From positions 62,001-126,000 of the forward strand of contig NZ_FNXF01000010.1 of assembly GCF_900108485.1 (NCBI RefSeq): a DNA stretch of 64,000 nucleotides, given 5' to 3'. Position 1 is the first letter of the stretch, and every line of letters begins with the position of its first letter. The notes under the pieces are model-generated. The model made no database searches, was not told the origin of the DNA, and worked only from the letters and a program-made list of their open reading frames with translations. Both the position numbers and the translations under genes were made by a program. Of the stretch, positions 1 to 64,000 are shown piece after piece. The DNA comes from Rheinheimera pacifica. GTDB taxonomy: Bacteria > Pseudomonadota > Gammaproteobacteria > Enterobacterales > Alteromonadaceae.

Positions 1-1001
1 AACTGCAATTACAACAACAGGCCAGCCATTGGCAATTATTACTGCAGCCGGTTAAAACCTCTGCCAGTGTAATAATAACGCCGGAGGCACTTAGCAGGAC
101 GTTGCAGTTTAATACAGACAGCAACGCCACTGCTGCAAAAACGCCGGCAAGCACAGTACAGACGCCGCAAACACCAAATACACAACAACTGGTACAGCAG
201 GCATGGCGACACTTGCTGCCGCTTATGCCGGTGCAGGCAGATACCCTTGCCAGCCTGCCAGAGCTGCCACCAGCGGTGCAGCAAATTTTGCAACTGGTGC
301 GGCAAAGCCAGCCAGCGGCAGATAAAGTGCCGTCGCCACAGCAACTGATAAGCCAGCTGAACAGCCTGCTACAATTTCAACCGCTGCAGCCTTCTGCTAC
401 GGCTCAAACCAGTGGCGGTGCGCTGGCCGCAGCGATACAGTTACTGCTTGGCCATTTATTGCAAAAACCACTTGCGGCAGCAACACAACCGGCAAATAAG
501 CCACTGGCACAACTGATCAGCCAGTTGGAGCCAGGCCAGGCCAGCAGTTTGCTGCGCCAACTGGCTGGCCATAGCAGCACGCTGCAACAAAGCCAATTGG
601 CCACGCTGGATAGCAACAATGCGCAAACGCAACAGCTATTACTGCAATTACCGATGCAACAAGGCAGCCAGAGTGTGTTTAGCCAGTTGTTACTGGAACA
701 ACGCGAAGCAGATGGCAAGCACAATGGCGAAAAACAAACCCTGTGGCAGCTGACAATGAAGTTTGATTTAAAGCAGCTGGGCCAGCTGATGGTGGTAGCA
801 AAATTACAGCAACAACAATTGCAACTGCAGTTTTATACTGACGAAATGCAGGCTAAATTGCAGGCTGATCGCTTTTTACCTTTGCTCAGTGACCGTTGTA
901 AAGCACAGGGGTTAGAAGTAACGCAGGCAGAGTGTACGCTGGGTAAAATCCCCGACACCATCTTGCCCCGTGCCAACAGCCTGCTGGCAATTAAAGTATA
1001 A
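1..1001 (+). CDS. FliK-like flagellar hook-length control C-terminal domain protein (5' end outside window)
   Basis: The reading frame is open from the first bases of the window (frame of position 3), with plausible coding sequence upstream of the TTG at 102. That TTG is therefore very unlikely to be the start, and the gene begins before the window. The visible protein is Gln/Leu/Ala-rich. Its last ~90 residues (motif QLGQLMVVAKL, then a Gln-rich strand, ending LLAIKV) resemble the FliK C-terminal fold. It is followed after 9 bases by the FhlB gene, a pairing known in gammaproteobacteria. The true FliK of the export operon is the separate gene at 20875-22650, so this is a paralogue whose substrate-switching role is unproven. 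FliK-like assignment is moderate. Confidence 0.65.
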   Translation, partial: LQLQQQASHWQLLLQPVKTSASVIITPEALSRTLQFNTDSNATAAKTPASTVQTPQTPNTQQLVQQAWRHLLPLMPVQADTLASLPELPPAVQQILQLVRQSQPAADKVPSPQQLISQLNSLLQFQPLQPSATAQTSGGALAAAIQLLLGHLLQKPLAAATQPANKPLAQLISQLEPGQASSLLRQLAGHSSTLQQSQLATLDSNNAQTQQLLLQLPMQQGSQSVFSQLLLEQREADGKHNGEKQTLWQLTMKFDLKQLGQLMVVAKLQQQQLQLQFYTDEMQAKLQADRFLPLLSDRCKAQGLEVTQAECTLGKIPDTILPRANSLLAIKV

Positions 1002-1010
1002 GGAGTTTGA

Positions 1011-1325
1011 GTGACAAACGATGACAGTAAAACCCGGCGCAGCGCTACCGCTCTGCAATATGAAGGCAAACAGGCGCCTACAGTAACGGCGCAGGGGCAT
1101 GCAGAGCTGGCAGATGAGATCGTTGCGCTGGCGCGTGAACACGGCGTGTTAATTCATCAGGATGAAGAACTAAGTAAACTGCTGACTAAGTTGGAACTGG
1201 GTGAGCAAATTCCGCAGCAACTTTATATTGTTATTGCGGAGCTGATTGCGTTTTCGTATGTGCTGCAGGGCAAGTTTCCGGAAAACTGGCATAATATTCA
1301 CCAGCGTATAGATATTAAAAGCTGA
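1011..1325 (+). CDS. fhlB: FhlB, stand-alone FlhB C-terminal domain protein
   Basis: A 104-residue protein with a GTG start and an AAGGAG-like ribosome binding site just upstream (ATAAGGAGTTTGAGTG). From residue ~13 it aligns by eye with the cytoplasmic domain of FlhB in this same window: SATALQYEGKQAPTVTAQG against YAVALKYEQGKFRAPIVVAKG. It begins right after where the autocleaved NPTH would lie, and it has no NPTH and no membrane segments. FhlB proteins can partly replace the cleaved FlhB C-terminal domain in export switching (known from the family). The gene is convergent with the DUF2802 gene. Confidence 0.8.
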   Translation: MTNDDSKTRRSATALQYEGKQAPTVTAQGHAELADEIVALAREHGVLIHQDEELSKLLTKLELGEQIPQQLYIVIAELIAFSYVLQGKFPENWHNIHQRIDIKS

Positions 1326-1338
1326 GCTTAAATTAACG

Positions 1339-1770
1339 CTATTTTTTTGCCTGATGCAGGTTGTACAACAGTTCAGCTTCGGCCCGCGGCAGTTCACATT
1401 CGCGGATAATTTCGTCTAAATCGGCCCCCAGCTGTACCATTTTCATCGCCCGGCTGTATATTTTTGACTCGGGATCGGTCAGCTCCAGTGCTTGCTGTTT
1501 ATCAGCCAGCGCCTGCAGCTGCTGATTAACACCGCCTATATTAGCGTCTAACTGCAACACTCGTTGGCCAACCCCGATAACACCGGCTCTTAGTTCTTCC
1601 AATTCGTGCCGGGTTTGCAACAGCTGCTGTGCTTTAAAGTCAAGCTGTTGCTCCAGTTGCTGTAATTGCTGCTGCCAGTTGCGTTGTATGCGCCCCAGCC
1701 ACCAGACAGCGATAAGCACAAGCGCTGCCAGCAGCAGTATGACAGCAATAGCAAACACCGGTAACGTCAT
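1339..1770 (-). CDS. DUF2802 membrane-anchored coiled-coil protein
   Basis: Small protein with one N-terminal membrane segment (about residues 3-26, Leu/Ala/Val-rich, ending VWWLG). A Gln/Leu-rich coiled coil follows (about 30-100), then a conserved tail with KIYSRAMKMVQLGAD and a helix resembling the DUF2802 signature (EIIRECELPRAEAELL). I chose the ATG at 1770, one base after the cheW stop. An in-frame start at 1806 would overlap cheW by 35 bases and add 12 residues. It is the last gene of the chemotaxis operon, in the same position as in Pseudomonas. Molecular function is unknown. Confidence 0.8.
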   Translation of the reverse strand: MTLPVFAIAVILLLAALVLIAVWWLGRIQRNWQQQLQQLEQQLDFKAQQLLQTRHELEELRAGVIGVGQRVLQLDANIGGVNQQLQALADKQQALELTDPESKIYSRAMKMVQLGADLDEIIRECELPRAEAELLYNLHQAKK

Positions 1771-1771
1771 A

Positions 1772-2266
1772 TCAGATAGCGCCGATCTCTTCCCACTCTT
1801 CGTCACTGAGCAGCTTATTTAAATCGACCAGGATCAGTAATTCACCTTCACGGTTAGATACGCCCTGAATAAAACGGGCACTTTCTTCTGTGCCTACATT
1901 TGGTGCGGTATCCACTTCAGACTGCTTCAGATAAACCACTTCAGCCACGCTATCGACCAGAATACCAATAACCTGCTTTTCTGCCTCAATGATAACAATA
2001 CGGCTATTGTCTGTTATGTCGGCGGGCTCCAGGCCAAAACGGGTGCGGGTATCAATAACCGTTACCACATTACCGCGCAGGTTAATGATACCTAAAACGT
2101 AATCCGGCGAGCCCGGTACCGGAGCAATTTCGGTATAACGCAGCACTTCCTGCACCTGCATCACATTGATACCGTAGGTTTCTTCCTGCAGTTTAAACGT
2201 TACCCATTGCAACACGATATCAGCTGAATCGGTTTTCTTTACCGACTGCTTGGTTAAATTGCTCAT
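1772..2266 (-). CDS. cheW: Chemotaxis adaptor CheW
   Basis: 164 residues forming a single CheW domain (about 18-160). Recognisable elements are YGINVMQVQEVLRYTEIAPVPG, then YVLGIINLRGNVVTVIDTR, and the C-terminal GVSNREGELLILVDLNKLL. CheW couples chemoreceptors to the kinase CheA in the polar array. It lies 30 bases after parP and directly before the DUF2802 gene, as in Pseudomonas cluster I. The ribosome binding site AGGAG lies 6-7 bases before the ATG. Confidence 0.95.
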   Translation of the reverse strand: MSNLTKQSVKKTDSADIVLQWVTFKLQEETYGINVMQVQEVLRYTEIAPVPGSPDYVLGIINLRGNVVTVIDTRTRFGLEPADITDNSRIVIIEAEKQVIGILVDSVAEVVYLKQSEVDTAPNVGTEESARFIQGVSNREGELLILVDLNKLLSDEEWEEIGAI

Positions 2267-2296
2267 GCACAGCTCCTGTATAAATCCTTTGTCTGA

Positions 2297-3109
2297 TTAT
2301 GCACTGATATCCAGACCACGGTTCAATAAATCAATCATAGCGTCCACATCCAGCAGTACACACATATGCTTTTTGATAAGGCCTGCCATCCAGGGCCGCT
2401 TACCTTCGGCTTCACGCCATTTTACGTCATCCTGCTCCAGCACATAGGTATTTACCAATGTTTCGCAACACAGGCCCCAGTTACTGTTGCCAAGCATAAT
2501 AACATATTGATAGTTTAGCTTTTGCTGCAAACTCTGATCATATTTTTCTGGCATAACCCAGCGTGCGGTATCGACAATACTAATTTTCTGTTCGCGATAC
2601 AACATCACGCCTTTGAACCACTGTGGTTTGCCGATCAGGCTGTTTATGCTGCCAATCTGATGAATACCACCCAACTCTTTAAGCGGCACTGCCACTTTTA
2701 AACCCGCAACATCAAAAAACAATGCCTGAAACCGGCCCTGACGGTAATCTTTTGCCGGTGCCGCTGTTACTACAGGTGGCGCAGGCGGTGTTGATTGCGC
2801 AACAGTAATACGTTCTGATACCGGTACTGCCCGCTGTTGCAGTGCCTGGGCCGCTTCTGCCTCGGCGAATTTTGCTTTTAGGGCCGCCATGGCATTGGTT
2901 TCTACGGCAGGTGGGGTAACTACTTTCGTTTCAGTTACTGTTTCAGCAACCACTTCAGTCACTACAGCTTGTGCCAGCAACTCATTTAGCTGTTGCTTTT
3001 TTTGCTCAGCTATCGCCACTTCTGCTGTGGGTGCTGCAGGCTCTTCTTCGGTTAACAGCGCTGATAAGTAGTGCTGCATAACCTTCTGACTGGCGATTAA
3101 ATTACTCAT
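2297..3109 (-). CDS. parP: CheW-domain protein ParP (array localisation)
   Basis: 270 residues. The N-terminal ~120 are low-complexity and Ala/Val/Glu/Thr-rich, with a conserved start (IASQKVMQHYLSALL). The C-terminal ~140 form a CheW-like domain, with RFQALFFDVAGLKVAVPLKELGG and WFKGVMLYREQKISIVDTARW. The gene lies between the ParA-like parC and cheW, the position of ParP in Vibrio and Pseudomonas. There ParP ties CheA and receptors to the ParC landmark at the pole (established for Vibrio). The assignment rests on context plus the degenerate CheW fold. Confidence 0.85.
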   Translation of the reverse strand: MSNLIASQKVMQHYLSALLTEEEPAAPTAEVAIAEQKKQQLNELLAQAVVTEVVAETVTETKVVTPPAVETNAMAALKAKFAEAEAAQALQQRAVPVSERITVAQSTPPAPPVVTAAPAKDYRQGRFQALFFDVAGLKVAVPLKELGGIHQIGSINSLIGKPQWFKGVMLYREQKISIVDTARWVMPEKYDQSLQQKLNYQYVIMLGNSNWGLCCETLVNTYVLEQDDVKWREAEGKRPWMAGLIKKHMCVLLDVDAMIDLLNRGLDISA

Positions 3110-3112
3110 GCC

Positions 3113-3889
3113 TTACTCCGCTGCCAGTTGCAGTAAATACGTCAGCAGGGTGTTGTAGGCAAAAACGCCCCGGCTACCCGGCGCATGCACATTCGGCGGT
3201 GTTAATGCCAGGCTGGCGTCACGAAACTTGGTGTCTACCGGTATCACCGCAGACCAGACCTTTTCCTGATATTTGTTTTTCAGCTCTTTATAGGCTTCCA
3301 ACGACGCCTTGGTACGCTTGTCATACATCGTAGCAATGATGGTAAAGGCATAATCTTTTTTCTGCGATGTACACATTAGTGCCATGGTAGCGATCATCCG
3401 CTCCAGACCTTTTAATGCCAGAAACTCTGTTTGTACCGGGATCAGAATACGGTCACTGGCAGCAATCGCATTCACCATCAGCACGCCCATTACCGGTGGG
3501 CAGTCAATCAGCACATAATCATATTCTGTTTTAATTTTATGCAGTGCCTTTTTCAGCATCAGGCCCATGCCACCTTTATTGCCTAACGAGCGATCCAGTG
3601 TGGCCAACGCCATAGATGAGGGTAAAATATCCAGATTAGCCACACCACTTGGGCATAATGACTGCAGAATTTCTTCGCTGGTAATGTCTTTACCACGGAT
3701 AAAAATGTCGTATACGCTGACTTCCAGCTCTTCTGCGTCAATACCAAAATAATAGGTCAGGGACGCATGCGGATCAGTGTCTACCAGCAAGACTTTATAG
3801 CCACGCTCTGCCAGTAAACCGCCCAGCGTTACTGTAGTGGTGGTTTTGCCCACCCCGCCTTTCTGATTCGCTACTGTCCAAATTACCAC
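3113..3889 (-). CDS. parC: ParA-like ATPase ParC (polar positioning of chemotaxis arrays)
   Basis: ParA/MinD-type ATPase. The deviant Walker A motif KGGVGKTTT lies about 10 residues from the chosen start, and the Walker B region reads YVLIDCPPVMG. The GTG at 3889 overlaps the motD stop by a few bases, has AGGA upstream, and gives the usual family N-terminus (VIWTVANQKGG). An ATG at 3922 and an ATG-led frame from 3991 are alternatives. The setting among chemotaxis genes, with ParP downstream, points to ParC rather than a chromosome or plasmid partition ATPase. ParC-type proteins move chemotaxis arrays to the cell poles. Confidence 0.88.
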   Translation of the reverse strand: MVIWTVANQKGGVGKTTTTVTLGGLLAERGYKVLLVDTDPHASLTYYFGIDAEELEVSVYDIFIRGKDITSEEILQSLCPSGVANLDILPSSMALATLDRSLGNKGGMGLMLKKALHKIKTEYDYVLIDCPPVMGVLMVNAIAASDRILIPVQTEFLALKGLERMIATMALMCTSQKKDYAFTIIATMYDKRTKASLEAYKELKNKYQEKVWSAVIPVDTKFRDASLALTPPNVHAPGSRGVFAYNTLLTYLLQLAAE

Positions 3890-3890
3890 T

Positions 3891-4880
3891 TCAGGGTTCC
3901 TGTTGTTCTGGAGGTTTTGCATCCGGGTTATCCTGGCGCGTGGTAATACGAATACCGCCGCCTGGCAGGGCAATAACACGAATGCTGCCATCGTCCTGGG
4001 TTATCTGCTCAAGTTGCGGCTGCAAGCCCTCGGCACCGGCGTTATCAGCAGGCTCTGGCTGGGCTGGCGCAGTTTCTTCCGGCTGATACCCATAGCGGGA
4101 AATTGCAATCACCACTTTACGGTTTGCCGCCCGCCCTTGTTCCGTGTCATTCGGGCCAAACGGGTAATACTGGCCAAAACCTTCTATGGCAAGGCGCTGT
4201 GGTGCTGTTCCGGCGCGTTCTAAAATTCGTAACACCGAGGTAGCGCGACTCACCGATAACTCCCAATTTGACGAAAACAGTTCATTGTTAATCGGCAAGT
4301 TGTCAGTATAACCCCGCACCCGGATAAAATTGCTGATGGGATTAATAATCCGGGTAATTTCAGTTAGCAGCGTTTGCGCCGAACTGGTTGCTGTAGCGCT
4401 GCCACTGGCAAATAACAGGCCGCTGTTAAGCTCAATAGTCAGCCAGTTTTCATCCTGTTCTATTTTGGCCAGACCTTGTTCCAGCAAATTAGCCAAAGCT
4501 TTTGTCAGTTGTTGCTCAACTGCTTGTAACGGGCTGCCCAGCCGGGTTTCACTGATTTCTGATAATCTTTTGGCATCGGCCACTAAACTGGGGCCTTTTG
4601 CCTCCTCCAGTGAGGTGCCATACAAATCCAACTCACTTTGCGGCACGGCATGGGTTAATACTGACTGCCCCTGTACGCCGGTATTTTGCTGCTCTGGTTT
4701 TTCAAACATCCGGGTAAGGCTATCAGCCAGTACACTGTATTGCTCTTCTTTCACTATCGACATGGCATACAGCACAACAAAAAGCGCAAACATCAGCGTC
4801 ATATAATCAGCGTATGACACCAGCCAGCGATCTAACTGCTCTGGCTCTACCTGTGTGTGCTTCTGTTTATGCCGGTACAT
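3891..4880 (-). CDS. motD: Flagellar motor stator protein MotD (MotB/OmpA family)
   Basis: 329 residues. One membrane segment lies at about residues 27-48, starting SYADYMTLMFALFVVLYAMS. Asp25 in SYADY is the ion-carrying residue of MotB-type stators. A periplasmic OmpA/MotB peptidoglycan-binding domain follows (about 175-280), with RVRGYTDNLPI and NRKVVIAI. The C-terminal tail is Pro/Glu/Gln-rich. MotD pairs with MotC, encoded 5 bases upstream. The location between cheB and parC matches motCD of Pseudomonas, where it is a second stator set. The coupling ion cannot be told from sequence alone. Confidence 0.92.
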   Translation of the reverse strand: MYRHKQKHTQVEPEQLDRWLVSYADYMTLMFALFVVLYAMSIVKEEQYSVLADSLTRMFEKPEQQNTGVQGQSVLTHAVPQSELDLYGTSLEEAKGPSLVADAKRLSEISETRLGSPLQAVEQQLTKALANLLEQGLAKIEQDENWLTIELNSGLLFASGSATATSSAQTLLTEITRIINPISNFIRVRGYTDNLPINNELFSSNWELSVSRATSVLRILERAGTAPQRLAIEGFGQYYPFGPNDTEQGRAANRKVVIAISRYGYQPEETAPAQPEPADNAGAEGLQPQLEQITQDDGSIRVIALPGGGIRITTRQDNPDAKPPEQQEP

Positions 4881-4885
4881 CGGTG

Positions 4886-5629
4886 TTAACCCGGATGGTA
4901 AGCGGCCAGCTTACGCTCGATATTGCGCGGATTTTCGCCATGAGCGATAGACACCAGACCTTCAATAATCAGTTCATGGTACAAAGTACGTTGCTGTACC
5001 AGACTTTTCAGCTTATTACCCACCGGAATAAACACCAGATTCGCAAAACCAACGCCATAAATGGTGGCAACAAATGCAGTGGCAATACCCTGGCCTAATA
5101 ACTGCGGTTCAGAGATATTTGACATGGCCTGAATAAGACCCAGCACAGCGCCGACAATACCTATGGTCGGGCTGTAGCCGCCCATAGCATCAAATATACG
5201 GGCACCACGCAGCAACCTTTCACGCTCAAGTGTCAGTTCTGCATCCAGTGTATCCTGCAAAGCTTTGGGGTCAACGCCATCTACCAGTAAATTCAGGCCG
5301 CGGTGTAAAAACGCATCGTGCTCTGCCAGAGCATCCTGCTCCAACGCCAGAAAACCGCTCCCCCGGGCTGCGCTGCCCCACTGCACTATACGCTGTGCTG
5401 TCTGTTCCAGCGGCATTTGCGCCGGGCGGATCACCCAGGGTAATATTTTTAAACCCAGTTTAAATTGCGACATAGGGGTTTGCAGCATTACCGCCCCCAC
5501 AGTACCGCCAAACACGATAAGAAAGGCAGGGAAATGCAATAACGTAGCCAGACTGCCACCTTCAATGACAAAACCACCGGCCACGGCAATAACTGCCAGA
5601 AAAAAACCGCTGATGGCCAGCTTATCCAT
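4886..5629 (-). CDS. motC: Flagellar motor stator protein MotC (MotA family)
   Basis: 247 residues with the MotA pattern: two N-terminal membrane helices (start [20 protein letters not shown], then [17 protein letters not shown]). A cytoplasmic loop follows that should touch FliG, and then two further helices, including [20 protein letters not shown]. It forms the stator channel with MotD. Its start overlaps the end of cheB by 8 bases, which implies translational coupling. Stator genes inside a che operon are typical of Pseudomonas-like polar flagellates. Confidence 0.93.
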
Positions 5630-6770
5630 GTTTTAGTTCCGTGATCAACCGTGCGGCAACTTCATTCAGGCTGACTTCCTCATCCATCAGGCCTGCCGCG
5701 GCTATAGCCTGTGGCATACCATAAACCACACAGCTGGCTTCATCCTGCGCCCAAATACGGGCACCTTGTTGTTTAAGCAGCCTTGCACCTTCACGGCCAT
5801 CAGCTCCCATGCCGGTAAGCACAATGGCCAGCACTTTATCACTGAATACTTTAGCGGCTGTCGCAAAGGTAATATCAACACTGGGTTTAAATGTTATGCG
5901 TGGCGAGTCGTCTTCTTTAATCCGCAACCTGCAGGAACTGTCATTGCCTTCAAGCAGCATTTGTTTGCCACCAGGGGCCAGGTAAGCCACGCCGGGGCGC
6001 AGCACATCGTTGTCTTGTGCTTCGCGCACTTCGATTTTTGACAGCGAATTTAGCCGCTGGGCAAAAGCACCGGTAAAGGCTGCAGGCATATGCTGGATCA
6101 GCACTATCGGTAATGGAAAATCAGCCGGTAACGCAGTGATAATACGTTGCAGGGCCACCGGCCCACCGGTAGAGGTACCAATTGCAACCAGCTTATAGCT
6201 TTTACCACTGGCCTGAAAAGCCCCGCGCGGGCTCACTCTTTCATTTAACTTAGGCCGCTCAAAGCTGCTGCGGGTTAATGCCGGGCGCTCTGACAATCTG
6301 CTGCTGTCGCTGGCAGCGGGTGCCGGGCGTGAAGCCAGCGGCGTGTTGCTAAACGTCTGGCGCCCCAGCGTACGCTTACGGGCTACCGCTTTTACTCTGT
6401 CACGCAGTAGCTGGCCGGCTTCGTCTTTGTCGCGGGCGATGTCTTCAAATTTTTTCGGCAGAAAGTCAACGGCACCCGCTTCAAGCGCATCAAAGGTCGC
6501 CTTGGCGCCTTCATGGGTCAGTGAGGAAAACATCAGAATGGGAATACGCTGCTGCTGCATTATTTCACGCACGGCAGAAATACCGTCTAACACCGGCATT
6601 TCTACGTCCATCGTAATCACATCAGGCTTTAGCGCTAAAGCTTTATCAACGGCTTCCCTGCCGTTGTTGGCGGTGTCAATAACGTCGATGTCGCCATCCT
6701 TCGCCAGAATTTCTGTTAACCGGCGGCGGAAAAAGCTCGAGTCATCAACTACTAACACCCTAATTGCCAT
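5622..6770 (-). CDS. cheB: Chemotaxis protein-glutamate methylesterase CheB
   Basis: 382 residues. The N-terminal receiver domain has acidic pair Asp9/Asp10 and phospho-acceptor Asp55 in ITMDVEMP. A Ser/Pro/Arg-rich linker follows (about 135-190). The C-terminal methylesterase has Ser200 in the GTSTGG nucleophile motif, His227 in IQHMP, and the LTGMGADG segment carrying the catalytic Asp. It removes methyl groups from receptors, opposing CheR (61185-62018). It lies 12 bases after cheA. Confidence 0.97.
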
Positions 6771-6782
6771 AGGTTTCTCTCT

Positions 6783-8918
6783 TTAGGCGGTTATTTTATT
6801 GAAGCGATCAAACTTAATTTTTGATTTCTTCGCATAGTGCTTCAGCAAGTTTGGTACATCCAGAATAAGCGCTATACCACCATCAGAAGTAATAGTAGCG
6901 CCTGCCATACCCGGTGTGCCCTGCAGTAGCGCATCCAGAGGTTTTATAACGACTTCCTCCTGACCTATCAGAGAATCCACAACAAAACCAACCTGTTGAG
7001 TACCAATTTGCACTATTACCACATGGCCCTGCTCGCGGCGGCGTTTTTTATCAGAACCTTTAACCAGCCAGTGCTCAAGGAAAAACAGCGGAATGGCTTT
7101 GTTACGTACCACTACTGTCAACTGGCCATCTACCACATTGGTTTTATTCAGATCCAGATGGAAAATTTCACTTACCCCGGCCAATGGCAGAGCAAAAGTC
7201 TGTTTACCAACTATTACCATCAGTGTTGGTAAAATCGCCAGTGTCAGCGGTACCTTAATCTCAAGTAAGGTACCCTCACCCATTTTGGAATGGATATGCA
7301 CAGTACCGTTGAGCTGAGTGATTTTTGTTTTTACTACATCCATGCCGACACCGCGGCCGGAGATATCTGAAATTTGTTCTTTGGTCGAGAATCCCGGTGC
7401 AAAAATCAGGTTAAAGGCTTCGGTGTCTGACATCCGTGCTGCGGCATCAACATCGAGAATACCGCGTTTTATTGCGATACCTTTTAGTTTTTCCGGGTCC
7501 ATACCGGCGCCATCATCATGAATGGTCAATAAAATATGGTCGCCGGCCTGTGCCGCTGCCAGTTTTACGATACCTGTACGTTTTTTACCGGCTTTTTGCC
7601 GCACATCCGGCAACTCTATACCGTGGTCAACCGAGTTACGCACCAAGTGCACCAATGGATCTGCCAGTGCTTCAACCAGGTTTTTATCCAGATCGGTGTC
7701 TTCACCTTCCAGCACCAGTTCAATGTCTTTTTGCAGTGAGCGGGCCAAATCACGTACCACGCGCGGAAAACGGCCAAATACTTTCTTAATGGGCTGCATC
7801 CGGGTTTTCATTACCGCGCCCTGAATATCGGCAGTAACAACATCCAGGTTAGAGATGGCTTTGCTCATTTCCTCGTTTTGCACCGTGCCGGACAAGCTCA
7901 CCAGACGGTTACGTACCAATACCAGCTCACCGACCATATTCATAATCTGGTCGAGCCGTTTGGTATCTACCCGTACTGTCGTTTCCGCCTGCGCAGCCTG
8001 TTGCTGCGCCGCCGCTTTATCAGGTGAGGGTGTTGCAGCAGCTTTTGCTTCCTCAGGCTTAGCGGGTGATGAAGCCTGGCTTACTGCGGCAGCTTTTGCT
8101 TCTACTGCAACCGGAGCTTTACCCTTACCGTGCAGTTGATCAAGCAGAGCTTCAAACTCAGCGTCGTCTATTTCGTCGCCCGCTTTTGTATTGTTTGCCG
8201 GGGCTGCAGGCACTTTTTCAGACTTGGCAGTAGCAGTATCAGGAACAAAGGAGCCCTTACCATGCAGCTGATCAAGAATAGCTTCAAATTCATCGTCTGT
8301 AATGTCATCACCGGCATTGGCACCGGCTGCGGGTGCTGGCACAGGTTCAGGTGCCGGAGCTGCTGTGGCTGAGCCTTTCTTGCCATGCAGCTCATCCATC
8401 ATCCGTTCAAATTCTTCTTCAGTGATTTCATCCACTGTACCGCTGCTCTGTGTGGCATCGGCAACAACCACAGGTTCAGGCTTTGCCACAGGCGCAGCTT
8501 TTACCACCGGCGCAGGATTAGAGGCAGATTCTGGCTCGCTATAATGATGCAAAGCCTCGAGCACTGCAGCAGAGGCTGGCGTTAACGGTTGGCGGTTTTG
8601 CACTTCAACAAACATCGCGTTGATGCTGTCAAGCGACTGAAGGATAACGTCCATCAACTCCGGAGTAACACGGCGCTTGCCGGTACGCAGTATATCAAAC
8701 ACGTTTTCCGCACCATGGCAGGCATCAACCAGTTCGGTTAGGGACAGAAAACCGGCGCCGCCTTTTACGGTATGAAAGCCACGGAAAATTGCATTGAGCA
8801 AATTGGCGTCGTCAGGATTATTCTCCAGTTCTACCAGCTGTTCCTGCAATAGTTCGAGGATTTCACCGGCTTCAACCAGGAAGTCCTGCAGTATATCCTC
8901 ATCCATATCAAAGCTCAT
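6783..8918 (-). CDS. cheA: Chemotaxis histidine kinase CheA with LID repeats
   Basis: 711 residues. An HPt domain (1-110) carries His49 in FHTVKGGAGFL. A long Ala/Pro/Glu linker (about 125-310) contains three copies of an acidic motif ending LHGK. The P3 dimerisation helices start near 313 (VDTKRLDQIMNMVGELVLVRN). The ATPase has VEALADPLVHLVRNSVDHG and DISGRGVGMDVV, and a CheW-like P5 domain completes the protein. A classical CheY-binding P2 domain is not obvious; the linker holds the repeats instead. In Vibrio the matching LID region interacts with ParP and keeps CheA at the pole. CheA phosphorylates CheY and CheB. Confidence 0.97.
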   Translation of the reverse strand: MSFDMDEDILQDFLVEAGEILELLQEQLVELENNPDDANLLNAIFRGFHTVKGGAGFLSLTELVDACHGAENVFDILRTGKRRVTPELMDVILQSLDSINAMFVEVQNRQPLTPASAAVLEALHHYSEPESASNPAPVVKAAPVAKPEPVVVADATQSSGTVDEITEEEFERMMDELHGKKGSATAAPAPEPVPAPAAGANAGDDITDDEFEAILDQLHGKGSFVPDTATAKSEKVPAAPANNTKAGDEIDDAEFEALLDQLHGKGKAPVAVEAKAAAVSQASSPAKPEEAKAAATPSPDKAAAQQQAAQAETTVRVDTKRLDQIMNMVGELVLVRNRLVSLSGTVQNEEMSKAISNLDVVTADIQGAVMKTRMQPIKKVFGRFPRVVRDLARSLQKDIELVLEGEDTDLDKNLVEALADPLVHLVRNSVDHGIELPDVRQKAGKKRTGIVKLAAAQAGDHILLTIHDDGAGMDPEKLKGIAIKRGILDVDAAARMSDTEAFNLIFAPGFSTKEQISDISGRGVGMDVVKTKITQLNGTVHIHSKMGEGTLLEIKVPLTLAILPTLMVIVGKQTFALPLAGVSEIFHLDLNKTNVVDGQLTVVVRNKAIPLFFLEHWLVKGSDKKRRREQGHVVIVQIGTQQVGFVVDSLIGQEEVVIKPLDALLQGTPGMAGATITSDGGIALILDVPNLLKHYAKKSKIKFDRFNKITA
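8121..8432 (-). repeat. Three-fold LHGK motif repeat in the CheA linker (LID-type region)
   Basis: Three copies within CheA at residues about 163-182, 204-222 and 248-266. They read DEITEEEFERMMDELHGKKG, DDITDDEFEAILDQLHGKG and DEIDDAEFEALLDQLHGKG. They are separated by ~20-25 residues of Ala/Pro-rich sequence. The conserved core is two acidic residues, Ile, acidic residues, E-F-E, two hydrophobics, D, x, LHGK. Confidence 0.9.
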
Positions 8919-8933
8919 GCAAAGACACCTCTG

Positions 8934-9686
8934 TTAAAAACCCAAACTGGATAACAAATCATCGACATCATCCTGACCGCTTACCACGTCATCACGCTCT
9001 GCTGCATCAATAATAGGCCCTTCTGCCTCATGTGCTTTGGGCTTATTTTTTGCAGGTTTAGCTTCAGCAGATACCATCATACTGGATTGACCAAAAGCCG
9101 TTAGCAGGCCAATCAGGCTTTCTTCTACTTCACGTACCAGCTCGATTACCCGGCGTAAAATCTGCCCGGTAAGATCCTGATAATCCTGTGCCATCAACAC
9201 ATCTGTCAGCAAAGCATTTAAGGTGCCTGAATCAGTATTTGCCTGCAGTAAAAAATTATCCAGTGTATGACACAGTTGCTTGAACTCACCCAACTGTAGT
9301 TGCCGCTGCATTAATTTTTGCCACTGCGGCTGAATTTTACCCAGTTGCTGGCTCAGTTGATCTGCAATTGGCAGGCAGGATTCTACTGCGTCCATAGTGC
9401 GGTTAGCGGCTTGCTCTGTCATATCAATAACATGATTCAGCCGTTTTTTGGCATCTGGAATATCTTCTTCTAACAGGTTATTCAGTGAGGGATCTATCTG
9501 GAAATTTTTCAGTGAATCATGCAGTTGCCGGGTAAGTTTACCTACCTCGGCAAATAACTCTGACGAACCTGGTACAGCCAGTTGCTGCACCATTTGATTA
9601 GCTGTTTCGTTTTCGCCCATCTCAAGGAGCTGCACCAGCTCCCGCGCTTGGTCCAGAGAAATTACAGGCGCCGTAATCGCAGACAT
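8934..9686 (-). CDS. cheZ: Chemotaxis phosphatase CheZ
   Basis: 250 residues, mostly helical. The family catalytic segment AQDYQDLTGQ lies at about residues 165-175; its Gln (equivalent to E. coli Gln147) attacks phospho-Asp of CheY. A disordered linker leads to the C-terminal CheY-binding peptide DDVDDLLSSLGF. The ribosome binding site AAGGAGTG lies 6-7 bases before the ATG. CheZ dephosphorylates CheY-P and so ends the signal. It lies between cheY and cheA, the usual order in polar flagellates. Confidence 0.96.
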   Translation of the reverse strand: MSAITAPVISLDQARELVQLLEMGENETANQMVQQLAVPGSSELFAEVGKLTRQLHDSLKNFQIDPSLNNLLEEDIPDAKKRLNHVIDMTEQAANRTMDAVESCLPIADQLSQQLGKIQPQWQKLMQRQLQLGEFKQLCHTLDNFLLQANTDSGTLNALLTDVLMAQDYQDLTGQILRRVIELVREVEESLIGLLTAFGQSSMMVSAEAKPAKNKPKAHEAEGPIIDAAERDDVVSGQDDVDDLLSSLGF

Positions 9687-9711
9687 GGCATCACTCCTTT
9701 GTCAGCTACGG

Positions 9712-10083
9712 TTAGCCGATCCGTTCGAATACTTTAGCTAACTTCTCTTGCAAGGTTGCAGCCGTAAACGGCTTAACGATATAACCATTTACGCCAGCTT
9801 GCGCCGCAGCAATGATCTGCTCCTTTTTCGCTTCAGCAGTAACCATTAGTACCGGTATATGCTTTAACTTGGCATCGGCGCGAATAGCACGCAATAAATC
9901 GATACCCTGCATACCCGGCATGTTCCAGTCAGTCACGACGAAATCAAAATCGCCGTTTTGCAGCATAGGCAAAGCGGTGCTGCCATCGTCAGCCTCTGAC
10001 ACATTGGTAAAGCCAAGGTCACGCAACAGATTTTTTATTATGCGTCTCATGGTTGAAAAATCATCTACCACAAGAATTTTCAT
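9712..10083 (-). CDS. cheY: Chemotaxis response regulator CheY
   Basis: Single receiver domain of 123 residues from the ATG at 10083 (start [15 protein letters not shown]). Asp7/Asp8 form the acidic pocket, Asp52 in [12 protein letters not shown] accepts phosphate, and VTAEA and the Lys in IVKPF complete the active site. An upstream in-frame start at 10146 would add 21 residues unlike any CheY and would overlap fliA, so I reject it. CheY-P binds FliM/FliN to reverse rotation. Confidence 0.97.
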
Positions 10084-10136
10084 GTTTTTATCCAAAATCC
10101 CCTCCGACGAGATATTACTTTTTATCTCAGAATAGC

Positions 10137-10856
10137 TTACAACCAATCCTGCATTCTGGCTTTCAATCTGACCAATGCCTGACTATGAATTTGACTTACC
10201 CGGGACTCGCTGACATTAAGCACTGCCCCAATCTCTTTTAAGTTTAGCTCGTCATTATAATACAGCGAAAGCACTAAAGCTTCCCGCTCTGGCAAATTAC
10301 TGATTGTTTTAACTAAATCTTGGTGGAAGCTTTCATTGGCCTGAGATTCATACAAATGATCTCCTTCTGTATCGCCCGAGGTAACCAGCACATCCTCGGA
10401 AATACCTAAGTCTTCTATACCAATAATACGGCCACTGCTGATATCGCTGAGCATATGATGGTATTCATCCAAAGATATATCAAGTTTTTCAGCAACTTCA
10501 ATATCTTTTATATCACGGCCATGTTGCGATTCAAGTTCAGCTATGGTTTCTGCTATCAGCCGGGCATTGCGGTGCACCGAGCGCGGTGTCCAGTCGCCAC
10601 GGCGCATTTCGTCCAGCATAGCACCACGGATACGAATGCCGGCAAAGGTTTCAAAACTGGCGCCTTTGCTGCCGTCAAAGTTTTTTGCTGCCTCGATCAG
10701 GCCAATCATGCCTGACTGAATAAGGTCATCTACCAGCACACTGGCTGGCAAACGGGCCAGCAAATGGTAGGCAATACGTTTTACCAGCGGCGCATGACGC
10801 TCGACCAATTGTTGCATGTGGTCAACACCACCATAGGCAGCAAGTTTACTATTCAC
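10137..10856 (-). CDS. fliA: Flagellar sigma factor FliA (sigma-28)
   Basis: 239 residues with sigma region 2 ([20 protein letters not shown], then [18 protein letters not shown]), region 3 and region 4 ([23 protein letters not shown]). The GTG start overlaps the flhG stop. FliA drives late genes. Matching sigma-28 boxes are seen upstream of all four flagellins, flaG and flgM in this window. Its anti-sigma factor FlgM starts at 63878. Confidence 0.97.
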
Positions 10857-11731
10857 ACCAGCCCCCGATCAGTATGTGGATGAACCAACTGCTCCAGGAA
10901 AAACTCCAGATGCCCGGACGCTACAGCAGGCAAAGGCCATTTGCCGGCTTTGAGGGCCAGGCTTTTTATCGCCATACTCGCTGGCGTTTTTGGAAAAATA
11001 TCAATAAAGGCTTTTTGCTTACGGGCAGCTTTGCGTACGTTTTCATCGTAGGGGATTACAGCAACCAGTTCCAGATTAACATCTAAAAAACGATCTGTTA
11101 CCCGTGTCAGTTTGGCGAAAAGCTCCTGGCCTTCTTTTAAACTGCGTACCATATTGGCCACAATTTTAAATTTTTCTACGCCGTGGTCACGGCTGAGGAT
11201 CTTCATCAGCGCATAGGCATCGGTAATAGATGATGGCTCATCACACACTACTACCAGCACATCCTGCGAGGCACGGGAGAAGCTTAACACCATATCGGAA
11301 ATGCCGGCGGCGGTGTCAACCAACAGTACATCTACCGGTGTTTTTAACTCACTGAACGCCCGGATAAGACCTGCATGCTCTGCCGGTGCCAGTTCCGTCA
11401 TATTTTGAGAGCCGGAGGTGGCCGGGATAATTTTAATGCCGAAGGGGCCGTCGATAATGACATCATCCAGCTCAACTTCACCTGACAACACATGTGACAG
11501 GTTTTTTTCTACCCGCAACCCAAGCATGACATCACAGTTGGCTAAACCCAGGTCAGCATCCAGCACCAGCACCTTTTTTCCCAGTTGGGATAATGCCATG
11601 GCGAGGTTTAGCGAAACGTTAGTTTTACCTACGCCGCCTTTGCCACCTGTAATTGATATTACTTTTACCATCTGCTTATTCATTTTTCTCAGGCCACTGG
11701 CTTGATCATCAATATTTTCATGACTATGCAT
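10853..11731 (-). CDS. flhG: Flagellar number regulator FlhG (FleN), MinD-like ATPase
   Basis: 292 residues. A short N-terminal segment (about 1-20) leads into the MinD-type motif ITGGKGGVGKTNVSLNLA. The switch II region reads DVLLVDTAAGISD. The N-terminal segment matches the helix by which FlhG activates the FlhF GTPase. FlhG limits flagellar number, and in Pseudomonas (FleN) and Vibrio it dampens FleQ/FlrA. It overlaps flhF by 8 bases, with an AAGGA site in the flhF end. Confidence 0.95.
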   Translation of the reverse strand: MHSHENIDDQASGLRKMNKQMVKVISITGGKGGVGKTNVSLNLAMALSQLGKKVLVLDADLGLANCDVMLGLRVEKNLSHVLSGEVELDDVIIDGPFGIKIIPATSGSQNMTELAPAEHAGLIRAFSELKTPVDVLLVDTAAGISDMVLSFSRASQDVLVVVCDEPSSITDAYALMKILSRDHGVEKFKIVANMVRSLKEGQELFAKLTRVTDRFLDVNLELVAVIPYDENVRKAARKQKAFIDIFPKTPASMAIKSLALKAGKWPLPAVASGHLEFFLEQLVHPHTDRGLV

Positions 11732-13109
11732 AGGTTCCTTCCGCGCGGTTCATGCCGTCGTTATACCACTGATGAACCGTACTACTTTGCGCGATACGTA
11801 ACGTTTCTGCCTGTTGCACCAGCGTTTGCGCCTGGGCCACAGCTATATCTTCGGGTACCCGCTGACCGTTGGTCAGGTAGCTAACCGGTAACGCATTCTG
11901 AATGGCAACATTTATAACTTCCCCCAAGCTTAAGCATTCGTCAAGTTTGGTGAAAATACAACCAGACAAGGGGATGCGTTTGAAATGCATTACACTTTCT
12001 TGCATAACCCTTGCCTGCGATGTCGCAGACAATACCAGATAACTTTTTATTTTGACACGACTATTGTGTACCAAAGATGCAAGTTTTTCTGCCAGGCGCA
12101 CATCTCGCTGGCTCATTCCGGCAGTATCTATCAGAATAAGTTTGCGTTGTTGTAACTGATTAATTAACAGCGCCAGCTCGTCACTGTCTTTAGCCTGCTT
12201 TACCGGGCAACCAATAATACGACCAAAAGTGGCCAGTTGCTCAAAAGCACCAATGCGATAGCTGTCAGTGGTGATCAGCGCCACCTGATCAGCGCCATGG
12301 CGCTTGGCAAATTCTGCCGCCAGCTTTGCCACTGTAGTGGTTTTGCCCACGCCGGTCGGGCCTACCAGCGCTACTACACCGCCACGGCGTAAAATGTCAT
12401 CGTTGGTTGTACTTAGCTGGCCGGCCAGTAACTCCAGCGCGGCATCCCAGGCATCAGTGGTGTTAAGATCTTCCGGCATAAAGCAGGCTAATTGATCAGC
12501 CACCTGCTCAGATAAACCTAATTGCTGCAAATTCTCAATCACTAATGCCCGCACAGGCTCACGCCGTGCCAGCTCCTGCCACATTAAACCAGAAACCTGA
12601 TGCTGCAATAACTGGCGCATAGACAACATTTCATTGCGCATGGCATCCATTTGTTGCTGTAGCAGTTTAGCTTTTTGATCCTGCTGCTTGGTCAGCTCAG
12701 TAAACTGCACCGTACTGACACCACCGCTAACATTGGCAGCAACGCCGGAACTTTGACGCTCAAACTGCGCGGCAAGCTGTATATCTTTTTTCTGAGCTGC
12801 GACAGCAGTTGGCTGAGTACTTTTTTGCTGTTTAATCATTTGCCGCGCCAGCAGGGCTTTTAACGAGTCTGCCGGAGCTTCTGTTTCGTCGTCATCTGCT
12901 ACGGTAACCTGCAGGCGGGGCTCGGTGCGTTTAGGTGCAGCAGTAGCCACTTTGGCTACAGGGGCTGGTTCATGATCGATAGCAGCAACGATTTCAACGC
13001 CTTCGGCGACTTTTTTGTTTGACAAAATAATGGCGTCAGGCCCAAGGAATTCTTTTACTTCCTGTAATGCTGTGCGCATGTCTTTTGCTACAAAGCGTTT
13101 GATTTTCAT
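11724..13109 (-). CDS. flhF: Flagellar polarity SRP-type GTPase FlhF
   Basis: 461 residues. The N-terminal B domain starts with KIKRFVAKDMRTALQEVKE. A Gln-rich variable middle follows, then an NG GTPase domain with P-loop GPTGVGKTTT at residues 250-259, LILIDTAGM and the guanine-specificity motif FTKLDE. FlhF marks the pole where the flagellum is built and recruits FliF (established in Vibrio and Pseudomonas). It sits 10 bases after flhA and before flhG. Confidence 0.97.
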   Translation of the reverse strand: MKIKRFVAKDMRTALQEVKEFLGPDAIILSNKKVAEGVEIVAAIDHEPAPVAKVATAAPKRTEPRLQVTVADDDETEAPADSLKALLARQMIKQQKSTQPTAVAAQKKDIQLAAQFERQSSGVAANVSGGVSTVQFTELTKQQDQKAKLLQQQMDAMRNEMLSMRQLLQHQVSGLMWQELARREPVRALVIENLQQLGLSEQVADQLACFMPEDLNTTDAWDAALELLAGQLSTTNDDILRRGGVVALVGPTGVGKTTTVAKLAAEFAKRHGADQVALITTDSYRIGAFEQLATFGRIIGCPVKQAKDSDELALLINQLQQRKLILIDTAGMSQRDVRLAEKLASLVHNSRVKIKSYLVLSATSQARVMQESVMHFKRIPLSGCIFTKLDECLSLGEVINVAIQNALPVSYLTNGQRVPEDIAVAQAQTLVQQAETLRIAQSSTVHQWYNDGMNRAEGTYA

Positions 13110-13119
13110 GAGTTAACTC

Positions 13120-15222
13120 CTAGTTTGCCTGGCCTATAACGCTGACAATACGAATTTGTTTATCGTCGGGTATTTCCTGATAAGACAATACCCGCAGCCC
13201 TGGAATGGTGTATTTCACGAATCGTGCCATTACTGAGCGTAAAATTCCTGACGTTAGCAATACTGCGCTGTCACCGCTCAGTTCCTGGTTCTGATGCGCA
13301 TCCTGCAGCGACTGCTGAATACGGTCCGCCAGGCCCGGTTCAATACCGGCACCATCATTACCGGCAGCCTGCATCGACTGATGCAGCATCTGCTCCAGTT
13401 CCGGCGCAAAAGTAATAACCGGGATTTCTTTACGGCTGCCCCCCACTTCCTGCACGATAAGACGACGCAGCGCAATACGACAAGCAGCAGTAAGCACATC
13501 GACATCCTGGCTTTTAGCGCCATATTCCACCAGGGTTTGCACTATGGTGCGCATATCGCGGATAGGTACGCCTTCCTGCAGCAGGTTTTGCAGCACTTTC
13601 ACCACTGTGGTCAGCGCCAGTGTATCTGGTACCAGCCCCTCTACCAGTTTAGGCGAGTGCTTGGCCAGCATGTCCAACAGATTTTGTACTTCTTCATGGC
13701 CCAGCAAACTGGCAGCATGGTTGGTTAAAATCTGGCTTAAGTGGGTAGCCACTACCGTTGCGGCATCTACCACGGTATAACCCAGAGTTTGCGCATGCTC
13801 GCGCTGATCTTTGGTTATCCACACGGCATCTAAGCCAAAAGCCGGATCTTTAGTGGCGATACCTTTAACAGTGCCAAACACCTGGCCGGGGTTAATCGCC
13901 AGCTCATTATCATGCCGCAGTTCGCCTTCACCACTGGTAACGCCCATTAAGGTCATACGGTAGCTGTTGGGTTCTAAATCCAGATTGTCACGGATATGCA
14001 CGGCCGGAATAAGAAAACCCAGCTCTTGTGATAATTTCTTACGCACACCTTTAATGCGGCTTAACAGTTCACCGCCCTGGGCTTTATCCACCAGCGGAAT
14101 TAAGCGGTAGCCCACTTCCAGACCAATGGTATCAACGCCCTGTACATCGTCCCAGCCAATTTCTTTAACCACATTAGACTCAACCGGCGCAAGCTCTTGC
14201 GTATTGCGGCTAACCAGTTCAGAACTTTGTTTTTGCTGGCGTTTATGCATAAGGTAGGTAACGCCGCCCAGCACAGCCGCCATAGACAAAAATGCAAAGT
14301 GCGGCATGCCCGGCACAATACCAATAATTGCCAGCACGGAGGTAGCCACAGTCAGCACCTGAGTAGTACCCAGTTGCGCCACCATCTGTGTACCCATTTG
14401 TTCAGATTTATTCTGCCGGGTTACCACTATTGCTGTGCCGATAGACAATAACAGTGCGGGGATTTGTGCTACCAGACCATCACCGATAGTTAGCAGGGTA
14501 TAAATTTCCAGTGCATTACCGAAGGTTAAACTGTGCTGCACCATGCCGATAAACAAGCCACCGACAATACTCACTACCATAATCACAATACCGGCAATGG
14601 CATCGCCTTTAACAAACTTACTGGCACCGTCCATTGAACCGTAAAAGTTTGCTTCACTGGTCACATCATCGCGCCGTGCCCGGGCTTCTTCCTGAGTAAT
14701 AAGGCCTGAGTTCAGATCGGCATCGATGGCCATTTGCTTACCCGGCATCGCATCAAGGGTAAAACGGGCAGATACTTCAGCAATACGCCCGGCACCTTTG
14801 GTAATTACAATAAAGTTAATAATTACCAGGATAATAAATACCACCAGACCTACGGCAAAGTTACCGCCGATAACCACCGAGCCAAAGGCTTCAATAACTT
14901 TACCGGCAGCCGCCTCGCCCTGATGCCCTTCCATCAGGATCACCCGCGTACTGGCAACGTTAAGCGCCAGACGCAAAATGGTGGCAATAAGCAACACACT
15001 GGGAAAAACGGCAAAATCGAGCGGGCGCAGGCTGTAAATGGTAACCAGCAGCACCACTAATGCCAGCGCGATATTAAAGATAAACAGCATATCTAACAGC
15101 CATGGCGGCAGCGGCAGCACGATCATCGCCAGAGCGGCAAGAATAAGCAGCGGTGTAGCTATACCTTTGGCATAGGCTAAATGGGTGCGGTCGAATTTAT
15201 TAAAAACACTGGCTAACTGCAT
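13120..15222 (-). CDS. flhA: Flagellar export gate protein FlhA
   Basis: 700 residues. About eight N-terminal membrane segments (1-310) enclose the conserved FHIPEP loop region (AEVSARFTLDAMPGKQMAIDADLNSG). A large cytoplasmic ring domain follows (about 350-690). FlhA forms the nonameric gate that receives substrates from FliI/FliJ and chaperones such as FliS and FliT. It is the first gene of the flhAFG-fliA-che operon behind the sigma-54 promoter at 15261-15276. Confidence 0.98.
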   Translation of the reverse strand: MQLASVFNKFDRTHLAYAKGIATPLLILAALAMIVLPLPPWLLDMLFIFNIALALVVLLVTIYSLRPLDFAVFPSVLLIATILRLALNVASTRVILMEGHQGEAAAGKVIEAFGSVVIGGNFAVGLVVFIILVIINFIVITKGAGRIAEVSARFTLDAMPGKQMAIDADLNSGLITQEEARARRDDVTSEANFYGSMDGASKFVKGDAIAGIVIMVVSIVGGLFIGMVQHSLTFGNALEIYTLLTIGDGLVAQIPALLLSIGTAIVVTRQNKSEQMGTQMVAQLGTTQVLTVATSVLAIIGIVPGMPHFAFLSMAAVLGGVTYLMHKRQQKQSSELVSRNTQELAPVESNVVKEIGWDDVQGVDTIGLEVGYRLIPLVDKAQGGELLSRIKGVRKKLSQELGFLIPAVHIRDNLDLEPNSYRMTLMGVTSGEGELRHDNELAINPGQVFGTVKGIATKDPAFGLDAVWITKDQREHAQTLGYTVVDAATVVATHLSQILTNHAASLLGHEEVQNLLDMLAKHSPKLVEGLVPDTLALTTVVKVLQNLLQEGVPIRDMRTIVQTLVEYGAKSQDVDVLTAACRIALRRLIVQEVGGSRKEIPVITFAPELEQMLHQSMQAAGNDGAGIEPGLADRIQQSLQDAHQNQELSGDSAVLLTSGILRSVMARFVKYTIPGLRVLSYQEIPDDKQIRIVSVIGQAN

Positions 15223-15260
15223 GACAACCCTGACAGTAAATTGGCGCTATGCAGCTGTTC

Positions 15261-15276
15261 AGCAAGAAGCGTTCCA
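15261..15276 (-). promoter_or_regulatory. Sigma-54 promoter of the flhA operon
   Basis: The minus strand reads TGGAACGCTTCTTGCT. The GG and GC doublets of the -24/-12 elements are exactly 10 bases apart. It lies 39 bases before the flhA ATG, in the 82-base flhA-flhB gap. It is consistent with FlrA/FlrC-dependent control. Confidence 0.8.
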
Positions 15277-15304
15277 ATACTGGCCAGGGTAGTCTTAGTT
15301 TAAA

Positions 15305-16432
15305 TTAATGACGGAAATCTTCCGGTATCGGCAGCTCTTTTGCCAGCGTTCTTGGCCGGCTGCCTTTGCCTTTTTTATACATTTTCAGCTGATGTACATA
15401 GGCCAGAACCTGCGCTACAGCCGCAAAAAGTTGCTCGGGGATCGGATGGTCAAGCTTGGTGGTGTAAAAAATAGACCGTGCCAGCGACGGGGATTCAATA
15501 ACCGGCACCTTATGTTCATTACCTATTTTACGGATATGCATGGCGACTTCATCCACGCCTTTAGCCACTACGATCGGGGCGCGGAATTTACCCTGTTCAT
15601 ATTTTAATGCCACCGCATAGTGTGTCGGGTTGGTCACAATAACATCGGCTTTTGGCACTTCCTGCATCATGCGTTTCATCGACATTTGCATTTGGGTGCG
15701 GCGAATACGGGCTTTAATTTGCGGATCGCCTTCGCTGTTTTTATACTCGTCTTTAATTTCTTGCAGTGACATTTTCAGTTGTTTTATATGATTCCATTTC
15801 TGGTATGGCGCATCAACTACGGCAATTACCGATACGCTGGCGCATAAGCCCAAAAACAACCAGGCTAAAAAGTGTAACGCCGATTCGATATTATTTGGCT
15901 CACTCATTAAAGACAGCGCCATAATGTCGAAAAAAAACACCTTAAGCAGCAGATAGGCAATACCGATTACCACTATCACTTTGAGGATGCTTTTAAGCAG
16001 CTCAACCAGCGCCTGTAGGCCAAACATCCGCTTAAAGCCTTTTAATGGGCTCATTTTACTGGCTTTGGGGCCAGCAGCTTCCCAACTGAAGTTAAAACCA
16101 CCTAGTAAGGTGTTACCAATAAAGGCCGCAATCAGAATAATAATAAAAATACCGGCCATAGGGGGTATCAGCTTTTCGCCCACTGCCCCCCAGGCGGTAA
16201 ACATGGAGTTGGTTTCAAAAATATCTTTTGCGTCCAGTTGTAACATACGCTGGCCAATGTCCAGCACGCCACTGGCCAGCATTTTGCCAAATACCAGCAA
16301 AGAGGCTGCACTGCCAATTAACACAAAAGCGGTGCCTAGATCCTTGGAGCGGGCAACCTGGCCCTTTTTTGCTGCGTCTTCCAGCTTCTTGGGTGTGGGC
16401 TGTTCGGTCTTTTCGGTGCTTTCATCTGCCAT
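15305..16432 (-). CDS. flhB: Flagellar export switch protein FlhB
   Basis: 375 residues. Four membrane segments lie in 30-210, with the typical start ADESTEKTEQPTPKKLEDA. The cytoplasmic domain has the autocleavage site NPTH at residues 268-271. Cleavage between Asn and Pro enables the switch from rod/hook to filament substrates, signalled by FliK. It is the last gene of the fliK-flhB operon, 15 bases after fliR. A C-terminal paralogue without NPTH (FhlB) is encoded at 1011-1325. Confidence 0.97.
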   Translation of the reverse strand: MADESTEKTEQPTPKKLEDAAKKGQVARSKDLGTAFVLIGSAASLLVFGKMLASGVLDIGQRMLQLDAKDIFETNSMFTAWGAVGEKLIPPMAGIFIIILIAAFIGNTLLGGFNFSWEAAGPKASKMSPLKGFKRMFGLQALVELLKSILKVIVVIGIAYLLLKVFFFDIMALSLMSEPNNIESALHFLAWLFLGLCASVSVIAVVDAPYQKWNHIKQLKMSLQEIKDEYKNSEGDPQIKARIRRTQMQMSMKRMMQEVPKADVIVTNPTHYAVALKYEQGKFRAPIVVAKGVDEVAMHIRKIGNEHKVPVIESPSLARSIFYTTKLDHPIPEQLFAAVAQVLAYVHQLKMYKKGKGSRPRTLAKELPIPEDFRH

Positions 16433-16447
16433 TGCAGTGCCCTCCGC

Positions 16448-17221
16448 CTAACAGCCAATCAGCCGGCAGCTGTAATCTATCGCGTGCTGCCACTGTTTGT
16501 CATAATGAAATAAGAAAGTGTCCAGCGTTAACCACAGAATGATTAAGCCTGACAACATCGTGATTGGAAAACCAATAGAGAAAATATTCAGCTGCGGTGC
16601 GGCGCGCGTCATAATGCCAAACGACAGGTTAACCACCAGCATAGAGACAATTGGCGCCAGCGCTATTGCCAGTGCGGTGGCAAACATCCAGCCGGCGAAT
16701 TCGATCACAGTCCAGTAACTGGTAACCTCCCACCATTGGCCGTTAATGGGCAGCGTGTCAAAGCTGAATACCAGCATTTGGATCATGATTAAGTGGCCAT
16801 CAAAGATCCAAAACAGCAAAGTTGCCAGGATCAGATAAAACTGGCCGATAGCCGCCACGTTAACGCCACTGGCCGGATCGACCATTGACGCAAAGCCCAG
16901 GCCGGTTTGCATTGCCAGCAATTGCCCGGCAATAACAAAGGTCGTAATAAACATTAATGAAATAAAACCCAGAGCGAAGCCAATCAGCAGTTGCAGCATC
17001 ACTTCCAGGATCATCTGGCCGGACATTAAGTCCGGGTTAGCTACCGGCGGCAAAGTGGGCATAATGATCAGCGTGATCATCAGCACCAGACCGGTTTTTA
17101 TCCGCATCGGTACGTTACGCACCCCAATACCGGCCATAATCAGGAACATACCGGTAACACGACACATTGGCAGCAGGTAATCTGCCAGAGTCTGCATCAG
17201 TACGTTCAGCGGAAATTCCAT
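16448..17221 (-). CDS. fliR: Flagellar export gate protein FliR
   Basis: 257 residues, almost entirely membrane segments, with the FliR pattern YLLPMCRVTGMFLIMAGIGV near the start and PAAGVN-like loop (VDPASGVNVAAIGQF) in the middle. It forms the export core with five FliP and four FliQ. It is 6 bases after fliQ in the fliOPQR-flhB order. Confidence 0.96.
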   Translation of the reverse strand: MEFPLNVLMQTLADYLLPMCRVTGMFLIMAGIGVRNVPMRIKTGLVLMITLIIMPTLPPVANPDLMSGQMILEVMLQLLIGFALGFISLMFITTFVIAGQLLAMQTGLGFASMVDPASGVNVAAIGQFYLILATLLFWIFDGHLIMIQMLVFSFDTLPINGQWWEVTSYWTVIEFAGWMFATALAIALAPIVSMLVVNLSFGIMTRAAPQLNIFSIGFPITMLSGLIILWLTLDTFLFHYDKQWQHAIDYSCRLIGC

Positions 17222-17227
17222 CGTGCT

Positions 17228-17497
17228 TTAGCCTACTACCGTTGGAATACTTAAAATCAGCTCGTTGGTGTATTCCATAATAACGCGGGTAAACCAGTGG
17301 CCACCAAAAATCAGCGCCAGCAACGTAACAATCAGGCGTGGTAAAAAGCTTAATGTTTGTTCGTTAATTGAGGTGGCTGCCTGAAAAATGGCTACCAGCA
17401 AACCGACAAACAACGATGGCAGAATAATGGCGCTTACCAGCAAGATTACCAGAAACAGCGCATCACGCAGCACATCGACAAAAACCTCCGGGCTCAT
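17228..17497 (-). CDS. fliQ: Flagellar export gate protein FliQ
   Basis: 89 residues with two membrane helices (about 15-38 and 52-75) and the family motif [17 protein letters not shown] between them. It is the normal length for FliQ. It overlaps the end of fliP by 4 bases (ATGA type), indicating translational coupling. Confidence 0.97.
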
Positions 17498-18240
17498 GTG
17501 CCCACCCCATAGCTGGTGGCGAGCGTCCCCATAACTAAAATCCAGCCATCAACCAGTACAAACATCATCAGCTTAAAAGGTAACGAGATAATCATCGGCG
17601 ATAACATCATCATACCCATTGCCATCAGTACACTGGCTACTACCAGATCGATAATCAGAAACGGGATAAACAGCATAAAGCCAATCTGAAAGGCGGTTTT
17701 AAGTTCGCTGGTGATAAAGGCCGGGATCACTACCGTAATCGGGTAGTCCTGCGGAGATGCGGCCACTTCAAGCCCGGCAATCTGGGCAAAGGTGTCCAAA
17801 TCTTTGGTGCGGGTCTGGTGCAGCATAAAACCTTTTATCGGTATCAGCGCGGCGTCCAGTGCCTGCACCGGCGTAATCTCTTCGCTCAGGTAGGGCTGAA
17901 TGGCCGTGTCGTTAATATTTTTAAACACCGGCGCCATAATAAAAAAGGTCAGAAACAGCGTAATGCCAATTAATACCTGGTTAGACGGTGTTTGCTGCAA
18001 ACCAATGGCCTGGCGCAATATGGCCAGCACCACAATAATGCGGGTAAAGCAGGTCATCATGATAACGATAGCAGGAATAAAACTGAGCGCTGTCATCAGC
18101 GCCAGTACCTGCAGCGTTACACTGTATTGTTGGGAGCCATCGGCTCCGGTAGTTACCGTAACAGCCGACAAGGCACCATTATCAGCCAGAACATCGGGGC
18201 TTAGCAGTATTACCAGCACCACGAACAACAGTCGCAACAT
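17494..18240 (-). CDS. fliP: Flagellar export gate protein FliP
   Basis: 248 residues. A cleavable signal-like N-terminus ([18 protein letters not shown]) precedes four membrane segments. The family signatures are [38 protein letters not shown] and the C-terminal [17 protein letters not shown]. FliP is the pentameric core of the export channel. It lies 8 bases after fliO. Confidence 0.97.
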
Positions 18241-18248
18241 AGCTCACA

Positions 18249-18764
18249 CTATTTTTTCAGGAACGATTGCAACTGTGTATGAAAGTCTGATGCCAACTTT
18301 TCTTCAGGTAGGGGATTTTCCAGTTCAAACAATAAATTTATGCTGTGTGCGGTGACACCTAAAACGCGTTGTTTTCCTTGCATTTCAACAACTAACAAGC
18401 GCTCTTTCGGGCCAAGCGGCATAGTAGAAATAATTTTTATATGCCGGCTACCAGGCAAGCGCAGCGTCAATTTTTTGAATGCCCAGCCCAGCGTAAGCAC
18501 TATTGCTACCACAATCGCCAGCGACAACGCCATTTTCCCCAGGCCAAGGCCTGCTGATGGGCGCTCGGCTGGCGCTTCTGTTTTTAGCGGCACAGCGGGT
18601 ACTGGTTCAGGCTGCACTGGCGGAAGCTCTGGTTCGCTTTGTGCTACAGCCTCCGTTTTGGTTGCATCCTGAGTTTGTCCTGCCTCAGCGGTAGTGCTTT
18701 GGGCCAGCGCCGTCAGCGACAATAAGCTGCAACATAGCAAAGTAACAAGCAATAATCGCATCAA
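18249..18764 (-). CDS. fliO: Flagellar biosynthesis protein FliO
   Basis: 171 residues. A signal-like start is followed by a Pro/Glu-rich periplasmic stretch (about 25-70), one membrane segment (about 75-97) and a cytoplasmic FliO domain with RHIKIISTMPLGPKERLLVVEMQ. FliO helps assemble the FliP ring. Its start overlaps the fliN stop by 4 bases. Confidence 0.93.
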   Translation of the reverse strand: MMRLLLVTLLCCSLLSLTALAQSTTAEAGQTQDATKTEAVAQSEPELPPVQPEPVPAVPLKTEAPAERPSAGLGLGKMALSLAIVVAIVLTLGWAFKKLTLRLPGSRHIKIISTMPLGPKERLLVVEMQGKQRVLGVTAHSINLLFELENPLPEEKLASDFHTQLQSFLKK

Positions 18765-19150
18765 CGTAACTTCTTAATCCGCTCAATCTGGCTGATAACG
18801 TCAGTCAGGCGAATACCAAACTTGTCGTTTACCACAACCACCTCACCGTGTGCTATCAGAGTGCCGTTAACCAACACATCCAGTGGCTCACCGGCTACCC
18901 GCTCCAGCTCAACCACCGAGCCCTGATTAAGCTGCAATAAATTACGGATACTTATTTTAGCCCGCCCCACTTCCATAGAAATGGTAACCGGAATATCTAA
19001 AATAGTGTCCAGCTTACGTTTTTCGTCTACCGTGATATCGGCTTTTTCGTCACGCAGCTCTTCCAGCTCAACAGCCTCTGCACCATCAGTGCCTTCAGCT
19101 TCGGCCATGGCAGCGGCCCATTCGTCCATGGTGTCTTTATCATCAGCCAT
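18761..19150 (-). CDS. fliN: Flagellar motor switch protein FliN
   Basis: 129 residues. An acidic N-terminal extension (to about residue 45) is followed by the SpoA/surface-presentation domain, with LDIPVTISMEVGRAKISIRNL and GEVVVVNDKFGIRLTDV. FliN forms the base of the C ring with FliM and docks FliH. It is 6 bases after fliM. Confidence 0.97.
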   Translation of the reverse strand: MADDKDTMDEWAAAMAEAEGTDGAEAVELEELRDEKADITVDEKRKLDTILDIPVTISMEVGRAKISIRNLLQLNQGSVVELERVAGEPLDVLVNGTLIAHGEVVVVNDKFGIRLTDVISQIERIKKLR

Positions 19151-19156
19151 TTTTTG

Positions 19157-20245
19157 TTACCTTCTGTCGCGATCTGACAGGTTCAGATCGGCTTCTAACT
19201 CGGAAATATCGGCATCGCTGTCAAGGCGCCGCCCACCTTTAGTAAATACGTGCATCTCAGATTTCGCTGATTCCGGCCGTTTAATTTTTTCAATAATTTT
19301 CAGCGCCGCATGTTCGCGCGAACGGCCCAATTTAGCTCTGTACGTCGGTAAATCTTCAATTAGCACCGTGATATGATCCGGCATCTCTATCGGGATAATA
19401 TCGCCGGCCTGCAATTCCATAATTTGCCGCAGCGTTAAATCGACATCCATCATTTTGGTAGTCAAATCTACCTTTACATCCATAATTTCGTCGCGTAGCG
19501 CCTTACTCCAGCGTAAATCGGTGTCTTCTTTGTCGCTTTGTACACCGGCATCCAGCAGCTCACGGATCGGCTCCAGCATTGAGTACGGTAAAGCGACATG
19601 GAAATCCCCCCCGCCACCGTCCAGTTCAATATGAAAAGAGCTGATTACCACCACCTCTGTGGGGCTGACAATATTGGCCATTGCCGGGTTAACTTCAGAG
19701 TCCAGGTATTCAAAAGACACATCCATCACAGGTGCCCAGGCTTCTTTGTAATCTTCAAAAATCAGCTTTAACAGCATCTGAATAATACGCCGCTCGGTCG
19801 GCGTAAACTCGCGGCCTTCAATTTTGGCATGGTAACGGCCGTCCCCGCCGAAAAAGTTATCGACCAGAATAAACACCAGCCTGGCTTCCATGGTAATAAG
19901 GCCGGTGCCTTTGAGTGGCCTGAACCGCACCATATTTAAACTGGTAGGTACAAATAATGTATGCACATACTCGCCGAATTTTATCATCTGCACGCCGTTA
20001 ATCGACACTTCGGCAGTACGGCGCATCATATTAAACAGGCTGATCCGCATATGGCGGGCAAAGCGCTCGTTTACCATCTCCAGCGTTGGCATGCGGCCAC
20101 GTACAATACGATCCTGCGACGAGAAATCGTATTCCATGGCAGAGCGGCCCCGGCCTTCACCGGATTCGTCTATTTCCTCTTCTTCGACGTCATCAACACC
20201 ATGTAACAGCGCGTCAATTTCATCTTGTGACAGTAAATCGGTCAC
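19157..20245 (-). CDS. fliM: Flagellar motor switch protein FliM
   Basis: 362 residues. The N-terminal CheY-P-binding peptide is LLSQDEIDALLHGV. The middle domain has GYGxxF-like features, and the C-terminal SpoA domain is homologous to FliN. FliM carries the CheY-P signal into the C ring. The length is somewhat above the 330-340 of enterics because of an acidic linker (about 15-35). It is 12 bases after fliL. Confidence 0.97.
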   Translation of the reverse strand: MTDLLSQDEIDALLHGVDDVEEEEIDESGEGRGRSAMEYDFSSQDRIVRGRMPTLEMVNERFARHMRISLFNMMRRTAEVSINGVQMIKFGEYVHTLFVPTSLNMVRFRPLKGTGLITMEARLVFILVDNFFGGDGRYHAKIEGREFTPTERRIIQMLLKLIFEDYKEAWAPVMDVSFEYLDSEVNPAMANIVSPTEVVVISSFHIELDGGGGDFHVALPYSMLEPIRELLDAGVQSDKEDTDLRWSKALRDEIMDVKVDLTTKMMDVDLTLRQIMELQAGDIIPIEMPDHITVLIEDLPTYRAKLGRSREHAALKIIEKIKRPESAKSEMHVFTKGGRRLDSDADISELEADLNLSDRDRR

Positions 20246-20257
20246 GGCTGCTCACTC

Positions 20258-20779
20258 TTATTGCATCACAAAACCGGTGAAGAGAACTTCCTCTACTACC
20301 ACCGAACCCACTACCTCGATCATCGCCTGCTGTAAATCGCTTAATGCTTTGTTTTTTAATGCATCGCGCCCGGCAACAGTAACCAGCTCATCGGCATTGG
20401 CCGCGCTGAAGGTTTCCAGCAAACTGCCTTCAATCAGTGGAATATGCCGCATAGCTATAGTTTCATTATTAGTGCCGCGCACCAGCAACTGCACCTTAAT
20501 TTGTACCATGCGATCGCGTGACGCACCGGGTACATTAAACACAAAAGGCCGTGGCAGCGGCACATACAGCGCCGAGCCTTTTGCATCTTTACCGCCGGGC
20601 GTACTTACTGCACCTGAGGCCGCATCTGAAGCTGATGCAGCATTATTACTGTCTGAACCGGTAAACAACATCAGCCCTACAACAATCAATACCACTACCA
20701 GAGCCGCACCACCACCCAACAGCAGCCATTTTTTCTTAGCTGAACCTTCTGCAATAACCAGATCTTTTTCTGCTGCCAT
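20258..20779 (-). CDS. fliL: Flagellar basal body-associated protein FliL
   Basis: 173 residues. A short cytoplasmic start leads to one membrane helix (about 17-40: WLLLGGGAALVVVLIVVGLML). A Ser/Ala linker follows, and then the periplasmic FliL domain with YVPLPRPFVFNVPG. FliL surrounds and supports stator units. It lies 95 bases after fliK; no convincing promoter was seen in that gap. Confidence 0.94.
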   Translation of the reverse strand: MAAEKDLVIAEGSAKKKWLLLGGGAALVVVLIVVGLMLFTGSDSNNAASASDAASGAVSTPGGKDAKGSALYVPLPRPFVFNVPGASRDRMVQIKVQLLVRGTNNETIAMRHIPLIEGSLLETFSAANADELVTVAGRDALKNKALSDLQQAMIEVVGSVVVEEVLFTGFVMQ

Positions 20780-20874
20780 GCCTGTGCTACCTGTTTGTTA
20801 AAGTGACATTATTATGCTCATCTGTGACGCCCAATGTAAATCACCGTTACTGAATTAACCGCCACTACTGGCTG

Positions 20875-22650
20875 TTATGCATAATAATCCACCAGCCGGT
20901 CAGATGTTTTTACATTAAGCTGCACAGTTTCCGCCACGCCATCCTGGTTATCGTCTGCGGTATGTTTACCGTTTCGGCCAGAATGATTACTGTCACGCTG
21001 CGCTAACTGTCGCTCTTGCTGTGATTGCTGCTGCACCTGGCCTTCTGTTAACTGAATACCCTGTTGCTGCAGCATTTCTCTGAGCCGTGGTAATTGCTGT
21101 TCTAATAATTCTTTTGCCTGTGACTGTTGCACAATAAATTGCACTGAGGCCTGATCCTGCTGCATATCTATTTTAATTTGCATCTGGCCAAGCCCGGCCG
21201 GATCCAGCCGGATTTCAGCGATCTGAATATTTTGCCGCACCATCAGGCTGACTCTTTCGCGCAGTTGCCCTGCTGCATCCTGTTGCAGTAAATTCAGGCT
21301 TTGCTTTAACTGCTCGGCCAGTGGCCGAGCCAGCGTCTGAGCCGGGCTGGCTTGCTGGCGCTGCTCTGCTAGGTGCAGTGCGTTGCCAAATGCCGTATCA
21401 CTGCGCGCAGCGGCACTGGTATCTGAAGCCACTTTAGCCGTTGCGATACTGCTATCTGGCACCGCCACTGAACCATCTGCAGACTGCTGGCTATTATTAT
21501 TTTGCCGCGAGTTCTGTTGTGATGAGCTTTGTTGCGACGAGCTCTGTTGTGAACCATTTTGAGCATCATGTTTAGAGGCATTCTGATCAGAACCCGCCTT
21601 GCCACCCGCCTGATTATCTGTTTTATCAGCCGTTGCCGTCAGCGGCTGCTTAATTGTGGTCGCGTCAGTGTCGGCATCCGTTTTGCTGTTATCTGCGGTG
21701 CCTGTGGCGGGAGCAGTATGCGCTGTCATCTGCGCCGGGGTGTCAGCAGCTGCCGGTTTAGTATCGGCCTGAGTCACAGAAGCCGATTTTGTGCTGTTAT
21801 TATCTGTTTTTATAGTGCTATCGTCAGCTTTTACCGCGGTTTCTGTTACGGCTTTTGCGCCGTCATGGTTATTGCTGCCGCGAGTCTGGTTATCTGAACC
21901 CGCCTCGGTTGCCAATCCACTCTCGTTCAGCGAAGCAGTTCCCTTAGCTGCACCCGATAGCTCTGCTACAGGCTGAGCTTCGCCTTTACCGCCAGCAGAG
22001 GCTTCTGTTTTATCTGTTACCTTACCCGGTGCAGCTTCACCTGCTGTCTGGCTGTTTGCTTTAACCAGCAGATCAGCGGCAATATCCGTTGTTTCGTTTG
22101 CTGATTGGCCCAGTTGCTCTGTTGTTTTAACCGCTTTTGCTGCATCTGCTTCAGGCTGATTATTACCTGACAAAACATTACCTGGCAAAACGGTAGCCGG
22201 GTCTTCCGCAACAGCACCGGTATCGGTGCCAATAGCAGCATCAGTGTCACTGCCAGTTTCAGGCAGTTTATCTTTTAGCGCTATCTGCCCCAGCAGACTG
22301 GAAGTTAGCAAGGAGTCTTTATCTAAACCTGCTGCACTATCTGTATTGTCTGCGCTATCTGTATCTGCGTTTCCTGTGCTGGCAGCATTGCCCTTAGCAT
22401 CGGCAGCAGCTAATAGTGCCTGGCTAACGCCATTCAACACACTGATTCCGGCAGGGACATGCCGCAATTTTGCAGCAGACTGGCCATTTGTTGCCGGTTG
22501 CGTTATGCCGTTTAACAACTCACCAAACCCCAGGCCAGAGAGTTCAGCACCAGCCTCTGCTGCAGAATCTGAGAGTGCGCCATCCAGCCGCAGCGCGCTG
22601 TCTGCGCTGGTTGTCAGCATTGATAATTGTATAGCTTGCACCATTTTCAC
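20875..22650 (-). CDS. fliK: Flagellar hook-length control protein FliK
   Basis: 591 residues. A long low-complexity ruler region rich in Ala, Asp, Thr, Ser and Gln (about 30-430) includes an SSQQ-type stretch near 370-390. The conserved C-terminal FliK domain follows (about 450-540: QIAEIRLDPAGLGQMQIKID, then a Gln-rich helix). FliK measures hook length and triggers FlhB switching. It is longer than the enteric protein (~400), mostly through the repetitive middle. It is the first gene of the fliKLMNOPQR-flhB operon. Confidence 0.95.
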   Translation of the reverse strand: MKMVQAIQLSMLTTSADSALRLDGALSDSAAEAGAELSGLGFGELLNGITQPATNGQSAAKLRHVPAGISVLNGVSQALLAAADAKGNAASTGNADTDSADNTDSAAGLDKDSLLTSSLLGQIALKDKLPETGSDTDAAIGTDTGAVAEDPATVLPGNVLSGNNQPEADAAKAVKTTEQLGQSANETTDIAADLLVKANSQTAGEAAPGKVTDKTEASAGGKGEAQPVAELSGAAKGTASLNESGLATEAGSDNQTRGSNNHDGAKAVTETAVKADDSTIKTDNNSTKSASVTQADTKPAAADTPAQMTAHTAPATGTADNSKTDADTDATTIKQPLTATADKTDNQAGGKAGSDQNASKHDAQNGSQQSSSQQSSSQQNSRQNNNSQQSADGSVAVPDSSIATAKVASDTSAAARSDTAFGNALHLAEQRQQASPAQTLARPLAEQLKQSLNLLQQDAAGQLRERVSLMVRQNIQIAEIRLDPAGLGQMQIKIDMQQDQASVQFIVQQSQAKELLEQQLPRLREMLQQQGIQLTEGQVQQQSQQERQLAQRDSNHSGRNGKHTADDNQDGVAETVQLNVKTSDRLVDYYA

Positions 22651-22746
22651 TCCCCTGACTGACCAATGCGATCAGGCGTTAACTGCGCTTTAAACCGGTT
22701 AAAGCCGTTGTGTTAAAACCTATATATTCAGTTATCTTCAATTGCA

Positions 22747-22762
22747 TTCAAATTTCAGGCCA
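22747..22762 (-). promoter_or_regulatory. Degenerate sigma-54-like site upstream of fliK
   Basis: The minus strand reads TGGCCTGAAATTTGAA. The spacing fits sigma-54 (GG, 10 bases, then GA), but the invariant -12 C is replaced by A. It lies ~97 bases upstream of fliK, in the fliK-fliJ gap. It is a weak candidate only. Confidence 0.35.
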
Positions 22763-22773
22763 ACCTGAGTAAA

Positions 22774-23229
22774 TTAGTACATCTGCGGCTCATTACGGCT
22801 GCGCATAAATTGCTGGCTGGCGTACTCATCGGCATTTTTCTGCTCTTGTTTTAGCTGCTTTAATAACTCTGCCTGTTCGCCGCGCTGTACCAGTAACTCC
22901 ATAGCTTTACGCTTTTTTTGCATCGCCAGCCAGCTCTGTTTACGTTGCTCTGCCGCGGCTTTAGCCTGCTGCAATGCCCGGCCCTGTTGCTGTATTGCCT
23001 GATCAAGCTTGCCAATAAAGCTAATAAACTGAGTGTACTGCCGGCTTTGTAAGCCGGCTGCACCTTGTTGCTGGCTCTGTTGAATATAATCGGTACGGTA
23101 GTCTGCCAGGCCCTGATATTTCTGTTCAGCCTGCTGGTAAAACTGCTGGGCTTTAACAAAATGTGCCTGCAGTTTTTCTTCACGCTCTTGTTGTATTTTT
23201 ATCAGCATGGCAAAGCGTTGGTTAATCAT
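22774..23229 (-). CDS. fliJ: Flagellar export chaperone FliJ
   Basis: 151 residues, predicted to be one long antiparallel coiled coil with very high Gln, Glu and Lys. This is typical of FliJ, which sits in the FliI ring like the gamma subunit of F1 and engages FlhA. It directly follows fliI with a one-base overlap. It is the last gene of the fliE-J operon. Confidence 0.92.
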   Translation of the reverse strand: MINQRFAMLIKIQQEREEKLQAHFVKAQQFYQQAEQKYQGLADYRTDYIQQSQQQGAAGLQSRQYTQFISFIGKLDQAIQQQGRALQQAKAAAEQRKQSWLAMQKKRKAMELLVQRGEQAELLKQLKQEQKNADEYASQQFMRSRNEPQMY

Positions 23230-24575
23230 CAGGCATTACTCCTTGCAGCAGCCGGAACCAACAGATTAAGCCCTTGCAGGCTGTCGTCGTAGGTCACAAC
23301 TTCATGCATTCCCTGTTGCAAAAAACGATTGATTCTTGGCATCATGCCGATAGCCACATCCAGTTGCGGATCGCTACCCCGTACATAAGCCCCGATGGCG
23401 ATTAAGTCTTTGCTTTGCTGGTAACTGGCATACAACTGCTTTATCGTACGCGCCATTTGCTGATGCTCAGCACTGGTTACTGCGGGCATAACACGGCTAA
23501 TGGATTTTTCTACATCTACCGCCGGAAAATGTCCGGCATCAGCCAAAGCCCGTGATAACACGATATGGCCGTCAAGAATGGCGCGCGACGCATCGGCGAT
23601 AGGGTCTTGTAAGTCATCACCTTCAGACAGCACGGTATAAAATGCCGTTATTGAACCCTGGCTGCCACTACCGTTACCGGCTCGTTCAACCAGTGCCGGT
23701 AATTTGGCGAATACCGAGGGCGGATAGCCTTTGGTAGCCGGCGGCTCGCCCACCGCCAGTGCAATTTCACGTTGTGCCTGCGCATAGCGGGTAATAGAGT
23801 CAATCAGCAGTAACACATCCATGCCCTGATCACGAAAATATTCTGCTACCTGCACTGCAGTTTCACAGCCTTTTAACCGCATCAGTGGCGACACATCAGC
23901 TGGTGCGGCTATTACAACCGAGCGCTTTTTACCTTCCTCGCCCAAGATTTCATCAATAAATTCTTTTACCTCGCGGCCACGCTCACCTACCAGGCCTACC
24001 ACAATCACATCAGCCGAGGTACCACGGGTCATCATACCCAACAACACACTTTTACCCACACCTGAACCGGCAAACAATCCCATACGCTGGCCTTTGCCTA
24101 CAGTAAGAATGCTGTTGATAGAACGCACGCCCACATCCAGTGGCTGTTTAATTGGCCGGCGGTGTAAAGGGTTAATAGGTTTGGTTTTAGCGCCACCGAA
24201 TTGTTCGGCGGCGATAGGACCTTTACCATCCAGCGGTGCGCCTACGCCGTCTATTACCCGGCCAAGCAGATTAAGGCTAAGCGGTACGCCTTTAAAATTA
24301 AGCATGGGTGTAACGCGGGCACCTGGTACAACGCCAGATACATCATCTTTTGGCATCAGATAAATGCGATCATTGGCAAAACCGACCACCTCCGCCATAA
24401 TTTCGCCGCGGGCGGTTTCTACCGAGCAAGGCTGGCCAATAGCAGCACTGCACCCGGTTGCCTCCAGCGTTAAGCCTACCACCCGGACCAAATGGCCGGC
24501 GACAGCAGGCCGGGAACTATGCACATAACGCTGTTGCTGCTGCAGAAACTGGCTCAGACTTTCGCTGTTTGCCAT
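23229..24575 (-). CDS. fliI: Flagellum-specific ATPase FliI
   Basis: 448 residues. The Walker A motif [11 protein letters not shown] lies near residue 170. Walker B reads [19 protein letters not shown], and the family motif [18 protein letters not shown] follows. It is homologous to F1-beta and energises protein export with FliH and FliJ. It lies 3 bases after fliH. Confidence 0.98.
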
Positions 24576-24578
24576 AGT

Positions 24579-25403
24579 TTACTCCTCAGCCTGGGCATCG
24601 GGTTTGGTGTCGTGCTGTTGGATCTGGATAAAATGCTCAAGGCTGCCTTGAATACGTTGTTGTAAACTGCGATCCACGCTGGACTGGCTGCTTTCTACCA
24701 CACAACCTCCCTGCTCCAGCAGAGGCTCGGCTCTGAGCTGCCAGTTGCGTTGTGTCAGCTCATCTTTGGTGTAATGTTGCTCCACAATGGCTAAATCAGC
24801 CGGGTTCAGTTTTATCACCAGCTGTCCGGCTTGCAGCGGCAGTGCTGAGGTAGCCTCTGAGATGGCCTGCAAAATAACCTGATGATTGGTTTTTACCTCA
24901 ACATTAATAACTGCCTGCGCCATAGCCAGGCTTAGCTGCAATAATTGCTGTTTTACCTGTTTATCAATGCTGGCAAGCGGCTGCTGTAGCTGGTCAAGCA
25001 ATGTGCTTAGTTGTATCAGCTTATCATTCAGCTCTGTCTGGCCTTCTGCCAGGCCTTGTTTTTTGCCTTCAGCGTGGCCCTGAGCCAGGCCATCCTGCTG
25101 GCCTTGTTCACGGCCTTCGGCATACCCTTTACTAAAACCTTCGTCTTTACCCTGGCCAAAACCCTCGTCGTAAGCCGCCTGACGGATTTGCTCTATCTCA
25201 TCTGCTGTCAGGGGCTTAATTGTCAGCTCTTCATCTTCGTCTGCTTTGCTGGCTTTGGCCTGAGGCTGCGTTTTATTCAGCGCATTGGTGCGAATGCCAT
25301 CATGCACTGGTGTCATATCAGGTGTTTGCCAGTGCCTAATCAGTTCATCAGTTTCTTCATCGGGCGAAAACGGCCTTTTGTGCTTAAATGCATCAGTGCT
25401 CAT
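24579..25403 (-). CDS. fliH: Flagellar assembly protein FliH
   Basis: 274 residues. The variable N-terminus is followed by a glycine-repeat helix (about 95-135) with successive GxxxG steps (GFGQGKDEGFSKGYAEG and onward). This is the hallmark of FliH. A C-terminal domain binds and inhibits FliI. It tethers the ATPase to FliN. It lies 17 bases after fliG. Confidence 0.94.
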   Translation of the reverse strand: MSTDAFKHKRPFSPDEETDELIRHWQTPDMTPVHDGIRTNALNKTQPQAKASKADEDEELTIKPLTADEIEQIRQAAYDEGFGQGKDEGFSKGYAEGREQGQQDGLAQGHAEGKKQGLAEGQTELNDKLIQLSTLLDQLQQPLASIDKQVKQQLLQLSLAMAQAVINVEVKTNHQVILQAISEATSALPLQAGQLVIKLNPADLAIVEQHYTKDELTQRNWQLRAEPLLEQGGCVVESSQSSVDRSLQQRIQGSLEHFIQIQQHDTKPDAQAEE

Positions 25404-25420
25404 AATACTACCCGCTCTGC

Positions 25421-26455
25421 TTAGACGAAGTCATCGCCACCGCCACTGCCCAGCATAATTTCACCGGCGTCAGACAACCGGCGCGCGGCGGACAGAATTT
25501 CTTTTTGCGCCGCTTCAACATCACTTACCCGCACTGGCCCCATGGCTTCTAAATCGTCTTGCAGCAGTTCAGCGGCACGTTTTGACATATTTTTGAAGAT
25601 TTTCTCTTTTAAGTTTTCATCGGTGCCTTTTAACGCTTTCATCAGCACATCTTGCTGAATTTCGCGCAGCAGGGTTTGAATGCCACGGTCATCAACGTCG
25701 ATCAGGTTCTCAAATACAAACATCAGATCCTGTATTTGCTGTGCCATTTCTTCATCGTGCTCACGGATAGAATCCATCAGCTGGCCTTCAATATTGGTAT
25801 CCATATAGTTAAGGATATCAGCAGCCGCTTTTAAGCCGCCCATTTTCGCAGTTTGCGCACCCGCCTGGCCGGCAAACTGTTTCTCCATAATCTCGTTTAA
25901 CTCTTGCAGTGCTGCCGGTTGTACTTCTTCGAGGTTGGCAATCCGCATGGTTAAATCCAACCGCACTTTTTCCGGGAACTGAGATAAAATCTCCGCCGAT
26001 TGCTCCGGCTCCAGATAAGACAAGACGATAGTCTGAATTTGCGGGTGCTCGTTGCGGATAATATTGGCTACCTGCTTAGAATCCATCCATTTCAGCGAAT
26101 CCAGGCCTTTAGCCCCACCACCCAGTACTATCTGGTCTATCAGGTTAGCGGCTTTCTCTTCACCTAAAGCTGCGGTTAAGGCGCGTTTGATAAACTCTTC
26201 ACTCTGGAAGCCAATGGTGCTGAAATTCTGAATTTGCTCAATAAACAAGCGGTGCACAGCCGAGATTTTTGCCTGGTTCAGATCAGTCATCTGCGCCATA
26301 GCCAAACCTACTTTCTGTACTTGTTTGGGCTCTAAGTGTTTTAAAATTTGCGCAGCATCTTCTTCTGACAAGCTCAGCAGTAAGATGGCGGCTTTTTCAA
26401 CACCGTCCAGTTTACCTACGTCAAACGAAGGTTTTGTTGCTTCTATGCTACTCAT
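25421..26455 (-). CDS. fliG: Flagellar motor switch protein FliG
   Basis: 344 residues with three Armadillo-like domains. The start has DGVEKAAILLLSLSEEDAAQILKHL. The EHPQ-type motif NEHPQIQTIVLSYLEPEQSAEIL lies near residues 130-160. The charged torque helix DVLMKALKGTDENLKEKIFKNMS lies in the C-terminal domain. FliG joins FliF to the C ring and takes torque from MotA-type stators. It overlaps fliF by 8 bases. Confidence 0.97.
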   Translation of the reverse strand: MSSIEATKPSFDVGKLDGVEKAAILLLSLSEEDAAQILKHLEPKQVQKVGLAMAQMTDLNQAKISAVHRLFIEQIQNFSTIGFQSEEFIKRALTAALGEEKAANLIDQIVLGGGAKGLDSLKWMDSKQVANIIRNEHPQIQTIVLSYLEPEQSAEILSQFPEKVRLDLTMRIANLEEVQPAALQELNEIMEKQFAGQAGAQTAKMGGLKAAADILNYMDTNIEGQLMDSIREHDEEMAQQIQDLMFVFENLIDVDDRGIQTLLREIQQDVLMKALKGTDENLKEKIFKNMSKRAAELLQDDLEAMGPVRVSDVEAAQKEILSAARRLSDAGEIMLGSGGGDDFV

Positions 26456-28142
26456 CTTCAGCCAACCAGTTTTTCACTACCAGAGAGGATAATTCCGGCT
26501 CATTTGCCACTAAAGCCCGAACTGCGCGTAATAAATCGTCATCACCATGTAAATCCGGCAACATTAGCGTGCCATCCGGGGCAAAACCTACTGCATTCTC
26601 ATCAAATGTTGAGCTTAGCATGTCGATAGTATCGTCGCCCAAATCCAGCCCGCTGGACAGTGCATTATCATCATAACTATCTTTGGTGTCTTCCGGATAA
26701 ATCAGTTTCTTCAGCATCGGCCGCACTATGGCCAGAATAAGCACTACGATAATCAGGCCGCCAATAACCAGCCGCACGACACGCAAAAACCATTCTTCTT
26801 CATAAAAATTAGGGGTTTCCGCCTCAATAACGGCTTCTTTCATGAAGGGTACGGAGATCACTTCAATCATATCGCCGCGCTGGGCGTCAAAGCCGATGCC
26901 GCCTTGCAGTAAACGGCGTATGTTAGCCAGCTCTGCCTGGGTGCGAGGCTCAGGTTCACCATCTACAGCTGTCGCAGGTTTGTAATCGATAGCCACCGAT
27001 ACGCTTAAACGGCGGATCACACCACTTTGCTGAGAAATATGGCTGATGGTAGTATCTAATTCATAATTACGGGTAGCTTCTTTATGATTCCGGCCTGGTA
27101 CTACCGGTTGTGCACCACCGCCCGTTGCCTGCTCGGGTATAGCGGAATTCATCGGCGGTTGGTTAGATAACGCTCCGGGTATACCGGCACTTAACCCGCC
27201 CACGCTGTTTTCTTCAATGGTCATTTCACTGCGCACAGCAGGTAAATCCGGGTTAAAACGTTTTTGCGTCTGCTCAGTGGCAGTAAAATCCATCAGCAAA
27301 TCGACCTGAGCGGTGTAGTTACCATAACCCAGCACCGGCATTAAAATAGAGTCGACTTTTTGGCGGTATTCATCTTCGCGTGTGCGTTGTAGTTCATATT
27401 CTTTGCGCGAGCGCCCAGCTGCGGCGTCTTGCGAGCCGCTGTTCAGCAAGCGGCCGTTTTGGTCTGTTACCGTTACACGCGATGGTTCAAGTCCCTGCAC
27501 AGCAGAGGCAACGATATCGACTATAGCCGCCACTTCGCTGTCACGAATTGACGTACCACCACGGGCCGTTACCAGCACTGTGGCTGATGGCAACCGCTCT
27601 ACTCTGGCAAACACGTTTTCTTTTGGAATAGCCAATAAAACTCTGGCGCGGGATATACTTTGCAGCTCTTCAATGGTGCGGGCCAGTTGTTGCTCACGGC
27701 TGTGTTTTAACCGCTCCATTTCCAGGCGCTGGCTAACACCAAAACCACTGTCCTGCAGTAAAAACTCTGTGCCGCTGGAGGGTTCTCTGGTCAGGCCCGC
27801 GCGAGACAATGACAGTTTAATACTCTGAAATTTATCCTCAGGTACCAAAATAGTATTGCCTTCCAGTTTATAACTGATTTTTTGTGCATCCAGGTGATCC
27901 AGTGTCTGGATCAGCTCCTGCGTTTCAAAATTGCCCAGCGGCCGCATTTCTGGTTCGCGTGCCCACATGATAATCAGAATAGCAATGGCCAGACAGATGG
28001 TCAGCGCGACAATCAGGGTGATCTGGCGCACCAGATCCATGCCGCCCAAACTGCCGACAAAACCCGGTTTTTGTTCCTGCTGCTCACCGGCACCGTATTC
28101 GGTATTGGCCAGTGCCAGCTCGGTGGATTGATTTTCAGCCAC
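26448..28142 (-). CDS. fliF: Flagellar MS-ring protein FliF
   Basis: 564 residues. Two membrane helices lie at about residues 36-60 and 450-470. The periplasmic YscJ-like region has EGNTILVPEDKFQSIKLSLSRAGL and RARVLLAIPKENVFAR. A C-terminal cytoplasmic FliG-binding tail ends LVVKNWLAEDE. FliF forms the MS ring, the first structure built, recruited to the pole by FlhF. Confidence 0.97.
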   Translation of the reverse strand: MAENQSTELALANTEYGAGEQQEQKPGFVGSLGGMDLVRQITLIVALTICLAIAILIIMWAREPEMRPLGNFETQELIQTLDHLDAQKISYKLEGNTILVPEDKFQSIKLSLSRAGLTREPSSGTEFLLQDSGFGVSQRLEMERLKHSREQQLARTIEELQSISRARVLLAIPKENVFARVERLPSATVLVTARGGTSIRDSEVAAIVDIVASAVQGLEPSRVTVTDQNGRLLNSGSQDAAAGRSRKEYELQRTREDEYRQKVDSILMPVLGYGNYTAQVDLLMDFTATEQTQKRFNPDLPAVRSEMTIEENSVGGLSAGIPGALSNQPPMNSAIPEQATGGGAQPVVPGRNHKEATRNYELDTTISHISQQSGVIRRLSVSVAIDYKPATAVDGEPEPRTQAELANIRRLLQGGIGFDAQRGDMIEVISVPFMKEAVIEAETPNFYEEEWFLRVVRLVIGGLIIVVLILAIVRPMLKKLIYPEDTKDSYDDNALSSGLDLGDDTIDMLSSTFDENAVGFAPDGTLMLPDLHGDDDLLRAVRALVANEPELSSLVVKNWLAEDE

Positions 28143-28156
28143 AGCTTATTCCTCCG

Positions 28157-28492
28157 TTATACCGGCATCGACATAATGTCTTTGTAGGCTTCTACCAACT
28201 TATTGCGCACTTGCACGGTGGCTTCAAATGCCAGAGAGGATTTCTGGCTGGCAATCATTACCTGTGCCAGCGATACCCTGGGATCGCCCATTTCCACTGC
28301 AGTACGCATCTGGCTGGTTTCTTGTTGTAAGGCGTTTACATTGCTAATGGCATTTTTCAGCATATTGCCAAAATCACTCTGACTGGGATTAACTTCAGCG
28401 GTATTTTTCAGCTTCAGCTCGCTGCCAACGCCGCGCGCCTGGCTAGCCAGCGACTGCATTTCGGCGTAAAGGGCCTGCCCTTTGATATTCAT
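28157..28492 (-). CDS. fliE: Flagellar hook-basal body protein FliE
   Basis: 111 residues from the ATG at 28492, which has an AGGTGA site 5-6 bases upstream. A TTG at 28507 would add five residues and remove that site, so I rejected it. The C-terminal FliE signature includes SFGN-like region, MRTAVEMGDPRVSLAQVMIA and VQVRNKLVEAYKDIMSMPV. FliE links the MS ring to the rod. It is the first gene of the fliEFGHIJ operon behind a sigma-54 site. Confidence 0.95.
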   Translation of the reverse strand: MNIKGQALYAEMQSLASQARGVGSELKLKNTAEVNPSQSDFGNMLKNAISNVNALQQETSQMRTAVEMGDPRVSLAQVMIASQKSSLAFEATVQVRNKLVEAYKDIMSMPV

Positions 28493-28539
28493 AGCGTCAC
28501 CTGTCAAAAATTTGCTGCTAATACGATTAGCTAATGCAA

Positions 28540-28555
28540 AGCAGGAGTTATGCCA
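28540..28555 (-). promoter_or_regulatory. Sigma-54 promoter of the fliEFGHIJ operon
   Basis: The minus strand reads TGGCATAACTCCTGCT, with the GG and GC doublets exactly 10 bases apart. It lies 48 bases upstream of the fliE ATG and downstream of the flrC terminator. Confidence 0.82.
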
Positions 28556-28582
28556 AGTTTTAGTATATTGAATTTAATAGAA

Positions 28583-28605
28583 AAAACCCTCAATTTGAGG
28601 GTTTT
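28583..28605 (-). terminator. Rho-independent terminator after flrC
   Basis: Perfect 10-bp stem AAAACCCTCA / TGAGGGTTTT with a 3-base loop, just downstream of the flrC stop on the minus strand and followed by further T residues. It separates flrBC from the fliE promoter. Confidence 0.85.
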
Positions 28606-28608
28606 ATA

Positions 28609-29979
28609 TCAGGCAGGAAGCTCAATACCATGCTCTTTCATCCGGGCCAGTTTATAGCGCAAGGTGCGATCACTGATGCCCAGCCGCTCGGCCACGTCTT
28701 TACGCCGGTTGGCGCAAGCTTTCATAGTTGCCAGAATAATACGGTGCTCCTGCTCATGTACGCTGGCTTTAAAACCGGTATTGGCGTCATCATCCTCTGC
28801 CATCTGTGTAGCCGGCAAAGGTATCTCACTATCAGCAATAGCCAAAGGCTGCATATCGGCTTGCTCCAGCAAAATGTCATCAGCTTCGATACTGTCATTC
28901 TGGCAGATAATTAAAGCGCGCTGCATTACGTTATCCAGCTCACGCACATTACCCGGCCAGTTGTAGCGGCTTAACTGCAACGCAGCCGCCTCAGTTAAAC
29001 GCACTACAGCCCGCCCGGTTGCCCGGCAATGACGCTGCAGTAAGTGCAGCGCCAGCGGTACTATGTCGGCCGGTCTTTCGCACAAGGCGGGCCAGCTGAG
29101 CGGAAATACGTTCAGCCGGTAGTATAAATCTTCACGAAACCGGCCCTGCTCCACGGCTTGTTTCAGATTACGGTTACTGGTGGCCAAGACTCTGACATCC
29201 AGTTTAATGGTTTTGCGGCCGCCCAGGCGCTCTACTTCACGCTCTTGCAGTACGCGCAATAATTTGGCCTGCAGGTTTAAATCCATTTCGGTTATTTCAT
29301 CCAGTAAAATAGTGCCGTGCTGGGCCTGTTCAAACTTACCGGGGCAACCCGTTATGGCACCGGTAAAGGCGCCTTTCTCGTAACCAAATAAGGTAGATTC
29401 CAGCATATTTTCCGGAATAGCAGCGCAATTGATTGCCACAAAGGGTCCCCCGCTGCGTTCAGACAGCTGATGAATGTAGCGGGCCAACACCTCTTTGCCC
29501 GAGCCGCTGGGGCCGGTGATCATTACACTGGCATCAGTACGGGCCACTTTGGCGCACAATGTCAGTAACTGTTTACTGGACGGGGCAGCCACTATGGGCT
29601 CAAAACTGGCTACTGGTTCTGCGCTGACATAACGGCCTACGGTATTAAGCAATACTTCCGGTGAAAACGGCTTGGCCAGATAATCAATAGCCCCCAGCCG
29701 GATAGCCTCTACCGCAGCCTGCACCGTGGCATAGGCCGTCATCATTAACACCGGTATTTTCGGGTACTGCTCGCGTAAGGTTTTTAACAGTGTAAGGCCT
29801 GAAGCGCCCTGCATCTGTACGTCGCTGATCACCAGTTGCACACTTTGCTGCTTTAATGTCAGCAATGCCTGCTCAGCACTGTCTACTGCACATACCTGAT
29901 ACTGTGCCAGCAATAAGGTATCGTGTAGTGCTTCGCGTAAACCGGCATCATCTTCTACTAACAGTATATGTTGGCTCAT
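28609..29979 (-). CDS. flrC: Sigma-54 response regulator FlrC (FleR)
   Basis: 456 residues. The receiver domain has Asp53 as phospho-acceptor (VISDVQM). The AAA+ domain has Walker A GPSGSGKE, the sigma-54 contact loop GAFTGA (in [15 protein letters not shown]) and Walker B GTILLDEI. The Fis-type helix-turn-helix at the end reads RKDVAERLGISDRTLRYKL. It is phosphorylated by FlrB and activates class III basal body and hook operons. It is 3 bases after flrB. Confidence 0.96.
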   Translation of the reverse strand: MSQHILLVEDDAGLREALHDTLLLAQYQVCAVDSAEQALLTLKQQSVQLVISDVQMQGASGLTLLKTLREQYPKIPVLMMTAYATVQAAVEAIRLGAIDYLAKPFSPEVLLNTVGRYVSAEPVASFEPIVAAPSSKQLLTLCAKVARTDASVMITGPSGSGKEVLARYIHQLSERSGGPFVAINCAAIPENMLESTLFGYEKGAFTGAITGCPGKFEQAQHGTILLDEITEMDLNLQAKLLRVLQEREVERLGGRKTIKLDVRVLATSNRNLKQAVEQGRFREDLYYRLNVFPLSWPALCERPADIVPLALHLLQRHCRATGRAVVRLTEAAALQLSRYNWPGNVRELDNVMQRALIICQNDSIEADDILLEQADMQPLAIADSEIPLPATQMAEDDDANTGFKASVHEQEHRIILATMKACANRRKDVAERLGISDRTLRYKLARMKEHGIELPA

Positions 29980-29982
29980 CTG

Positions 29983-31089
29983 CTATTCCCCGCTGGCTGG
30001 TTGCTGTATCGGCAACAGCATTTCAAAGCAGGCACCGTGCTCTGTCGGAACATACTGCACTGAGCCCTGATGCGAGTGAGCTACCGCCTGCACCACCGCA
30101 AGCCCCAGGCCAGTGCCCTGCGCCCGGCCCGTAACAAAGGGTTCGAACAAGGAGTCACGCAGTGCCGGTGCTACCCCTGGGCCATTATCAGTAAGGCGCA
30201 GCACTAACATACCGATGTGCTGTTTGCTCGGGGCGATATCAAGCGATATTTGTGTATCAGGCCCTGCTGCCTGAATACTGTTTTGAATAAGATTTTGTAA
30301 GGCACCACATAGTGCATCCTGGTTCCCCAGCAGACAAAGTGTGGGATCACTGCAGTGCAGCGATAGGTGGGCATTGTGCTGTTGCAGCAATGCTTCAATA
30401 CTGGTGTTTAGCTGCTCAATTAAAGCACTGAGCGAAAACGCGGCAACTTGCCGGGCACTGCCAGAGCGGGCAAATAGCAGCATATCGCTGACCTGCTGCT
30501 CTAAATCCTGTAAACGCGATAATAACTTTTGCTGAAACTGCTGCTGCACCTGCAACGTAGCTCTTGGGTTGGCCAGGTTTTGCGCATACAGTAAGGCTGC
30601 AGATAATGGTGTGCGGATTTGATGGGCTAATGTTGCCATCATTTTACCCAAAGTGGATAAACGCTGCATATGGCTAAGCCGGCTTTGTAATTGCCGGGTT
30701 TCGGTCAGATCGGTCAGCATAATAAGCTGTCCTGCCTGCGAAGATGCACCACTTTGCGCCAGGGTGCTTATTTGCAGCTTAACCCGGCGGCCATCTTGCA
30801 ATGACACTTCCAGGCCATCATCACTGCGCGGGCGAAAACAACGGCCGATAACGTCAAGCCAGCGCTGCCCGGTAAGAGGCTCCCCCAACAAACTCATCGC
30901 TGCCGGATTGGCCTGATACACCACACCGCGTTGATCTAACAGGATCACTGCAGCAGGTAAAGCCTGCAACACCGCATCATAGTGAGTGGGCGGCAATAGC
31001 TGCAGCACATTGCGCCCGTTGGCTGCTGCCAGTGCTGCAGTATCCGGCACAGTGCGCAAAGAAAAGTCGTATGCGTTGGCAGTTGTCAT
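29983..31089 (-). CDS. flrB: Sensor histidine kinase FlrB (FleS)
   Basis: 368 residues with no membrane segment, so cytoplasmic. A PAS domain (about 35-130) includes LPAAVILLDQRGVVYQANPAAM. The phospho-accepting His156 is in TLAHQIRTPLSAALLYAQ. The ATPase boxes are QNLIQNSIQAA, LTDNGPGVAP and GTGLGLAVVQAV. It phosphorylates FlrC; the signal in relatives is basal body/export-gate assembly. A sigma-54 promoter precedes it. Confidence 0.95.
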   Translation of the reverse strand: MTTANAYDFSLRTVPDTAALAAANGRNVLQLLPPTHYDAVLQALPAAVILLDQRGVVYQANPAAMSLLGEPLTGQRWLDVIGRCFRPRSDDGLEVSLQDGRRVKLQISTLAQSGASSQAGQLIMLTDLTETRQLQSRLSHMQRLSTLGKMMATLAHQIRTPLSAALLYAQNLANPRATLQVQQQFQQKLLSRLQDLEQQVSDMLLFARSGSARQVAAFSLSALIEQLNTSIEALLQQHNAHLSLHCSDPTLCLLGNQDALCGALQNLIQNSIQAAGPDTQISLDIAPSKQHIGMLVLRLTDNGPGVAPALRDSLFEPFVTGRAQGTGLGLAVVQAVAHSHQGSVQYVPTEHGACFEMLLPIQQPASGE

Positions 31090-31126
31090 AATTACCCTTA
31101 AACGTTGCGTTATCGCTCAGGGGTAA

Positions 31127-31142
31127 TGCAGGCATTATGCCA
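31127..31142 (-). promoter_or_regulatory. Sigma-54 promoter of flrBC
   Basis: The minus strand reads TGGCATAATGCCTGCA, with GG and GC exactly 10 bases apart. It is 38 bases upstream of the flrB ATG and downstream of flrA. It fits the class II position activated by FlrA in Vibrio-type cascades. Confidence 0.82.
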
Positions 31143-31161
31143 GATAAAATTAAATATTTTT

Positions 31162-31201
31162 AGTAACTTACAGTGTCAAAAGCCTGACACTGTAAGTTAC
31201 T
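31162..31201. repeat. Perfect 17-bp inverted repeat after flrA
   Basis: The left arm at 31162-31178 is AGTAACTTACAGTGTCA. The right arm at 31185-31201 is its exact reverse complement, and the loop has 6 bases. It starts 8 bases after the flrA stop on the minus strand. No T-run follows on either strand, so it is not a textbook intrinsic terminator. It could still end or process flrA mRNA, or be an operator upstream of the flrBC promoter. Confidence 0.75.
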
Positions 31202-31209
31202 GGGTATTA

Positions 31210-32661
31210 TTACTCGTCTTTACCCAGATTATATTTACGCATTTTCTCTACCAGCGTAGTGCGGCGCAGGCCCAGCACTTCTGCTGCCCGGGCCACGACA
31301 AACTCGTGCCGCTCTAAAGCCTGAGATATAAAGCGGATTTCCAGCTCGGCCAGATATTCTTTTAAGTCCAGCCCCTGATCGGGTAAGTCCTGCAAGCCAT
31401 CTGCAACTGCAAAAAAGCCTGCATCGTCAGCTTCGTCTTCATCATCATCTGCAGACTGAAACATTTCGTTCAGTAAATCACGCTCCTGCAAACTTTCTGG
31501 GTATTGCGGTACATAGCTTTCAATCTCCAGATGGCGGTATTTCGGTGGTAACTCGGCCACATCAACTACCTGGTCCGGGTACATAATAACCATCCGCTCC
31601 AGCAAGTTTGCCAGCTCGCGCACATTACCCGGCCAACTGTGCAGTTGCAGGCTTTGCAAAGCATATTCGGTAAATTTAACTTTAGCCTGGCTGTACTTCT
31701 CCTGGCGTTGTAACAGCTCGCTTATTAGCAACGGTATATCGTCGCAGCGGTGGCTAAGCGCGGGGGTTTCAATAGGAAATACATTCAAACGGTAGTATAA
31801 GTCTTCACGGAAACTGCCCTCAGCAATCATTTGCTCCAAATCGCGGTGCGTAGCGGCAACAATACGCACATCAGCCTTAATGGGTTGGGTGCCCCCTACC
31901 CGTTCATAAGTGCGTTCTTGTAATACTCTTAGCAGCTTTACCTGCATATTCAGCGGCATATCACCTATTTCATCTAAAAACAGTGTACCGCCCTGCGCCA
32001 GCTCAAAGCGGCCTTTGCGGGTAGAGATGGCACCGGTAAAAGCACCCTTTTCATGGCCAAACAATTCACTTTCCAGTAATTCCGCCGGTATAGCACCACA
32101 GTTTATTGGTACAAAAGGCCCACGCGCCCGGTTAGACAATAAATGAATATTACGCGCCACCACTTCTTTGCCGGTACCTGAAGGGCCGAGCACCAGCACA
32201 TTAGCTTCAGTTTTTGCCACTTGCTGAATAAGAAACCGTACTTGCTGCATGGCGGCAGAATTACCTACCATACCGTCAAATTTTGCCATGTTATGCGGCT
32301 TATGCTGCAGCGGTAAAAGGCGGTGATACTGCTGGCTGTCTCGCAGTAGCTGAGTTAAAGAGGCATAAGAGAAAGGTTCGCTTAGCAGGCCTACCGCATT
32401 GGCATACTGCAACAGGGGTTGCAGTGGCTCTCCCAGCAGTAAGAACGCCGTAGCCGGATAGCGCAACAGCAGATCAGCATGGCGCTGGCTTTCAAGTGCC
32501 CCCAGCAGCACCACGACCGGCTCCTGATTATTCAACCTCGCCTGTAGCGCAGCCATATCCAATATCTGGTGCGGCTCATTAATAAAACTTAATACTGTAC
32601 TGAGCCGGCTGCTGCGGCTGCTTTGTTCGTCAACGATATACAGAAAAGGATTATTTACCAT
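31210..32661 (-). CDS. flrA: Master flagellar regulator FlrA (FleQ), sigma-54 activator
   Basis: 483 residues from the ATG at 32661 (N-terminus [14 protein letters not shown], the usual FleQ start). A frame from 32718 would add 19 unrelated residues. The N-terminal FleQ domain lacks a clear phospho-Asp. The AAA+ domain has Walker [15 protein letters not shown] and [11 protein letters not shown]. The C-terminal Fis-type helix-turn-helix reads [16 protein letters not shown]. It is the top activator of the flagellar cascade with sigma-54. FleQ relatives bind c-di-GMP, but binding here is not tested. Confidence 0.95.
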
Positions 32662-32725
32662 GCCACTGCTTTTATTATGCTTTTGATTGCATTGTACTTC
32701 GCAAAGATGAGCTTGCAAGGTAATA

Positions 32726-32760
32726 CGCTATTTTTTTGACACAGTGTCAAAAAAATAGCG
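32726..32760. repeat. Perfect 35-base palindrome upstream of flrA
   Basis: Two 17-base arms (CGCTATTTTTTTGACAC and its exact complement) flank one central base at 32743. The core is TGACAC-A-GTGTCA. It lies 13 bases after the stop of the flagellin-like gene and 65 bases upstream of flrA. It contains a TTGACA that could serve as a -35, but no convincing -10 follows. A terminator for the upstream gene or an operator controlling flrA are both possible. Confidence 0.8.
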
Positions 32761-32773
32761 TGGCTTTAAGGTG

Positions 32774-33568
32774 TTAACTAAGCAGGTTTAAAGCCTGTTG
32801 TTGCTGCATTCTGGCCTGCAGTGAAACACTGACAGAAGTATTAGCCAAAATATCAGCCGCCACCTTGTCACTGCTGGCGCGGGCAAAATCCAGATCTTCA
32901 ATCCGGCTACGCGCGGCTGACTCGGCAATTTGCTGACCGTTTAAATTACTGGCCGCAGAGCTAAAGCTGTTGATGGATGCGCCCGCGTCAGCTTGTAAAC
33001 CACCAATATAGTCCAGCGATTGCTGAATATTACCCAGCGATGCTGCCGCTGCGTCCGCGGAGCTTAAATCTATACTAAAAATATTCTGTGCGGTTAAACC
33101 GGAAGCAACGTCTACCGTGCTTAAATTCAGGCTGCCAGAGCCAGTACCAAAGCTTAAGGCGCCGTCCTGATCAAATAACTTTTTACCAGCGAACTCTGTA
33201 TTATCAATAACCTGCTGAATATTAGCGATGTATTGATCCGCCTCTGCCTGCAGTGCTGAGCGCTCTTGCGCGCCATAAATACCATTACCGGCGGCAACAG
33301 CCAAACGGCTTAGCTCACCCAGGTTGTCGTTGATGCCTTGCAAACCCTGTTCATATACCCGCGCTAATGACACACCGTCATACAGGTTACGCTCGCCCTG
33401 GCCTTTGCCATTAATACTGCTGCTTAGCTGATTAGCTATCTGCAAACCGGCCGCGTCGTCAGCGGCACTGTTAATGCGTTTTGCCGTTGCCAGTTTTTTT
33501 AACAGGCTGTCCTGCTGTAACTGGGCCTGGTTTAAGGTATTTAAACTGCCGGGGGTATTAAGTTTCAT
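32774..33568 (-). CDS. Divergent flagellin-like protein
   Basis: 264 residues with the flagellin core RINSAADDAAGLQIANQLSS at about 31-50. The C-terminal half is flagellin-like: ARSRIEDLDFARASSDKVAADIL, ending QQQQALNLLS. It differs sharply from the four cluster flagellins. The N-terminal VNTN...LNAQRQL and KRLSSG segments are replaced (SLNTLNQAQLQQDSLLKKLATAK), and the middle ~80 residues are unrelated by eye. No sigma-28 box was found upstream, unlike the other flagellins. It may be a minor filament or junction subunit, or have another secreted role. It lies between flrA and the divergent pse operon. Confidence 0.85.
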   Translation of the reverse strand: MKLNTPGSLNTLNQAQLQQDSLLKKLATAKRINSAADDAAGLQIANQLSSSINGKGQGERNLYDGVSLARVYEQGLQGINDNLGELSRLAVAAGNGIYGAQERSALQAEADQYIANIQQVIDNTEFAGKKLFDQDGALSFGTGSGSLNLSTVDVASGLTAQNIFSIDLSSADAAAASLGNIQQSLDYIGGLQADAGASINSFSSAASNLNGQQIAESAARSRIEDLDFARASSDKVAADILANTSVSVSLQARMQQQQALNLLS

Positions 33569-33682
33569 CTTGGCACCACTTTGTCTTCAAAACTGGTTAT
33601 AGTTTAGTCAAAGCGACGGTAAACCGCTATTAATTAAGTCAGCGCAAAAACTAAGCCGATGTATTAGTATTAAAGTGTTTGA

Positions 33683-35912
<2,230 letters not shown>

Positions 35913-35916
<4 letters not shown>

Positions 35917-36611
35917 GGGTGGCCATTATTCCGGCGCGAGGTGGCAGTAAGCGCATACCACGCAAAAATATTAAAACTTTTTGCGGCCAGCCTATGCTGG
36001 CTTATCCGATCCAGGCAGCACTAAACAGCGGCGTAGTGGATAAAGTAGTGGTTTCCACCGATGATGCCGAAATAGCCGCTATAGCACGGCACTACGGCGC
36101 AGAAACCCCTTTTATGCGCAAGCCAGAGCTGGCGAATGATTTTACCGGCACCACAGACGTCATACGTAACGCCATTACGGAGTTGCAACAACTGGGTTGG
36201 CCGCTAAGCAGCTGTGCCTGCATTTATGCCACTACTCCGTTGTTAAACAGTGAGCGTATTGCCGCGGCATACCAGCTGCTGTTAAGCAGCAAAGCGGATT
36301 ATGTCTTTAGCGCGGCCCGTTTCTCTTTCCCTATTCAGCGCGCCCTGCTGCAAACTGCTGAGGGCGGCGTAGTGCCATTTGACCCGGCCAGCATTATGCG
36401 CCGCTCGCAAGATCTGGCTGAAACTTTCCATGATGCCGGCCAACTGTATTGGGCAACAGCTGATACCTGGCTGGATACCGGCAAAGCCGTATTCGGCACC
36501 GGCTCCAGAATGCTGCTGTTACCGGCGCATTTAGTGCAGGATATTGATACTGTTGAGGACTGGCAACGGGCCGAGCTGTTGTACCAATTGCTACAGGCGC
36601 CTGCGCAGTGA
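35913..36611 (+). CDS. pseF: Pseudaminic acid cytidylyltransferase PseF
   Basis: 232 residues. The N-terminal nucleotide-binding motif RVAIIPARGGSKRIPRKNI is typical of CMP-sialate synthetase relatives, followed by VVVSTDDAEIAAIARHYGAE. It activates pseudaminic acid with CTP, the last soluble step before transfer. The GTG start overlaps pseC by 4 bases. Confidence 0.94.
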
Positions 36612-37645
36612 AAGTGTTGTTTCGCACGGATGCCTCCGTAACGCTGGGTTCAGGCCATGTTATGCGCTGCCTGACACTGGCGCATGCTTTGAAAAAAACA
36701 GGCGCCAGCTGTGATTTTGCCTGCCGGCTGACATCCGGTCATTTGGCTGATGTTATCCGCAGTCAGGGCTTTAACGTACTGCCGTTACCGGACGCTCTTA
36801 GCAGTCAAACTGCAGATGCAACAGCAACACTGGCACAGTTAACACAGAATTATGTACTGTTGGTGCTAGATCACTATGCGCTGGCAACTGACTACTGCCG
36901 GATGCTACGGGCCCGTTGCCGCTACATTATGCAAATAGATGATCTGGCCAATCGTGCGTATGACTGCGACCTGTTGCTGGATCAAAACCTGCTACCCAAC
37001 GCAGAGCAGCGTTACAGCAAATGGCTGCCAGCGCATTGCAAGCCATTGTTGGGGCCACGCTATGCCTTACTGCGTGAAGAGTTTTATCAACCACAAGCGC
37101 AGCATGAACCGGGCCGGATCCTGATCGGGTTTGGCGGCAGTGACGAGCAAAATTTAACCACTCTGGCTATTAAGGCAATAGATGGATTAAAGCTCAACGG
37201 TGTTTCTGCCGATATAGTTATTGGAGCGAATAATCCGTGGCATGCAGATATTAAACAGCTTACTGCAAGCCTGCCCGATATGAGGTTACATGTGCAATGT
37301 AACTATATGGCGAAGTTAATGCACCAGGCGCGACTCATGCTTGGTGGTGGTGGTGCCAGTCATTGGGAAAGGTGTATTAGTGCTCTGCCGGGTTTGGTTG
37401 TTACCGTTGCCGAAAATCAGCAGGCGACAACGGCTTATCTTGACCAGCTTGGCGCCTGTGTGTGGTTGGGACAGGCTGCAGATATGTCAGCAGAGTTCTT
37501 TGCAGAGCAACTGTGCTATTACCTGTCGCAACCAGCACTGCTTGATAGTATGGGCCAAACGGCAGCCGGTCTGATACCGGCTGCCGCAGGCACACCCCTG
37601 GTAGTTGAAACTATAATGATGACACTGAATAACGGACATCCGTAA
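36608..37645 (+). CDS. pseG: UDP-2,4-diacetamido-2,4,6-trideoxy-altropyranose hydrolase PseG
   Basis: 345 residues of GT-B-like fold related to MurG. The start is FRTDASVTLGSGHVMRCLTLA, where the His of GSGHVMR belongs to the catalytic region. MQIDDLANRAYDCDLLLDQN and the C-terminal GGGGASHWERC follow. It removes UDP from the PseH product. The GTG start overlaps pseF by 4 bases. Length matches PseG without a fused acetyltransferase. Confidence 0.93.
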   Translation: MKVLFRTDASVTLGSGHVMRCLTLAHALKKTGASCDFACRLTSGHLADVIRSQGFNVLPLPDALSSQTADATATLAQLTQNYVLLVLDHYALATDYCRMLRARCRYIMQIDDLANRAYDCDLLLDQNLLPNAEQRYSKWLPAHCKPLLGPRYALLREEFYQPQAQHEPGRILIGFGGSDEQNLTTLAIKAIDGLKLNGVSADIVIGANNPWHADIKQLTASLPDMRLHVQCNYMAKLMHQARLMLGGGGASHWERCISALPGLVVTVAENQQATTAYLDQLGACVWLGQAADMSAEFFAEQLCYYLSQPALLDSMGQTAAGLIPAAAGTPLVVETIMMTLNNGHP

Positions 37646-37657
37646 CGAGGATAAGCA

Positions 37658-38707
37658 ATGGCTGTAATTATGCTTGGCAAACACGCGGTAGGGCCGGACC
37701 AGGCGCCGTTTATTATTGCCGAATTATCCGGCAACCATGATCAAAGCCTGGACAAGGCATTACTGATGGTTGAGGCAGCCGCAAAATGTGGTGCCGATGC
37801 AATAAAGCTGCAAACCTATACCCCGGATACCATTACGCTAAACCTGCACCAGAACGAATTTTTTATTGATAACCCCGACAGCCTTTGGCACGGCAGCTCA
37901 CTGTACAGCCTTTATCAGCAAGCGATGACACCGTGGGAGTGGCACAAGCCGTTGTTTGACCGGGCAAAAGAGCTGGGCATGCTGGCGTTTAGCTCGCCGT
38001 TTGATTTAACCGCAGTAGACTATCTGGAACAGTTGGACGTACCCTGCTATAAAATTGCCTCGTTTGAAAATATCGATCATGGTTTAATCGCGGCCGTTGC
38101 CCGCACCGGTAAACCGGTGATCATGTCAACCGGCATGGCCACACAAGCTGAATTAGCTGAAGCTGTTGACGTGCTGCAACGCAACGGTTGCAAAGACATT
38201 ATCTTGTTAAAATGTACCAGCAATTACCCGGCCCGCCCCATAGACGCCAACTTAAACACTATTCCGCATTTGGCGGCATTGTTTGGCTGTCAGGTTGGCT
38301 TATCAGATCACACCGCCGGTATTGGTGTCAGCGTCGCTGCCGTCGCCCTGGGTGCAACCGTGATAGAAAAACACTTTGTGCTGGACCGCAGTGAAGGCGG
38401 TATTGATGCCGCCTTTTCTATGGAGCCGGACGAGTTCAGCTTGCTGGTATCAGAATGCCGTAAAGCTAAAGATGCCTTAGGTAAAGTGCATTATGGCTGT
38501 ACCGACAAAGAAATTGCCTCACGGGTACACCGGCGATCGCTCTATATAGCCAAAGATATGCAAGCAGGCGACATCTTTACTGCAGATAACCTGCGCTCTG
38601 TGCGACCAGGGCTGGGTTTGGCGCCCAAATACTTACCACAGTTTCTCGGTCGTCAGGTGAAACAAGACGTGACGATGGGTACCCCGCTGAGTTGGGAGCT
38701 AATCTGA
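37658..38707 (+). CDS. pseI: Pseudaminic acid synthase PseI
   Basis: 349 residues of NeuB family. The TIM barrel has IIAELSGNHDQSLDKAL and KCGADAIKLQTYTPDTITL, then LKCTSNYPARP and GLSDHTAGIGVSVAAVALGATVIEKHF. A C-terminal antifreeze-like SAF domain starts near residue 290. It condenses the trideoxy sugar with phosphoenolpyruvate. AELSGNHDQS distinguishes PseI from NeuB. It has an ACGAGGAT ribosome binding site. Confidence 0.95.
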   Translation: MAVIMLGKHAVGPDQAPFIIAELSGNHDQSLDKALLMVEAAAKCGADAIKLQTYTPDTITLNLHQNEFFIDNPDSLWHGSSLYSLYQQAMTPWEWHKPLFDRAKELGMLAFSSPFDLTAVDYLEQLDVPCYKIASFENIDHGLIAAVARTGKPVIMSTGMATQAELAEAVDVLQRNGCKDIILLKCTSNYPARPIDANLNTIPHLAALFGCQVGLSDHTAGIGVSVAAVALGATVIEKHFVLDRSEGGIDAAFSMEPDEFSLLVSECRKAKDALGKVHYGCTDKEIASRVHRRSLYIAKDMQAGDIFTADNLRSVRPGLGLAPKYLPQFLGRQVKQDVTMGTPLSWELI

Positions 38708-38710
38708 TAT

Positions 38711-39157
38711 ATGAGTGTATCTGTCATGCTTCGCTTGGCCACTATGGCCGACGCTGAGCTTTTGTTGCGCTGGCGCAATGACGCAGATACACAGCGATTT
38801 AGCCTCAATTCAGACCAGATTACTGAACAGCAGCATATCCGTTGGTTACAACAAAGCCTGAGTAATCCGCAGCGCCGGCTGTATATTGCAGAATACGCAG
38901 ACCAGCCTGCTGGTACTGTCAGAGTAGATTCAACAGCAGACTATCATCGCATATCCTGGACAGTAGCTGCGGAATATCGCGGTAAAGGCTTAGCTAAAGC
39001 TATGGTTAAATTGCTGGTAAGCCAACTGACAGGAACGATAGTTGCTGAAATTCTGCCGGGTAATACTGCATCAGTGTGCGTCGCAGAGTATGCCGGGTTA
39101 ACTTATCAAAATACGCACAATGGCATCATGTATTATGAATCTCAGACACCAGGCTAA
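38711..39157 (+). CDS. pseH: GNAT N-acetyltransferase, probable PseH
   Basis: 148 residues with a GNAT fold: LRLATMADAELLLRWRNDADTQ near the start and the acetyl-CoA loop AEYRGKGLAKAMVKLL near 90-105. The pathway needs one acetyltransferase (PseH) between PseC and PseG, and this is the only candidate seen. It is also the last gene of the operon. It is a little shorter than typical PseH and lies 3 bases after pseI. The role is inferred from pathway completeness. Confidence 0.75.
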   Translation: MSVSVMLRLATMADAELLLRWRNDADTQRFSLNSDQITEQQHIRWLQQSLSNPQRRLYIAEYADQPAGTVRVDSTADYHRISWTVAAEYRGKGLAKAMVKLLVSQLTGTIVAEILPGNTASVCVAEYAGLTYQNTHNGIMYYESQTPG

Positions 39158-39187
39158 TCTTCACATTACGCTGCAACAGGATGCGCT

Positions 39188-39295
39188 ATGAAAGGAATTC
39201 TTCTTGCAGGTGGTACCAGCAGTTATCAATTTAATACAGAGACCTTAAATACTAAGGTCTCTGTACACCAAAACCACTACAAAACATTTATTTAA
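39188..39295 (+). pseudogene. Remnant of a sugar-1-phosphate nucleotidyltransferase (RmlA-like) N-terminus
   Basis: A 35-residue frame starts MKGILLAGGTS, which matches the nucleotide-binding N-terminus of RmlA-type enzymes (consensus MKGIxLAGGxGTR). It has an AGGA site in front. The resemblance ends after about 11 residues. The rest (YQFNTETLNTKVS) is unlike the family and stops at 39293-39295. It looks like a stub left by a deletion or replacement. Chance is possible for so short a match, but motif, start and binding site agree. Confidence 0.6.
39236..39264. terminator. Hairpin between the pse operon and the convergent methyltransferase gene
   Basis: Perfect 12-bp stem ACAGAGACCTTA / TAAGGTCTCTGT with a 5-base loop, between convergent operons and inside the nucleotidyltransferase stub. 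No clear T-run follows on either strand. A bidirectional terminator is the likeliest role. Confidence 0.5.
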
Positions 39296-39302
39296 CAATT
39301 AC

Positions 39303-40748
39303 TTAGACTGAAAATGAAAGCCCATTCACATCAAAAATACCGTTAAATATATTCAATGCTTGCTGCTTGCTATAGATACCATTTTTCACCATTGGCCAAG
39401 TTTCAACTTCTGCAACATCAATCACACGCCCCATTCCTGGTTGAAATTTAACCAAGCAAGTTTTGTAATTTAATGCCGCCAATATTGCCAATCTGTGTTG
39501 CCCGGCAGTTACAGAGAACCTCGATTCACTACCTCGGCGCATAATATAGCCCCGTATAAAACCGTCATAGTTAACTTCAGGATTATATCCTTCGTTAGAT
39601 ATTTTTATTAACAGCTTATACAAACGATCCACTTCCTGTAATCCAGCATCTTTTGCAACAGGCCCAAATGCATGAGAATCCCATTCTGGTATATCAGGTT
39701 GTTCACTAATACCACTAGTAATATTCTCTACAGTATCTGCTGGTTCAAACCATGGCATCCAACTAACATATTTGTTAAGGGGCATGGAGCCAAGCACACC
39801 GATATCTTCAGTTTTACCGGTTAACGTCCACAACTCTGAAAACACACTTGGGCGTACTTTTTCATAATAATGAAATAGTGGAGTATTCTCATAGATAAAA
39901 TCATTCCGCTTTTCCTGAACCATTGATAGCAAGTAAGTAGACATTTCAACAAAACGATGCCAGCAGCCATCCTTTGAAAAGGCCTGCATATCACGGGAAC
40001 TAATGCATTTATCCAGCTCAACATTACATAGCTTGACAGAAGTATCCCGCAACAAACTAACTGTATCGTTAATACTGGGTATTTTAATTGTCTGACCGCG
40101 ACCTATGGTTCGGGAGTATAAAATCAATGGTCTGTATGGCTCACTTGGAGGGATCCCATTAACTGATAGTCCCACTACCTGACTGGTGAATATTTCTCCG
40201 GCTTCATAAAGCAAGTTATCGAAATATTCTTTAGCTGAATTTATATCATTCTCTATAAATCCTTGGACTTCACCATATTTTTCATAAATCATACATGGCT
40301 GAAAAAACATTTGTTTCGTACACTTTTTGAAAACTTCTAAAAGGAATTTTTCAGAATACTCTCGGGAATATATTTTTGCCAATTGTTGATTTACAGACAA
40401 AAACAAAACAACATCAACTTCTGGCAACTGCTCTATATCATCCAAAGAAAGTGCAATATTACAAATTTCAGCCTGGCTAAAATTGTGGATTTGAAATGTA
40501 TCAGCTGTTTCAGCATATTTCTTTTCAGATTCAAAGCCAAAAGCCTTAAGCCCAAATGAATCAAGAGAACAAGTTACCACACCTTCATTACAACCAATAT
40601 CGATCGCTGTTTTAGCGCTCGCATCCAAATGCAGCTTGATCAAATTGATATTCTGACGAACACCTTCCAGCCTGGCTCCTAACTGATAACTCATAATATC
40701 CTCATTGCTGGGGTTAATTAAACGATAAACCGGAACAGTTTTACCCAT
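39303..40748 (-). CDS. Methyltransferase-like protein with C-terminal ParB-like domain
   Basis: 481 residues, not a named family. The N-terminus (about 45-160) looks like a SAM-dependent methyltransferase: AIDIGCNEGVVTCSLDSFGL holds Asp50-Ile-Gly-Cys-Asn-Glu-Gly, followed by a FGFES acidic strand end. The middle (about 170-390) is unassigned. The C-terminus has FSVTAGQHRLAILAALNY with GQHR near 416-419, resembling the ParB/sulfiredoxin-type GxHR motif. It is visibly more A/T-rich than its neighbours, pointing to horizontal gain. A start at 40694 has a better ribosome binding site (GAGGAT) and would drop 18 residues. It follows maf and may modify the flagellin glycan or its precursor (inference). 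Confidence 0.6.
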   Translation of the reverse strand: MGKTVPVYRLINPSNEDIMSYQLGARLEGVRQNINLIKLHLDASAKTAIDIGCNEGVVTCSLDSFGLKAFGFESEKKYAETADTFQIHNFSQAEICNIALSLDDIEQLPEVDVVLFLSVNQQLAKIYSREYSEKFLLEVFKKCTKQMFFQPCMIYEKYGEVQGFIENDINSAKEYFDNLLYEAGEIFTSQVVGLSVNGIPPSEPYRPLILYSRTIGRGQTIKIPSINDTVSLLRDTSVKLCNVELDKCISSRDMQAFSKDGCWHRFVEMSTYLLSMVQEKRNDFIYENTPLFHYYEKVRPSVFSELWTLTGKTEDIGVLGSMPLNKYVSWMPWFEPADTVENITSGISEQPDIPEWDSHAFGPVAKDAGLQEVDRLYKLLIKISNEGYNPEVNYDGFIRGYIMRRGSESRFSVTAGQHRLAILAALNYKTCLVKFQPGMGRVIDVAEVETWPMVKNGIYSKQQALNIFNGIFDVNGLSFSV

Positions 40749-40814
40749 AGTGCATCGTCAACAGGCAGTTTTTACTGTTTAGCTATGTAAACAGTAAAAA
40801 ATAACATCTTCGGC

Positions 40815-43631
40815 TTACTTAAACAAATGTTGTACATCCACATCATCAAACTTGAGTGGCTGCTGCTCAAACTGCTCACCACCAACAGTGATATAATCCC
40901 GCCATACCTGCATTACTTGCTTAAACACCGGCAAGATCTCCGGCGTATCTTCACTTATGCAGGACGCCACTTTCGTCATCAGGCCACCAAAGTAATTTGT
41001 GCTACCGTAGAACAAATAAAATGTTGGATCTGATGGGTCGCGCGCAGCGGTTTGCAACAAGCGCCACTGCTTGGCAATAAAGGCTTTGGCCTGTTCACCG
41101 TCGGTAATGTCATTATCAAACAGGGCCAACCAGGCGTCGACAGTGCGGCGAAATGCAGCAAAGTCGATTTGAGCATATATCGATGAAGCATAGGGTGATA
41201 AATCGGCGTAGTAAGCCGTATCTATCAGCTGTTGCAACACCAGGTTTTTACGCTTTGGTAAGTCACTGAACAAAATATTGCCTGGTTGCAGCGGCACTGC
41301 GCCTTCAATTTTCACACCATTGCTGCAATTGTAGATCTCTACTTTACGTCCGGCTTTACTGATAGCCTGCTCCAGTAGTTTTCGTGACATCTCAAATTCA
41401 GGCTTGGTAAACACATAAGGTAAAAAATTGCCCTTTGCCGGCATACCGCCACCATGTGTTTGCTGGTAGTCATACACTTCTGTGCCATCGTTACGATAAT
41501 AAGCCGAAGCTTGTGAGTGGTGATGCCTTACATCGGCGTAACCGAGATCAACACCAAACAGATAAAATACTTTAAAGCCCAGCTTCAAGGCATAGTTTAG
41601 TACTAAATTAGTGACCGTTGGGTAGGCATAACTCAACGAAGCAACCTGCACACCCTGCTTTTTCAGTCGTACATCGAAGAAATTCGTTGATGATTCACCG
41701 TCTTTAAAGCACAACAAAGTGTCTTTAAACAGATCTGCCGTATCAGGATGTATACCGTTTACACTAATCAGCCGAATATCCTTTAAATATTCTGCATCTT
41801 TCACCTGCCCTATCCAGCAAAACGTAGAGCGATTCTGTTCAACCTCAGCATGAAAATCCGGCTTAATTCCCTTTTTATACAATGAATATAATGCCGTACC
41901 ACAACTAATTAGCACTACTTTGTCGCGGTGCTCTTGTAAATAGCCAAAGCTGTTGTCTAGCGACGGGCCATTACCAACCACAAAAACCGGTAAATTCAAT
42001 GCAGGCAAATTACGATAACTACTGTTGTCGTGCTGTAAAAACTTATGCTGCTTAGCCACGCTGTTATAGGTATGGGCAATACCATAACGGCAATGATCGT
42101 AATATTCACCCAGTGCCAGCACAACTTTTAACTCTGCGCGTAAATCCGCAATCGCCTTATGCATTTTCTGGTTGAAGTAAGAGCAAAACATATAAGTGTT
42201 GGCAATAGAATAAGCGCCAACCTGGTAAAACTGCGCCATTAAATCATAAAAATAGGTTGAGCCATCACCGCCCAGATTCAGATATATCCGCAGCCCATTT
42301 TGCTCGGCGCGTTCAAATATAGCGGCCCAATCGGTTACTTTAAGGCTGGAAGCAAAAAAATCTAAATTGGGCTCACAAATATACAGATTGCTGATCTGAT
42401 ATTGTTCAGTCAGTAGTTGAATATGCTTACCCAAACCCACACCGAAAATAATTAACGAATCGACTTCTTGCGGCAACTGAATTTTTTGCTGTAATTGTTT
42501 GCTAATCAGCGGCTGGGTTTGCGCAATATGCGAGTAATGGATGTAGTGGCTGAATTTATCAACAGACGTCTGGCCTAGCAATACGTCATCTTTATACGGC
42601 TGATGGGTAAAATGCTCAACCAAACGGGCAGACTCCGTATCAATGTCATAATAAAACAAAGCCTTGCGCTGCGGATGATATAGATTGGCCTTACCATTGC
42701 CATCCGTCGTCAGCTGCCAATGCTGGCTTTGGTGCTTGTCAATTTCACTATAAACTTTGGGGTAAAACTTTTGCAGCGCTGCCATATTGCGCTGATACAG
42801 CTCATCTGCCGGTGCAGCAGCAAGCGGTTTGTGGTTGCCGAGCACGTTAACGCTGCGCTCGGCAACATAATCGTTAAAGTCTTCGTAAGCAACAAACTGT
42901 GCAGTACTACCCAGCAACTGTTCCGGCTGACCGCTGTGGGCAAATAAATATTCAGCAACTTTATCCATCACTGGATGGCAGTAATGCCGATAAAGATAAA
43001 TCCGGCTAAAACTGGCAACGCTGTGTAGCTCTGCCAAGTCTTCCGCAACCGAGCTACCGTCATTATCCAATTGCAGAAAAATCTGTGTGCCTGCAGCATC
43101 TGCTGCTGCAAACAGTTGCCGCCAGTCATTAGCCTGCACTGAGCAAATCAGCGTATCCACATTGGGTTCGTACACAATAAGGTACTTAATCTTTGTTTTT
43201 TGCAACAGCGCGTTTATCTGATACCCCAGCCCCAGCCCCAGCATAACCACCACGTCAACCTGCGACGGCAAACTTTCAACCGGCCAAGGCTGATCAGCCT
43301 GTATTGGCCCGGCGGCACTATCAAGTTCAATATAAGGCGCATTATGGCAAAAGCTGTCAACTTCAACTGAGACTTCCGCACTGGGGGTGTCGCTGTACCA
43401 AACCCGGCCGGTAGCAAAATCAACAATATTCAGCTCTGCTGCACGGGTACAAAATACCGAATACTGCTGCATACTATGTTGCTGAATTATCGGTACAACT
43501 GAAGGGATATATTGAGATAATGCCCGAAGGTTTTGATTAAAACGCTGCTTAATAGTTACTGCGACTTTCTGCTCAGACGCCGCCTGTGCGGCATCGTCCT
43601 GATCCAGCTGATAATTAATATACTTCAGCAT
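40815..43631 (-). CDS. maf: Maf flagellin glycosyltransferase (DUF115), with duplicated N-terminal module
   Basis: 938 residues. The DUF115/MptE-like core starts near 545 with LPVFVVGNGPSLDNS, followed by VLISCGTALYSLYKKGIKPDFHAEVE and FYLFGVDLGYADV. This is typical of Maf proteins that transfer pseudaminic acid to flagellin. Two related modules precede it, at about 125-235 and 391-498. Each carries GLG[L/K]-type, EPN-x-D and DW..xF..A repeats, so the protein is longer than many Mafs. It lies between the fliT-like gene and the methyltransferase, next to the pse operon that makes the donor. Confidence 0.9.
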   Translation of the reverse strand: MLKYINYQLDQDDAAQAASEQKVAVTIKQRFNQNLRALSQYIPSVVPIIQQHSMQQYSVFCTRAAELNIVDFATGRVWYSDTPSAEVSVEVDSFCHNAPYIELDSAAGPIQADQPWPVESLPSQVDVVVMLGLGLGYQINALLQKTKIKYLIVYEPNVDTLICSVQANDWRQLFAAADAAGTQIFLQLDNDGSSVAEDLAELHSVASFSRIYLYRHYCHPVMDKVAEYLFAHSGQPEQLLGSTAQFVAYEDFNDYVAERSVNVLGNHKPLAAAPADELYQRNMAALQKFYPKVYSEIDKHQSQHWQLTTDGNGKANLYHPQRKALFYYDIDTESARLVEHFTHQPYKDDVLLGQTSVDKFSHYIHYSHIAQTQPLISKQLQQKIQLPQEVDSLIIFGVGLGKHIQLLTEQYQISNLYICEPNLDFFASSLKVTDWAAIFERAEQNGLRIYLNLGGDGSTYFYDLMAQFYQVGAYSIANTYMFCSYFNQKMHKAIADLRAELKVVLALGEYYDHCRYGIAHTYNSVAKQHKFLQHDNSSYRNLPALNLPVFVVGNGPSLDNSFGYLQEHRDKVVLISCGTALYSLYKKGIKPDFHAEVEQNRSTFCWIGQVKDAEYLKDIRLISVNGIHPDTADLFKDTLLCFKDGESSTNFFDVRLKKQGVQVASLSYAYPTVTNLVLNYALKLGFKVFYLFGVDLGYADVRHHHSQASAYYRNDGTEVYDYQQTHGGGMPAKGNFLPYVFTKPEFEMSRKLLEQAISKAGRKVEIYNCSNGVKIEGAVPLQPGNILFSDLPKRKNLVLQQLIDTAYYADLSPYASSIYAQIDFAAFRRTVDAWLALFDNDITDGEQAKAFIAKQWRLLQTAARDPSDPTFYLFYGSTNYFGGLMTKVASCISEDTPEILPVFKQVMQVWRDYITVGGEQFEQQPLKFDDVDVQHLFK

Positions 43632-43652
43632 GCAAGTGCCTGATTTTAATAG

Positions 43653-43961
43653 TTAGTTATGTTGACCGTAGCTATGCCGGGCGCGTTGCCCCTTTTTTAT
43701 TTCTAACATATTGCCAGCTACAGCCTCTTTGTCTGCTGACAGTTTTGCCATTGTTGCCTGTAGCCAGTCAAGGTTTTGCTGCAAAAACAGGGCAAAAGAT
43801 TCAATATTGTCTTGCGGGGGAATACTTTGGCACAAGTGCTGATTTAATTGCTTTACCAAAGCAGCAACCTGCTCTACGTCGTAAGCAGGCTGCTGTATTA
43901 AGGTATCAATATCGGTGCGAAGTGCTGTGCATTGCTGCTTAATAGTTTCAGTTTCAGTCAT
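43653..43961 (-). CDS. fliT: FliT-like flagellar chaperone
   Basis: 102 residues, helical, Gln-rich. The C-terminus reads KEAVAGNMLEIKKGQRARHSY, resembling the basic C-terminal end of FliT-type proteins in polar flagellates. It directly follows fliS, with the stop and start sharing a base, as fliT does. FliT chaperones the cap protein FliD. The sequence is poorly conserved, so the symbol rests mainly on order and size. Confidence 0.7.
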   Translation of the reverse strand: MTETETIKQQCTALRTDIDTLIQQPAYDVEQVAALVKQLNQHLCQSIPPQDNIESFALFLQQNLDWLQATMAKLSADKEAVAGNMLEIKKGQRARHSYGQHN

Positions 43962-44395
43962 CAGGCACCAACAGCTAACTGCTGATTTTTTTGCGCCTGT
44001 AACTGGTAACCTTTCTCACGATCATTTACCGGAATTTGATCCCAGGCACCTTTAATAGTCAGTAAAATTTCCATTACGTCATCCAGCTTACTGATACTTT
44101 TATCGCGGCTGGCCTGAATAAGGTGATTAAGCATAAAGTCGTACAGGGAAAACAGGTTGTCAGAAATTTCGCCGGCGCTCATATCCAGACAACCCTGCAA
44201 TGCAGAAATAATATTGATTGCTTTAGAAATTGCCTCAGATTTACCGGCAAAGTCTTTACGATCAATACAACCTTTGGCTTTTGCCATATTTTCCAAGGCA
44301 CCTTGCATCAACAACTGGATAACACGGTGTGGGTCGGCAACCGCCAAATCATCTTTAATACCAACTGCTTTATAGGCTTTAATTCCGTAACTCAT
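43961..44395 (-). CDS. fliS: Flagellin export chaperone FliS
   Basis: 144 residues from the ATG at 44395 (start SYGIKAYKAVG), with GGAG 8 bases upstream. A GTG at 44407 overlapping the fliD stop would add four residues. The FliS motif DPHRVIQLLMQGALENMAKAKG and the helical tail are present. It binds the flagellin C-terminus and keeps it unfolded for export. Confidence 0.95.
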   Translation of the reverse strand: MSYGIKAYKAVGIKDDLAVADPHRVIQLLMQGALENMAKAKGCIDRKDFAGKSEAISKAINIISALQGCLDMSAGEISDNLFSLYDFMLNHLIQASRDKSISKLDDVMEILLTIKGAWDQIPVNDREKGYQLQAQKNQQLAVGA

Positions 44396-44406
44396 AAGAT
44401 GCTCCA

Positions 44407-45870
44407 CTAATTCGATTTATTGGTTACAAACCCTGGTAAATTTGTCAATTGCGCCGTTACTGTTGATGCCATGTTCTGCATCGAACCCAATAATGCATCC
44501 AGTGCGGTATAGCGTTTACGCAAGGTTTGCTCAAAGCTTTCTATATATCGGTTAGCAGCGTCCAAATCTTTAGTATTTTTATCTAATTGTGTTTTCAATG
44601 AACTCTCTTTGTTGGCAATAATGCCGCCGGCTTCGGTAAATTGCGACACAAATTGGTCCAATTTAGCGCTCAGGCCCTCATCACCGCCAAAAATAGCAGC
44701 AATACCGTCATAATTCTCAGCCAACGCTTTATCAAACCGGACCCGGCCGGAATCAGCACCAAAACTTGAAGTAGAAGAGATTTCTAATTTACCATCGTCG
44801 TTAAAAGTAATGCCCATAGAGTAAAGTGTTGCCAACTGAGAGCCTGACTCCCCGACCACACCACCGAGCATACCTTTTAACTGATTCATAATAGAACGCG
44901 GCAGCGAATCAGCCGCCAGAGCGCCACCTTCTGCAGTCACCGTTTTACCATCAGCACCTAAGGTACGCATTTTGGTCAGATCAGCTATTTGATCCACCAA
45001 TACATTATAATTATTAATAAAGTTCTGAATATTTTCTTTAGCAGACTCTTGGTCGGTGGCAATATCCACGGTGGCATTATTACCCTCTGGCGTAACTGCT
45101 TTTACCGTCAGACTGACATCCTGAATAGCATTGGTAAAGGTATTGCTGCTATTGGTAGCAATAATGCCGTCAATTTCGATAATGGCATCCTGTGCCACCT
45201 GGCTTGCCGTCATGCCTGCTACAGCACCGGTAGGTACAGTTGACAAAGCATCCAGTTCGGCATTGTTATTGGTGATCACGACGTCATTACCAGCACCGGT
45301 TTCATTCGATGTTAATACCAGCTTTGTACCAACAGAACCACCAGCATTAATAATATTGGCATTAATGCCAAAGTTATCCGTCTGCGCATTAATTTTCTGG
45401 CGTAACTGATTAAGTGTCATACCTGCAGTAACTTCAACGTCAAAGCTTTTACTGCCTGCAGTTAATGTTAAAGTACCATCAGTTGTAGAAATAACGTCAC
45501 TAGCAGAGCCATAGGCTAAATCAGCGCTTTCCAGGCGGCTGCCGGATGCCAGCTGATTTACCTTTATATCAAAACTGGCGGCCACAGCAGAGCCGGATGC
45601 CGACGCTTCAATATAGGTTTTATTCTCGGTGGGTTGCGTTACCGTGGCAACGCGGGCGTTTAAATTATTTCCGCCCAACTTTTTTATCGCATCCTGAAAT
45701 GCTGACAGCGCAGATTTAAGCTGCCCAACACCAGACAGCGAGGCATCCAATGTCTTTTTAGTGGTATTAATCCGGTTAAGCTTACTGTCACGCTCAACCT
45801 TCACCAAGGTAGTAACCAACTCCTCTAAAGGTAAACCAGACGCTGAACCTAAAAAATTAATACCCGACAT
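44407..45870 (-). CDS. fliD: Flagellar cap protein FliD
   Basis: 487 residues. FliD_N has FLGSASGLPLEELVTTLVKVE, where the family has SGL-D. The middle adhesin-like domains are Thr/Asn/Ala-rich, and FliD_C has a coiled coil ending RYIESFEQTLRKRYTALDALLGSMQ. It caps the filament and folds incoming flagellin. The gene lies 8 bases after flaG. Confidence 0.96.
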   Translation of the reverse strand: MSGINFLGSASGLPLEELVTTLVKVERDSKLNRINTTKKTLDASLSGVGQLKSALSAFQDAIKKLGGNNLNARVATVTQPTENKTYIEASASGSAVAASFDIKVNQLASGSRLESADLAYGSASDVISTTDGTLTLTAGSKSFDVEVTAGMTLNQLRQKINAQTDNFGINANIINAGGSVGTKLVLTSNETGAGNDVVITNNNAELDALSTVPTGAVAGMTASQVAQDAIIEIDGIIATNSSNTFTNAIQDVSLTVKAVTPEGNNATVDIATDQESAKENIQNFINNYNVLVDQIADLTKMRTLGADGKTVTAEGGALAADSLPRSIMNQLKGMLGGVVGESGSQLATLYSMGITFNDDGKLEISSTSSFGADSGRVRFDKALAENYDGIAAIFGGDEGLSAKLDQFVSQFTEAGGIIANKESSLKTQLDKNTKDLDAANRYIESFEQTLRKRYTALDALLGSMQNMASTVTAQLTNLPGFVTNKSN

Positions 45871-45878
45871 AATAACCT

Positions 45879-46256
45879 CTACACTTTGTTGTCGATTAAC
45901 AAGCCAATGGACTGCCCCATTTCTTCCTGCAACCGCTTAATATCCTGCGCAACCTTTAACAGCTCCTCCGAGGGGATCTGCTTTATCAGTTCGTCTGTTT
46001 CATAGTCTATCACTTTAATAACTGATCGACCTGATACATCATCTATTGAAAAACTTAATGACCGCTGCTCCAGTGCTACAGCCTGATTTACCACATCAAC
46101 TGCCTGTTGTAATTCAGTTTTACTGACCTCAGCAACGGGCTTAACTGCCTCTGCCGGTTTCACCATCTCAGGCTCAGCCTGTGCAGGCCGCGCTGATTTA
46201 TCAGCAGCGGGTGTATAGCCTGCTACTGACACATTACTTACACTAATGCTGCTCAT
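45879..46256 (-). CDS. flaG: FlaG family protein
   Basis: 125 residues from the ATG at 46256, supported by GGAGG 5-9 bases upstream; a start at 46277 is rejected. A variable N-terminal half precedes the FlaG domain, with LSFSIDDVSGRSVIKVIDYETDELIKQIPSEELLKVAQDIK. FlaG affects filament length in several polar flagellates. It is encoded between flagellin and fliD, the usual place. Confidence 0.93.
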   Translation of the reverse strand: MSSISVSNVSVAGYTPAADKSARPAQAEPEMVKPAEAVKPVAEVSKTELQQAVDVVNQAVALEQRSLSFSIDDVSGRSVIKVIDYETDELIKQIPSEELLKVAQDIKRLQEEMGQSIGLLIDNKV

Positions 46257-46267
46257 CTTCAGCCTCC

Positions 46268-46294
46268 TTATCGGCACGCAGGGTGAGAACTTTA
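46268..46294 (-). promoter_or_regulatory. Sigma-28 promoter in front of flaG-fliDS
   Basis: The minus strand has TAAAGTTC, 11 bases, then GCCGATAA, almost the exact FliA consensus. The -10 element ends only 11 bases before the flaG ATG, so transcription would start at or inside the ribosome binding site. Confidence 0.85.
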
Positions 46295-46309
46295 TATTAA
46301 ATTCTCACC
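46282..46309. other. Hairpin between flagellin and flaG overlapping the sigma-28 promoter
   Basis: 8-bp stem GGTGAGAA / TTCTCACC, with CACG/CGTG able to pair further out. It lies after the flagellin stop at 46325 and could weaken read-through into flaG. No T-run follows it. Confidence 0.5.
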
Positions 46310-46324
46310 GCTACGTGTATTAGT

Positions 46325-47149
46325 TTAACCCAATAAAGATAAAGCTGCCTGTGGCCGCTGATTTGCCTGCGCCAATACAGTAGTACTGGTTTGCTGCAGG
46401 ATCTGTTGACGTGTCAACTCTGCCGTTTCTTTGGCGAAATCAGTATCACGGATCCGGCTACGAGCACCTGATACGTTCTCTGAAATATTAGTTAAGTTAC
46501 GGATAGTTGACTGGAAGCGGTTTTGGATCGCCCCCAGATCGGCACGGGTACCGTCAATTACACCAATGGCTGTATCGATCAAAGCCAGAGCAGCAGAAGC
46601 ACCACCTACTGATGATACGCTTAGTGCGCTTAAGCCCAGAGCAGCTGTACCGTAACCACCGGTGCGTGATAATCTGATGCTAATGTTCTGACCGGCATTT
46701 GCACCTACCAGGAAAGATGCAGAGTAAGAGCCGTTCAGCAAGTTCTGCGTACCAAACTGAGTTACTGAAGCAACACGGCTCATTTCCGCTTTTAACGCAG
46801 TTACTTCTTTTTGCAGTGCTGCGCGGTCAGTGGAACTGTTGATACCGTTTTGTGATTGAATTGCCAGAGTACGGATACGCTGTAAAGAGTTAGTGATCTC
46901 TTCCATTGCGCCTTCAGCCACCTGAGCTACTGAAATACCATCATTGGCATTACGTGCAGCTTGATCCAGGCCATTTACCTGGCTGGTCAAGCGGTTTGAA
47001 ATTTGTAAACCAGCAGCATCGTCAGCTGCGCTGTTAATACGAAAACCTGAAGACAAACGCTTAAAAGCGGTATCCAGATTATTGCCTGAATTAAACAACT
47101 GACGCTGTGCGTTCAGTGACGATGTATTGGTGTTTACATATAAAGCCAT
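46325..47149 (-). CDS. Flagellin (copy 1)
   Basis: 274 residues, the short form with only D0/D1 domains and a small centre. The start ALYVNTNTSSLNAQRQLF, then FRINSAADDAAGLQISNRL. The end is SRIRDTDFAKETAELTRQQIL and QANQRPQAALSLLG. It is nearly identical to copies 3 and 4. It is secreted by the flagellar export system with FliS and is a likely target of Maf glycosylation. It has its own sigma-28 promoter and is closest to flaG. Confidence 0.97.
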   Translation of the reverse strand: MALYVNTNTSSLNAQRQLFNSGNNLDTAFKRLSSGFRINSAADDAAGLQISNRLTSQVNGLDQAARNANDGISVAQVAEGAMEEITNSLQRIRTLAIQSQNGINSSTDRAALQKEVTALKAEMSRVASVTQFGTQNLLNGSYSASFLVGANAGQNISIRLSRTGGYGTAALGLSALSVSSVGGASAALALIDTAIGVIDGTRADLGAIQNRFQSTIRNLTNISENVSGARSRIRDTDFAKETAELTRQQILQQTSTTVLAQANQRPQAALSLLG

Positions 47150-47249
47150 GAGTCACTCCTTAGTTGGCGGTAGCTTTGCTACTTTCAACTGATGTTTAAA
47201 ATACGGTTATCCCGTTAACTGAGCCAAGCTGCAACTTGGCTTAACCAGT

Positions 47250-47276
47250 ATTTCGGCCGCGACTTCATATACTTTA
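47250..47276 (-). promoter_or_regulatory. Sigma-28 promoter of flagellin copy 1
   Basis: The minus strand reads TAAAGTAT, 11 bases, GCCGAAAT. It lies ~100 bases upstream of the flagellin start, in the gap between copies 1 and 2. Confidence 0.85.
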
Positions 47277-47341
47277 GGAAAAAATCACTTTTTTTCAGAT
47301 ATTTTTTATTTAGTAAAAAAGCTTATATATATCAGAATGAT

Positions 47342-47366
47342 AAAAACCACCTCAGTGGTGGTTTTT
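47342..47366 (-). terminator. Rho-independent terminator after flagellin copy 2
   Basis: 10-bp stem AAAAACCACC / GGTGGTTTTT with a 5-base loop, directly after the stop of the flagellin at 47370 on the minus strand. Confidence 0.85.
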
Positions 47367-47369
47367 ATT

Positions 47370-48197
47370 TTACGCAGTTAATACACTTAATGCAGCTTGC
47401 GGCCTCTGGTTGGCCTGTGCCAACACTGTGGTGCTGCTTTGCTGAATAATCTGTGTCCGGGTCAGTTCTGTTGTTTCTCTGGCATAGTCGGTATCCCGTA
47501 TACGGCCCCGCGACGATGACACATTCTCACTCACATTAGTCAGGTTACGAATGGTGGAGCCCAGCGCATTTTGCCAGGCACCCAGTTCTGTGCGCCCGAC
47601 ATCAATAGCTAAAATAGCCTGGTCCAGCGCTAACAAAGAGTCCGCAGCGTCATCTATTCCCAGCTGCACTGCTGCAACATTCAACCCTGCCGCACCACTG
47701 CCATAACCGGTAGATAAATCAATTTCAATCTTCTGCCCCGCGTTGGCGCCAATCTGAAACACCACTACAGGTGTACTACCATCAAGCAATTTAATACCAC
47801 CAAATTCGGTGTTATCTGCAATGTTCTGGATGGAAGCTGCCAACTGATCATATTCCTGCTGAATGGCAGCGATATCTGCAGCAGTATTGATGCCGTTTTC
47901 TGACTGAATGGTCAAAACACGCATACGTTGCAAACTGGTCGCTATTTCTTCCATGGCACCTTCTGTCACCTGTACCAGCGAAACAGCATCATTGGCATTA
48001 CGTACCGCCTGATCCAGGCCGTTGACCTGGCTGGTTAACACATTAGAAATAACCAAACCTGCAGCGTCATCTGCGGCACGGTTAATGCGAAACCCCGATG
48101 ACAGGCGCTCAAAGCTGGTGCTCAGACCTACAGTCGCATTTCCCAATAACCGCTGCGAGGTTAATGACGACTGATTAGTATTGACAACTAAAGGCAT
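47370..48197 (-). CDS. Flagellin (copy 2, divergent)
   Basis: 275 residues. The start PLVVNTNQSSLTSQRLLGNA differs from copies 1, 3 and 4. The core FRINRAADDAAGLVISNVL and the end QANQRPQAALSVLTA are flagellin. In the middle IQNIADNTEFGGIKLLDG replaces the SRVASVTQFG stretch of its neighbours. It retains D0/D1 surfaces and has its own sigma-28 promoter and terminator, so it is probably a minor or position-specific filament subunit (inference). Confidence 0.96.
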   Translation of the reverse strand: MPLVVNTNQSSLTSQRLLGNATVGLSTSFERLSSGFRINRAADDAAGLVISNVLTSQVNGLDQAVRNANDAVSLVQVTEGAMEEIATSLQRMRVLTIQSENGINTAADIAAIQQEYDQLAASIQNIADNTEFGGIKLLDGSTPVVVFQIGANAGQKIEIDLSTGYGSGAAGLNVAAVQLGIDDAADSLLALDQAILAIDVGRTELGAWQNALGSTIRNLTNVSENVSSSRGRIRDTDYARETTELTRTQIIQQSSTTVLAQANQRPQAALSVLTA

Positions 48198-48255
48198 GCA
48201 GCAATTCCTTCCACATTTAATACCGTAATCACGGCACTTACTTACTGTTAGTTAT

Positions 48256-48282
48256 ATATCGGCACGCCAGTAAAATTCTTGA
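48256..48282 (-). promoter_or_regulatory. Sigma-28 promoter of flagellin copy 2
   Basis: The minus strand reads TCAAGAAT, 11 bases, GCCGATAT. The -10 box is strong and the -35 is weaker than at the other copies. It is ~60 bases upstream of the gene. Confidence 0.75.
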
Positions 48283-48305
48283 CTATTTTCTTTCTTTTCA
48301 AAAAG

Positions 48306-48329
48306 ATAAGCCGCCAAAAGGCGGCTTAT
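48306..48329 (-). terminator. Rho-independent terminator after flagellin copy 3
   Basis: 10-bp stem ATAAGCCGCC / GGCGGCTTAT with a 4-base loop, then CTTTTTG on the minus strand, 16 bases after the flagellin stop. Confidence 0.85.
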
Positions 48330-48344
48330 TACTTAACGCGGGAT

Positions 48345-49169
48345 TTATTGTAATAAACTCAGTGCAGCCTGCGGCCGCTGATTCGCCTGTGCCAGTACAG
48401 TGGTACTGGTTTGCTGCAGAATTTGCGTGCGGGTTAATTCAGCGGTTTCCTTAGCAAAGTCAGTATCACGAATACGGCTACGTGCACCTGATACGTTTTC
48501 TGAGATATTGGTTAAGTTACGGATCGTTGCCTGAAACCGGTTTTGAATCGCACCCAAATCGGCACGGGTACCGTCGATAACACCGATAGCCGTATCAATC
48601 AATGCCAGGGCTGCAGAAGCGCCTGCAACAGAAGATACGCTCAATGCGCTTAAACCCAGTGCATTGGTACCATAACCACCTGCCCGCGATAAACGTATAT
48701 CAATATTCTGCCCGGCATTGGCGCCTACCAGGAATGATGCCGAGAAACCACCTGCCAACAGATTCGTTACGCCGAACTGAGTCGTTGAGGCAACACGGCT
48801 CATTTCGGCCTTTAACGCTGTAACTTCTTTTTGCAGTGCGGCACGGTCAGTTGAACTGTTGATACCGTTTTGTGACTGGATAGCTAAAGTGCGGATACGC
48901 TGTAAAGAGTTGGTGATCTCTTCCATCGCACCTTCTGCTACCTGCGCCAGTGAAATACCATCGTTCGCATTACGTGCTGCCTGGTCCAGACCATTAATCT
49001 GGCTGGTTAAGCGGTTTGAAATCTGCAAACCTGCAGCATCATCAGCGGCACTGTTAATACGGAAACCGGATGATAAACGCTTAAAAGCAGTATCCAGCGA
49101 ATTACCTGAGTTGAACAACTGCCGCTGCGCATTCAGGGACGAAGTATTGGTGTTGACATATAAAGCCAT
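48345..49169 (-). CDS. Flagellin (copy 3)
   Basis: 274 residues, almost identical by eye to copies 1 and 4 across D0/D1. Small differences occur in the middle (TTQFGVTNLLAGGFSASF, YGTNALGLSALS). Conserved ends are ALYVNTNTSSLNAQRQLF and QANQRPQAALSLLQ. It has its own sigma-28 promoter and terminator and so is an independent unit. Such repeats can recombine. Confidence 0.97.
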   Translation of the reverse strand: MALYVNTNTSSLNAQRQLFNSGNSLDTAFKRLSSGFRINSAADDAAGLQISNRLTSQINGLDQAARNANDGISLAQVAEGAMEEITNSLQRIRTLAIQSQNGINSSTDRAALQKEVTALKAEMSRVASTTQFGVTNLLAGGFSASFLVGANAGQNIDIRLSRAGGYGTNALGLSALSVSSVAGASAALALIDTAIGVIDGTRADLGAIQNRFQATIRNLTNISENVSGARSRIRDTDFAKETAELTRTQILQQTSTTVLAQANQRPQAALSLLQ

Positions 49170-49249
49170 ATTAACTCTCCTGCTACCTAATTAAACACTA
49201 GCAGCTGCCGCCTTTATTGGCGATGTCGCTATATTTCAGTGTTATTTAT

Positions 49250-49276
49250 ATATCGGAATTAAATGATAAAACTTTA
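49250..49276 (-). promoter_or_regulatory. Sigma-28 promoter of flagellin copy 3
   Basis: The minus strand reads TAAAGTTT, 11 bases, TCCGATAT. The -35 is the full consensus and the -10 is one or two bases off. It is 81 bases upstream of the gene. Confidence 0.85.
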
Positions 49277-49328
49277 GATAATTTATAAAAATATTATCTT
49301 TGCTAGTAATTTTAATTCAAACAACAAA

Positions 49329-49350
49329 AAAGCCACCATTAGGTGGCTTT
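49329..49350 (-). terminator. Rho-independent terminator after flagellin copy 4
   Basis: 9-bp stem AAAGCCACC / GGTGGCTTT with a 4-base loop, followed by a T-run on the minus strand, 16 bases after the flagellin stop. Confidence 0.88.
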
Positions 49351-49365
49351 CTAGCGGTAGGAAAA

Positions 49366-50193
49366 TTAACCTTGTAACAGACTCAAGGCTGCCTGCGGCC
49401 GCTGGTTCGCCTGCGCCAGTACAGTGGTGCTGGTTTGCTGCAAAATTTGCGTGCGGGTTAATTCAGCAGTTTCTTTGGCAAAATCGGTATCGCGAATACG
49501 GCTACGCGCACCGGATACGTTTTCTGAGATATTGGTTAAGTTACGGATAGTGGCCTGAAACCGGTTTTGAATCGCACCCAAATCGGCACGGGTACCGTCA
49601 ATAACACCGATAGCGGTATCAATCAGTGCCAGGGCTGCAGAAGCACCACCAACAGAAGATACACTCAGTGCACTTAAGCCCAGAGCAGCTGTACCGTAAC
49701 CACCAGTGCGTGATAACCTGATATCAATATTCTGACCGGCATTGGCCCCTACCAGAAAACTTGCCGAGAAACCGCCAGCAAGCAGGTTTTGCGTACCAAA
49801 TTGTGTTGTGCTTGCTACCCGGCTCATTTCAGCCTTTAACGCTGTAACTTCTTTTTGCAGCGCAGCACGGTCGGTTGAACTGTTGATACCGTTTTGTGAC
49901 TGAATAGCCAAAGTGCGGATACGTTGCAAAGAGTTGGTGATCTCTTCCATCGCACCCTCTGCCACCTGTGCCAGTGAAATACCATCATTAGCATTACGCG
50001 CGGCCTGGTCCAGACCATTAATCTGGCTGGTTAAGCGGTTAGAAATTTGTAAGCCAGCGGCATCATCAGCGGCACTGTTAATACGAAAGCCTGATGACAA
50101 ACGCTTAAATGCGGTATCCAGAGCATTACCAGAGTTAAATAACTGACGTTGTGCATTCAGTGATGAAATATTGGTATTGACGTATAAAGACAT
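49366..50193 (-). CDS. Flagellin (copy 4)
   Basis: 275 residues. The start SLYVNTNISSLNAQRQLF and end QANQRPQAALSLLQG are near-identical to copies 1 and 3. The centre matches copy 1 (YGTAALGLSALSVSSVGG) in some places and copy 3 (TTQFG, NLLAGGFSASF) in others, which looks like gene conversion. It has its own sigma-28 promoter and terminator. It is the copy next to flgL. Confidence 0.97.
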   Translation of the reverse strand: MSLYVNTNISSLNAQRQLFNSGNALDTAFKRLSSGFRINSAADDAAGLQISNRLTSQINGLDQAARNANDGISLAQVAEGAMEEITNSLQRIRTLAIQSQNGINSSTDRAALQKEVTALKAEMSRVASTTQFGTQNLLAGGFSASFLVGANAGQNIDIRLSRTGGYGTAALGLSALSVSSVGGASAALALIDTAIGVIDGTRADLGAIQNRFQATIRNLTNISENVSGARSRIRDTDFAKETAELTRTQILQQTSTTVLAQANQRPQAALSLLQG

Positions 50194-50268
50194 GGTATTG
50201 CTCCTGCTAATTTAATCGTATCTGAAACAAAGCCTTATTAAGTGGCCGTGTTTTCATCTGATACTTAT

Positions 50269-50295
50269 TTATCGGAGCAACTGGCAAAAACTTGA
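50269..50295 (-). promoter_or_regulatory. Sigma-28 promoter of flagellin copy 4
   Basis: The minus strand reads TCAAGTTT, 11 bases, TCCGATAA. It lies ~76 bases upstream of the gene, between it and flgL. Confidence 0.82.
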
Positions 50296-50330
50296 GGATT
50301 TTTTTGCTAATACTAAAAAAAATTGCAGTA

Positions 50331-50351
50331 GCCAGGCATATACTGCCCGGC
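50331..50351 (-). terminator. Probable terminator after flgL
   Basis: 8-bp stem (one G-T pair) GCCGGGCA / TGCCTGGC with a 5-base loop, 7 bases after the flgL stop on the minus strand. A run of eight T follows about 8 bases later, so the spacing is not ideal. Confidence 0.5.
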
Positions 50352-50358
50352 AAGGATC

Positions 50359-51597
50359 TTAACGAACATAGTCAAACAGACTAACACCAGACACTTTGAC
50401 AAAAGTGCTGGAAATAGCCTGAAGTGCAATTTCCTGTTTGGTGATCTCTGTCAGCGCAGCTGCATAATCAACCTCAGACAAGTCTGCACGGTAGGCCTTA
50501 TTATTAATCGTTAAATCTTCGTTAGTGCCAAACACACTATCAAGTACATTTACCCGCCCACCAATAGAAGACAAAAAGCTGTCAATATTGGTCGCAGCTG
50601 ACGTTATCTGAGTGATGGTGTCGCTGATAGCTTCATTGAATTCAAAACCCGACAGCCCGGGGTCTTCCAGCGCAGTAATAAACTCACCAATAGTCGTCAA
50701 AATATTTTTCTTTTCTGGGGCCTGCAAAGAAAAATCAACCTGCCCCGGTACAGCGGCAGCACCACTTACCGTAATAGTTAAGCCATTAAACTGAATGGGG
50801 GCATCAGGCGTAAAGGTGCCGGTTACCGGTGGAACTAACGCAGCGCCATTTTTTTGGATCTCATAGGTTGATGGTGCTGTTAGCACTACACTGAAATCAT
50901 TGTTTGCCGGCGTCAGGCTGTCATAATTTTGTTTGTAATAAGCATCAAACTGGCTTTGATCTGTCACAGAAACAGTAGCATTGGTAGCGCCGCCAGCATT
51001 GATCACTGCTGGTGTAGTTTTAAAGCGGGCATCAACATTTTCAAACACAAACTTACCGCTATCATTGCCTGCCAATGCAATAGTAGGGGAAATTTGCAGT
51101 GCTTTTTTACCATCATCGCCCTGAAACTCATAAATACCGGTAGCATTATTCAGGCTGTAACTTTGTTTTTTATCCTGATAGCCGGAAAAAATATAGCTAC
51201 CTTCGGCATTACGGCTGTTCATCAGGTCAAGTAATTCCACCTGAATATTTCTAAGCTCCTGCGCCACCGCTTTTTTGTCATCGTCAGTATAAGCGCCGTT
51301 ACCTGATGCAATAGCCAGTACCCTCGCTTTGTCTATGGACAAGCGCATACTGGTAAGTACTGTTTCCTCCAGCGCCAGGTTGTTTTTTAGCAGTACGCTA
51401 TTATTCTGAAATTGGGCAACCTGCTGCAGATTCTGGTCTAGCCCCAACACTTTTGCTGACGCAGCAGGGTCATCCGCAGGTGTCAAGATACGGGTTTGCT
51501 TGGTTAATTGATCCTGCGCCCGGTTCATTTTTTGCTGGGTATTTAAAATGCCGTCTAAACCAGCATTAAATTTCATATTAAAAGATAATCTCATCAC
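50359..51597 (-). CDS. flgL: Flagellar hook-filament junction protein FlgL
   Basis: 412 residues. It is flagellin-like at both ends: LNTQQKMNRAQDQLTKQTRILTPADDPAAS near residue 20 and SEVDYAAALTEITKQEIALQA near the end. FlgL is the second junction protein between hook and filament. Start and flgK stop share a base. A start at residue 7 (FNMKF) is a possible alternative. It is the last gene of flgFGHIJKL. Confidence 0.95.
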   Translation of the reverse strand: MMRLSFNMKFNAGLDGILNTQQKMNRAQDQLTKQTRILTPADDPAASAKVLGLDQNLQQVAQFQNNSVLLKNNLALEETVLTSMRLSIDKARVLAIASGNGAYTDDDKKAVAQELRNIQVELLDLMNSRNAEGSYIFSGYQDKKQSYSLNNATGIYEFQGDDGKKALQISPTIALAGNDSGKFVFENVDARFKTTPAVINAGGATNATVSVTDQSQFDAYYKQNYDSLTPANNDFSVVLTAPSTYEIQKNGAALVPPVTGTFTPDAPIQFNGLTITVSGAAAVPGQVDFSLQAPEKKNILTTIGEFITALEDPGLSGFEFNEAISDTITQITSAATNIDSFLSSIGGRVNVLDSVFGTNEDLTINNKAYRADLSEVDYAAALTEITKQEIALQAISSTFVKVSGVSLFDYVR

Positions 51598-53615
51598 TAC
51601 CTCACTGCCGCTAACAAGGTGTCAAACACGGTTTGCGATGTGGAAATAATTTGGGCCGCTGCCGCATAGGTTTGCTGGAACCGGATCAGGTTAGACGCTT
51701 CTTCATCCAGGCTGACGCCGGATAATGATTCATACCAGGCCGTGGTTTGTTCTAATAAAGCTTTACCTGCGGCTTCATTATTACGCCCCTGGCTGGTACG
51801 CTCACCAATCAGACTAACCATATCGGCATAAGACTGATTAAAGTTTACTGCGTTCGCGCTATCCGGCGCCGACAATGGGTTTAATCGGGTCGTTTGCGCA
51901 GTTTGTAATTCCGACAAAGCCAGGCCGTTACGGTTGTCATTAAAACCACCGTCATTAAAGCTGATGCTAAAAGTATCGCCCACACTGGGGATGCCTGTAA
52001 CGGAGAAATCAAAGCCAACATCAACTCCCGCCTGAGCAAAAATATCCTGATACTGGTTTGAGCCAAAAGCCGCAGTTGCCACCGGGTTACCGAGGTTATC
52101 TACAATTTCAAAGGTATTCCCACCAACGTAGGTCATCGTCCAGGGACCATTGATCAACCCTGATGGTGTATCAAAGCCATAGTTCGGCAGAGTAGCAGGG
52201 GTAGTATCGCTTACCTTCACCGCATCAATCTGGGCATTACCCAAATTATTTACGGTAAAACCGGTGCGCACTGGCGATGCCAAGGCAATATCTTCCGGCC
52301 GGGTGGTTGCCAGGGTCAGGGTTCTTGATGCGGTACTAAGGGGTTTTAGTTCAAACCTGTCACCAACAGCCGGGGCACCTGTCAGGGTAATTTCCAGACC
52401 ATACAAATCACCGCCGGCATCGGCAGAGCTTATGGTGGCAGGAAAGCCCCCAACGGGTACTACTTTGTCAGAACCAACAATGATCTCGCCCTTTGCATCC
52501 AAAGCCTGGATCCGCACAGCGCCAGCTTCAACTGTCAGCAGAAAATCGTTAGGTGGCAAATTTTTGCCTTGCCCTGCTTCAATAGCAACACTGACCGCAC
52601 CGGCGCCGGTGTTGCCGGGAAATGCAAAACCCCTACTGGTTGGAAGGTTAAATAAATTACCACCAATTTCACCGTTTAAATTCATCCCCAAACGGTTTTG
52701 CGTGTTCATAGCGTCTGTCATTGATAACGCTAACTGCCCAAGCCGGTTTTGGGTCGGGATCAGAATTTCTTCACGGAATTTTAGCAAGCCGCCAATTTTG
52801 CCGCCCAGATTATCAATATCAATATCGCGCTCAACATCGGTGCGTCTGGATAACTGCAGCTTTAAATCACGTACGGATGGATCCGGGCTGCCACGCAGTG
52901 CTACCAGATTAAACTCGCCGCGCTCAACCACTAACGATTGGCCTGTGGCCAGAAATACCATTTTTTCGCCGTTGTCTGCATCCAGCGTGCGGATCTCAAC
53001 CATTTCAGATAATTTCTGGATCGCAAGATCACGTTTATCCAGTAAATCCAGCGGTATAGGCCGGCTGTTACCGGTACCGTAGGAGGCTATTTCCTGATTC
53101 AGACTGGCGATTTGTTTAATATAAGAATTAGTTTCACGGGTATAGATATCCAGTTGCTGATTAACAAAATTATCCTGATCCAGCACCAGACTGGATAAGG
53201 TATTAAATTTATCCAGCAGAGCCTGGGAGCTGCCGATGACCAACTGACGGTTTGCCAGTGTAGCAGGCTCGTTGTTTGCAACCTGAAACTGTTTAAATAA
53301 ATCATTAATACCGGTAGCGATACTGTTGGCAGGGTTCGAGAACAGCGCATCTACCCGGTTGGCTTCGGCAACATATTGCTGGGCAAAGCTGTAGTTAGAA
53401 GTATCACGCCGCAGTTGCTTGAGGGTAAATTCACTGATTAGGCGTTCAGTAGTACCGCGCCCCACTCCCAGGCCAAGCATCTGCGACTGAAACTCAGTAC
53501 GCTGGCGCACATAGCCTTCAGTATTAATATTAGCAATGTTATTACTGGTTGTACTAAGCAAGCTACTGCTGGCCAGCACAGCCGAAGTACCAATCTTAAG
53601 TAAGTTATCTGACAT
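51597..53615 (-). CDS. flgK: Flagellar hook-filament junction protein FlgK
   Basis: 672 residues from the ATG at 53615, with GGAG upstream; a GTG at 53630 would add five residues and consume that site. The N-terminal rod-type motif LLSTTSNNIANINTEGYVRQR and the C-terminal GVSLDEEASNLIRFQQTYAAAAQII are typical. It is the first junction protein. It is longer than enteric FlgK (~550) through the central domains. Confidence 0.96.
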   Translation of the reverse strand: MSDNLLKIGTSAVLASSSLLSTTSNNIANINTEGYVRQRTEFQSQMLGLGVGRGTTERLISEFTLKQLRRDTSNYSFAQQYVAEANRVDALFSNPANSIATGINDLFKQFQVANNEPATLANRQLVIGSSQALLDKFNTLSSLVLDQDNFVNQQLDIYTRETNSYIKQIASLNQEIASYGTGNSRPIPLDLLDKRDLAIQKLSEMVEIRTLDADNGEKMVFLATGQSLVVERGEFNLVALRGSPDPSVRDLKLQLSRRTDVERDIDIDNLGGKIGGLLKFREEILIPTQNRLGQLALSMTDAMNTQNRLGMNLNGEIGGNLFNLPTSRGFAFPGNTGAGAVSVAIEAGQGKNLPPNDFLLTVEAGAVRIQALDAKGEIIVGSDKVVPVGGFPATISSADAGGDLYGLEITLTGAPAVGDRFELKPLSTASRTLTLATTRPEDIALASPVRTGFTVNNLGNAQIDAVKVSDTTPATLPNYGFDTPSGLINGPWTMTYVGGNTFEIVDNLGNPVATAAFGSNQYQDIFAQAGVDVGFDFSVTGIPSVGDTFSISFNDGGFNDNRNGLALSELQTAQTTRLNPLSAPDSANAVNFNQSYADMVSLIGERTSQGRNNEAAGKALLEQTTAWYESLSGVSLDEEASNLIRFQQTYAAAAQIISTSQTVFDTLLAAVR

Positions 53616-53653
53616 TGCTCTCTCCACCAACGCTACTGGCAGCGCTTAGTTTG

Positions 53654-54682
53654 TTATTCATCGGCGCTATCGCCGAAATCTTGAGTAGCGCCTTGCTCCT
53701 GGCGCACCTTATCAAAGGCAGAGCTTTGATATACTGCCATAATTTTTTGTGCATAGGCTGGGTCTGTGGCATAGCCTGCCGCCTGCAATTGTTCAAAATA
53801 GGCTTTAGTGTCACCGGTTGCCTGCACAGCATCCTGGTAACGCGGATTTTTCTTAATAAAGTCGGCATAATCCTGCAGGCTATGTTCTGGTGACGTGTAA
53901 GAGCGGAATTTTGCCTGCTCTTTTTTGGCAATACCGGCCCGGTATTCCAGTGTGTCTACTACTGCGGTTTCACCCTGCCAGCCATTGTTGGCTTTGATAC
54001 CAAATAAATTAAAACTGCTTTCACCTTTCGCGGTTTTTATCACGCGCTGGCCCCAACCGGTTTCCAGTGCAGCTTGTGCTATTAAAGCCAGTGGATCTAA
54101 CCCCAGCGCCTTAGCTGTCTCGCGTGCTGCCGGTAACAAAGCCCGGACAAACTGCTCGGGGCTTGCCACCTGCCAGGCTGGTTTCACCACCTCTGGCTGT
54201 GCGGTGGCAATATTATTGGCAGCAGCTAAGCCAGTTGGTGCCGCAGTTGCGATGGCAGTATCCGTTGGCATTACTGCCTGCTTGGCTACTTTAACGGTTG
54301 GCAGAATATGTCGCGGCATCTGCAAAGTTTTTGTTTCATTAACCTGCGCAATATCTGGTGTTGCTTTTTTACTCAGTGCCGGGCTAAGTTGCTCTACCAG
54401 CAAATCAGCCAGCCCCAGTGCGCCTTTTTGCGCCAGATCTGTTGCCATCTGGCTGTCATGCATGTCGCGGTAAAACTTGGTGGTCTGGCTATTCATCATG
54501 CCATCCACTTCAAAAGCCTCATTGGCTTTACGCATGCTGCTTAATAACATACTAAAGAAAATTGACTCAAACTGTTCAGCCGCCTGACGCAGCGCAGCCT
54601 TTTCATCCTTACCGGAATTACTGCGTATTTGCTGCAGGCTGGTAAGATCATGATAAGACACATTGTTCGGCGTCAGGCTCAT
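53654..54682 (-). CDS. flgJ: Flagellar rod assembly protein FlgJ with peptidoglycan hydrolase domain
   Basis: 342 residues. An N-terminal rod-binding domain (about 25-100) includes AAEQF-type segment QAAEQFESIFFSMLLSSMRK. A Pro/Ala/Thr linker follows, then a C-terminal GH73 N-acetylglucosaminidase (about 165-325). ALIAQAALETGWGQRVI carries the catalytic Glu. It digests the cell wall to let the rod through. It is the two-domain form usual in gammaproteobacteria. Confidence 0.95.
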   Translation of the reverse strand: MSLTPNNVSYHDLTSLQQIRSNSGKDEKAALRQAAEQFESIFFSMLLSSMRKANEAFEVDGMMNSQTTKFYRDMHDSQMATDLAQKGALGLADLLVEQLSPALSKKATPDIAQVNETKTLQMPRHILPTVKVAKQAVMPTDTAIATAAPTGLAAANNIATAQPEVVKPAWQVASPEQFVRALLPAARETAKALGLDPLALIAQAALETGWGQRVIKTAKGESSFNLFGIKANNGWQGETAVVDTLEYRAGIAKKEQAKFRSYTSPEHSLQDYADFIKKNPRYQDAVQATGDTKAYFEQLQAAGYATDPAYAQKIMAVYQSSAFDKVRQEQGATQDFGDSADE

Positions 54683-54683
54683 G

Positions 54684-55781
54684 TCAGATCACCACTAGTT
54701 CGCCATGAATGGCACCGGCTTCTTTTAATGCTTCAAGAATCGCCATTAAATCACCAGGGGCAGCACCCACCGCATTAACCGTGCGAACCAAATCATCCAG
54801 TGTTACACCGGGGTCAAATTTAAACATGCGGGACTGCTCCGGGCGCACGTCAATAATGGTATTTTCCTCAATCGCTGTCTGGCCTTCGCCAAACGGATTA
54901 GGCTGCACTACCCGGGGGTTCTCAGCAATGGTTACGGTTAAACCGCCATGTGTCACGGCTGCCGGAAATAAACGAACGTCTTTACCGATAACAATGGTAC
55001 CGGTGCGGGAATTAATAATAATTTTTGCTGCATAGTCACCTGGCTCAAAGCTGAGGTTTTCCAGCGTTGATAAATAAGACACGCGCTGGCTGATATCGCG
55101 TGGCGCACGCACCTGTACTGACGTTGCATCCAGCGAGTGCGCGGTATCCTGCCCCATAAAATTATTAATAGCCTCTGCTAAGCGCTTTGATGTCGTAAAA
55201 TCAGAGCGTTTAAGATTAAAGGTAATAAAATCGCCCTGAGCAAACGGGGTAATAACTTCGCGCTCAACAACGGCCCCGTTGGGAATACTGCCCACTGTGG
55301 GTGTATTAACTAAAATACGTGAGCCATCAAGGCCTTCAGCGCCAAGGCCACTAACAATTAAACTGCCCTGCGCTACGGCATAGACGTTGCCGTCCAGCCC
55401 TACCAAAAACGTCTGCATCAGAGTACCACCGCGTAAGCTTTTGGCACTGCCAACCGAAGACACTGTGATATTAAGTGACTGGCCCGGCTTGGCAAAAGCA
55501 GGTAATTCTGCATGCACTGCTACCGCGGCAACATTCTTAATTTGTGCCTTCATATTGGCTGGTAACGTAATGCCAAAATTACTTAACATGGTACGAAAGC
55601 TCTGTTCAGTAAACGGGCTTTGCTCACCTGTGCCGGGCAGACCTACCACCAAACCATAGCCTACCAATTGGTTAGAGCGCACGCCTTCCACATCAGCAAC
55701 ATCTTTAATACGGGCAGCACTGGCTGTCATGCTTAGCAATAACAGCGCTATTATCAGGCTGGTGTGTAAAATACGGCTCAT
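54684..55781 (-). CDS. flgI: Flagellar P-ring protein FlgI
   Basis: 365 residues. A signal peptide is probably cleaved after TASA (about residue 22). The mature start [20 protein letters not shown] and the end [17 protein letters not shown] are family hallmarks. It forms the P ring in the peptidoglycan layer with help from FlgA (63091). It lies 10 bases after flgH and 1 base before flgJ. Confidence 0.97.
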
Positions 55782-55791
55782 AGCTGTGCTC

Positions 55792-56469
55792 CTAGAAAGG
55801 CCATAACGGACCGTTAAAGAACCGGCTTAACCAGCCAGGAGACTGGCCATTGTGATGCGCGCCTGTGCCACTGTACTCAATACGGGCATTAGCAATTTTG
55901 GTCGACTCAACAGTGTTATTCACATCAACATCCTGAGATCGGATCACGCCGGTTAAACGGATATATTCTTTGCCGGTATTCAGTGTCAGCCACTTTTCAC
56001 CGCGAATCACCAGGTTACCGTTATTCAGTACCTGCAACACGTTAACCGAAATATTACCGGCCAGGCTGTTGCTTTGGTCTGCTTTGGAATCGCCCTTGTA
56101 ATCAGATGTTGAGTCAGCGCCAAATTGCAGCACATTACCGGCAACCGACACATTGCGCCCGCCTAGCCCGATCATCGGTTCAAATGAGGTTGAACTGTCT
56201 TTTTGCATCTCGGTTTTAGCTTTTTTACTGGCCTGTGTCCGCTCTTTTAGTACCACAGTAATAATGTCACCTTCATGGCGGGCCTTATTATCTGAGTACA
56301 ACGAGTTAGAGTAATACTGTGCAAACAGCGAGCCGTTTTGCACCAGCGGCCGTGAAGCCGGCTCTGGCGCCAACGGTGCGAAGTATGGATCGTCAGCCTG
56401 AGGTACCTCAAGAGAGGCACAACCGCCGAACAACAACACACAAGCAGAAACAGAAATAAGCCGTTGCAT
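55792..56469 (-). CDS. flgH: Flagellar L-ring lipoprotein FlgH
   Basis: 225 residues. A lipoprotein signal has its lipobox LFGGC at Cys17. FlgH signatures are [30 protein letters not shown] and the tail [21 protein letters not shown]-type strand, followed by [12 protein letters not shown]. It forms the outer-membrane L ring. It lies 12 bases after flgG. Confidence 0.97.
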
Positions 56470-56481
56470 AAATACCTCCGG

Positions 56482-57270
56482 TTACAGCTGCTGAATGGCA
56501 AAGCCAAGCATCTGATCTACCGATGAAATAACTTTAGAATTCATCTCGTAAACCCGCTGACTTTCAATCAGGCTCACCAGCTCTTCAGTAACGTTAACGT
56601 TGGATGTTTCCAGCGCGCCCTGCACTATAATGCCAAGGCCTTCCAAACCGGGAATGCCCTGTACCGGATCACCACTGGCACCGGTTTCACGGAACAAATT
56701 CTGACCAATAGGTTCAAGGCCGGCCGGATTAATAAAGTTGGTGACGGTCAGTTGCCCAAGCACAGCTGGTTCGCCTTGCCCCGGTAACTGCACCGACACT
56801 TGGCCATCCTGCGACACGGTAATACTCTGCGCATCCGGCGGTATCACGATATTGGGCTGTACCTGATACCCTGCGCCAGACGTCACCAGGTTGCCTTCGT
56901 CATCAACAGTAAACTGGCCATTGCGGCTATATGAAATCGTGCCATCTGGCATCAGAATTTCAAAAAAACCATGGCCCTGAATCATCATATCCAGGCTATT
57001 GTCGGTGGTGATCATATTGCCCTGGGTAAAGTTTTTCTGCGTTGCCACCACCTTAGTACCGGCACCAATCATCAGGCCATTTGGCAATTCAGAGTTTTGC
57101 GACGACGCGCCACCCGGCTGATTAATATTCTGGTATAGCAAATCTTCAAAAATAGCCCGGCTTTTTTTAAAGCCCACAGTACTGGCATTGGCCAGGTTAT
57201 TTGAGATCACCGAAATATCGCGCTGCTTAGCGTCTAAACCGGTTTTACTGATCCATAAAGCTGGATGCAT
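56482..57270 (-). CDS. flgG: Flagellar distal rod protein FlgG
   Basis: 262 residues. The rod motif SNNLANASTVGFKKSRAIFEDLLYQ lies near the start, and ETSNVNVTEELVSLIESQRVYEMNSKVI near the end. It makes the distal rod and is exported by the flagellar system, so it has no Sec signal. It is 40 bases after flgF. Confidence 0.97.
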   Translation of the reverse strand: MHPALWISKTGLDAKQRDISVISNNLANASTVGFKKSRAIFEDLLYQNINQPGGASSQNSELPNGLMIGAGTKVVATQKNFTQGNMITTDNSLDMMIQGHGFFEILMPDGTISYSRNGQFTVDDEGNLVTSGAGYQVQPNIVIPPDAQSITVSQDGQVSVQLPGQGEPAVLGQLTVTNFINPAGLEPIGQNLFRETGASGDPVQGIPGLEGLGIIVQGALETSNVNVTEELVSLIESQRVYEMNSKVISSVDQMLGFAIQQL

Positions 57271-57310
57271 TTGTGCCTCCCGGGCCTTAGCCCATTATTT
57301 ATTCAGGCCC

Positions 57311-58057
57311 TTAGCCCGTGATTCTCAGTAACTGATTTTGCTGCTGATCCATCTCTTCAGCACTTTTCATCATTTTCACCTGCAGCTCAAACTGGCGCTG
57401 CAGGCTAATCATATAAGTCATCTCGCCAACGGCATTAACGTTGCTGGTTTCTGTTGCGCCTTTTAGCAGGCTGACATTAATATCCGCCTCTGCCAGTTGG
57501 CCATCCTTACGGCGGAATAAACCATCATTGCCTTTTTCCATTTCGCTGTTCAGCGGCCGTACCAACTTGATTCTGCCCGCTGCCACCATGCCATTGGCAG
57601 GCGCACCTTGCGGCAGCACACTGACAGTGCCATCCTGCGCAATCTCGACTTTAGCCAGGGGTATCGGCAGTTGAATAGGACCATCGTCTCCCATTACCGC
57701 TAAACCGTTTGCCGTTTCCAGCATGCCAAAAGCATTAATCTGCAAATTGCCGGCTCTGGTATAGGCTTCATTACCATCCGGAGCCTGAACTGCTAACCAG
57801 CCCTCGCCCTGAATGGCAACATCAAGCTCACGCTCTGTCATGATGATCGCGCCGGCGTCAAAGTTTTGACCTGGTCGTTCAGTTAATGAAAATACCCGGG
57901 TGGGTAAACCTTCACCAAAAGCCTGCATAGCGCGGGCCTGTTCAAAATCTGCTTTAAAGCCAACAGTGCCGGTATTAGCCAGATTGTTTGCCCGCACGGC
58001 AATGCCATTCATATTCTCTTTGGCACCGCTCATGGCGATATATAACAAGTGATCCAT
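57311..58057 (-). CDS. flgF: Flagellar proximal rod protein FlgF
   Basis: 248 residues with ENMNGIAVRANNLANTGTVGFKADFEQA near the start and ETSNVNAVGEMTYMISLQRQFELQ near the end. It is shorter than hook protein, as expected for rod. It is the first gene of flgFGHIJKL behind the sigma-54 site at 58092. Confidence 0.96.
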   Translation of the reverse strand: MDHLLYIAMSGAKENMNGIAVRANNLANTGTVGFKADFEQARAMQAFGEGLPTRVFSLTERPGQNFDAGAIIMTERELDVAIQGEGWLAVQAPDGNEAYTRAGNLQINAFGMLETANGLAVMGDDGPIQLPIPLAKVEIAQDGTVSVLPQGAPANGMVAAGRIKLVRPLNSEMEKGNDGLFRRKDGQLAEADINVSLLKGATETSNVNAVGEMTYMISLQRQFELQVKMMKSAEEMDQQQNQLLRITG

Positions 58058-58091
58058 AACATGCTCCGCTTACTTTATATTCGATTACTTA

Positions 58092-58107
58092 AGCAAAATT
58101 GATGCCA
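58092..58107 (-). promoter_or_regulatory. Sigma-54 promoter of flgFGHIJKL
   Basis: The minus strand reads TGGCATCAATTTTGCT, with GG and GC 10 bases apart. It lies 35 bases upstream of the flgF ATG and just past the flgE terminator. Confidence 0.85.
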
Positions 58108-58181
58108 TAAAAAATCAGCGGCGGGCGGGGACACAAAAAGGAGTAAAAAAATAGCTCGGGCAAACTACGCAGATAGAAAAA

Positions 58182-58199
58182 CACCACCCGAAGGTGGTG
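58182..58199 (-). terminator. Rho-independent terminator after flgE
   Basis: 7-bp stem CACCACC / GGTGGTG with a UUCG-type tetraloop on the minus strand, followed by GTTTTTC. It lies 20 bases after the flgE stop and separates flgBCDE from flgFGHIJKL. Confidence 0.88.
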
Positions 58200-58218
58200 C
58201 GATATAACGCCAGAAAAC

Positions 58219-59523
58219 CTAGCGGATTTGTAGCACGGTTTGTTGCAAGGTACTGTTAACTTCTAATGCCCGTGAGTTAGCCTGGAAGTTACGCTGCGCG
58301 CTGATTAAGTCAACCAGCTCAGTGGTCAGGTTAACGTTTGACTGCTCCAGTGCCGACGAGTTGATAGCGCCAAAGGTATTAGTATTGGCCTGGCCACCGA
58401 TAGGCTCACCGGAATTAATAGTTTGCTTCCACGAAGTATTACCTACCTGTTTTAAGCCCTGCACATTAGCAAAACGCACTAAAGCAACCTGGGCTAAATA
58501 AGCAGAATCACCGTTGCTATAACTGGCCAGTACACGGCCAAAAGAGTCAATATCTACACCGGTTAAACTACCAACAGTAGTACCATCCTGACTTAAAGTG
58601 GTAGTGGCAAAGCCCGAGGCTACTTGAGTCGGAAGTTTGGTACTCGCAGGATCGCGGAAGTTAACCACTACATCCGCCTGATACTGCGCACCGTTATCCA
58701 AATAATTGTTGGCAGGATCGTTTAGTACTGCAAACGGCATTCTTAACGTCGGTGCAGCTGGTGTAGTAAGCATATTACCGCTGGAATCGAAAACTAAGTT
58801 ATCGCCCTGAAACGGCGCTGCGCTGACATTATCCCATACTACAAAGGTTTCCCACTCAGAGTTTGCCGGTGGCGTAGTGGTTGTACGGCGAAAATACATG
58901 GTAACGTTATGAGGTGAGCCTAAACTGTCATAAACAGTTATAGACGTCGAATCATTATAAGTTCCTCTGTCATTAGCGTTAAACGGCAAGGCATCTGTCG
59001 CGGGAGCCTCAGAGTTCAGATTCATATTAATAAAGATATTGTTGGTTGCCCGTGGCGCTCCTGCAGTAGTGGGTATAGTAATAGGCTGGGTGGTGCTTAA
59101 ACTGACTGATTGGTTCTCACCATTTTGCGGATCTACGGCAAAGCCCTGCAAAAAATTGCCGTTGTTATCAACAATAAAGTTATCTTTATTAAGTTTAAAA
59201 GCACCACCACGGGTGTAGGTTAAATCCCGCGACTGCATATCCGGCGTTAAAGCAAAAAAACCTTCACCGGTAATCGCCATATCCAGTGAGTTATTGGTAA
59301 ATTGCAATGAACCCTGGCTAAATTGTTGTGCCACCATGGAGGTGGTAACACCATCACCCACTTTAGTCCGGCCGGAAGAGAACACCGACGTAGCATATAC
59401 ATCGGCAAATTCTGCCCGTGACTCTTTAAAGCCGGTAGTATTAACGTTAGCGATATTATTCGCCGTTACATCCAAATCTTTTTGTGCAGCGGCCAGGCCG
59501 CTTAGTGCGATATTAAAACTCAT
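58219..59523 (-). CDS. flgE: Flagellar hook protein FlgE
   Basis: 434 residues. The N-terminal DVTANNIANVNTTGFKESRAEFADVYA and the C-terminal ALEQSNVNLTTELVDLISAQRNFQANSRAL are hallmarks, with a larger middle than rod proteins. It forms the hook, whose length is set by FliK. It is the last gene of flgBCDE before a strong terminator. Confidence 0.97.
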   Translation of the reverse strand: MSFNIALSGLAAAQKDLDVTANNIANVNTTGFKESRAEFADVYATSVFSSGRTKVGDGVTTSMVAQQFSQGSLQFTNNSLDMAITGEGFFALTPDMQSRDLTYTRGGAFKLNKDNFIVDNNGNFLQGFAVDPQNGENQSVSLSTTQPITIPTTAGAPRATNNIFINMNLNSEAPATDALPFNANDRGTYNDSTSITVYDSLGSPHNVTMYFRRTTTTPPANSEWETFVVWDNVSAAPFQGDNLVFDSSGNMLTTPAAPTLRMPFAVLNDPANNYLDNGAQYQADVVVNFRDPASTKLPTQVASGFATTTLSQDGTTVGSLTGVDIDSFGRVLASYSNGDSAYLAQVALVRFANVQGLKQVGNTSWKQTINSGEPIGGQANTNTFGAINSSALEQSNVNLTTELVDLISAQRNFQANSRALEVNSTLQQTVLQIR

Positions 59524-59542
59524 AATTCACCTCAGCTCACTA

Positions 59543-60271
59543 TTAACCGTAAGAAACTTCTAACACATCACCCAATTTCACGGCGCCAAGGCCAATCAGG
59601 TTTAACATAATTCCGCCACCTTTGCCGTTCATACTAACGCTGGCAACCGGGGTATAAACATTAACCGGCAAACTGGCATTTTTACCATCGGTGTAACTCA
59701 CATCCACTTTCACTTTATACACACCCGCTTTAACCCGCTCTGATACCTCACCGTCTACCACCGCAGCGCTGCCAGAGCCTGAAGCCATATAGGTACCGTC
59801 CCAAATAAATTCGTTTTTACCAATTTTGGGGTTGTCTACACTAAAAGACTGCACCAGTTCGCCTTTTTCATTTTCAATCCGTACCTGCATTCTGGTTGCG
59901 GCTTTATCCAGCTCAATATTGCCGCGCGCCAAGGTGTCACCGGTAAAGACAATTTTATCCGATTGTGTCAACACACTGCGGCCAACCAATGACGATGCCT
60001 GTAATGCCTGATTTGATGACATACTCTCCGCAAAGCCTTTAAAGCTTTCGTTTAGCTGCCCGATACCATCGGCCATAGTAAAATTGGTCATTTGAGCAAT
60101 CATCTGATCATTTTCTACTGGCTTGGTTGGGTCCTGATATGCCAGTTGCTGGGTAAGCAGGGCAAAAAAATCAGATTGCGTTAAAGCGCCATTGTTTTTG
60201 TCCGGTACCTTTTTGTCGGCATCCCAGTACATGCCATCCAGGGCTGGGTTGTTATTTACATTAGTTGTCAT
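59543..60271 (-). CDS. flgD: Flagellar hook-capping protein FlgD
   Basis: 242 residues. The N-terminal TQSDFFALLTQQLAYQDPTKP and the C-terminal Ig-like/FlgD fold match the family. It caps the growing hook. It lies 11 bases after flgC and 19 before flgE. Confidence 0.95.
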   Translation of the reverse strand: MTTNVNNNPALDGMYWDADKKVPDKNNGALTQSDFFALLTQQLAYQDPTKPVENDQMIAQMTNFTMADGIGQLNESFKGFAESMSSNQALQASSLVGRSVLTQSDKIVFTGDTLARGNIELDKAATRMQVRIENEKGELVQSFSVDNPKIGKNEFIWDGTYMASGSGSAAVVDGEVSERVKAGVYKVKVDVSYTDGKNASLPVNVYTPVASVSMNGKGGGIMLNLIGLGAVKLGDVLEVSYG

Positions 60272-60282
60272 TTGCTAAGCCC

Positions 60283-60708
60283 TTATTGCTGCTGACCCAG
60301 CCGGAGCGTGCGCATAACCATTTGTTTTGCCGCCTCAGCTGTTTGCACGTTAGTTTCATAAGAGCGCGACGCCGAAATCATGTTCGCCATCTCTTCCATA
60401 ATATTGACATTAGGTTTGTAGATGTAACCGTTCTCGTCTGCCAGAGGATGGTTAGGTGAATACTCCACGTTCAGAGGTGCATCAGACTCAACAATGCCAA
60501 GCACTTTTACCCCGACACTGTCATCGCCTTGCTGGCGCTTTGCCTCTGACAACTCAGCCGCAAATACGGCATGCCTGCCGCGATAAGTTTGCTCTACACT
60601 GCTGCTGACACTGTTAGCATTGGCAATATTGCTGGCGGTGGTGTTCATTCGCACTGCCTGTGCTGTCATACCACTGCCGGTAATATCAAAAATTTTGTAT
60701 GAACTCAT
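60283..60708 (-). CDS. flgC: Flagellar rod protein FlgC
   Basis: 141 residues, rod family. FDITGSGMTAQAVRMNTTASNIANANSV lies at the start, and the C-terminal NPNVNIMEEMANMISASRSYETNVQ-type helix (with VNIMEEMANMI) is clear. It makes the proximal rod. It is 2 bases after flgB. Confidence 0.96.
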   Translation of the reverse strand: MSSYKIFDITGSGMTAQAVRMNTTASNIANANSVSSSVEQTYRGRHAVFAAELSEAKRQQGDDSVGVKVLGIVESDAPLNVEYSPNHPLADENGYIYKPNVNIMEEMANMISASRSYETNVQTAEAAKQMVMRTLRLGQQQ

Positions 60709-60710
60709 GG

Positions 60711-61112
60711 TTATTGCCCTCCGCCGGTAATGGCTTTTTTCAAACCACTGATCCGAGCGTTCAAAAATGTCATACTGGCCTGATATTCCAGACTATTCTG
60801 CATAAATGCATTACGTTCACGGTGAATATCTACACTGTTACCGTCGCCGGTGTCAGGCTGATCCGGATTACGAAACTTAGTTTCGTGCCGGGCCGCGGTA
60901 GAAATAATAAAGTGCTGCTCATGGGTGCGGGCCATAGCGCCAGATTGACGGGACTTTGCGTTATTCAATGCCTGTTGAAAATCCAAGTCGCGGGCTTTAT
61001 AGCCAGGCGTATCGGCATTAGCGATATTTTCGGCCAGCACCTGAGCACGCTGATCGCGGACCAGCATGGCTTCAGGGTGCATACCAAATGCTTTTTCAAA
61101 ACTGATTGCCAT
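60711..61112 (-). CDS. flgB: Flagellar rod protein FlgB
   Basis: 133 residues from the ATG at 61112, with AGAGGTGG upstream. A frame from 61154 would run into the sigma-54 promoter, so it is rejected. VLAENIANADTPGYKARDLDFQ near residue 30 is diagnostic, and the C-terminal LEYQASMTFLNARISGL helix fits. It is the first gene of flgBCDE. Confidence 0.96.
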   Translation of the reverse strand: MAISFEKAFGMHPEAMLVRDQRAQVLAENIANADTPGYKARDLDFQQALNNAKSRQSGAMARTHEQHFIISTAARHETKFRNPDQPDTGDGNSVDIHRERNAFMQNSLEYQASMTFLNARISGLKKAITGGGQ

Positions 61113-61149
61113 TTTTTTGCCACCTCTGATTAAGCGATAGCAAATGAAA

Positions 61150-61165
61150 TGCAAAACTCAGGCCA
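61150..61165 (-). promoter_or_regulatory. Sigma-54 promoter of flgBCDE
   Basis: The minus strand reads TGGCCTGAGTTTTGCA, with GG and GC 10 bases apart. It lies 38 bases upstream of the flgB ATG and inside the cheR-flgB gap. Confidence 0.85.
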
Positions 61166-61184
61166 AATATTAACTTTGCGTAGA

Positions 61185-62018
61185 TTAAGTTTTCTTGCGG
61201 TAGATAATACCGGGGTTACAGCGGATCATTTCGAAATCAGCATTAATGCTGGACAAGGATTCTGACGCGCCGAGAAATAAATAGCCGCGTGGATTAAGAG
61301 ATTGGGCAAACTGGCGGATAATTTTTGCCTTCACATCGGCAGAAAAATAAATCAGTACATTACGACAAAAAATAATATCGAACTTACCAAGCAACGTATA
61401 GCTGTCCAGCAGGTTAAGGTGGCGAAAACTCACATTTTTGCGCACATTGTCTTTAACGCGCATCATACCTTTACCGCTGTCTTCAAAAAACTTGCTGCGC
61501 CGCTCCGGCGATAAACCTCGTGACAAGGCTAAACCGTCATACTCTGCCCGCTGGCAATGTTCGAGCATTGTATTGGAAATATCAGTTCCCAGTATATGTA
61601 CACCTAAACTGAAAGCTCCCGGCCGGCTTTGTTGGTACTCCATTGCTGTCATGGCAATCGAATATGGCTCCTGGCCGCTTGAACTGGCAGCTGACCACAT
61701 TTTGACAGTGCGGCAAGTTTTTTCCAGCTCAGGAAATATCTGCTTCTTTAATAGCTCATAAGGATAGGTGTCACGAAACCACAAGGTTTCATTTGTTGTC
61801 ATTGCATCTATTACCGCAGAACGTAACTGCCGTTCAAACGGGCTGAGGGTTTTATTCACCAGCTCGGACAATGTGGCCAAACCAAAGCGTTGCATTAACG
61901 GAGCTAAGCGACTTTTAACCAGATACTGTTTATTGTCGCCCAGCACAATGCCACACTGCTGCTCAAGGAAATCCCTGAACAGCACATACTCTTTATCGTG
62001 TAAGTCTTTATTTGGCAC
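61185..62018 (-). CDS. cheR: Chemotaxis receptor methyltransferase CheR
   Basis: 277 residues with a GTG start and an AAGGA site 6-7 bases upstream. The N-terminal helical domain is followed by a SAM-binding domain: VKMWSAASSSGQEPYSIAMT, HILGTDISNTML, FDIIFCRNVLIYF. It methylates receptor glutamates, opposing CheB. It is 14 bases after cheV and upstream of flgB, as in Vibrio and Pseudomonas. Confidence 0.97.
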   Translation of the reverse strand: MPNKDLHDKEYVLFRDFLEQQCGIVLGDNKQYLVKSRLAPLMQRFGLATLSELVNKTLSPFERQLRSAVIDAMTTNETLWFRDTYPYELLKKQIFPELEKTCRTVKMWSAASSSGQEPYSIAMTAMEYQQSRPGAFSLGVHILGTDISNTMLEHCQRAEYDGLALSRGLSPERRSKFFEDSGKGMMRVKDNVRKNVSFRHLNLLDSYTLLGKFDIIFCRNVLIYFSADVKAKIIRQFAQSLNPRGYLFLGASESLSSINADFEMIRCNPGIIYRKKT

Positions 62019-62032
62019 TATTAATCCTTAAC

Positions 62033-62962
62033 TCAGTCGGTATGCAGCCACTTCTGTACAGACTCTGCCAGCTCATCCGGATTAAATTTCGCAATAAAAT
62101 CATCTGCACCCACTTTTTGTACCATCTGCTGGTTAAAAACACCGCTAAGCGAAGTATGCAGTATTACGTGCAGCTTTTTCAGTTTAGGATCAAGTTTAAT
62201 TTCTGCCGTCAGGGTGTAGCCATCCATTTCCGGCATTTCAATATCAGAAATCAGTAAACCAATTTTCTCAGTAACTGACTCATTGCAGCTTTTTGCAACA
62301 TCCTGCAAATATTGCAGGGCTTCGCGCCCATTCATGACCAGATGCATCTTAACACCTAACCCTTCCAGCGCACGCTTTACCTGATTCCGCGCAACGGCTG
62401 AGTCATCGGCAATCAGAATAAGTCGCTCACCCAAATCTTCACTGATACTGTGAGTATTGATATCTGCGCTGATAGCTGTTGGTGACGGCGAAATTTCTTC
62501 CAGAATTTTTTCTACATCCAGAATTTCTACCAGCTCTTTATCAATTTCCGTTACCGCAGTCAGGTAACTTTGTTTGCCACTGGTGCCTTTTGGCGGCGGC
62601 ATTATCGCTTCCCAGTTGATATTGATAATGCGCTCTACGGAATCCACCAAAAAACCCTGCACCGAGCGATTATACTCCGCAATAATAATAAAACTGTTTT
62701 TGGTATCTTCAATCGGTTTGCCGCCGGTAGCCAGGCTAAGATCGATAACCGAGATAGTTTGACCACGAATATGAGCAATACCCCGGACAAACTTATTGCG
62801 TTTGGGAATGGCTGTAAGCGGCGGACATTGCAATACTTCACGCACTTTAAATACGTTAATACCGTAACGCTGGCGCCCTCTTAGCTTAAACAGCAATAAT
62901 TCCAGCCTGTTCTGGCCGACTAATTGTGTGCGCTGATTTACCGAGTCTAAAATACCGGCCAT
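62033..62962 (-). CDS. cheV: Chemotaxis coupling protein CheV (CheW-receiver fusion)
   Basis: 309 residues from the ATG at 62962, with GAGGAG upstream; a frame from 63016 would add 18 residues. A CheW domain (about 18-160) includes YGINVFKVREVLQCPPLTAIP. The receiver domain (about 180-309) has LILIADDSAVARNQVKRAL and the phospho-Asp in LLISDIEMPEMDG. It couples receptors to CheA and may adapt signalling by phosphorylation. It is divergent from flgA. Confidence 0.96.
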   Translation of the reverse strand: MAGILDSVNQRTQLVGQNRLELLLFKLRGRQRYGINVFKVREVLQCPPLTAIPKRNKFVRGIAHIRGQTISVIDLSLATGGKPIEDTKNSFIIIAEYNRSVQGFLVDSVERIININWEAIMPPPKGTSGKQSYLTAVTEIDKELVEILDVEKILEEISPSPTAISADINTHSISEDLGERLILIADDSAVARNQVKRALEGLGVKMHLVMNGREALQYLQDVAKSCNESVTEKIGLLISDIEMPEMDGYTLTAEIKLDPKLKKLHVILHTSLSGVFNQQMVQKVGADDFIAKFNPDELAESVQKWLHTD

Positions 62963-63090
62963 CTGCCGCTCCTCTGTAATACTATCCGGATCGATTCTTG
63001 CTTTAGTACCTGTCACAGACGGTTATTTGACACCGCCAAGCCTGGCCCTGATGTTATAACCCTTAGCGTGTAAAGCATAGCCGAAACCTT

Positions 63091-63801
63091 ATGAAAAAGT
63101 ACGAAAATTTATTTAAACAAATACTTACCTGCGTTACGTTGTTGTGTGCAAGCCCTTTGGCTGCGCAGGATACCGTTAGCAGCTATTCACCCGCGCAGTT
63201 AACTGAGCAGGCCTCTGCATGGCTGGAACAAGAACTGGCAGTAACACCGGGGGGCAGTATACAAGTGCAGGCAAGCCCGCTCGACGACAGAATAGGCTAC
63301 AAACACTGTAACGAACCGCTGCAGTTTTCACTGTCTCAGCCACTTACGCAGCGCCAGAATACAATACAAATCCGCTGCGGTGCAGAACAAAGCTGGCAGC
63401 TGTATCTACCTGTTCGTATTGAAGAAATCGTGCAAACGGTTATTTTGACACAAAATATTAGTAGCGGCAGCCTGCTCACTGCCGATATGCTGGATATCGC
63501 CAACCGTGAACGCCGTTTTTTACGCGGCAGCCTGGTGAGTGACCCCAGACAAATTATTGGCGCAAAAACCCGGCGGGCCATGTCAATTGGACAAATTATC
63601 ACCTTGCAGGATCTTTGCCTTGTCTGTAAAGGAGATGTTGTTACAATATCAGTTAGCAATAACGGCTTAAATGTAGCAGCAACCGGAATAGCACAAAGTG
63701 ATGGCAGTTTGGGCGATGTTATCAGTGTGCTTAACCGCCAGTCAAAGCGGGCTATTACTGCAGAGGTAATAGCAGTAAACCAGGTTAGTATTAAATTTTA
63801 A
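63091..63801 (+). CDS. flgA: Flagellar P-ring assembly chaperone FlgA
   Basis: 236 residues. A Sec signal peptide ends about SPLAAQ (residue 25). The SAF-type FlgA domain follows, with ILTQNISSGSLLTADMLDIANRERRFLRGSLVSDP and ARRAM-like region TRRAMSIGQIITLQDL. A CxxC-like pair (DLCLVCKGD) lies near the C-terminal domain. FlgA is a periplasmic chaperone for FlgI (P ring). It is the first plus-strand gene of the flgA-flgM unit. Confidence 0.94.
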   Translation: MKKYENLFKQILTCVTLLCASPLAAQDTVSSYSPAQLTEQASAWLEQELAVTPGGSIQVQASPLDDRIGYKHCNEPLQFSLSQPLTQRQNTIQIRCGAEQSWQLYLPVRIEEIVQTVILTQNISSGSLLTADMLDIANRERRFLRGSLVSDPRQIIGAKTRRAMSIGQIITLQDLCLVCKGDVVTISVSNNGLNVAATGIAQSDGSLGDVISVLNRQSKRAITAEVIAVNQVSIKF

Positions 63802-63809
63802 ATATTAAC

Positions 63810-63836
63810 TAAAGTTTTGCAGTTTAACGCCGTTAA
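63810..63836 (+). promoter_or_regulatory. Sigma-28 promoter of flgM
   Basis: TAAAGTTT, 11 bases, GCCGTTAA, close to the FliA consensus, 41 bases before the flgM ATG. It gives flgM its own late promoter between flgA and flgM. Confidence 0.88.
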
Positions 63837-63877
63837 CCTGTGCATAAGGAACTGTATTAAGGTGATGAGGTACGAGC

Positions 63878-64000
63878 ATGGCTATTAATATCAATAACTT
63901 GCAGAATAGTCCGCAAGTAAAAACTGACAAAGTTGAGCAAAATGCCCAACGTCAGCAAGCTGCAGTGCAGCAAAATGCCAGTCAGGCAGCGGCACAAAAG
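63878..64000 (+). CDS. flgM: Anti-sigma-28 factor FlgM (3' end outside window)
   Basis: Only the first 41 codons are present (AININNLQNSPQV, then a Gln/Ala-rich stretch), open to the end of the window. The start AININN, the position after flgA and the sigma-28 promoter identify FlgM. It binds FliA until it is exported after hook completion. The C-terminal FliA-binding part is not in the window. Confidence 0.8.
   Translation, partial: MAININNLQNSPQVKTDKVEQNAQRQQAAVQQNASQAAAQK

Follow-up and report, generated by a model that had tools for sequence, protein, structure and literature searches.

A candidate glycan-decorating enzyme, a probable methyltransferase joined to a ParB/sulfiredoxin-like module, in the flagellin glycosylation locus of Rheinheimera pacifica

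The window analyzed here, a stretch of 64,000 nucleotides of Rheinheimera pacifica DNA, carries between maf and the pseudaminic acid (Pse) operon a gene for a 463-amino acid protein (39303..40694, reverse strand) which we propose, with a probability of roughly 0.4, to be a bifunctional enzyme decorating the flagellin glycan. Its N-terminal half would be a methyltransferase and its C-terminal half a putative kinase of the ParB/sulfiredoxin (Srx) fold, binding nucleotide by way of a GxHR-type motif. We infer the kinase activity, its substrate, the product and the order of the steps as follows: the C-terminal module would phosphorylate the Pse glycan, or CMP-Pse, or a precursor; the N-terminal domain would then methylate the phosphorylated product; and the outcome would be a methyl-phosphate or phosphate-plus-O-methyl cap, made before or after transfer to flagellin by Maf. 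Such a self-contained enzyme, working without sugar-synthesis partners, would fit the finding that a single gene stands where relatives of this bacterium have a multi-gene cassette.

The gene is real and under selective constraint, with dN/dS values of 0.083 and 0.081 (about 0.08) in comparisons with its homologs at loci L002 and L003, respectively; against the homolog at L005 dS is saturated and gives no ratio. A first-pass annotation had placed an open reading frame of 481 amino acids at 39303-40748 on the reverse strand, counted from the first ATG. The frame is correct but its start had to be moved to the ATG at 40694, 18 codons later, which is very probably the true one because L002 has no ATG at the position of the upstream start, L003 has a stop codon within the stretch matching the upstream 18 codons, and the L005 protein begins at MSYQLG, the equivalent of the corrected start. 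The upstream codons are thus not conserved as a reading frame. The A/T-richness remarked on earlier was confirmed, the gene having a GC content of 0.379 and a GC3 of 0.317 versus 0.443-0.542 and 0.404-0.558, respectively, in 13 other genes of the window.

As the first-pass annotation had stated, the gene lies 3' of maf on the same strand and faces the pse genes. The flagellin glycosyltransferase gene maf (40815..43631, reverse strand; Maf_flag10_N, 3.4e-97) is located upstream of it, and the operon pseB-C-F-G-I-H (33770..39157, forward strand) converges on it. PseB and PseC exceeded the NCBIfam cut-offs and the PseH match fell below its cut-off, while pseF, pseG and pseI were identified by eye from the sequence. 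The linkage extends to the homologs: all three full-length ones sit between maf and pse genes, as the window gene does, and one with 54% identity has retained this position. The C-terminal module is present in 3 of 31 Rheinheimera genomes, all 31 of which have a Maf homolog.

The interval between maf and pse in Rheinheimera is a variable slot of which the window gene is one occupant. The gene directly 3' of maf, read in 22 genomes, is of the window type in three, a glycosyltransferase-like protein of ~640 amino acids in six (homologous to one another, with 39-42% identity to the L046 copy), a CDP-glycerol-type phosphotransferase in two (L053 and L064, the former also having a cytidylyltransferase), and some other gene in the remaining 11. 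Next to the window gene there remains a stub of rmlA (39188..39222, forward strand), corresponding to the first ~35 nt of the displaced gene. Homology running from the pse genes reaches 39222 in comparisons with L046 and L047, and 39217 with L048, and then ends; rmlA is intact in these three loci and in L050 and L051, and L002 possesses the same stub as the window. The stub marks a replacement, and the window gene appears to have taken the place of a sugar-making cassette in a locus for flagellum glycosylation. On the basis of this genomic context, its connection with the flagellin glycan is well supported. In L061, where the slot is otherwise decayed, an rmlA-like beginning is kept without its ATG.

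Residues 1 to about 200 (40095..40694, reverse strand) form a probable class I SAM-methyltransferase domain. The glycine-rich motif I of this class is present after the first strand, as AIDIGCNEG (residues 30-38; 40581..40607, reverse strand), and is conserved in the full-length alignment, D32, G34, C35, N36, E37 and G38 being invariant in all four rows. The two motifs first pointed out, DIGCNEG (residues 32-38) and GQHR (398-401), are both in the protein, and DxGCNEG and GQHR are unchanged in all four full-length sequences, that of the window included. The window protein gave weak family matches (Methyltransf_31, E 0.15 in Pfam, below cut-off; TIGR04290, 4.4e-4 in NCBIfam, far below cut-off) and the L005 homolog better ones (Methyltransf_12, 5.4e-5, and Methyltransf_11, 8.6e-4, both below the Pfam cut-offs; a PHROG methyltransferase, 2e-5), so the earlier suggestion of a methyltransferase is retained as a probable one.

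The C-terminal module extends from about residue 220 to 463 (39306..40037, reverse strand) and is common to proteins of other species (alignments A1 and A5). Some 220 residues between the two motifs had been left unassigned; most of them belong to this module, because homologs outside Rheinheimera align beyond the GQHR region, over about 240 residues of the window protein. The module matched L007 in a tblastn search (9e-20), and profile matches were obtained in single genomes at 5.9e-35 (G1225), 1.8e-28 (G1063) and 7.0e-9 (G1122), as well as at 3.1e-87 in G163, a sequence that is itself in the profile. The blastp E-values, which derive from databases of 12 and 74 proteins, indicate relatedness only and are not database-search statistics. 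The C-terminal half represents an unnamed family recurring in bacterial surface-sugar loci: four of the five other loci with a significant module match, L007 being the exception, lie in surface-glycan clusters, as judged mostly by eye. Stand-alone module proteins occur in surface-polysaccharide clusters of other species at L010, L074, L075 and L076. At L076 a methyltransferase ORF (Methyltransf_25, 9.7e-16) and the module ORF share 4 bases and follow one another as their counterparts do in the fusion; directly beside the module at the other three no methyltransferase was seen. At L075 the GxHR proteins are accompanied by cytidylyltransferase, LicD-like (just below cut-off) and CDP-glycerol-transferase-like genes.

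Several candidates were rejected as members. L065 and L066 (E 0.027 and 0.049) are large ORFs matched ahead of the GxHR region, and L008/G775 matched in the methyltransferase only (E 5.5e-4). By eye, L070 is a canonical ParB adjoining a ParA-like gene and L071 a ParB-like protein with GRHR. The GxHR proteins of L072 and L073, which are near glycosyltransferase-like ORFs, are context and stand outside the count of significant module loci.

The module is likely to be related to the ParB/Srx fold, as the first-pass annotation had supposed from GQHR. The ParB/Srx-like core, approximately residues 357-417 (39444..39626, reverse strand), aligned with SbnI and more weakly with ParB_N in hhalign. GQHR (residues 398-401; 39492..39503, reverse strand) is the proposed counterpart of the Box II or P motif GxxR; its H and R are invariant in all nine rows of alignment A5, and the aligned residues of SbnI read GVHR. 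The A5 profile, compared with the PDB, gave SbnI as the first three of eight matches (E 0.0037, 0.13 and 0.14). The stand-alone protein of L076 matched the NCBIfam models of SerK (E 0.0015) and SbnI (E 0.014), and in the PDB it matched five sequences at E<=10, namely SbnI (0.18), SdeA (0.6) and three sequences of free-serine kinases (1.6). The equivalog cut-offs of NCBIfam were not reached (SerK, at best 17.7 bits versus 380; SbnI, 14.8 versus 350). In single members the weak ParB, SerK and SbnI matches all fall on the same motif, and the ParB PHROG matches have E-values of 0.019-0.21. None of the ParB/Srx-fold matches of the module passes E 0.001, and in the module proteins scanned no family match to the module, Pfam included, exceeded a curated cut-off. 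PF02195 (ParB_N) matched neither the window protein nor any of seven other module proteins (L003, L005, L006, L007, L074, L075 9744-10400 and L076), and a search of the bacterium's own genome with it found one place, which is not the window gene.

The hhalign comparison of A5 with ParB_N gave 92.8% with the ParB rows L070 and L071 included. Both were removed because the module profile itself had retrieved them, after which the value was 16.0% (score 24.1). Of 500 column shuffles, which share their seed with an earlier 200 and so repeat them, two scored above 24.1 (132.9 and 132.6), the next best being 23.8; one of the two high-scoring shuffles was inspected and proved to match over 7 columns at the end of the alignment. 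Scores were 22.0 for the module rows without those of Rheinheimera type, 17.8 for the Rheinheimera-type rows alone, and 8.4 for the reversed alignment. Structure prediction gave poor models of little informative value, which did not show the fold. From shallow alignments of three of the four full-length sequences (window, L002 and L003), AF2 modeled the full protein with a pLDDT of 37; for the last 126 residues the best of five models reached 61 and the other four 38-46. The best model is mostly helical and therefore at odds with the mixed alpha/beta ParB fold, and its 36 Foldseek matches in the PDB include none at E<=0.001. What argues for the relationship, though a Pfam ParB match is absent, is the place of SbnI at the head of the A5 matches, together with the weak matches of single members at the shared motif.

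SbnI and SerK resemble the module in the aligned core, with its Box-I-like strand and GxHR motif. They are very distant from it; the module, of ~240 amino acids, has extra conserved segments that precede the core and a WPxV...F segment that follows it, occurs in glycan loci, and is fused to a methyltransferase in Rheinheimera. SerK phosphorylates free serine, not serine within a peptide. No counterpart of the catalytic glutamate of SerK or SbnI could be mapped onto the module, and neither enzyme is known as a sugar kinase.

In layout the protein comes close to WbdD of E. coli O9a, with a methyltransferase at 1-210 and a eukaryotic-like kinase at 211-459 (PMC3482155), and it also recalls ORF6 of Klebsiella O7, a methyltransferase joined to an AmiN-like kinase (PMC11231755). 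Both make methyl-phosphate caps with kinase domains unlike each other in sequence and structure, and both share with the window protein the glycan locus and the N-terminal SAM-methyltransferase joined to a kinase, here a putative one. Their kinase folds would be unrelated to that of the module, and the acceptor here would be the Pse glycan of flagellin. Since the full-length profile A2 has five PDB matches at E<=10 and WbdD is none of them, the comparison is one of logic only. Fusions of ParB-CTPase-fold domains to bacterial SAM-methyltransferases, some of which bind ATP according to the excerpts of a survey (PMC12704722), share the domain combination and the GxxR P motif. That survey was based on PF02195, which the module of the window does not match, and its main text does not contain the word "polysaccharide" and has "glycosyl" once.

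Other readings of the same evidence have to be weighed. The module might phosphorylate free serine or threonine and the methyltransferase N-methylate it, the phospho-amino acid then being linked to the glycan on flagellin, as happens in the type A glycan of C. difficile and the b-type glycan of P. aeruginosa. The nearest solved relatives of the module are indeed free-serine kinases, and the slots of L053 and L064 carry CDP-glycerol-type phosphotransferases, with a cytidylyltransferase in L053. As described in the excerpts of PMC10714395 and PMC11833859, flagellin glycans bear N-methylated phosphothreonine that is partly lost without a putative methyltransferase, and the source of the phosphothreonine is only hypothesized; the present proposal thus shares with the flagellin glycans of C. 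difficile (type A) and P. aeruginosa PAO1 (b-type) a modification linked through phosphate and a putative methyltransferase. That pathway requires a nucleotidyltransferase and a TagF-like transferase, however, for which there is, apart from the window gene, no candidate ORF of at least 80 amino acids between pseH and maf, and the window locus has Pse instead of GlcNAc or a deoxyhexose. We consider this reading unlikely. Much the same judgment applies to a protein in which the methyltransferase is the sole catalytic part, O-methylating the Pse glycan, and the module regulates by binding nucleotide, or else serves to bind CMP-Pse or another nucleotide-sugar. ParB-fold domains serve as NTP-binding switches in the excerpted survey (PMC12704722), and methylation of a moiety carried by a nonulosonic acid is reported from Shewanella. 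The sfmABCDE genes of Shewanella oneidensis, as excerpted (PMC3765264), are species-specific modification genes numbered close to a maf gene and include a predicted methyltransferase, the methyl groups being on the moiety that the nonulosonic acid carries; they differ in that their operon has five genes, among them one for an ATP-grasp protein, and the excerpt mentions no ParB-like protein. Against a purely regulatory module stands its unfused occurrence in the glycan clusters of L010, L074, L075 and L076, which suggests that it has an activity of its own.

It is still less probable that the module is a transfer enzyme other than a kinase, for example glycosyl- or acyltransferase-like, substituting for the ~640-amino acid glycosyltransferase-like protein of relatives. 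The gene does sit where that protein is encoded, immediately 3' of maf, but the Pfam and NCBIfam matches listed for L003, L005, L006, L007 and the window protein include no glycosyltransferase family, and the matches of the module point to the ParB/Srx group. Least credible, to the point of being very improbable, is that the protein is ParB-like, binds or methylates DNA, has nothing to do with the glycan and was brought in by a mobile element. Low GC content and a patchy distribution (3/31) are compatible with such an origin, and ParB-methyltransferase fusions are known from phages in the excerpts of PMC12704722. Against this, 50,697 phage records contained no match, a pattern-based scan of viral contigs found no relative, the only match in the plasmid collection was L007 in a record of 2.63 Mb, and no HTH family was among the Pfam matches of the window protein at E<=1. 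Furthermore, the 54% identical homolog keeps its place between maf and pse, and the module turns up repeatedly in glycan clusters. The earlier idea of a catalytic rather than DNA-binding protein with a role in the flagellin glycan thus survives as a plausible one, in keeping with the maf-pse linkage and with the four of five other module loci that are glycan clusters.

With more doubt than attaches to the bifunctional methyltransferase-kinase itself, we tentatively suggest that it could be a third independently evolved pairing of kinase and methyltransferase for methyl-phosphate glycan caps, after those of WbdD and Klebsiella O7, built on the ParB/sulfiredoxin fold and acting on flagellin pseudaminic acid, and that the module may represent an unrecognized family of ParB/Srx-fold sugar or amino acid kinases in the loci for O-antigen, exopolysaccharide and flagellin glycan. 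Among the matches listed in a search of literature titles and abstracts, none dealt with ParB-like proteins encoded in glycan loci. If the proposed function is true, an unannotated protein family of surface-sugar loci gains a function, the ParB/Srx fold, known from chromosome segregation and serine phosphorylation, acquires a part in glycan chemistry, and flagellin glycans diversify by swaps of whole cassettes in one maf-pse slot. The window gene is a concrete candidate for phosphate-containing modifications of flagellin, the phosphorylation step being still hypothetical in the best-studied case, as excerpted (PMC10714395).

Between 39000 and 41000 there was no Rfam match at gathering score. 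A promoter scan gave 6 hits versus 6.4 expected and is uninformative. A consensus terminator scan found none; a perfect 13-bp inverted repeat 3' of the gene (39235..39265) is a possible terminator; a further perfect 13-bp inverted repeat lies between maf and the gene (40769..40800).

The window covers a long flagellar and chemotaxis locus (read by eye), with four flagellin genes, also assigned by eye, at 46325-50193. The open reading frame at 39303-40748 on the reverse strand contains 481 open codons. Translation very probably begins with the ATG at 40694, giving a protein of 463 amino acids, because the upstream ATG is absent from the homologue at L002, a stop lies in that stretch of L003, and the homologue in L005 (genome G081) begins at the equivalent methionine. 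These three proteins are 94%, 87% and 54–55% identical to the query, respectively. The dN/dS ratio is 0.083 against L002 and 0.081 against L003; in these two comparisons maf, pseI, pseC and fliD range from 0.034 to 0.088. With L005, dS is saturated. This is a real gene and it is under purifying selection. The first-pass annotation was essentially right in its description, including the A/T-richness (GC 0.379 and GC3 0.317, the lowest among 14 genes measured) and the position after maf, convergent with the pse operon; the start has moved, and the C-terminal module is larger than it had claimed.

Residues 1 to approximately 200 look, from sequence, like a class I SAM-methyltransferase, with a weak match to Methyltransf_31 (E 0.15) and one to TIGR04290 (4.4e-4) which falls far under the cut-off. 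The L005 protein matches better (Methyltransf_12, 5.4e-5; a PHROG methyltransferase, 2e-5). Residues ~220–463 constitute a single module, which is covered by no Pfam family in any of the eight module proteins scanned. Twelve of its residues are invariant in all nine rows of our alignment (A5), including the H and R of GQHR and the WP of WPxV. By blastp, query residues 194–458 match a 457-amino acid protein of Acetoanaerobium noterae (L007), the N-terminus of which shows no significant similarity, and the query also reaches the stand-alone proteins of L074 (303 aa), L075 (219 aa), L006 (298 aa) and L076 (233 aa). The E values of 2e-26 to 2e-6 refer to a database of 12 proteins, these homologues having been detected in separate searches.

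Is the module related to ParB/Srx proteins? Against the PDB, a six-sequence profile had SbnI as its sole match at E≤10 (E 0.047). With three more sequences SbnI supplied the first three of eight matches (E 0.0037, 0.13 and 0.14), the remaining five (0.49 to 1.3) being, by name, proteins of other kinds. The alignment places DGFIRGYI...GQHR of the module (close to the profile consensus) on DDFIRHPI...GVHR of SbnI. The L076 protein matches SerK (E 0.0015) and SbnI (0.014), the L007 protein SerK (0.06), and a separate GxHR protein in L075 SerK (0.11); matches to ParB PHROGs lie at E 0.019–0.21. With circular rows taken out, hhalign against ParB_N gave a modest result (16.0%, score 24.1), exceeded by two of 500 column shuffles, both far above the rest, of which the one examined was a seven-column end artefact. 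A PF02195 profile search of the genome itself matched one place, which was not the query gene, and structure prediction was uninformative on the fold. In our judgement, not a computed value, the relationship is quite likely, not proven. GHHR is the motif of SerK and GCHR that of sulfiredoxin; the GxHR of the module resembles the motif of the fold's enzyme branch (GVHR in SbnI) more closely than the GERR of segregation ParBs.

Maf homologues occur in all 31 genomes of the genus, module matches in three. The slot between maf and pse was read in 22 (19 fetched regions in addition to the window, L002 and L003), the other nine carrying more distant maf genes (27–35% identity). The gene immediately 3' of maf is the query in 3/22 (window, L002, L003) and one for a protein of ~640 amino acids in 6/22 (L046–L051); 11/22 have other genes or arrangements there. 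The L046 copy of the ~640-residue protein is 39–42% identical to the other five and matches Glyco_trans_1_4 under the cut-off (E 0.013). The last two slots hold a CDP-glycerol-type phosphotransferase (L053 10030-11475 and L064 3402-4850; Glyphos_transf 4.4e-30 and 5.1e-34), a candidate for phosphodiester modification of flagellin glycans; in L053, where the neighbourhood was scanned, a cytidylyltransferase lies at 6313-6732.

The cassette of L046, L047, L048, L050 and L051, unlike that of L049, also carries rmlA together with WbqC-like and PhyH-like genes (family scans in L046 only, homologues found by blastp, rmlA named by eye). The window is homologous to L046 and L047 from pse across pseH as far as 39222, which takes in the first ~35 nt of rmlA. 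Homology then breaks off and is picked up again on the maf side of the slot (at 40796 for L046 and 40821 for L047). Thus the query gene occupies the position of its relatives' cassette, with an rmlA stub left over; L002 has the same stub. L049, with the ~640-residue gene and no rmlA, loses homology to the window at 39156. L061 has a different, decayed rmlA beginning: the stretch 3714-4700 holds fragments resembling a glycosyltransferase and a transposase, plus the start of an rmlA-like gene that lacks its ATG, with no intact cassette seen, which may reflect decay or transposon-driven turnover. The maf-pse arrangement is kept in G081, of another genus in the family, with the 54–55% identical protein. 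Perfect 13-bp inverted repeats flank the query gene (39235-39265 and 40769-40800), and a similar repeat follows the L003 copy (by eye).

Beyond the genus the module is rare. Protein searches gave full-length or partial matches in 4/295 family, 2/394 order and 2/398 phylum genomes, own genome included; a match in G775 was to the methyltransferase only. Profile searches found it in one of 299 phylum genomes (its own), in 1/17 and 1/6 genomes of two other genera, and in 6/256 family genomes, two of these matches being weak and judged unrelated. The class search gave 8/239, namely its own genome, three with E≤7.0e-9 and four weak matches: a canonical ParB beside ParA (L070), a ParB-like protein with GRHR (L071), and two proteins with GxHR that have glycosyltransferase-like ORFs close by (L072 and L073).

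The link to glycosylation anticipated from the gene's position is supported by the homologues: eight of nine significant module loci lie in glycan loci (clusters named mostly by eye), comprising four maf-pse slots and polysaccharide clusters in G163, G1225, G1063 and G1122. The ninth, L007, is a significant match yet lies outside a glycan locus; the 2.63-Mb record that holds it is labelled plasmid pTPELB2, but housekeeping-type genes are seen on it by eye, and it could be a chromosome under the wrong label. In G1122 two separate ORFs keep the order of the fusion: one for a methyltransferase (Methyltransf_25, 9.7e-16), then one for the module, the two sharing 4 bases if translation of the module begins at its TTG. 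The G1063 cluster includes a cytidylyltransferase, LicD-like proteins (just under cut-off), a CDP-glycerol-type transferase (1.6e-5) and two further proteins with GFHR and GLHR (L075 9070-9747 and 15901-16539), related to each other (E ~7e-9, 12-protein database) and hardly to the module, possibly a second subfamily. GxHR proteins adjoin an NTP_transf_5 nucleotidyltransferase at L072 408-1797 (2.8e-9) and, with a weaker match to that family, at L073 1225-3001 (0.0042, under cut-off). At L010 9329-11547 (G163) the module's neighbour has no Pfam match and resembles that in L072 (E 2e-5 to 5e-5, 12-protein database). All three surroundings look like glycan clusters.

A glycan role is well supported by context, at a probability of roughly 0.8 (judged, not computed). 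We propose a kinase-methyltransferase whose substrate would be the glycan itself; of the accounts that give both halves a task and make sense of a cassette of one gene, this is the simplest. That principle has evolved at least twice: WbdD phosphorylates a terminal mannose and then methylates the phosphate (PMC3482155), and in Klebsiella O7 a methyl-phosphate end is made by ORF6, whose kinase differs from that of WbdD both in sequence and in structure (PMC11231755). In the main rival reading the resemblance to SerK and SbnI is taken literally and the module would be an amino-acid kinase, in parallel with C. difficile type A and its N-methyl-phosphothreonine (PMC10714395; PMC11833859); however, the pathway proposed there needs partners which are not in the query slot. 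We judge, again not by computation, a kinase function of the module plausible, somewhat better than even, and a methyl-phosphate product speculative and rather doubtful. Fusions of a ParB-fold domain with a SAM-methyltransferase have been described, some of them ATP-binding (PMC12704722), and this pairing of domains therefore has precedents. Among the matches listed from open-access papers we found no account of such a protein or family in glycan loci, and the combination in flagellin glycosylation, with its surrounding glycan-locus family, is apparently new.

A cassette adjoining pseI in L003 (9538-12827) encodes a TylF-like methyltransferase, a methyltransferase, a HAD protein and a PylC-like ATP-grasp protein; similar genes occur in L050 (cut), L054 (without the TylF-like gene) and L062. 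No pseH was seen beside it in L003, L054 or L062, and it is possibly an alternative to PseH acetylation. The pseH product of the window (38711-39157) scores 45.5 bits, well below the PseH equivalog cut-off of 93.1, and therefore may differ from canonical PseH. A short flagellin-like ORF (32774-33568) is divergent from pseB, with a counterpart at the same place in L002; L049 and L054 have a 264-amino acid ORF there.
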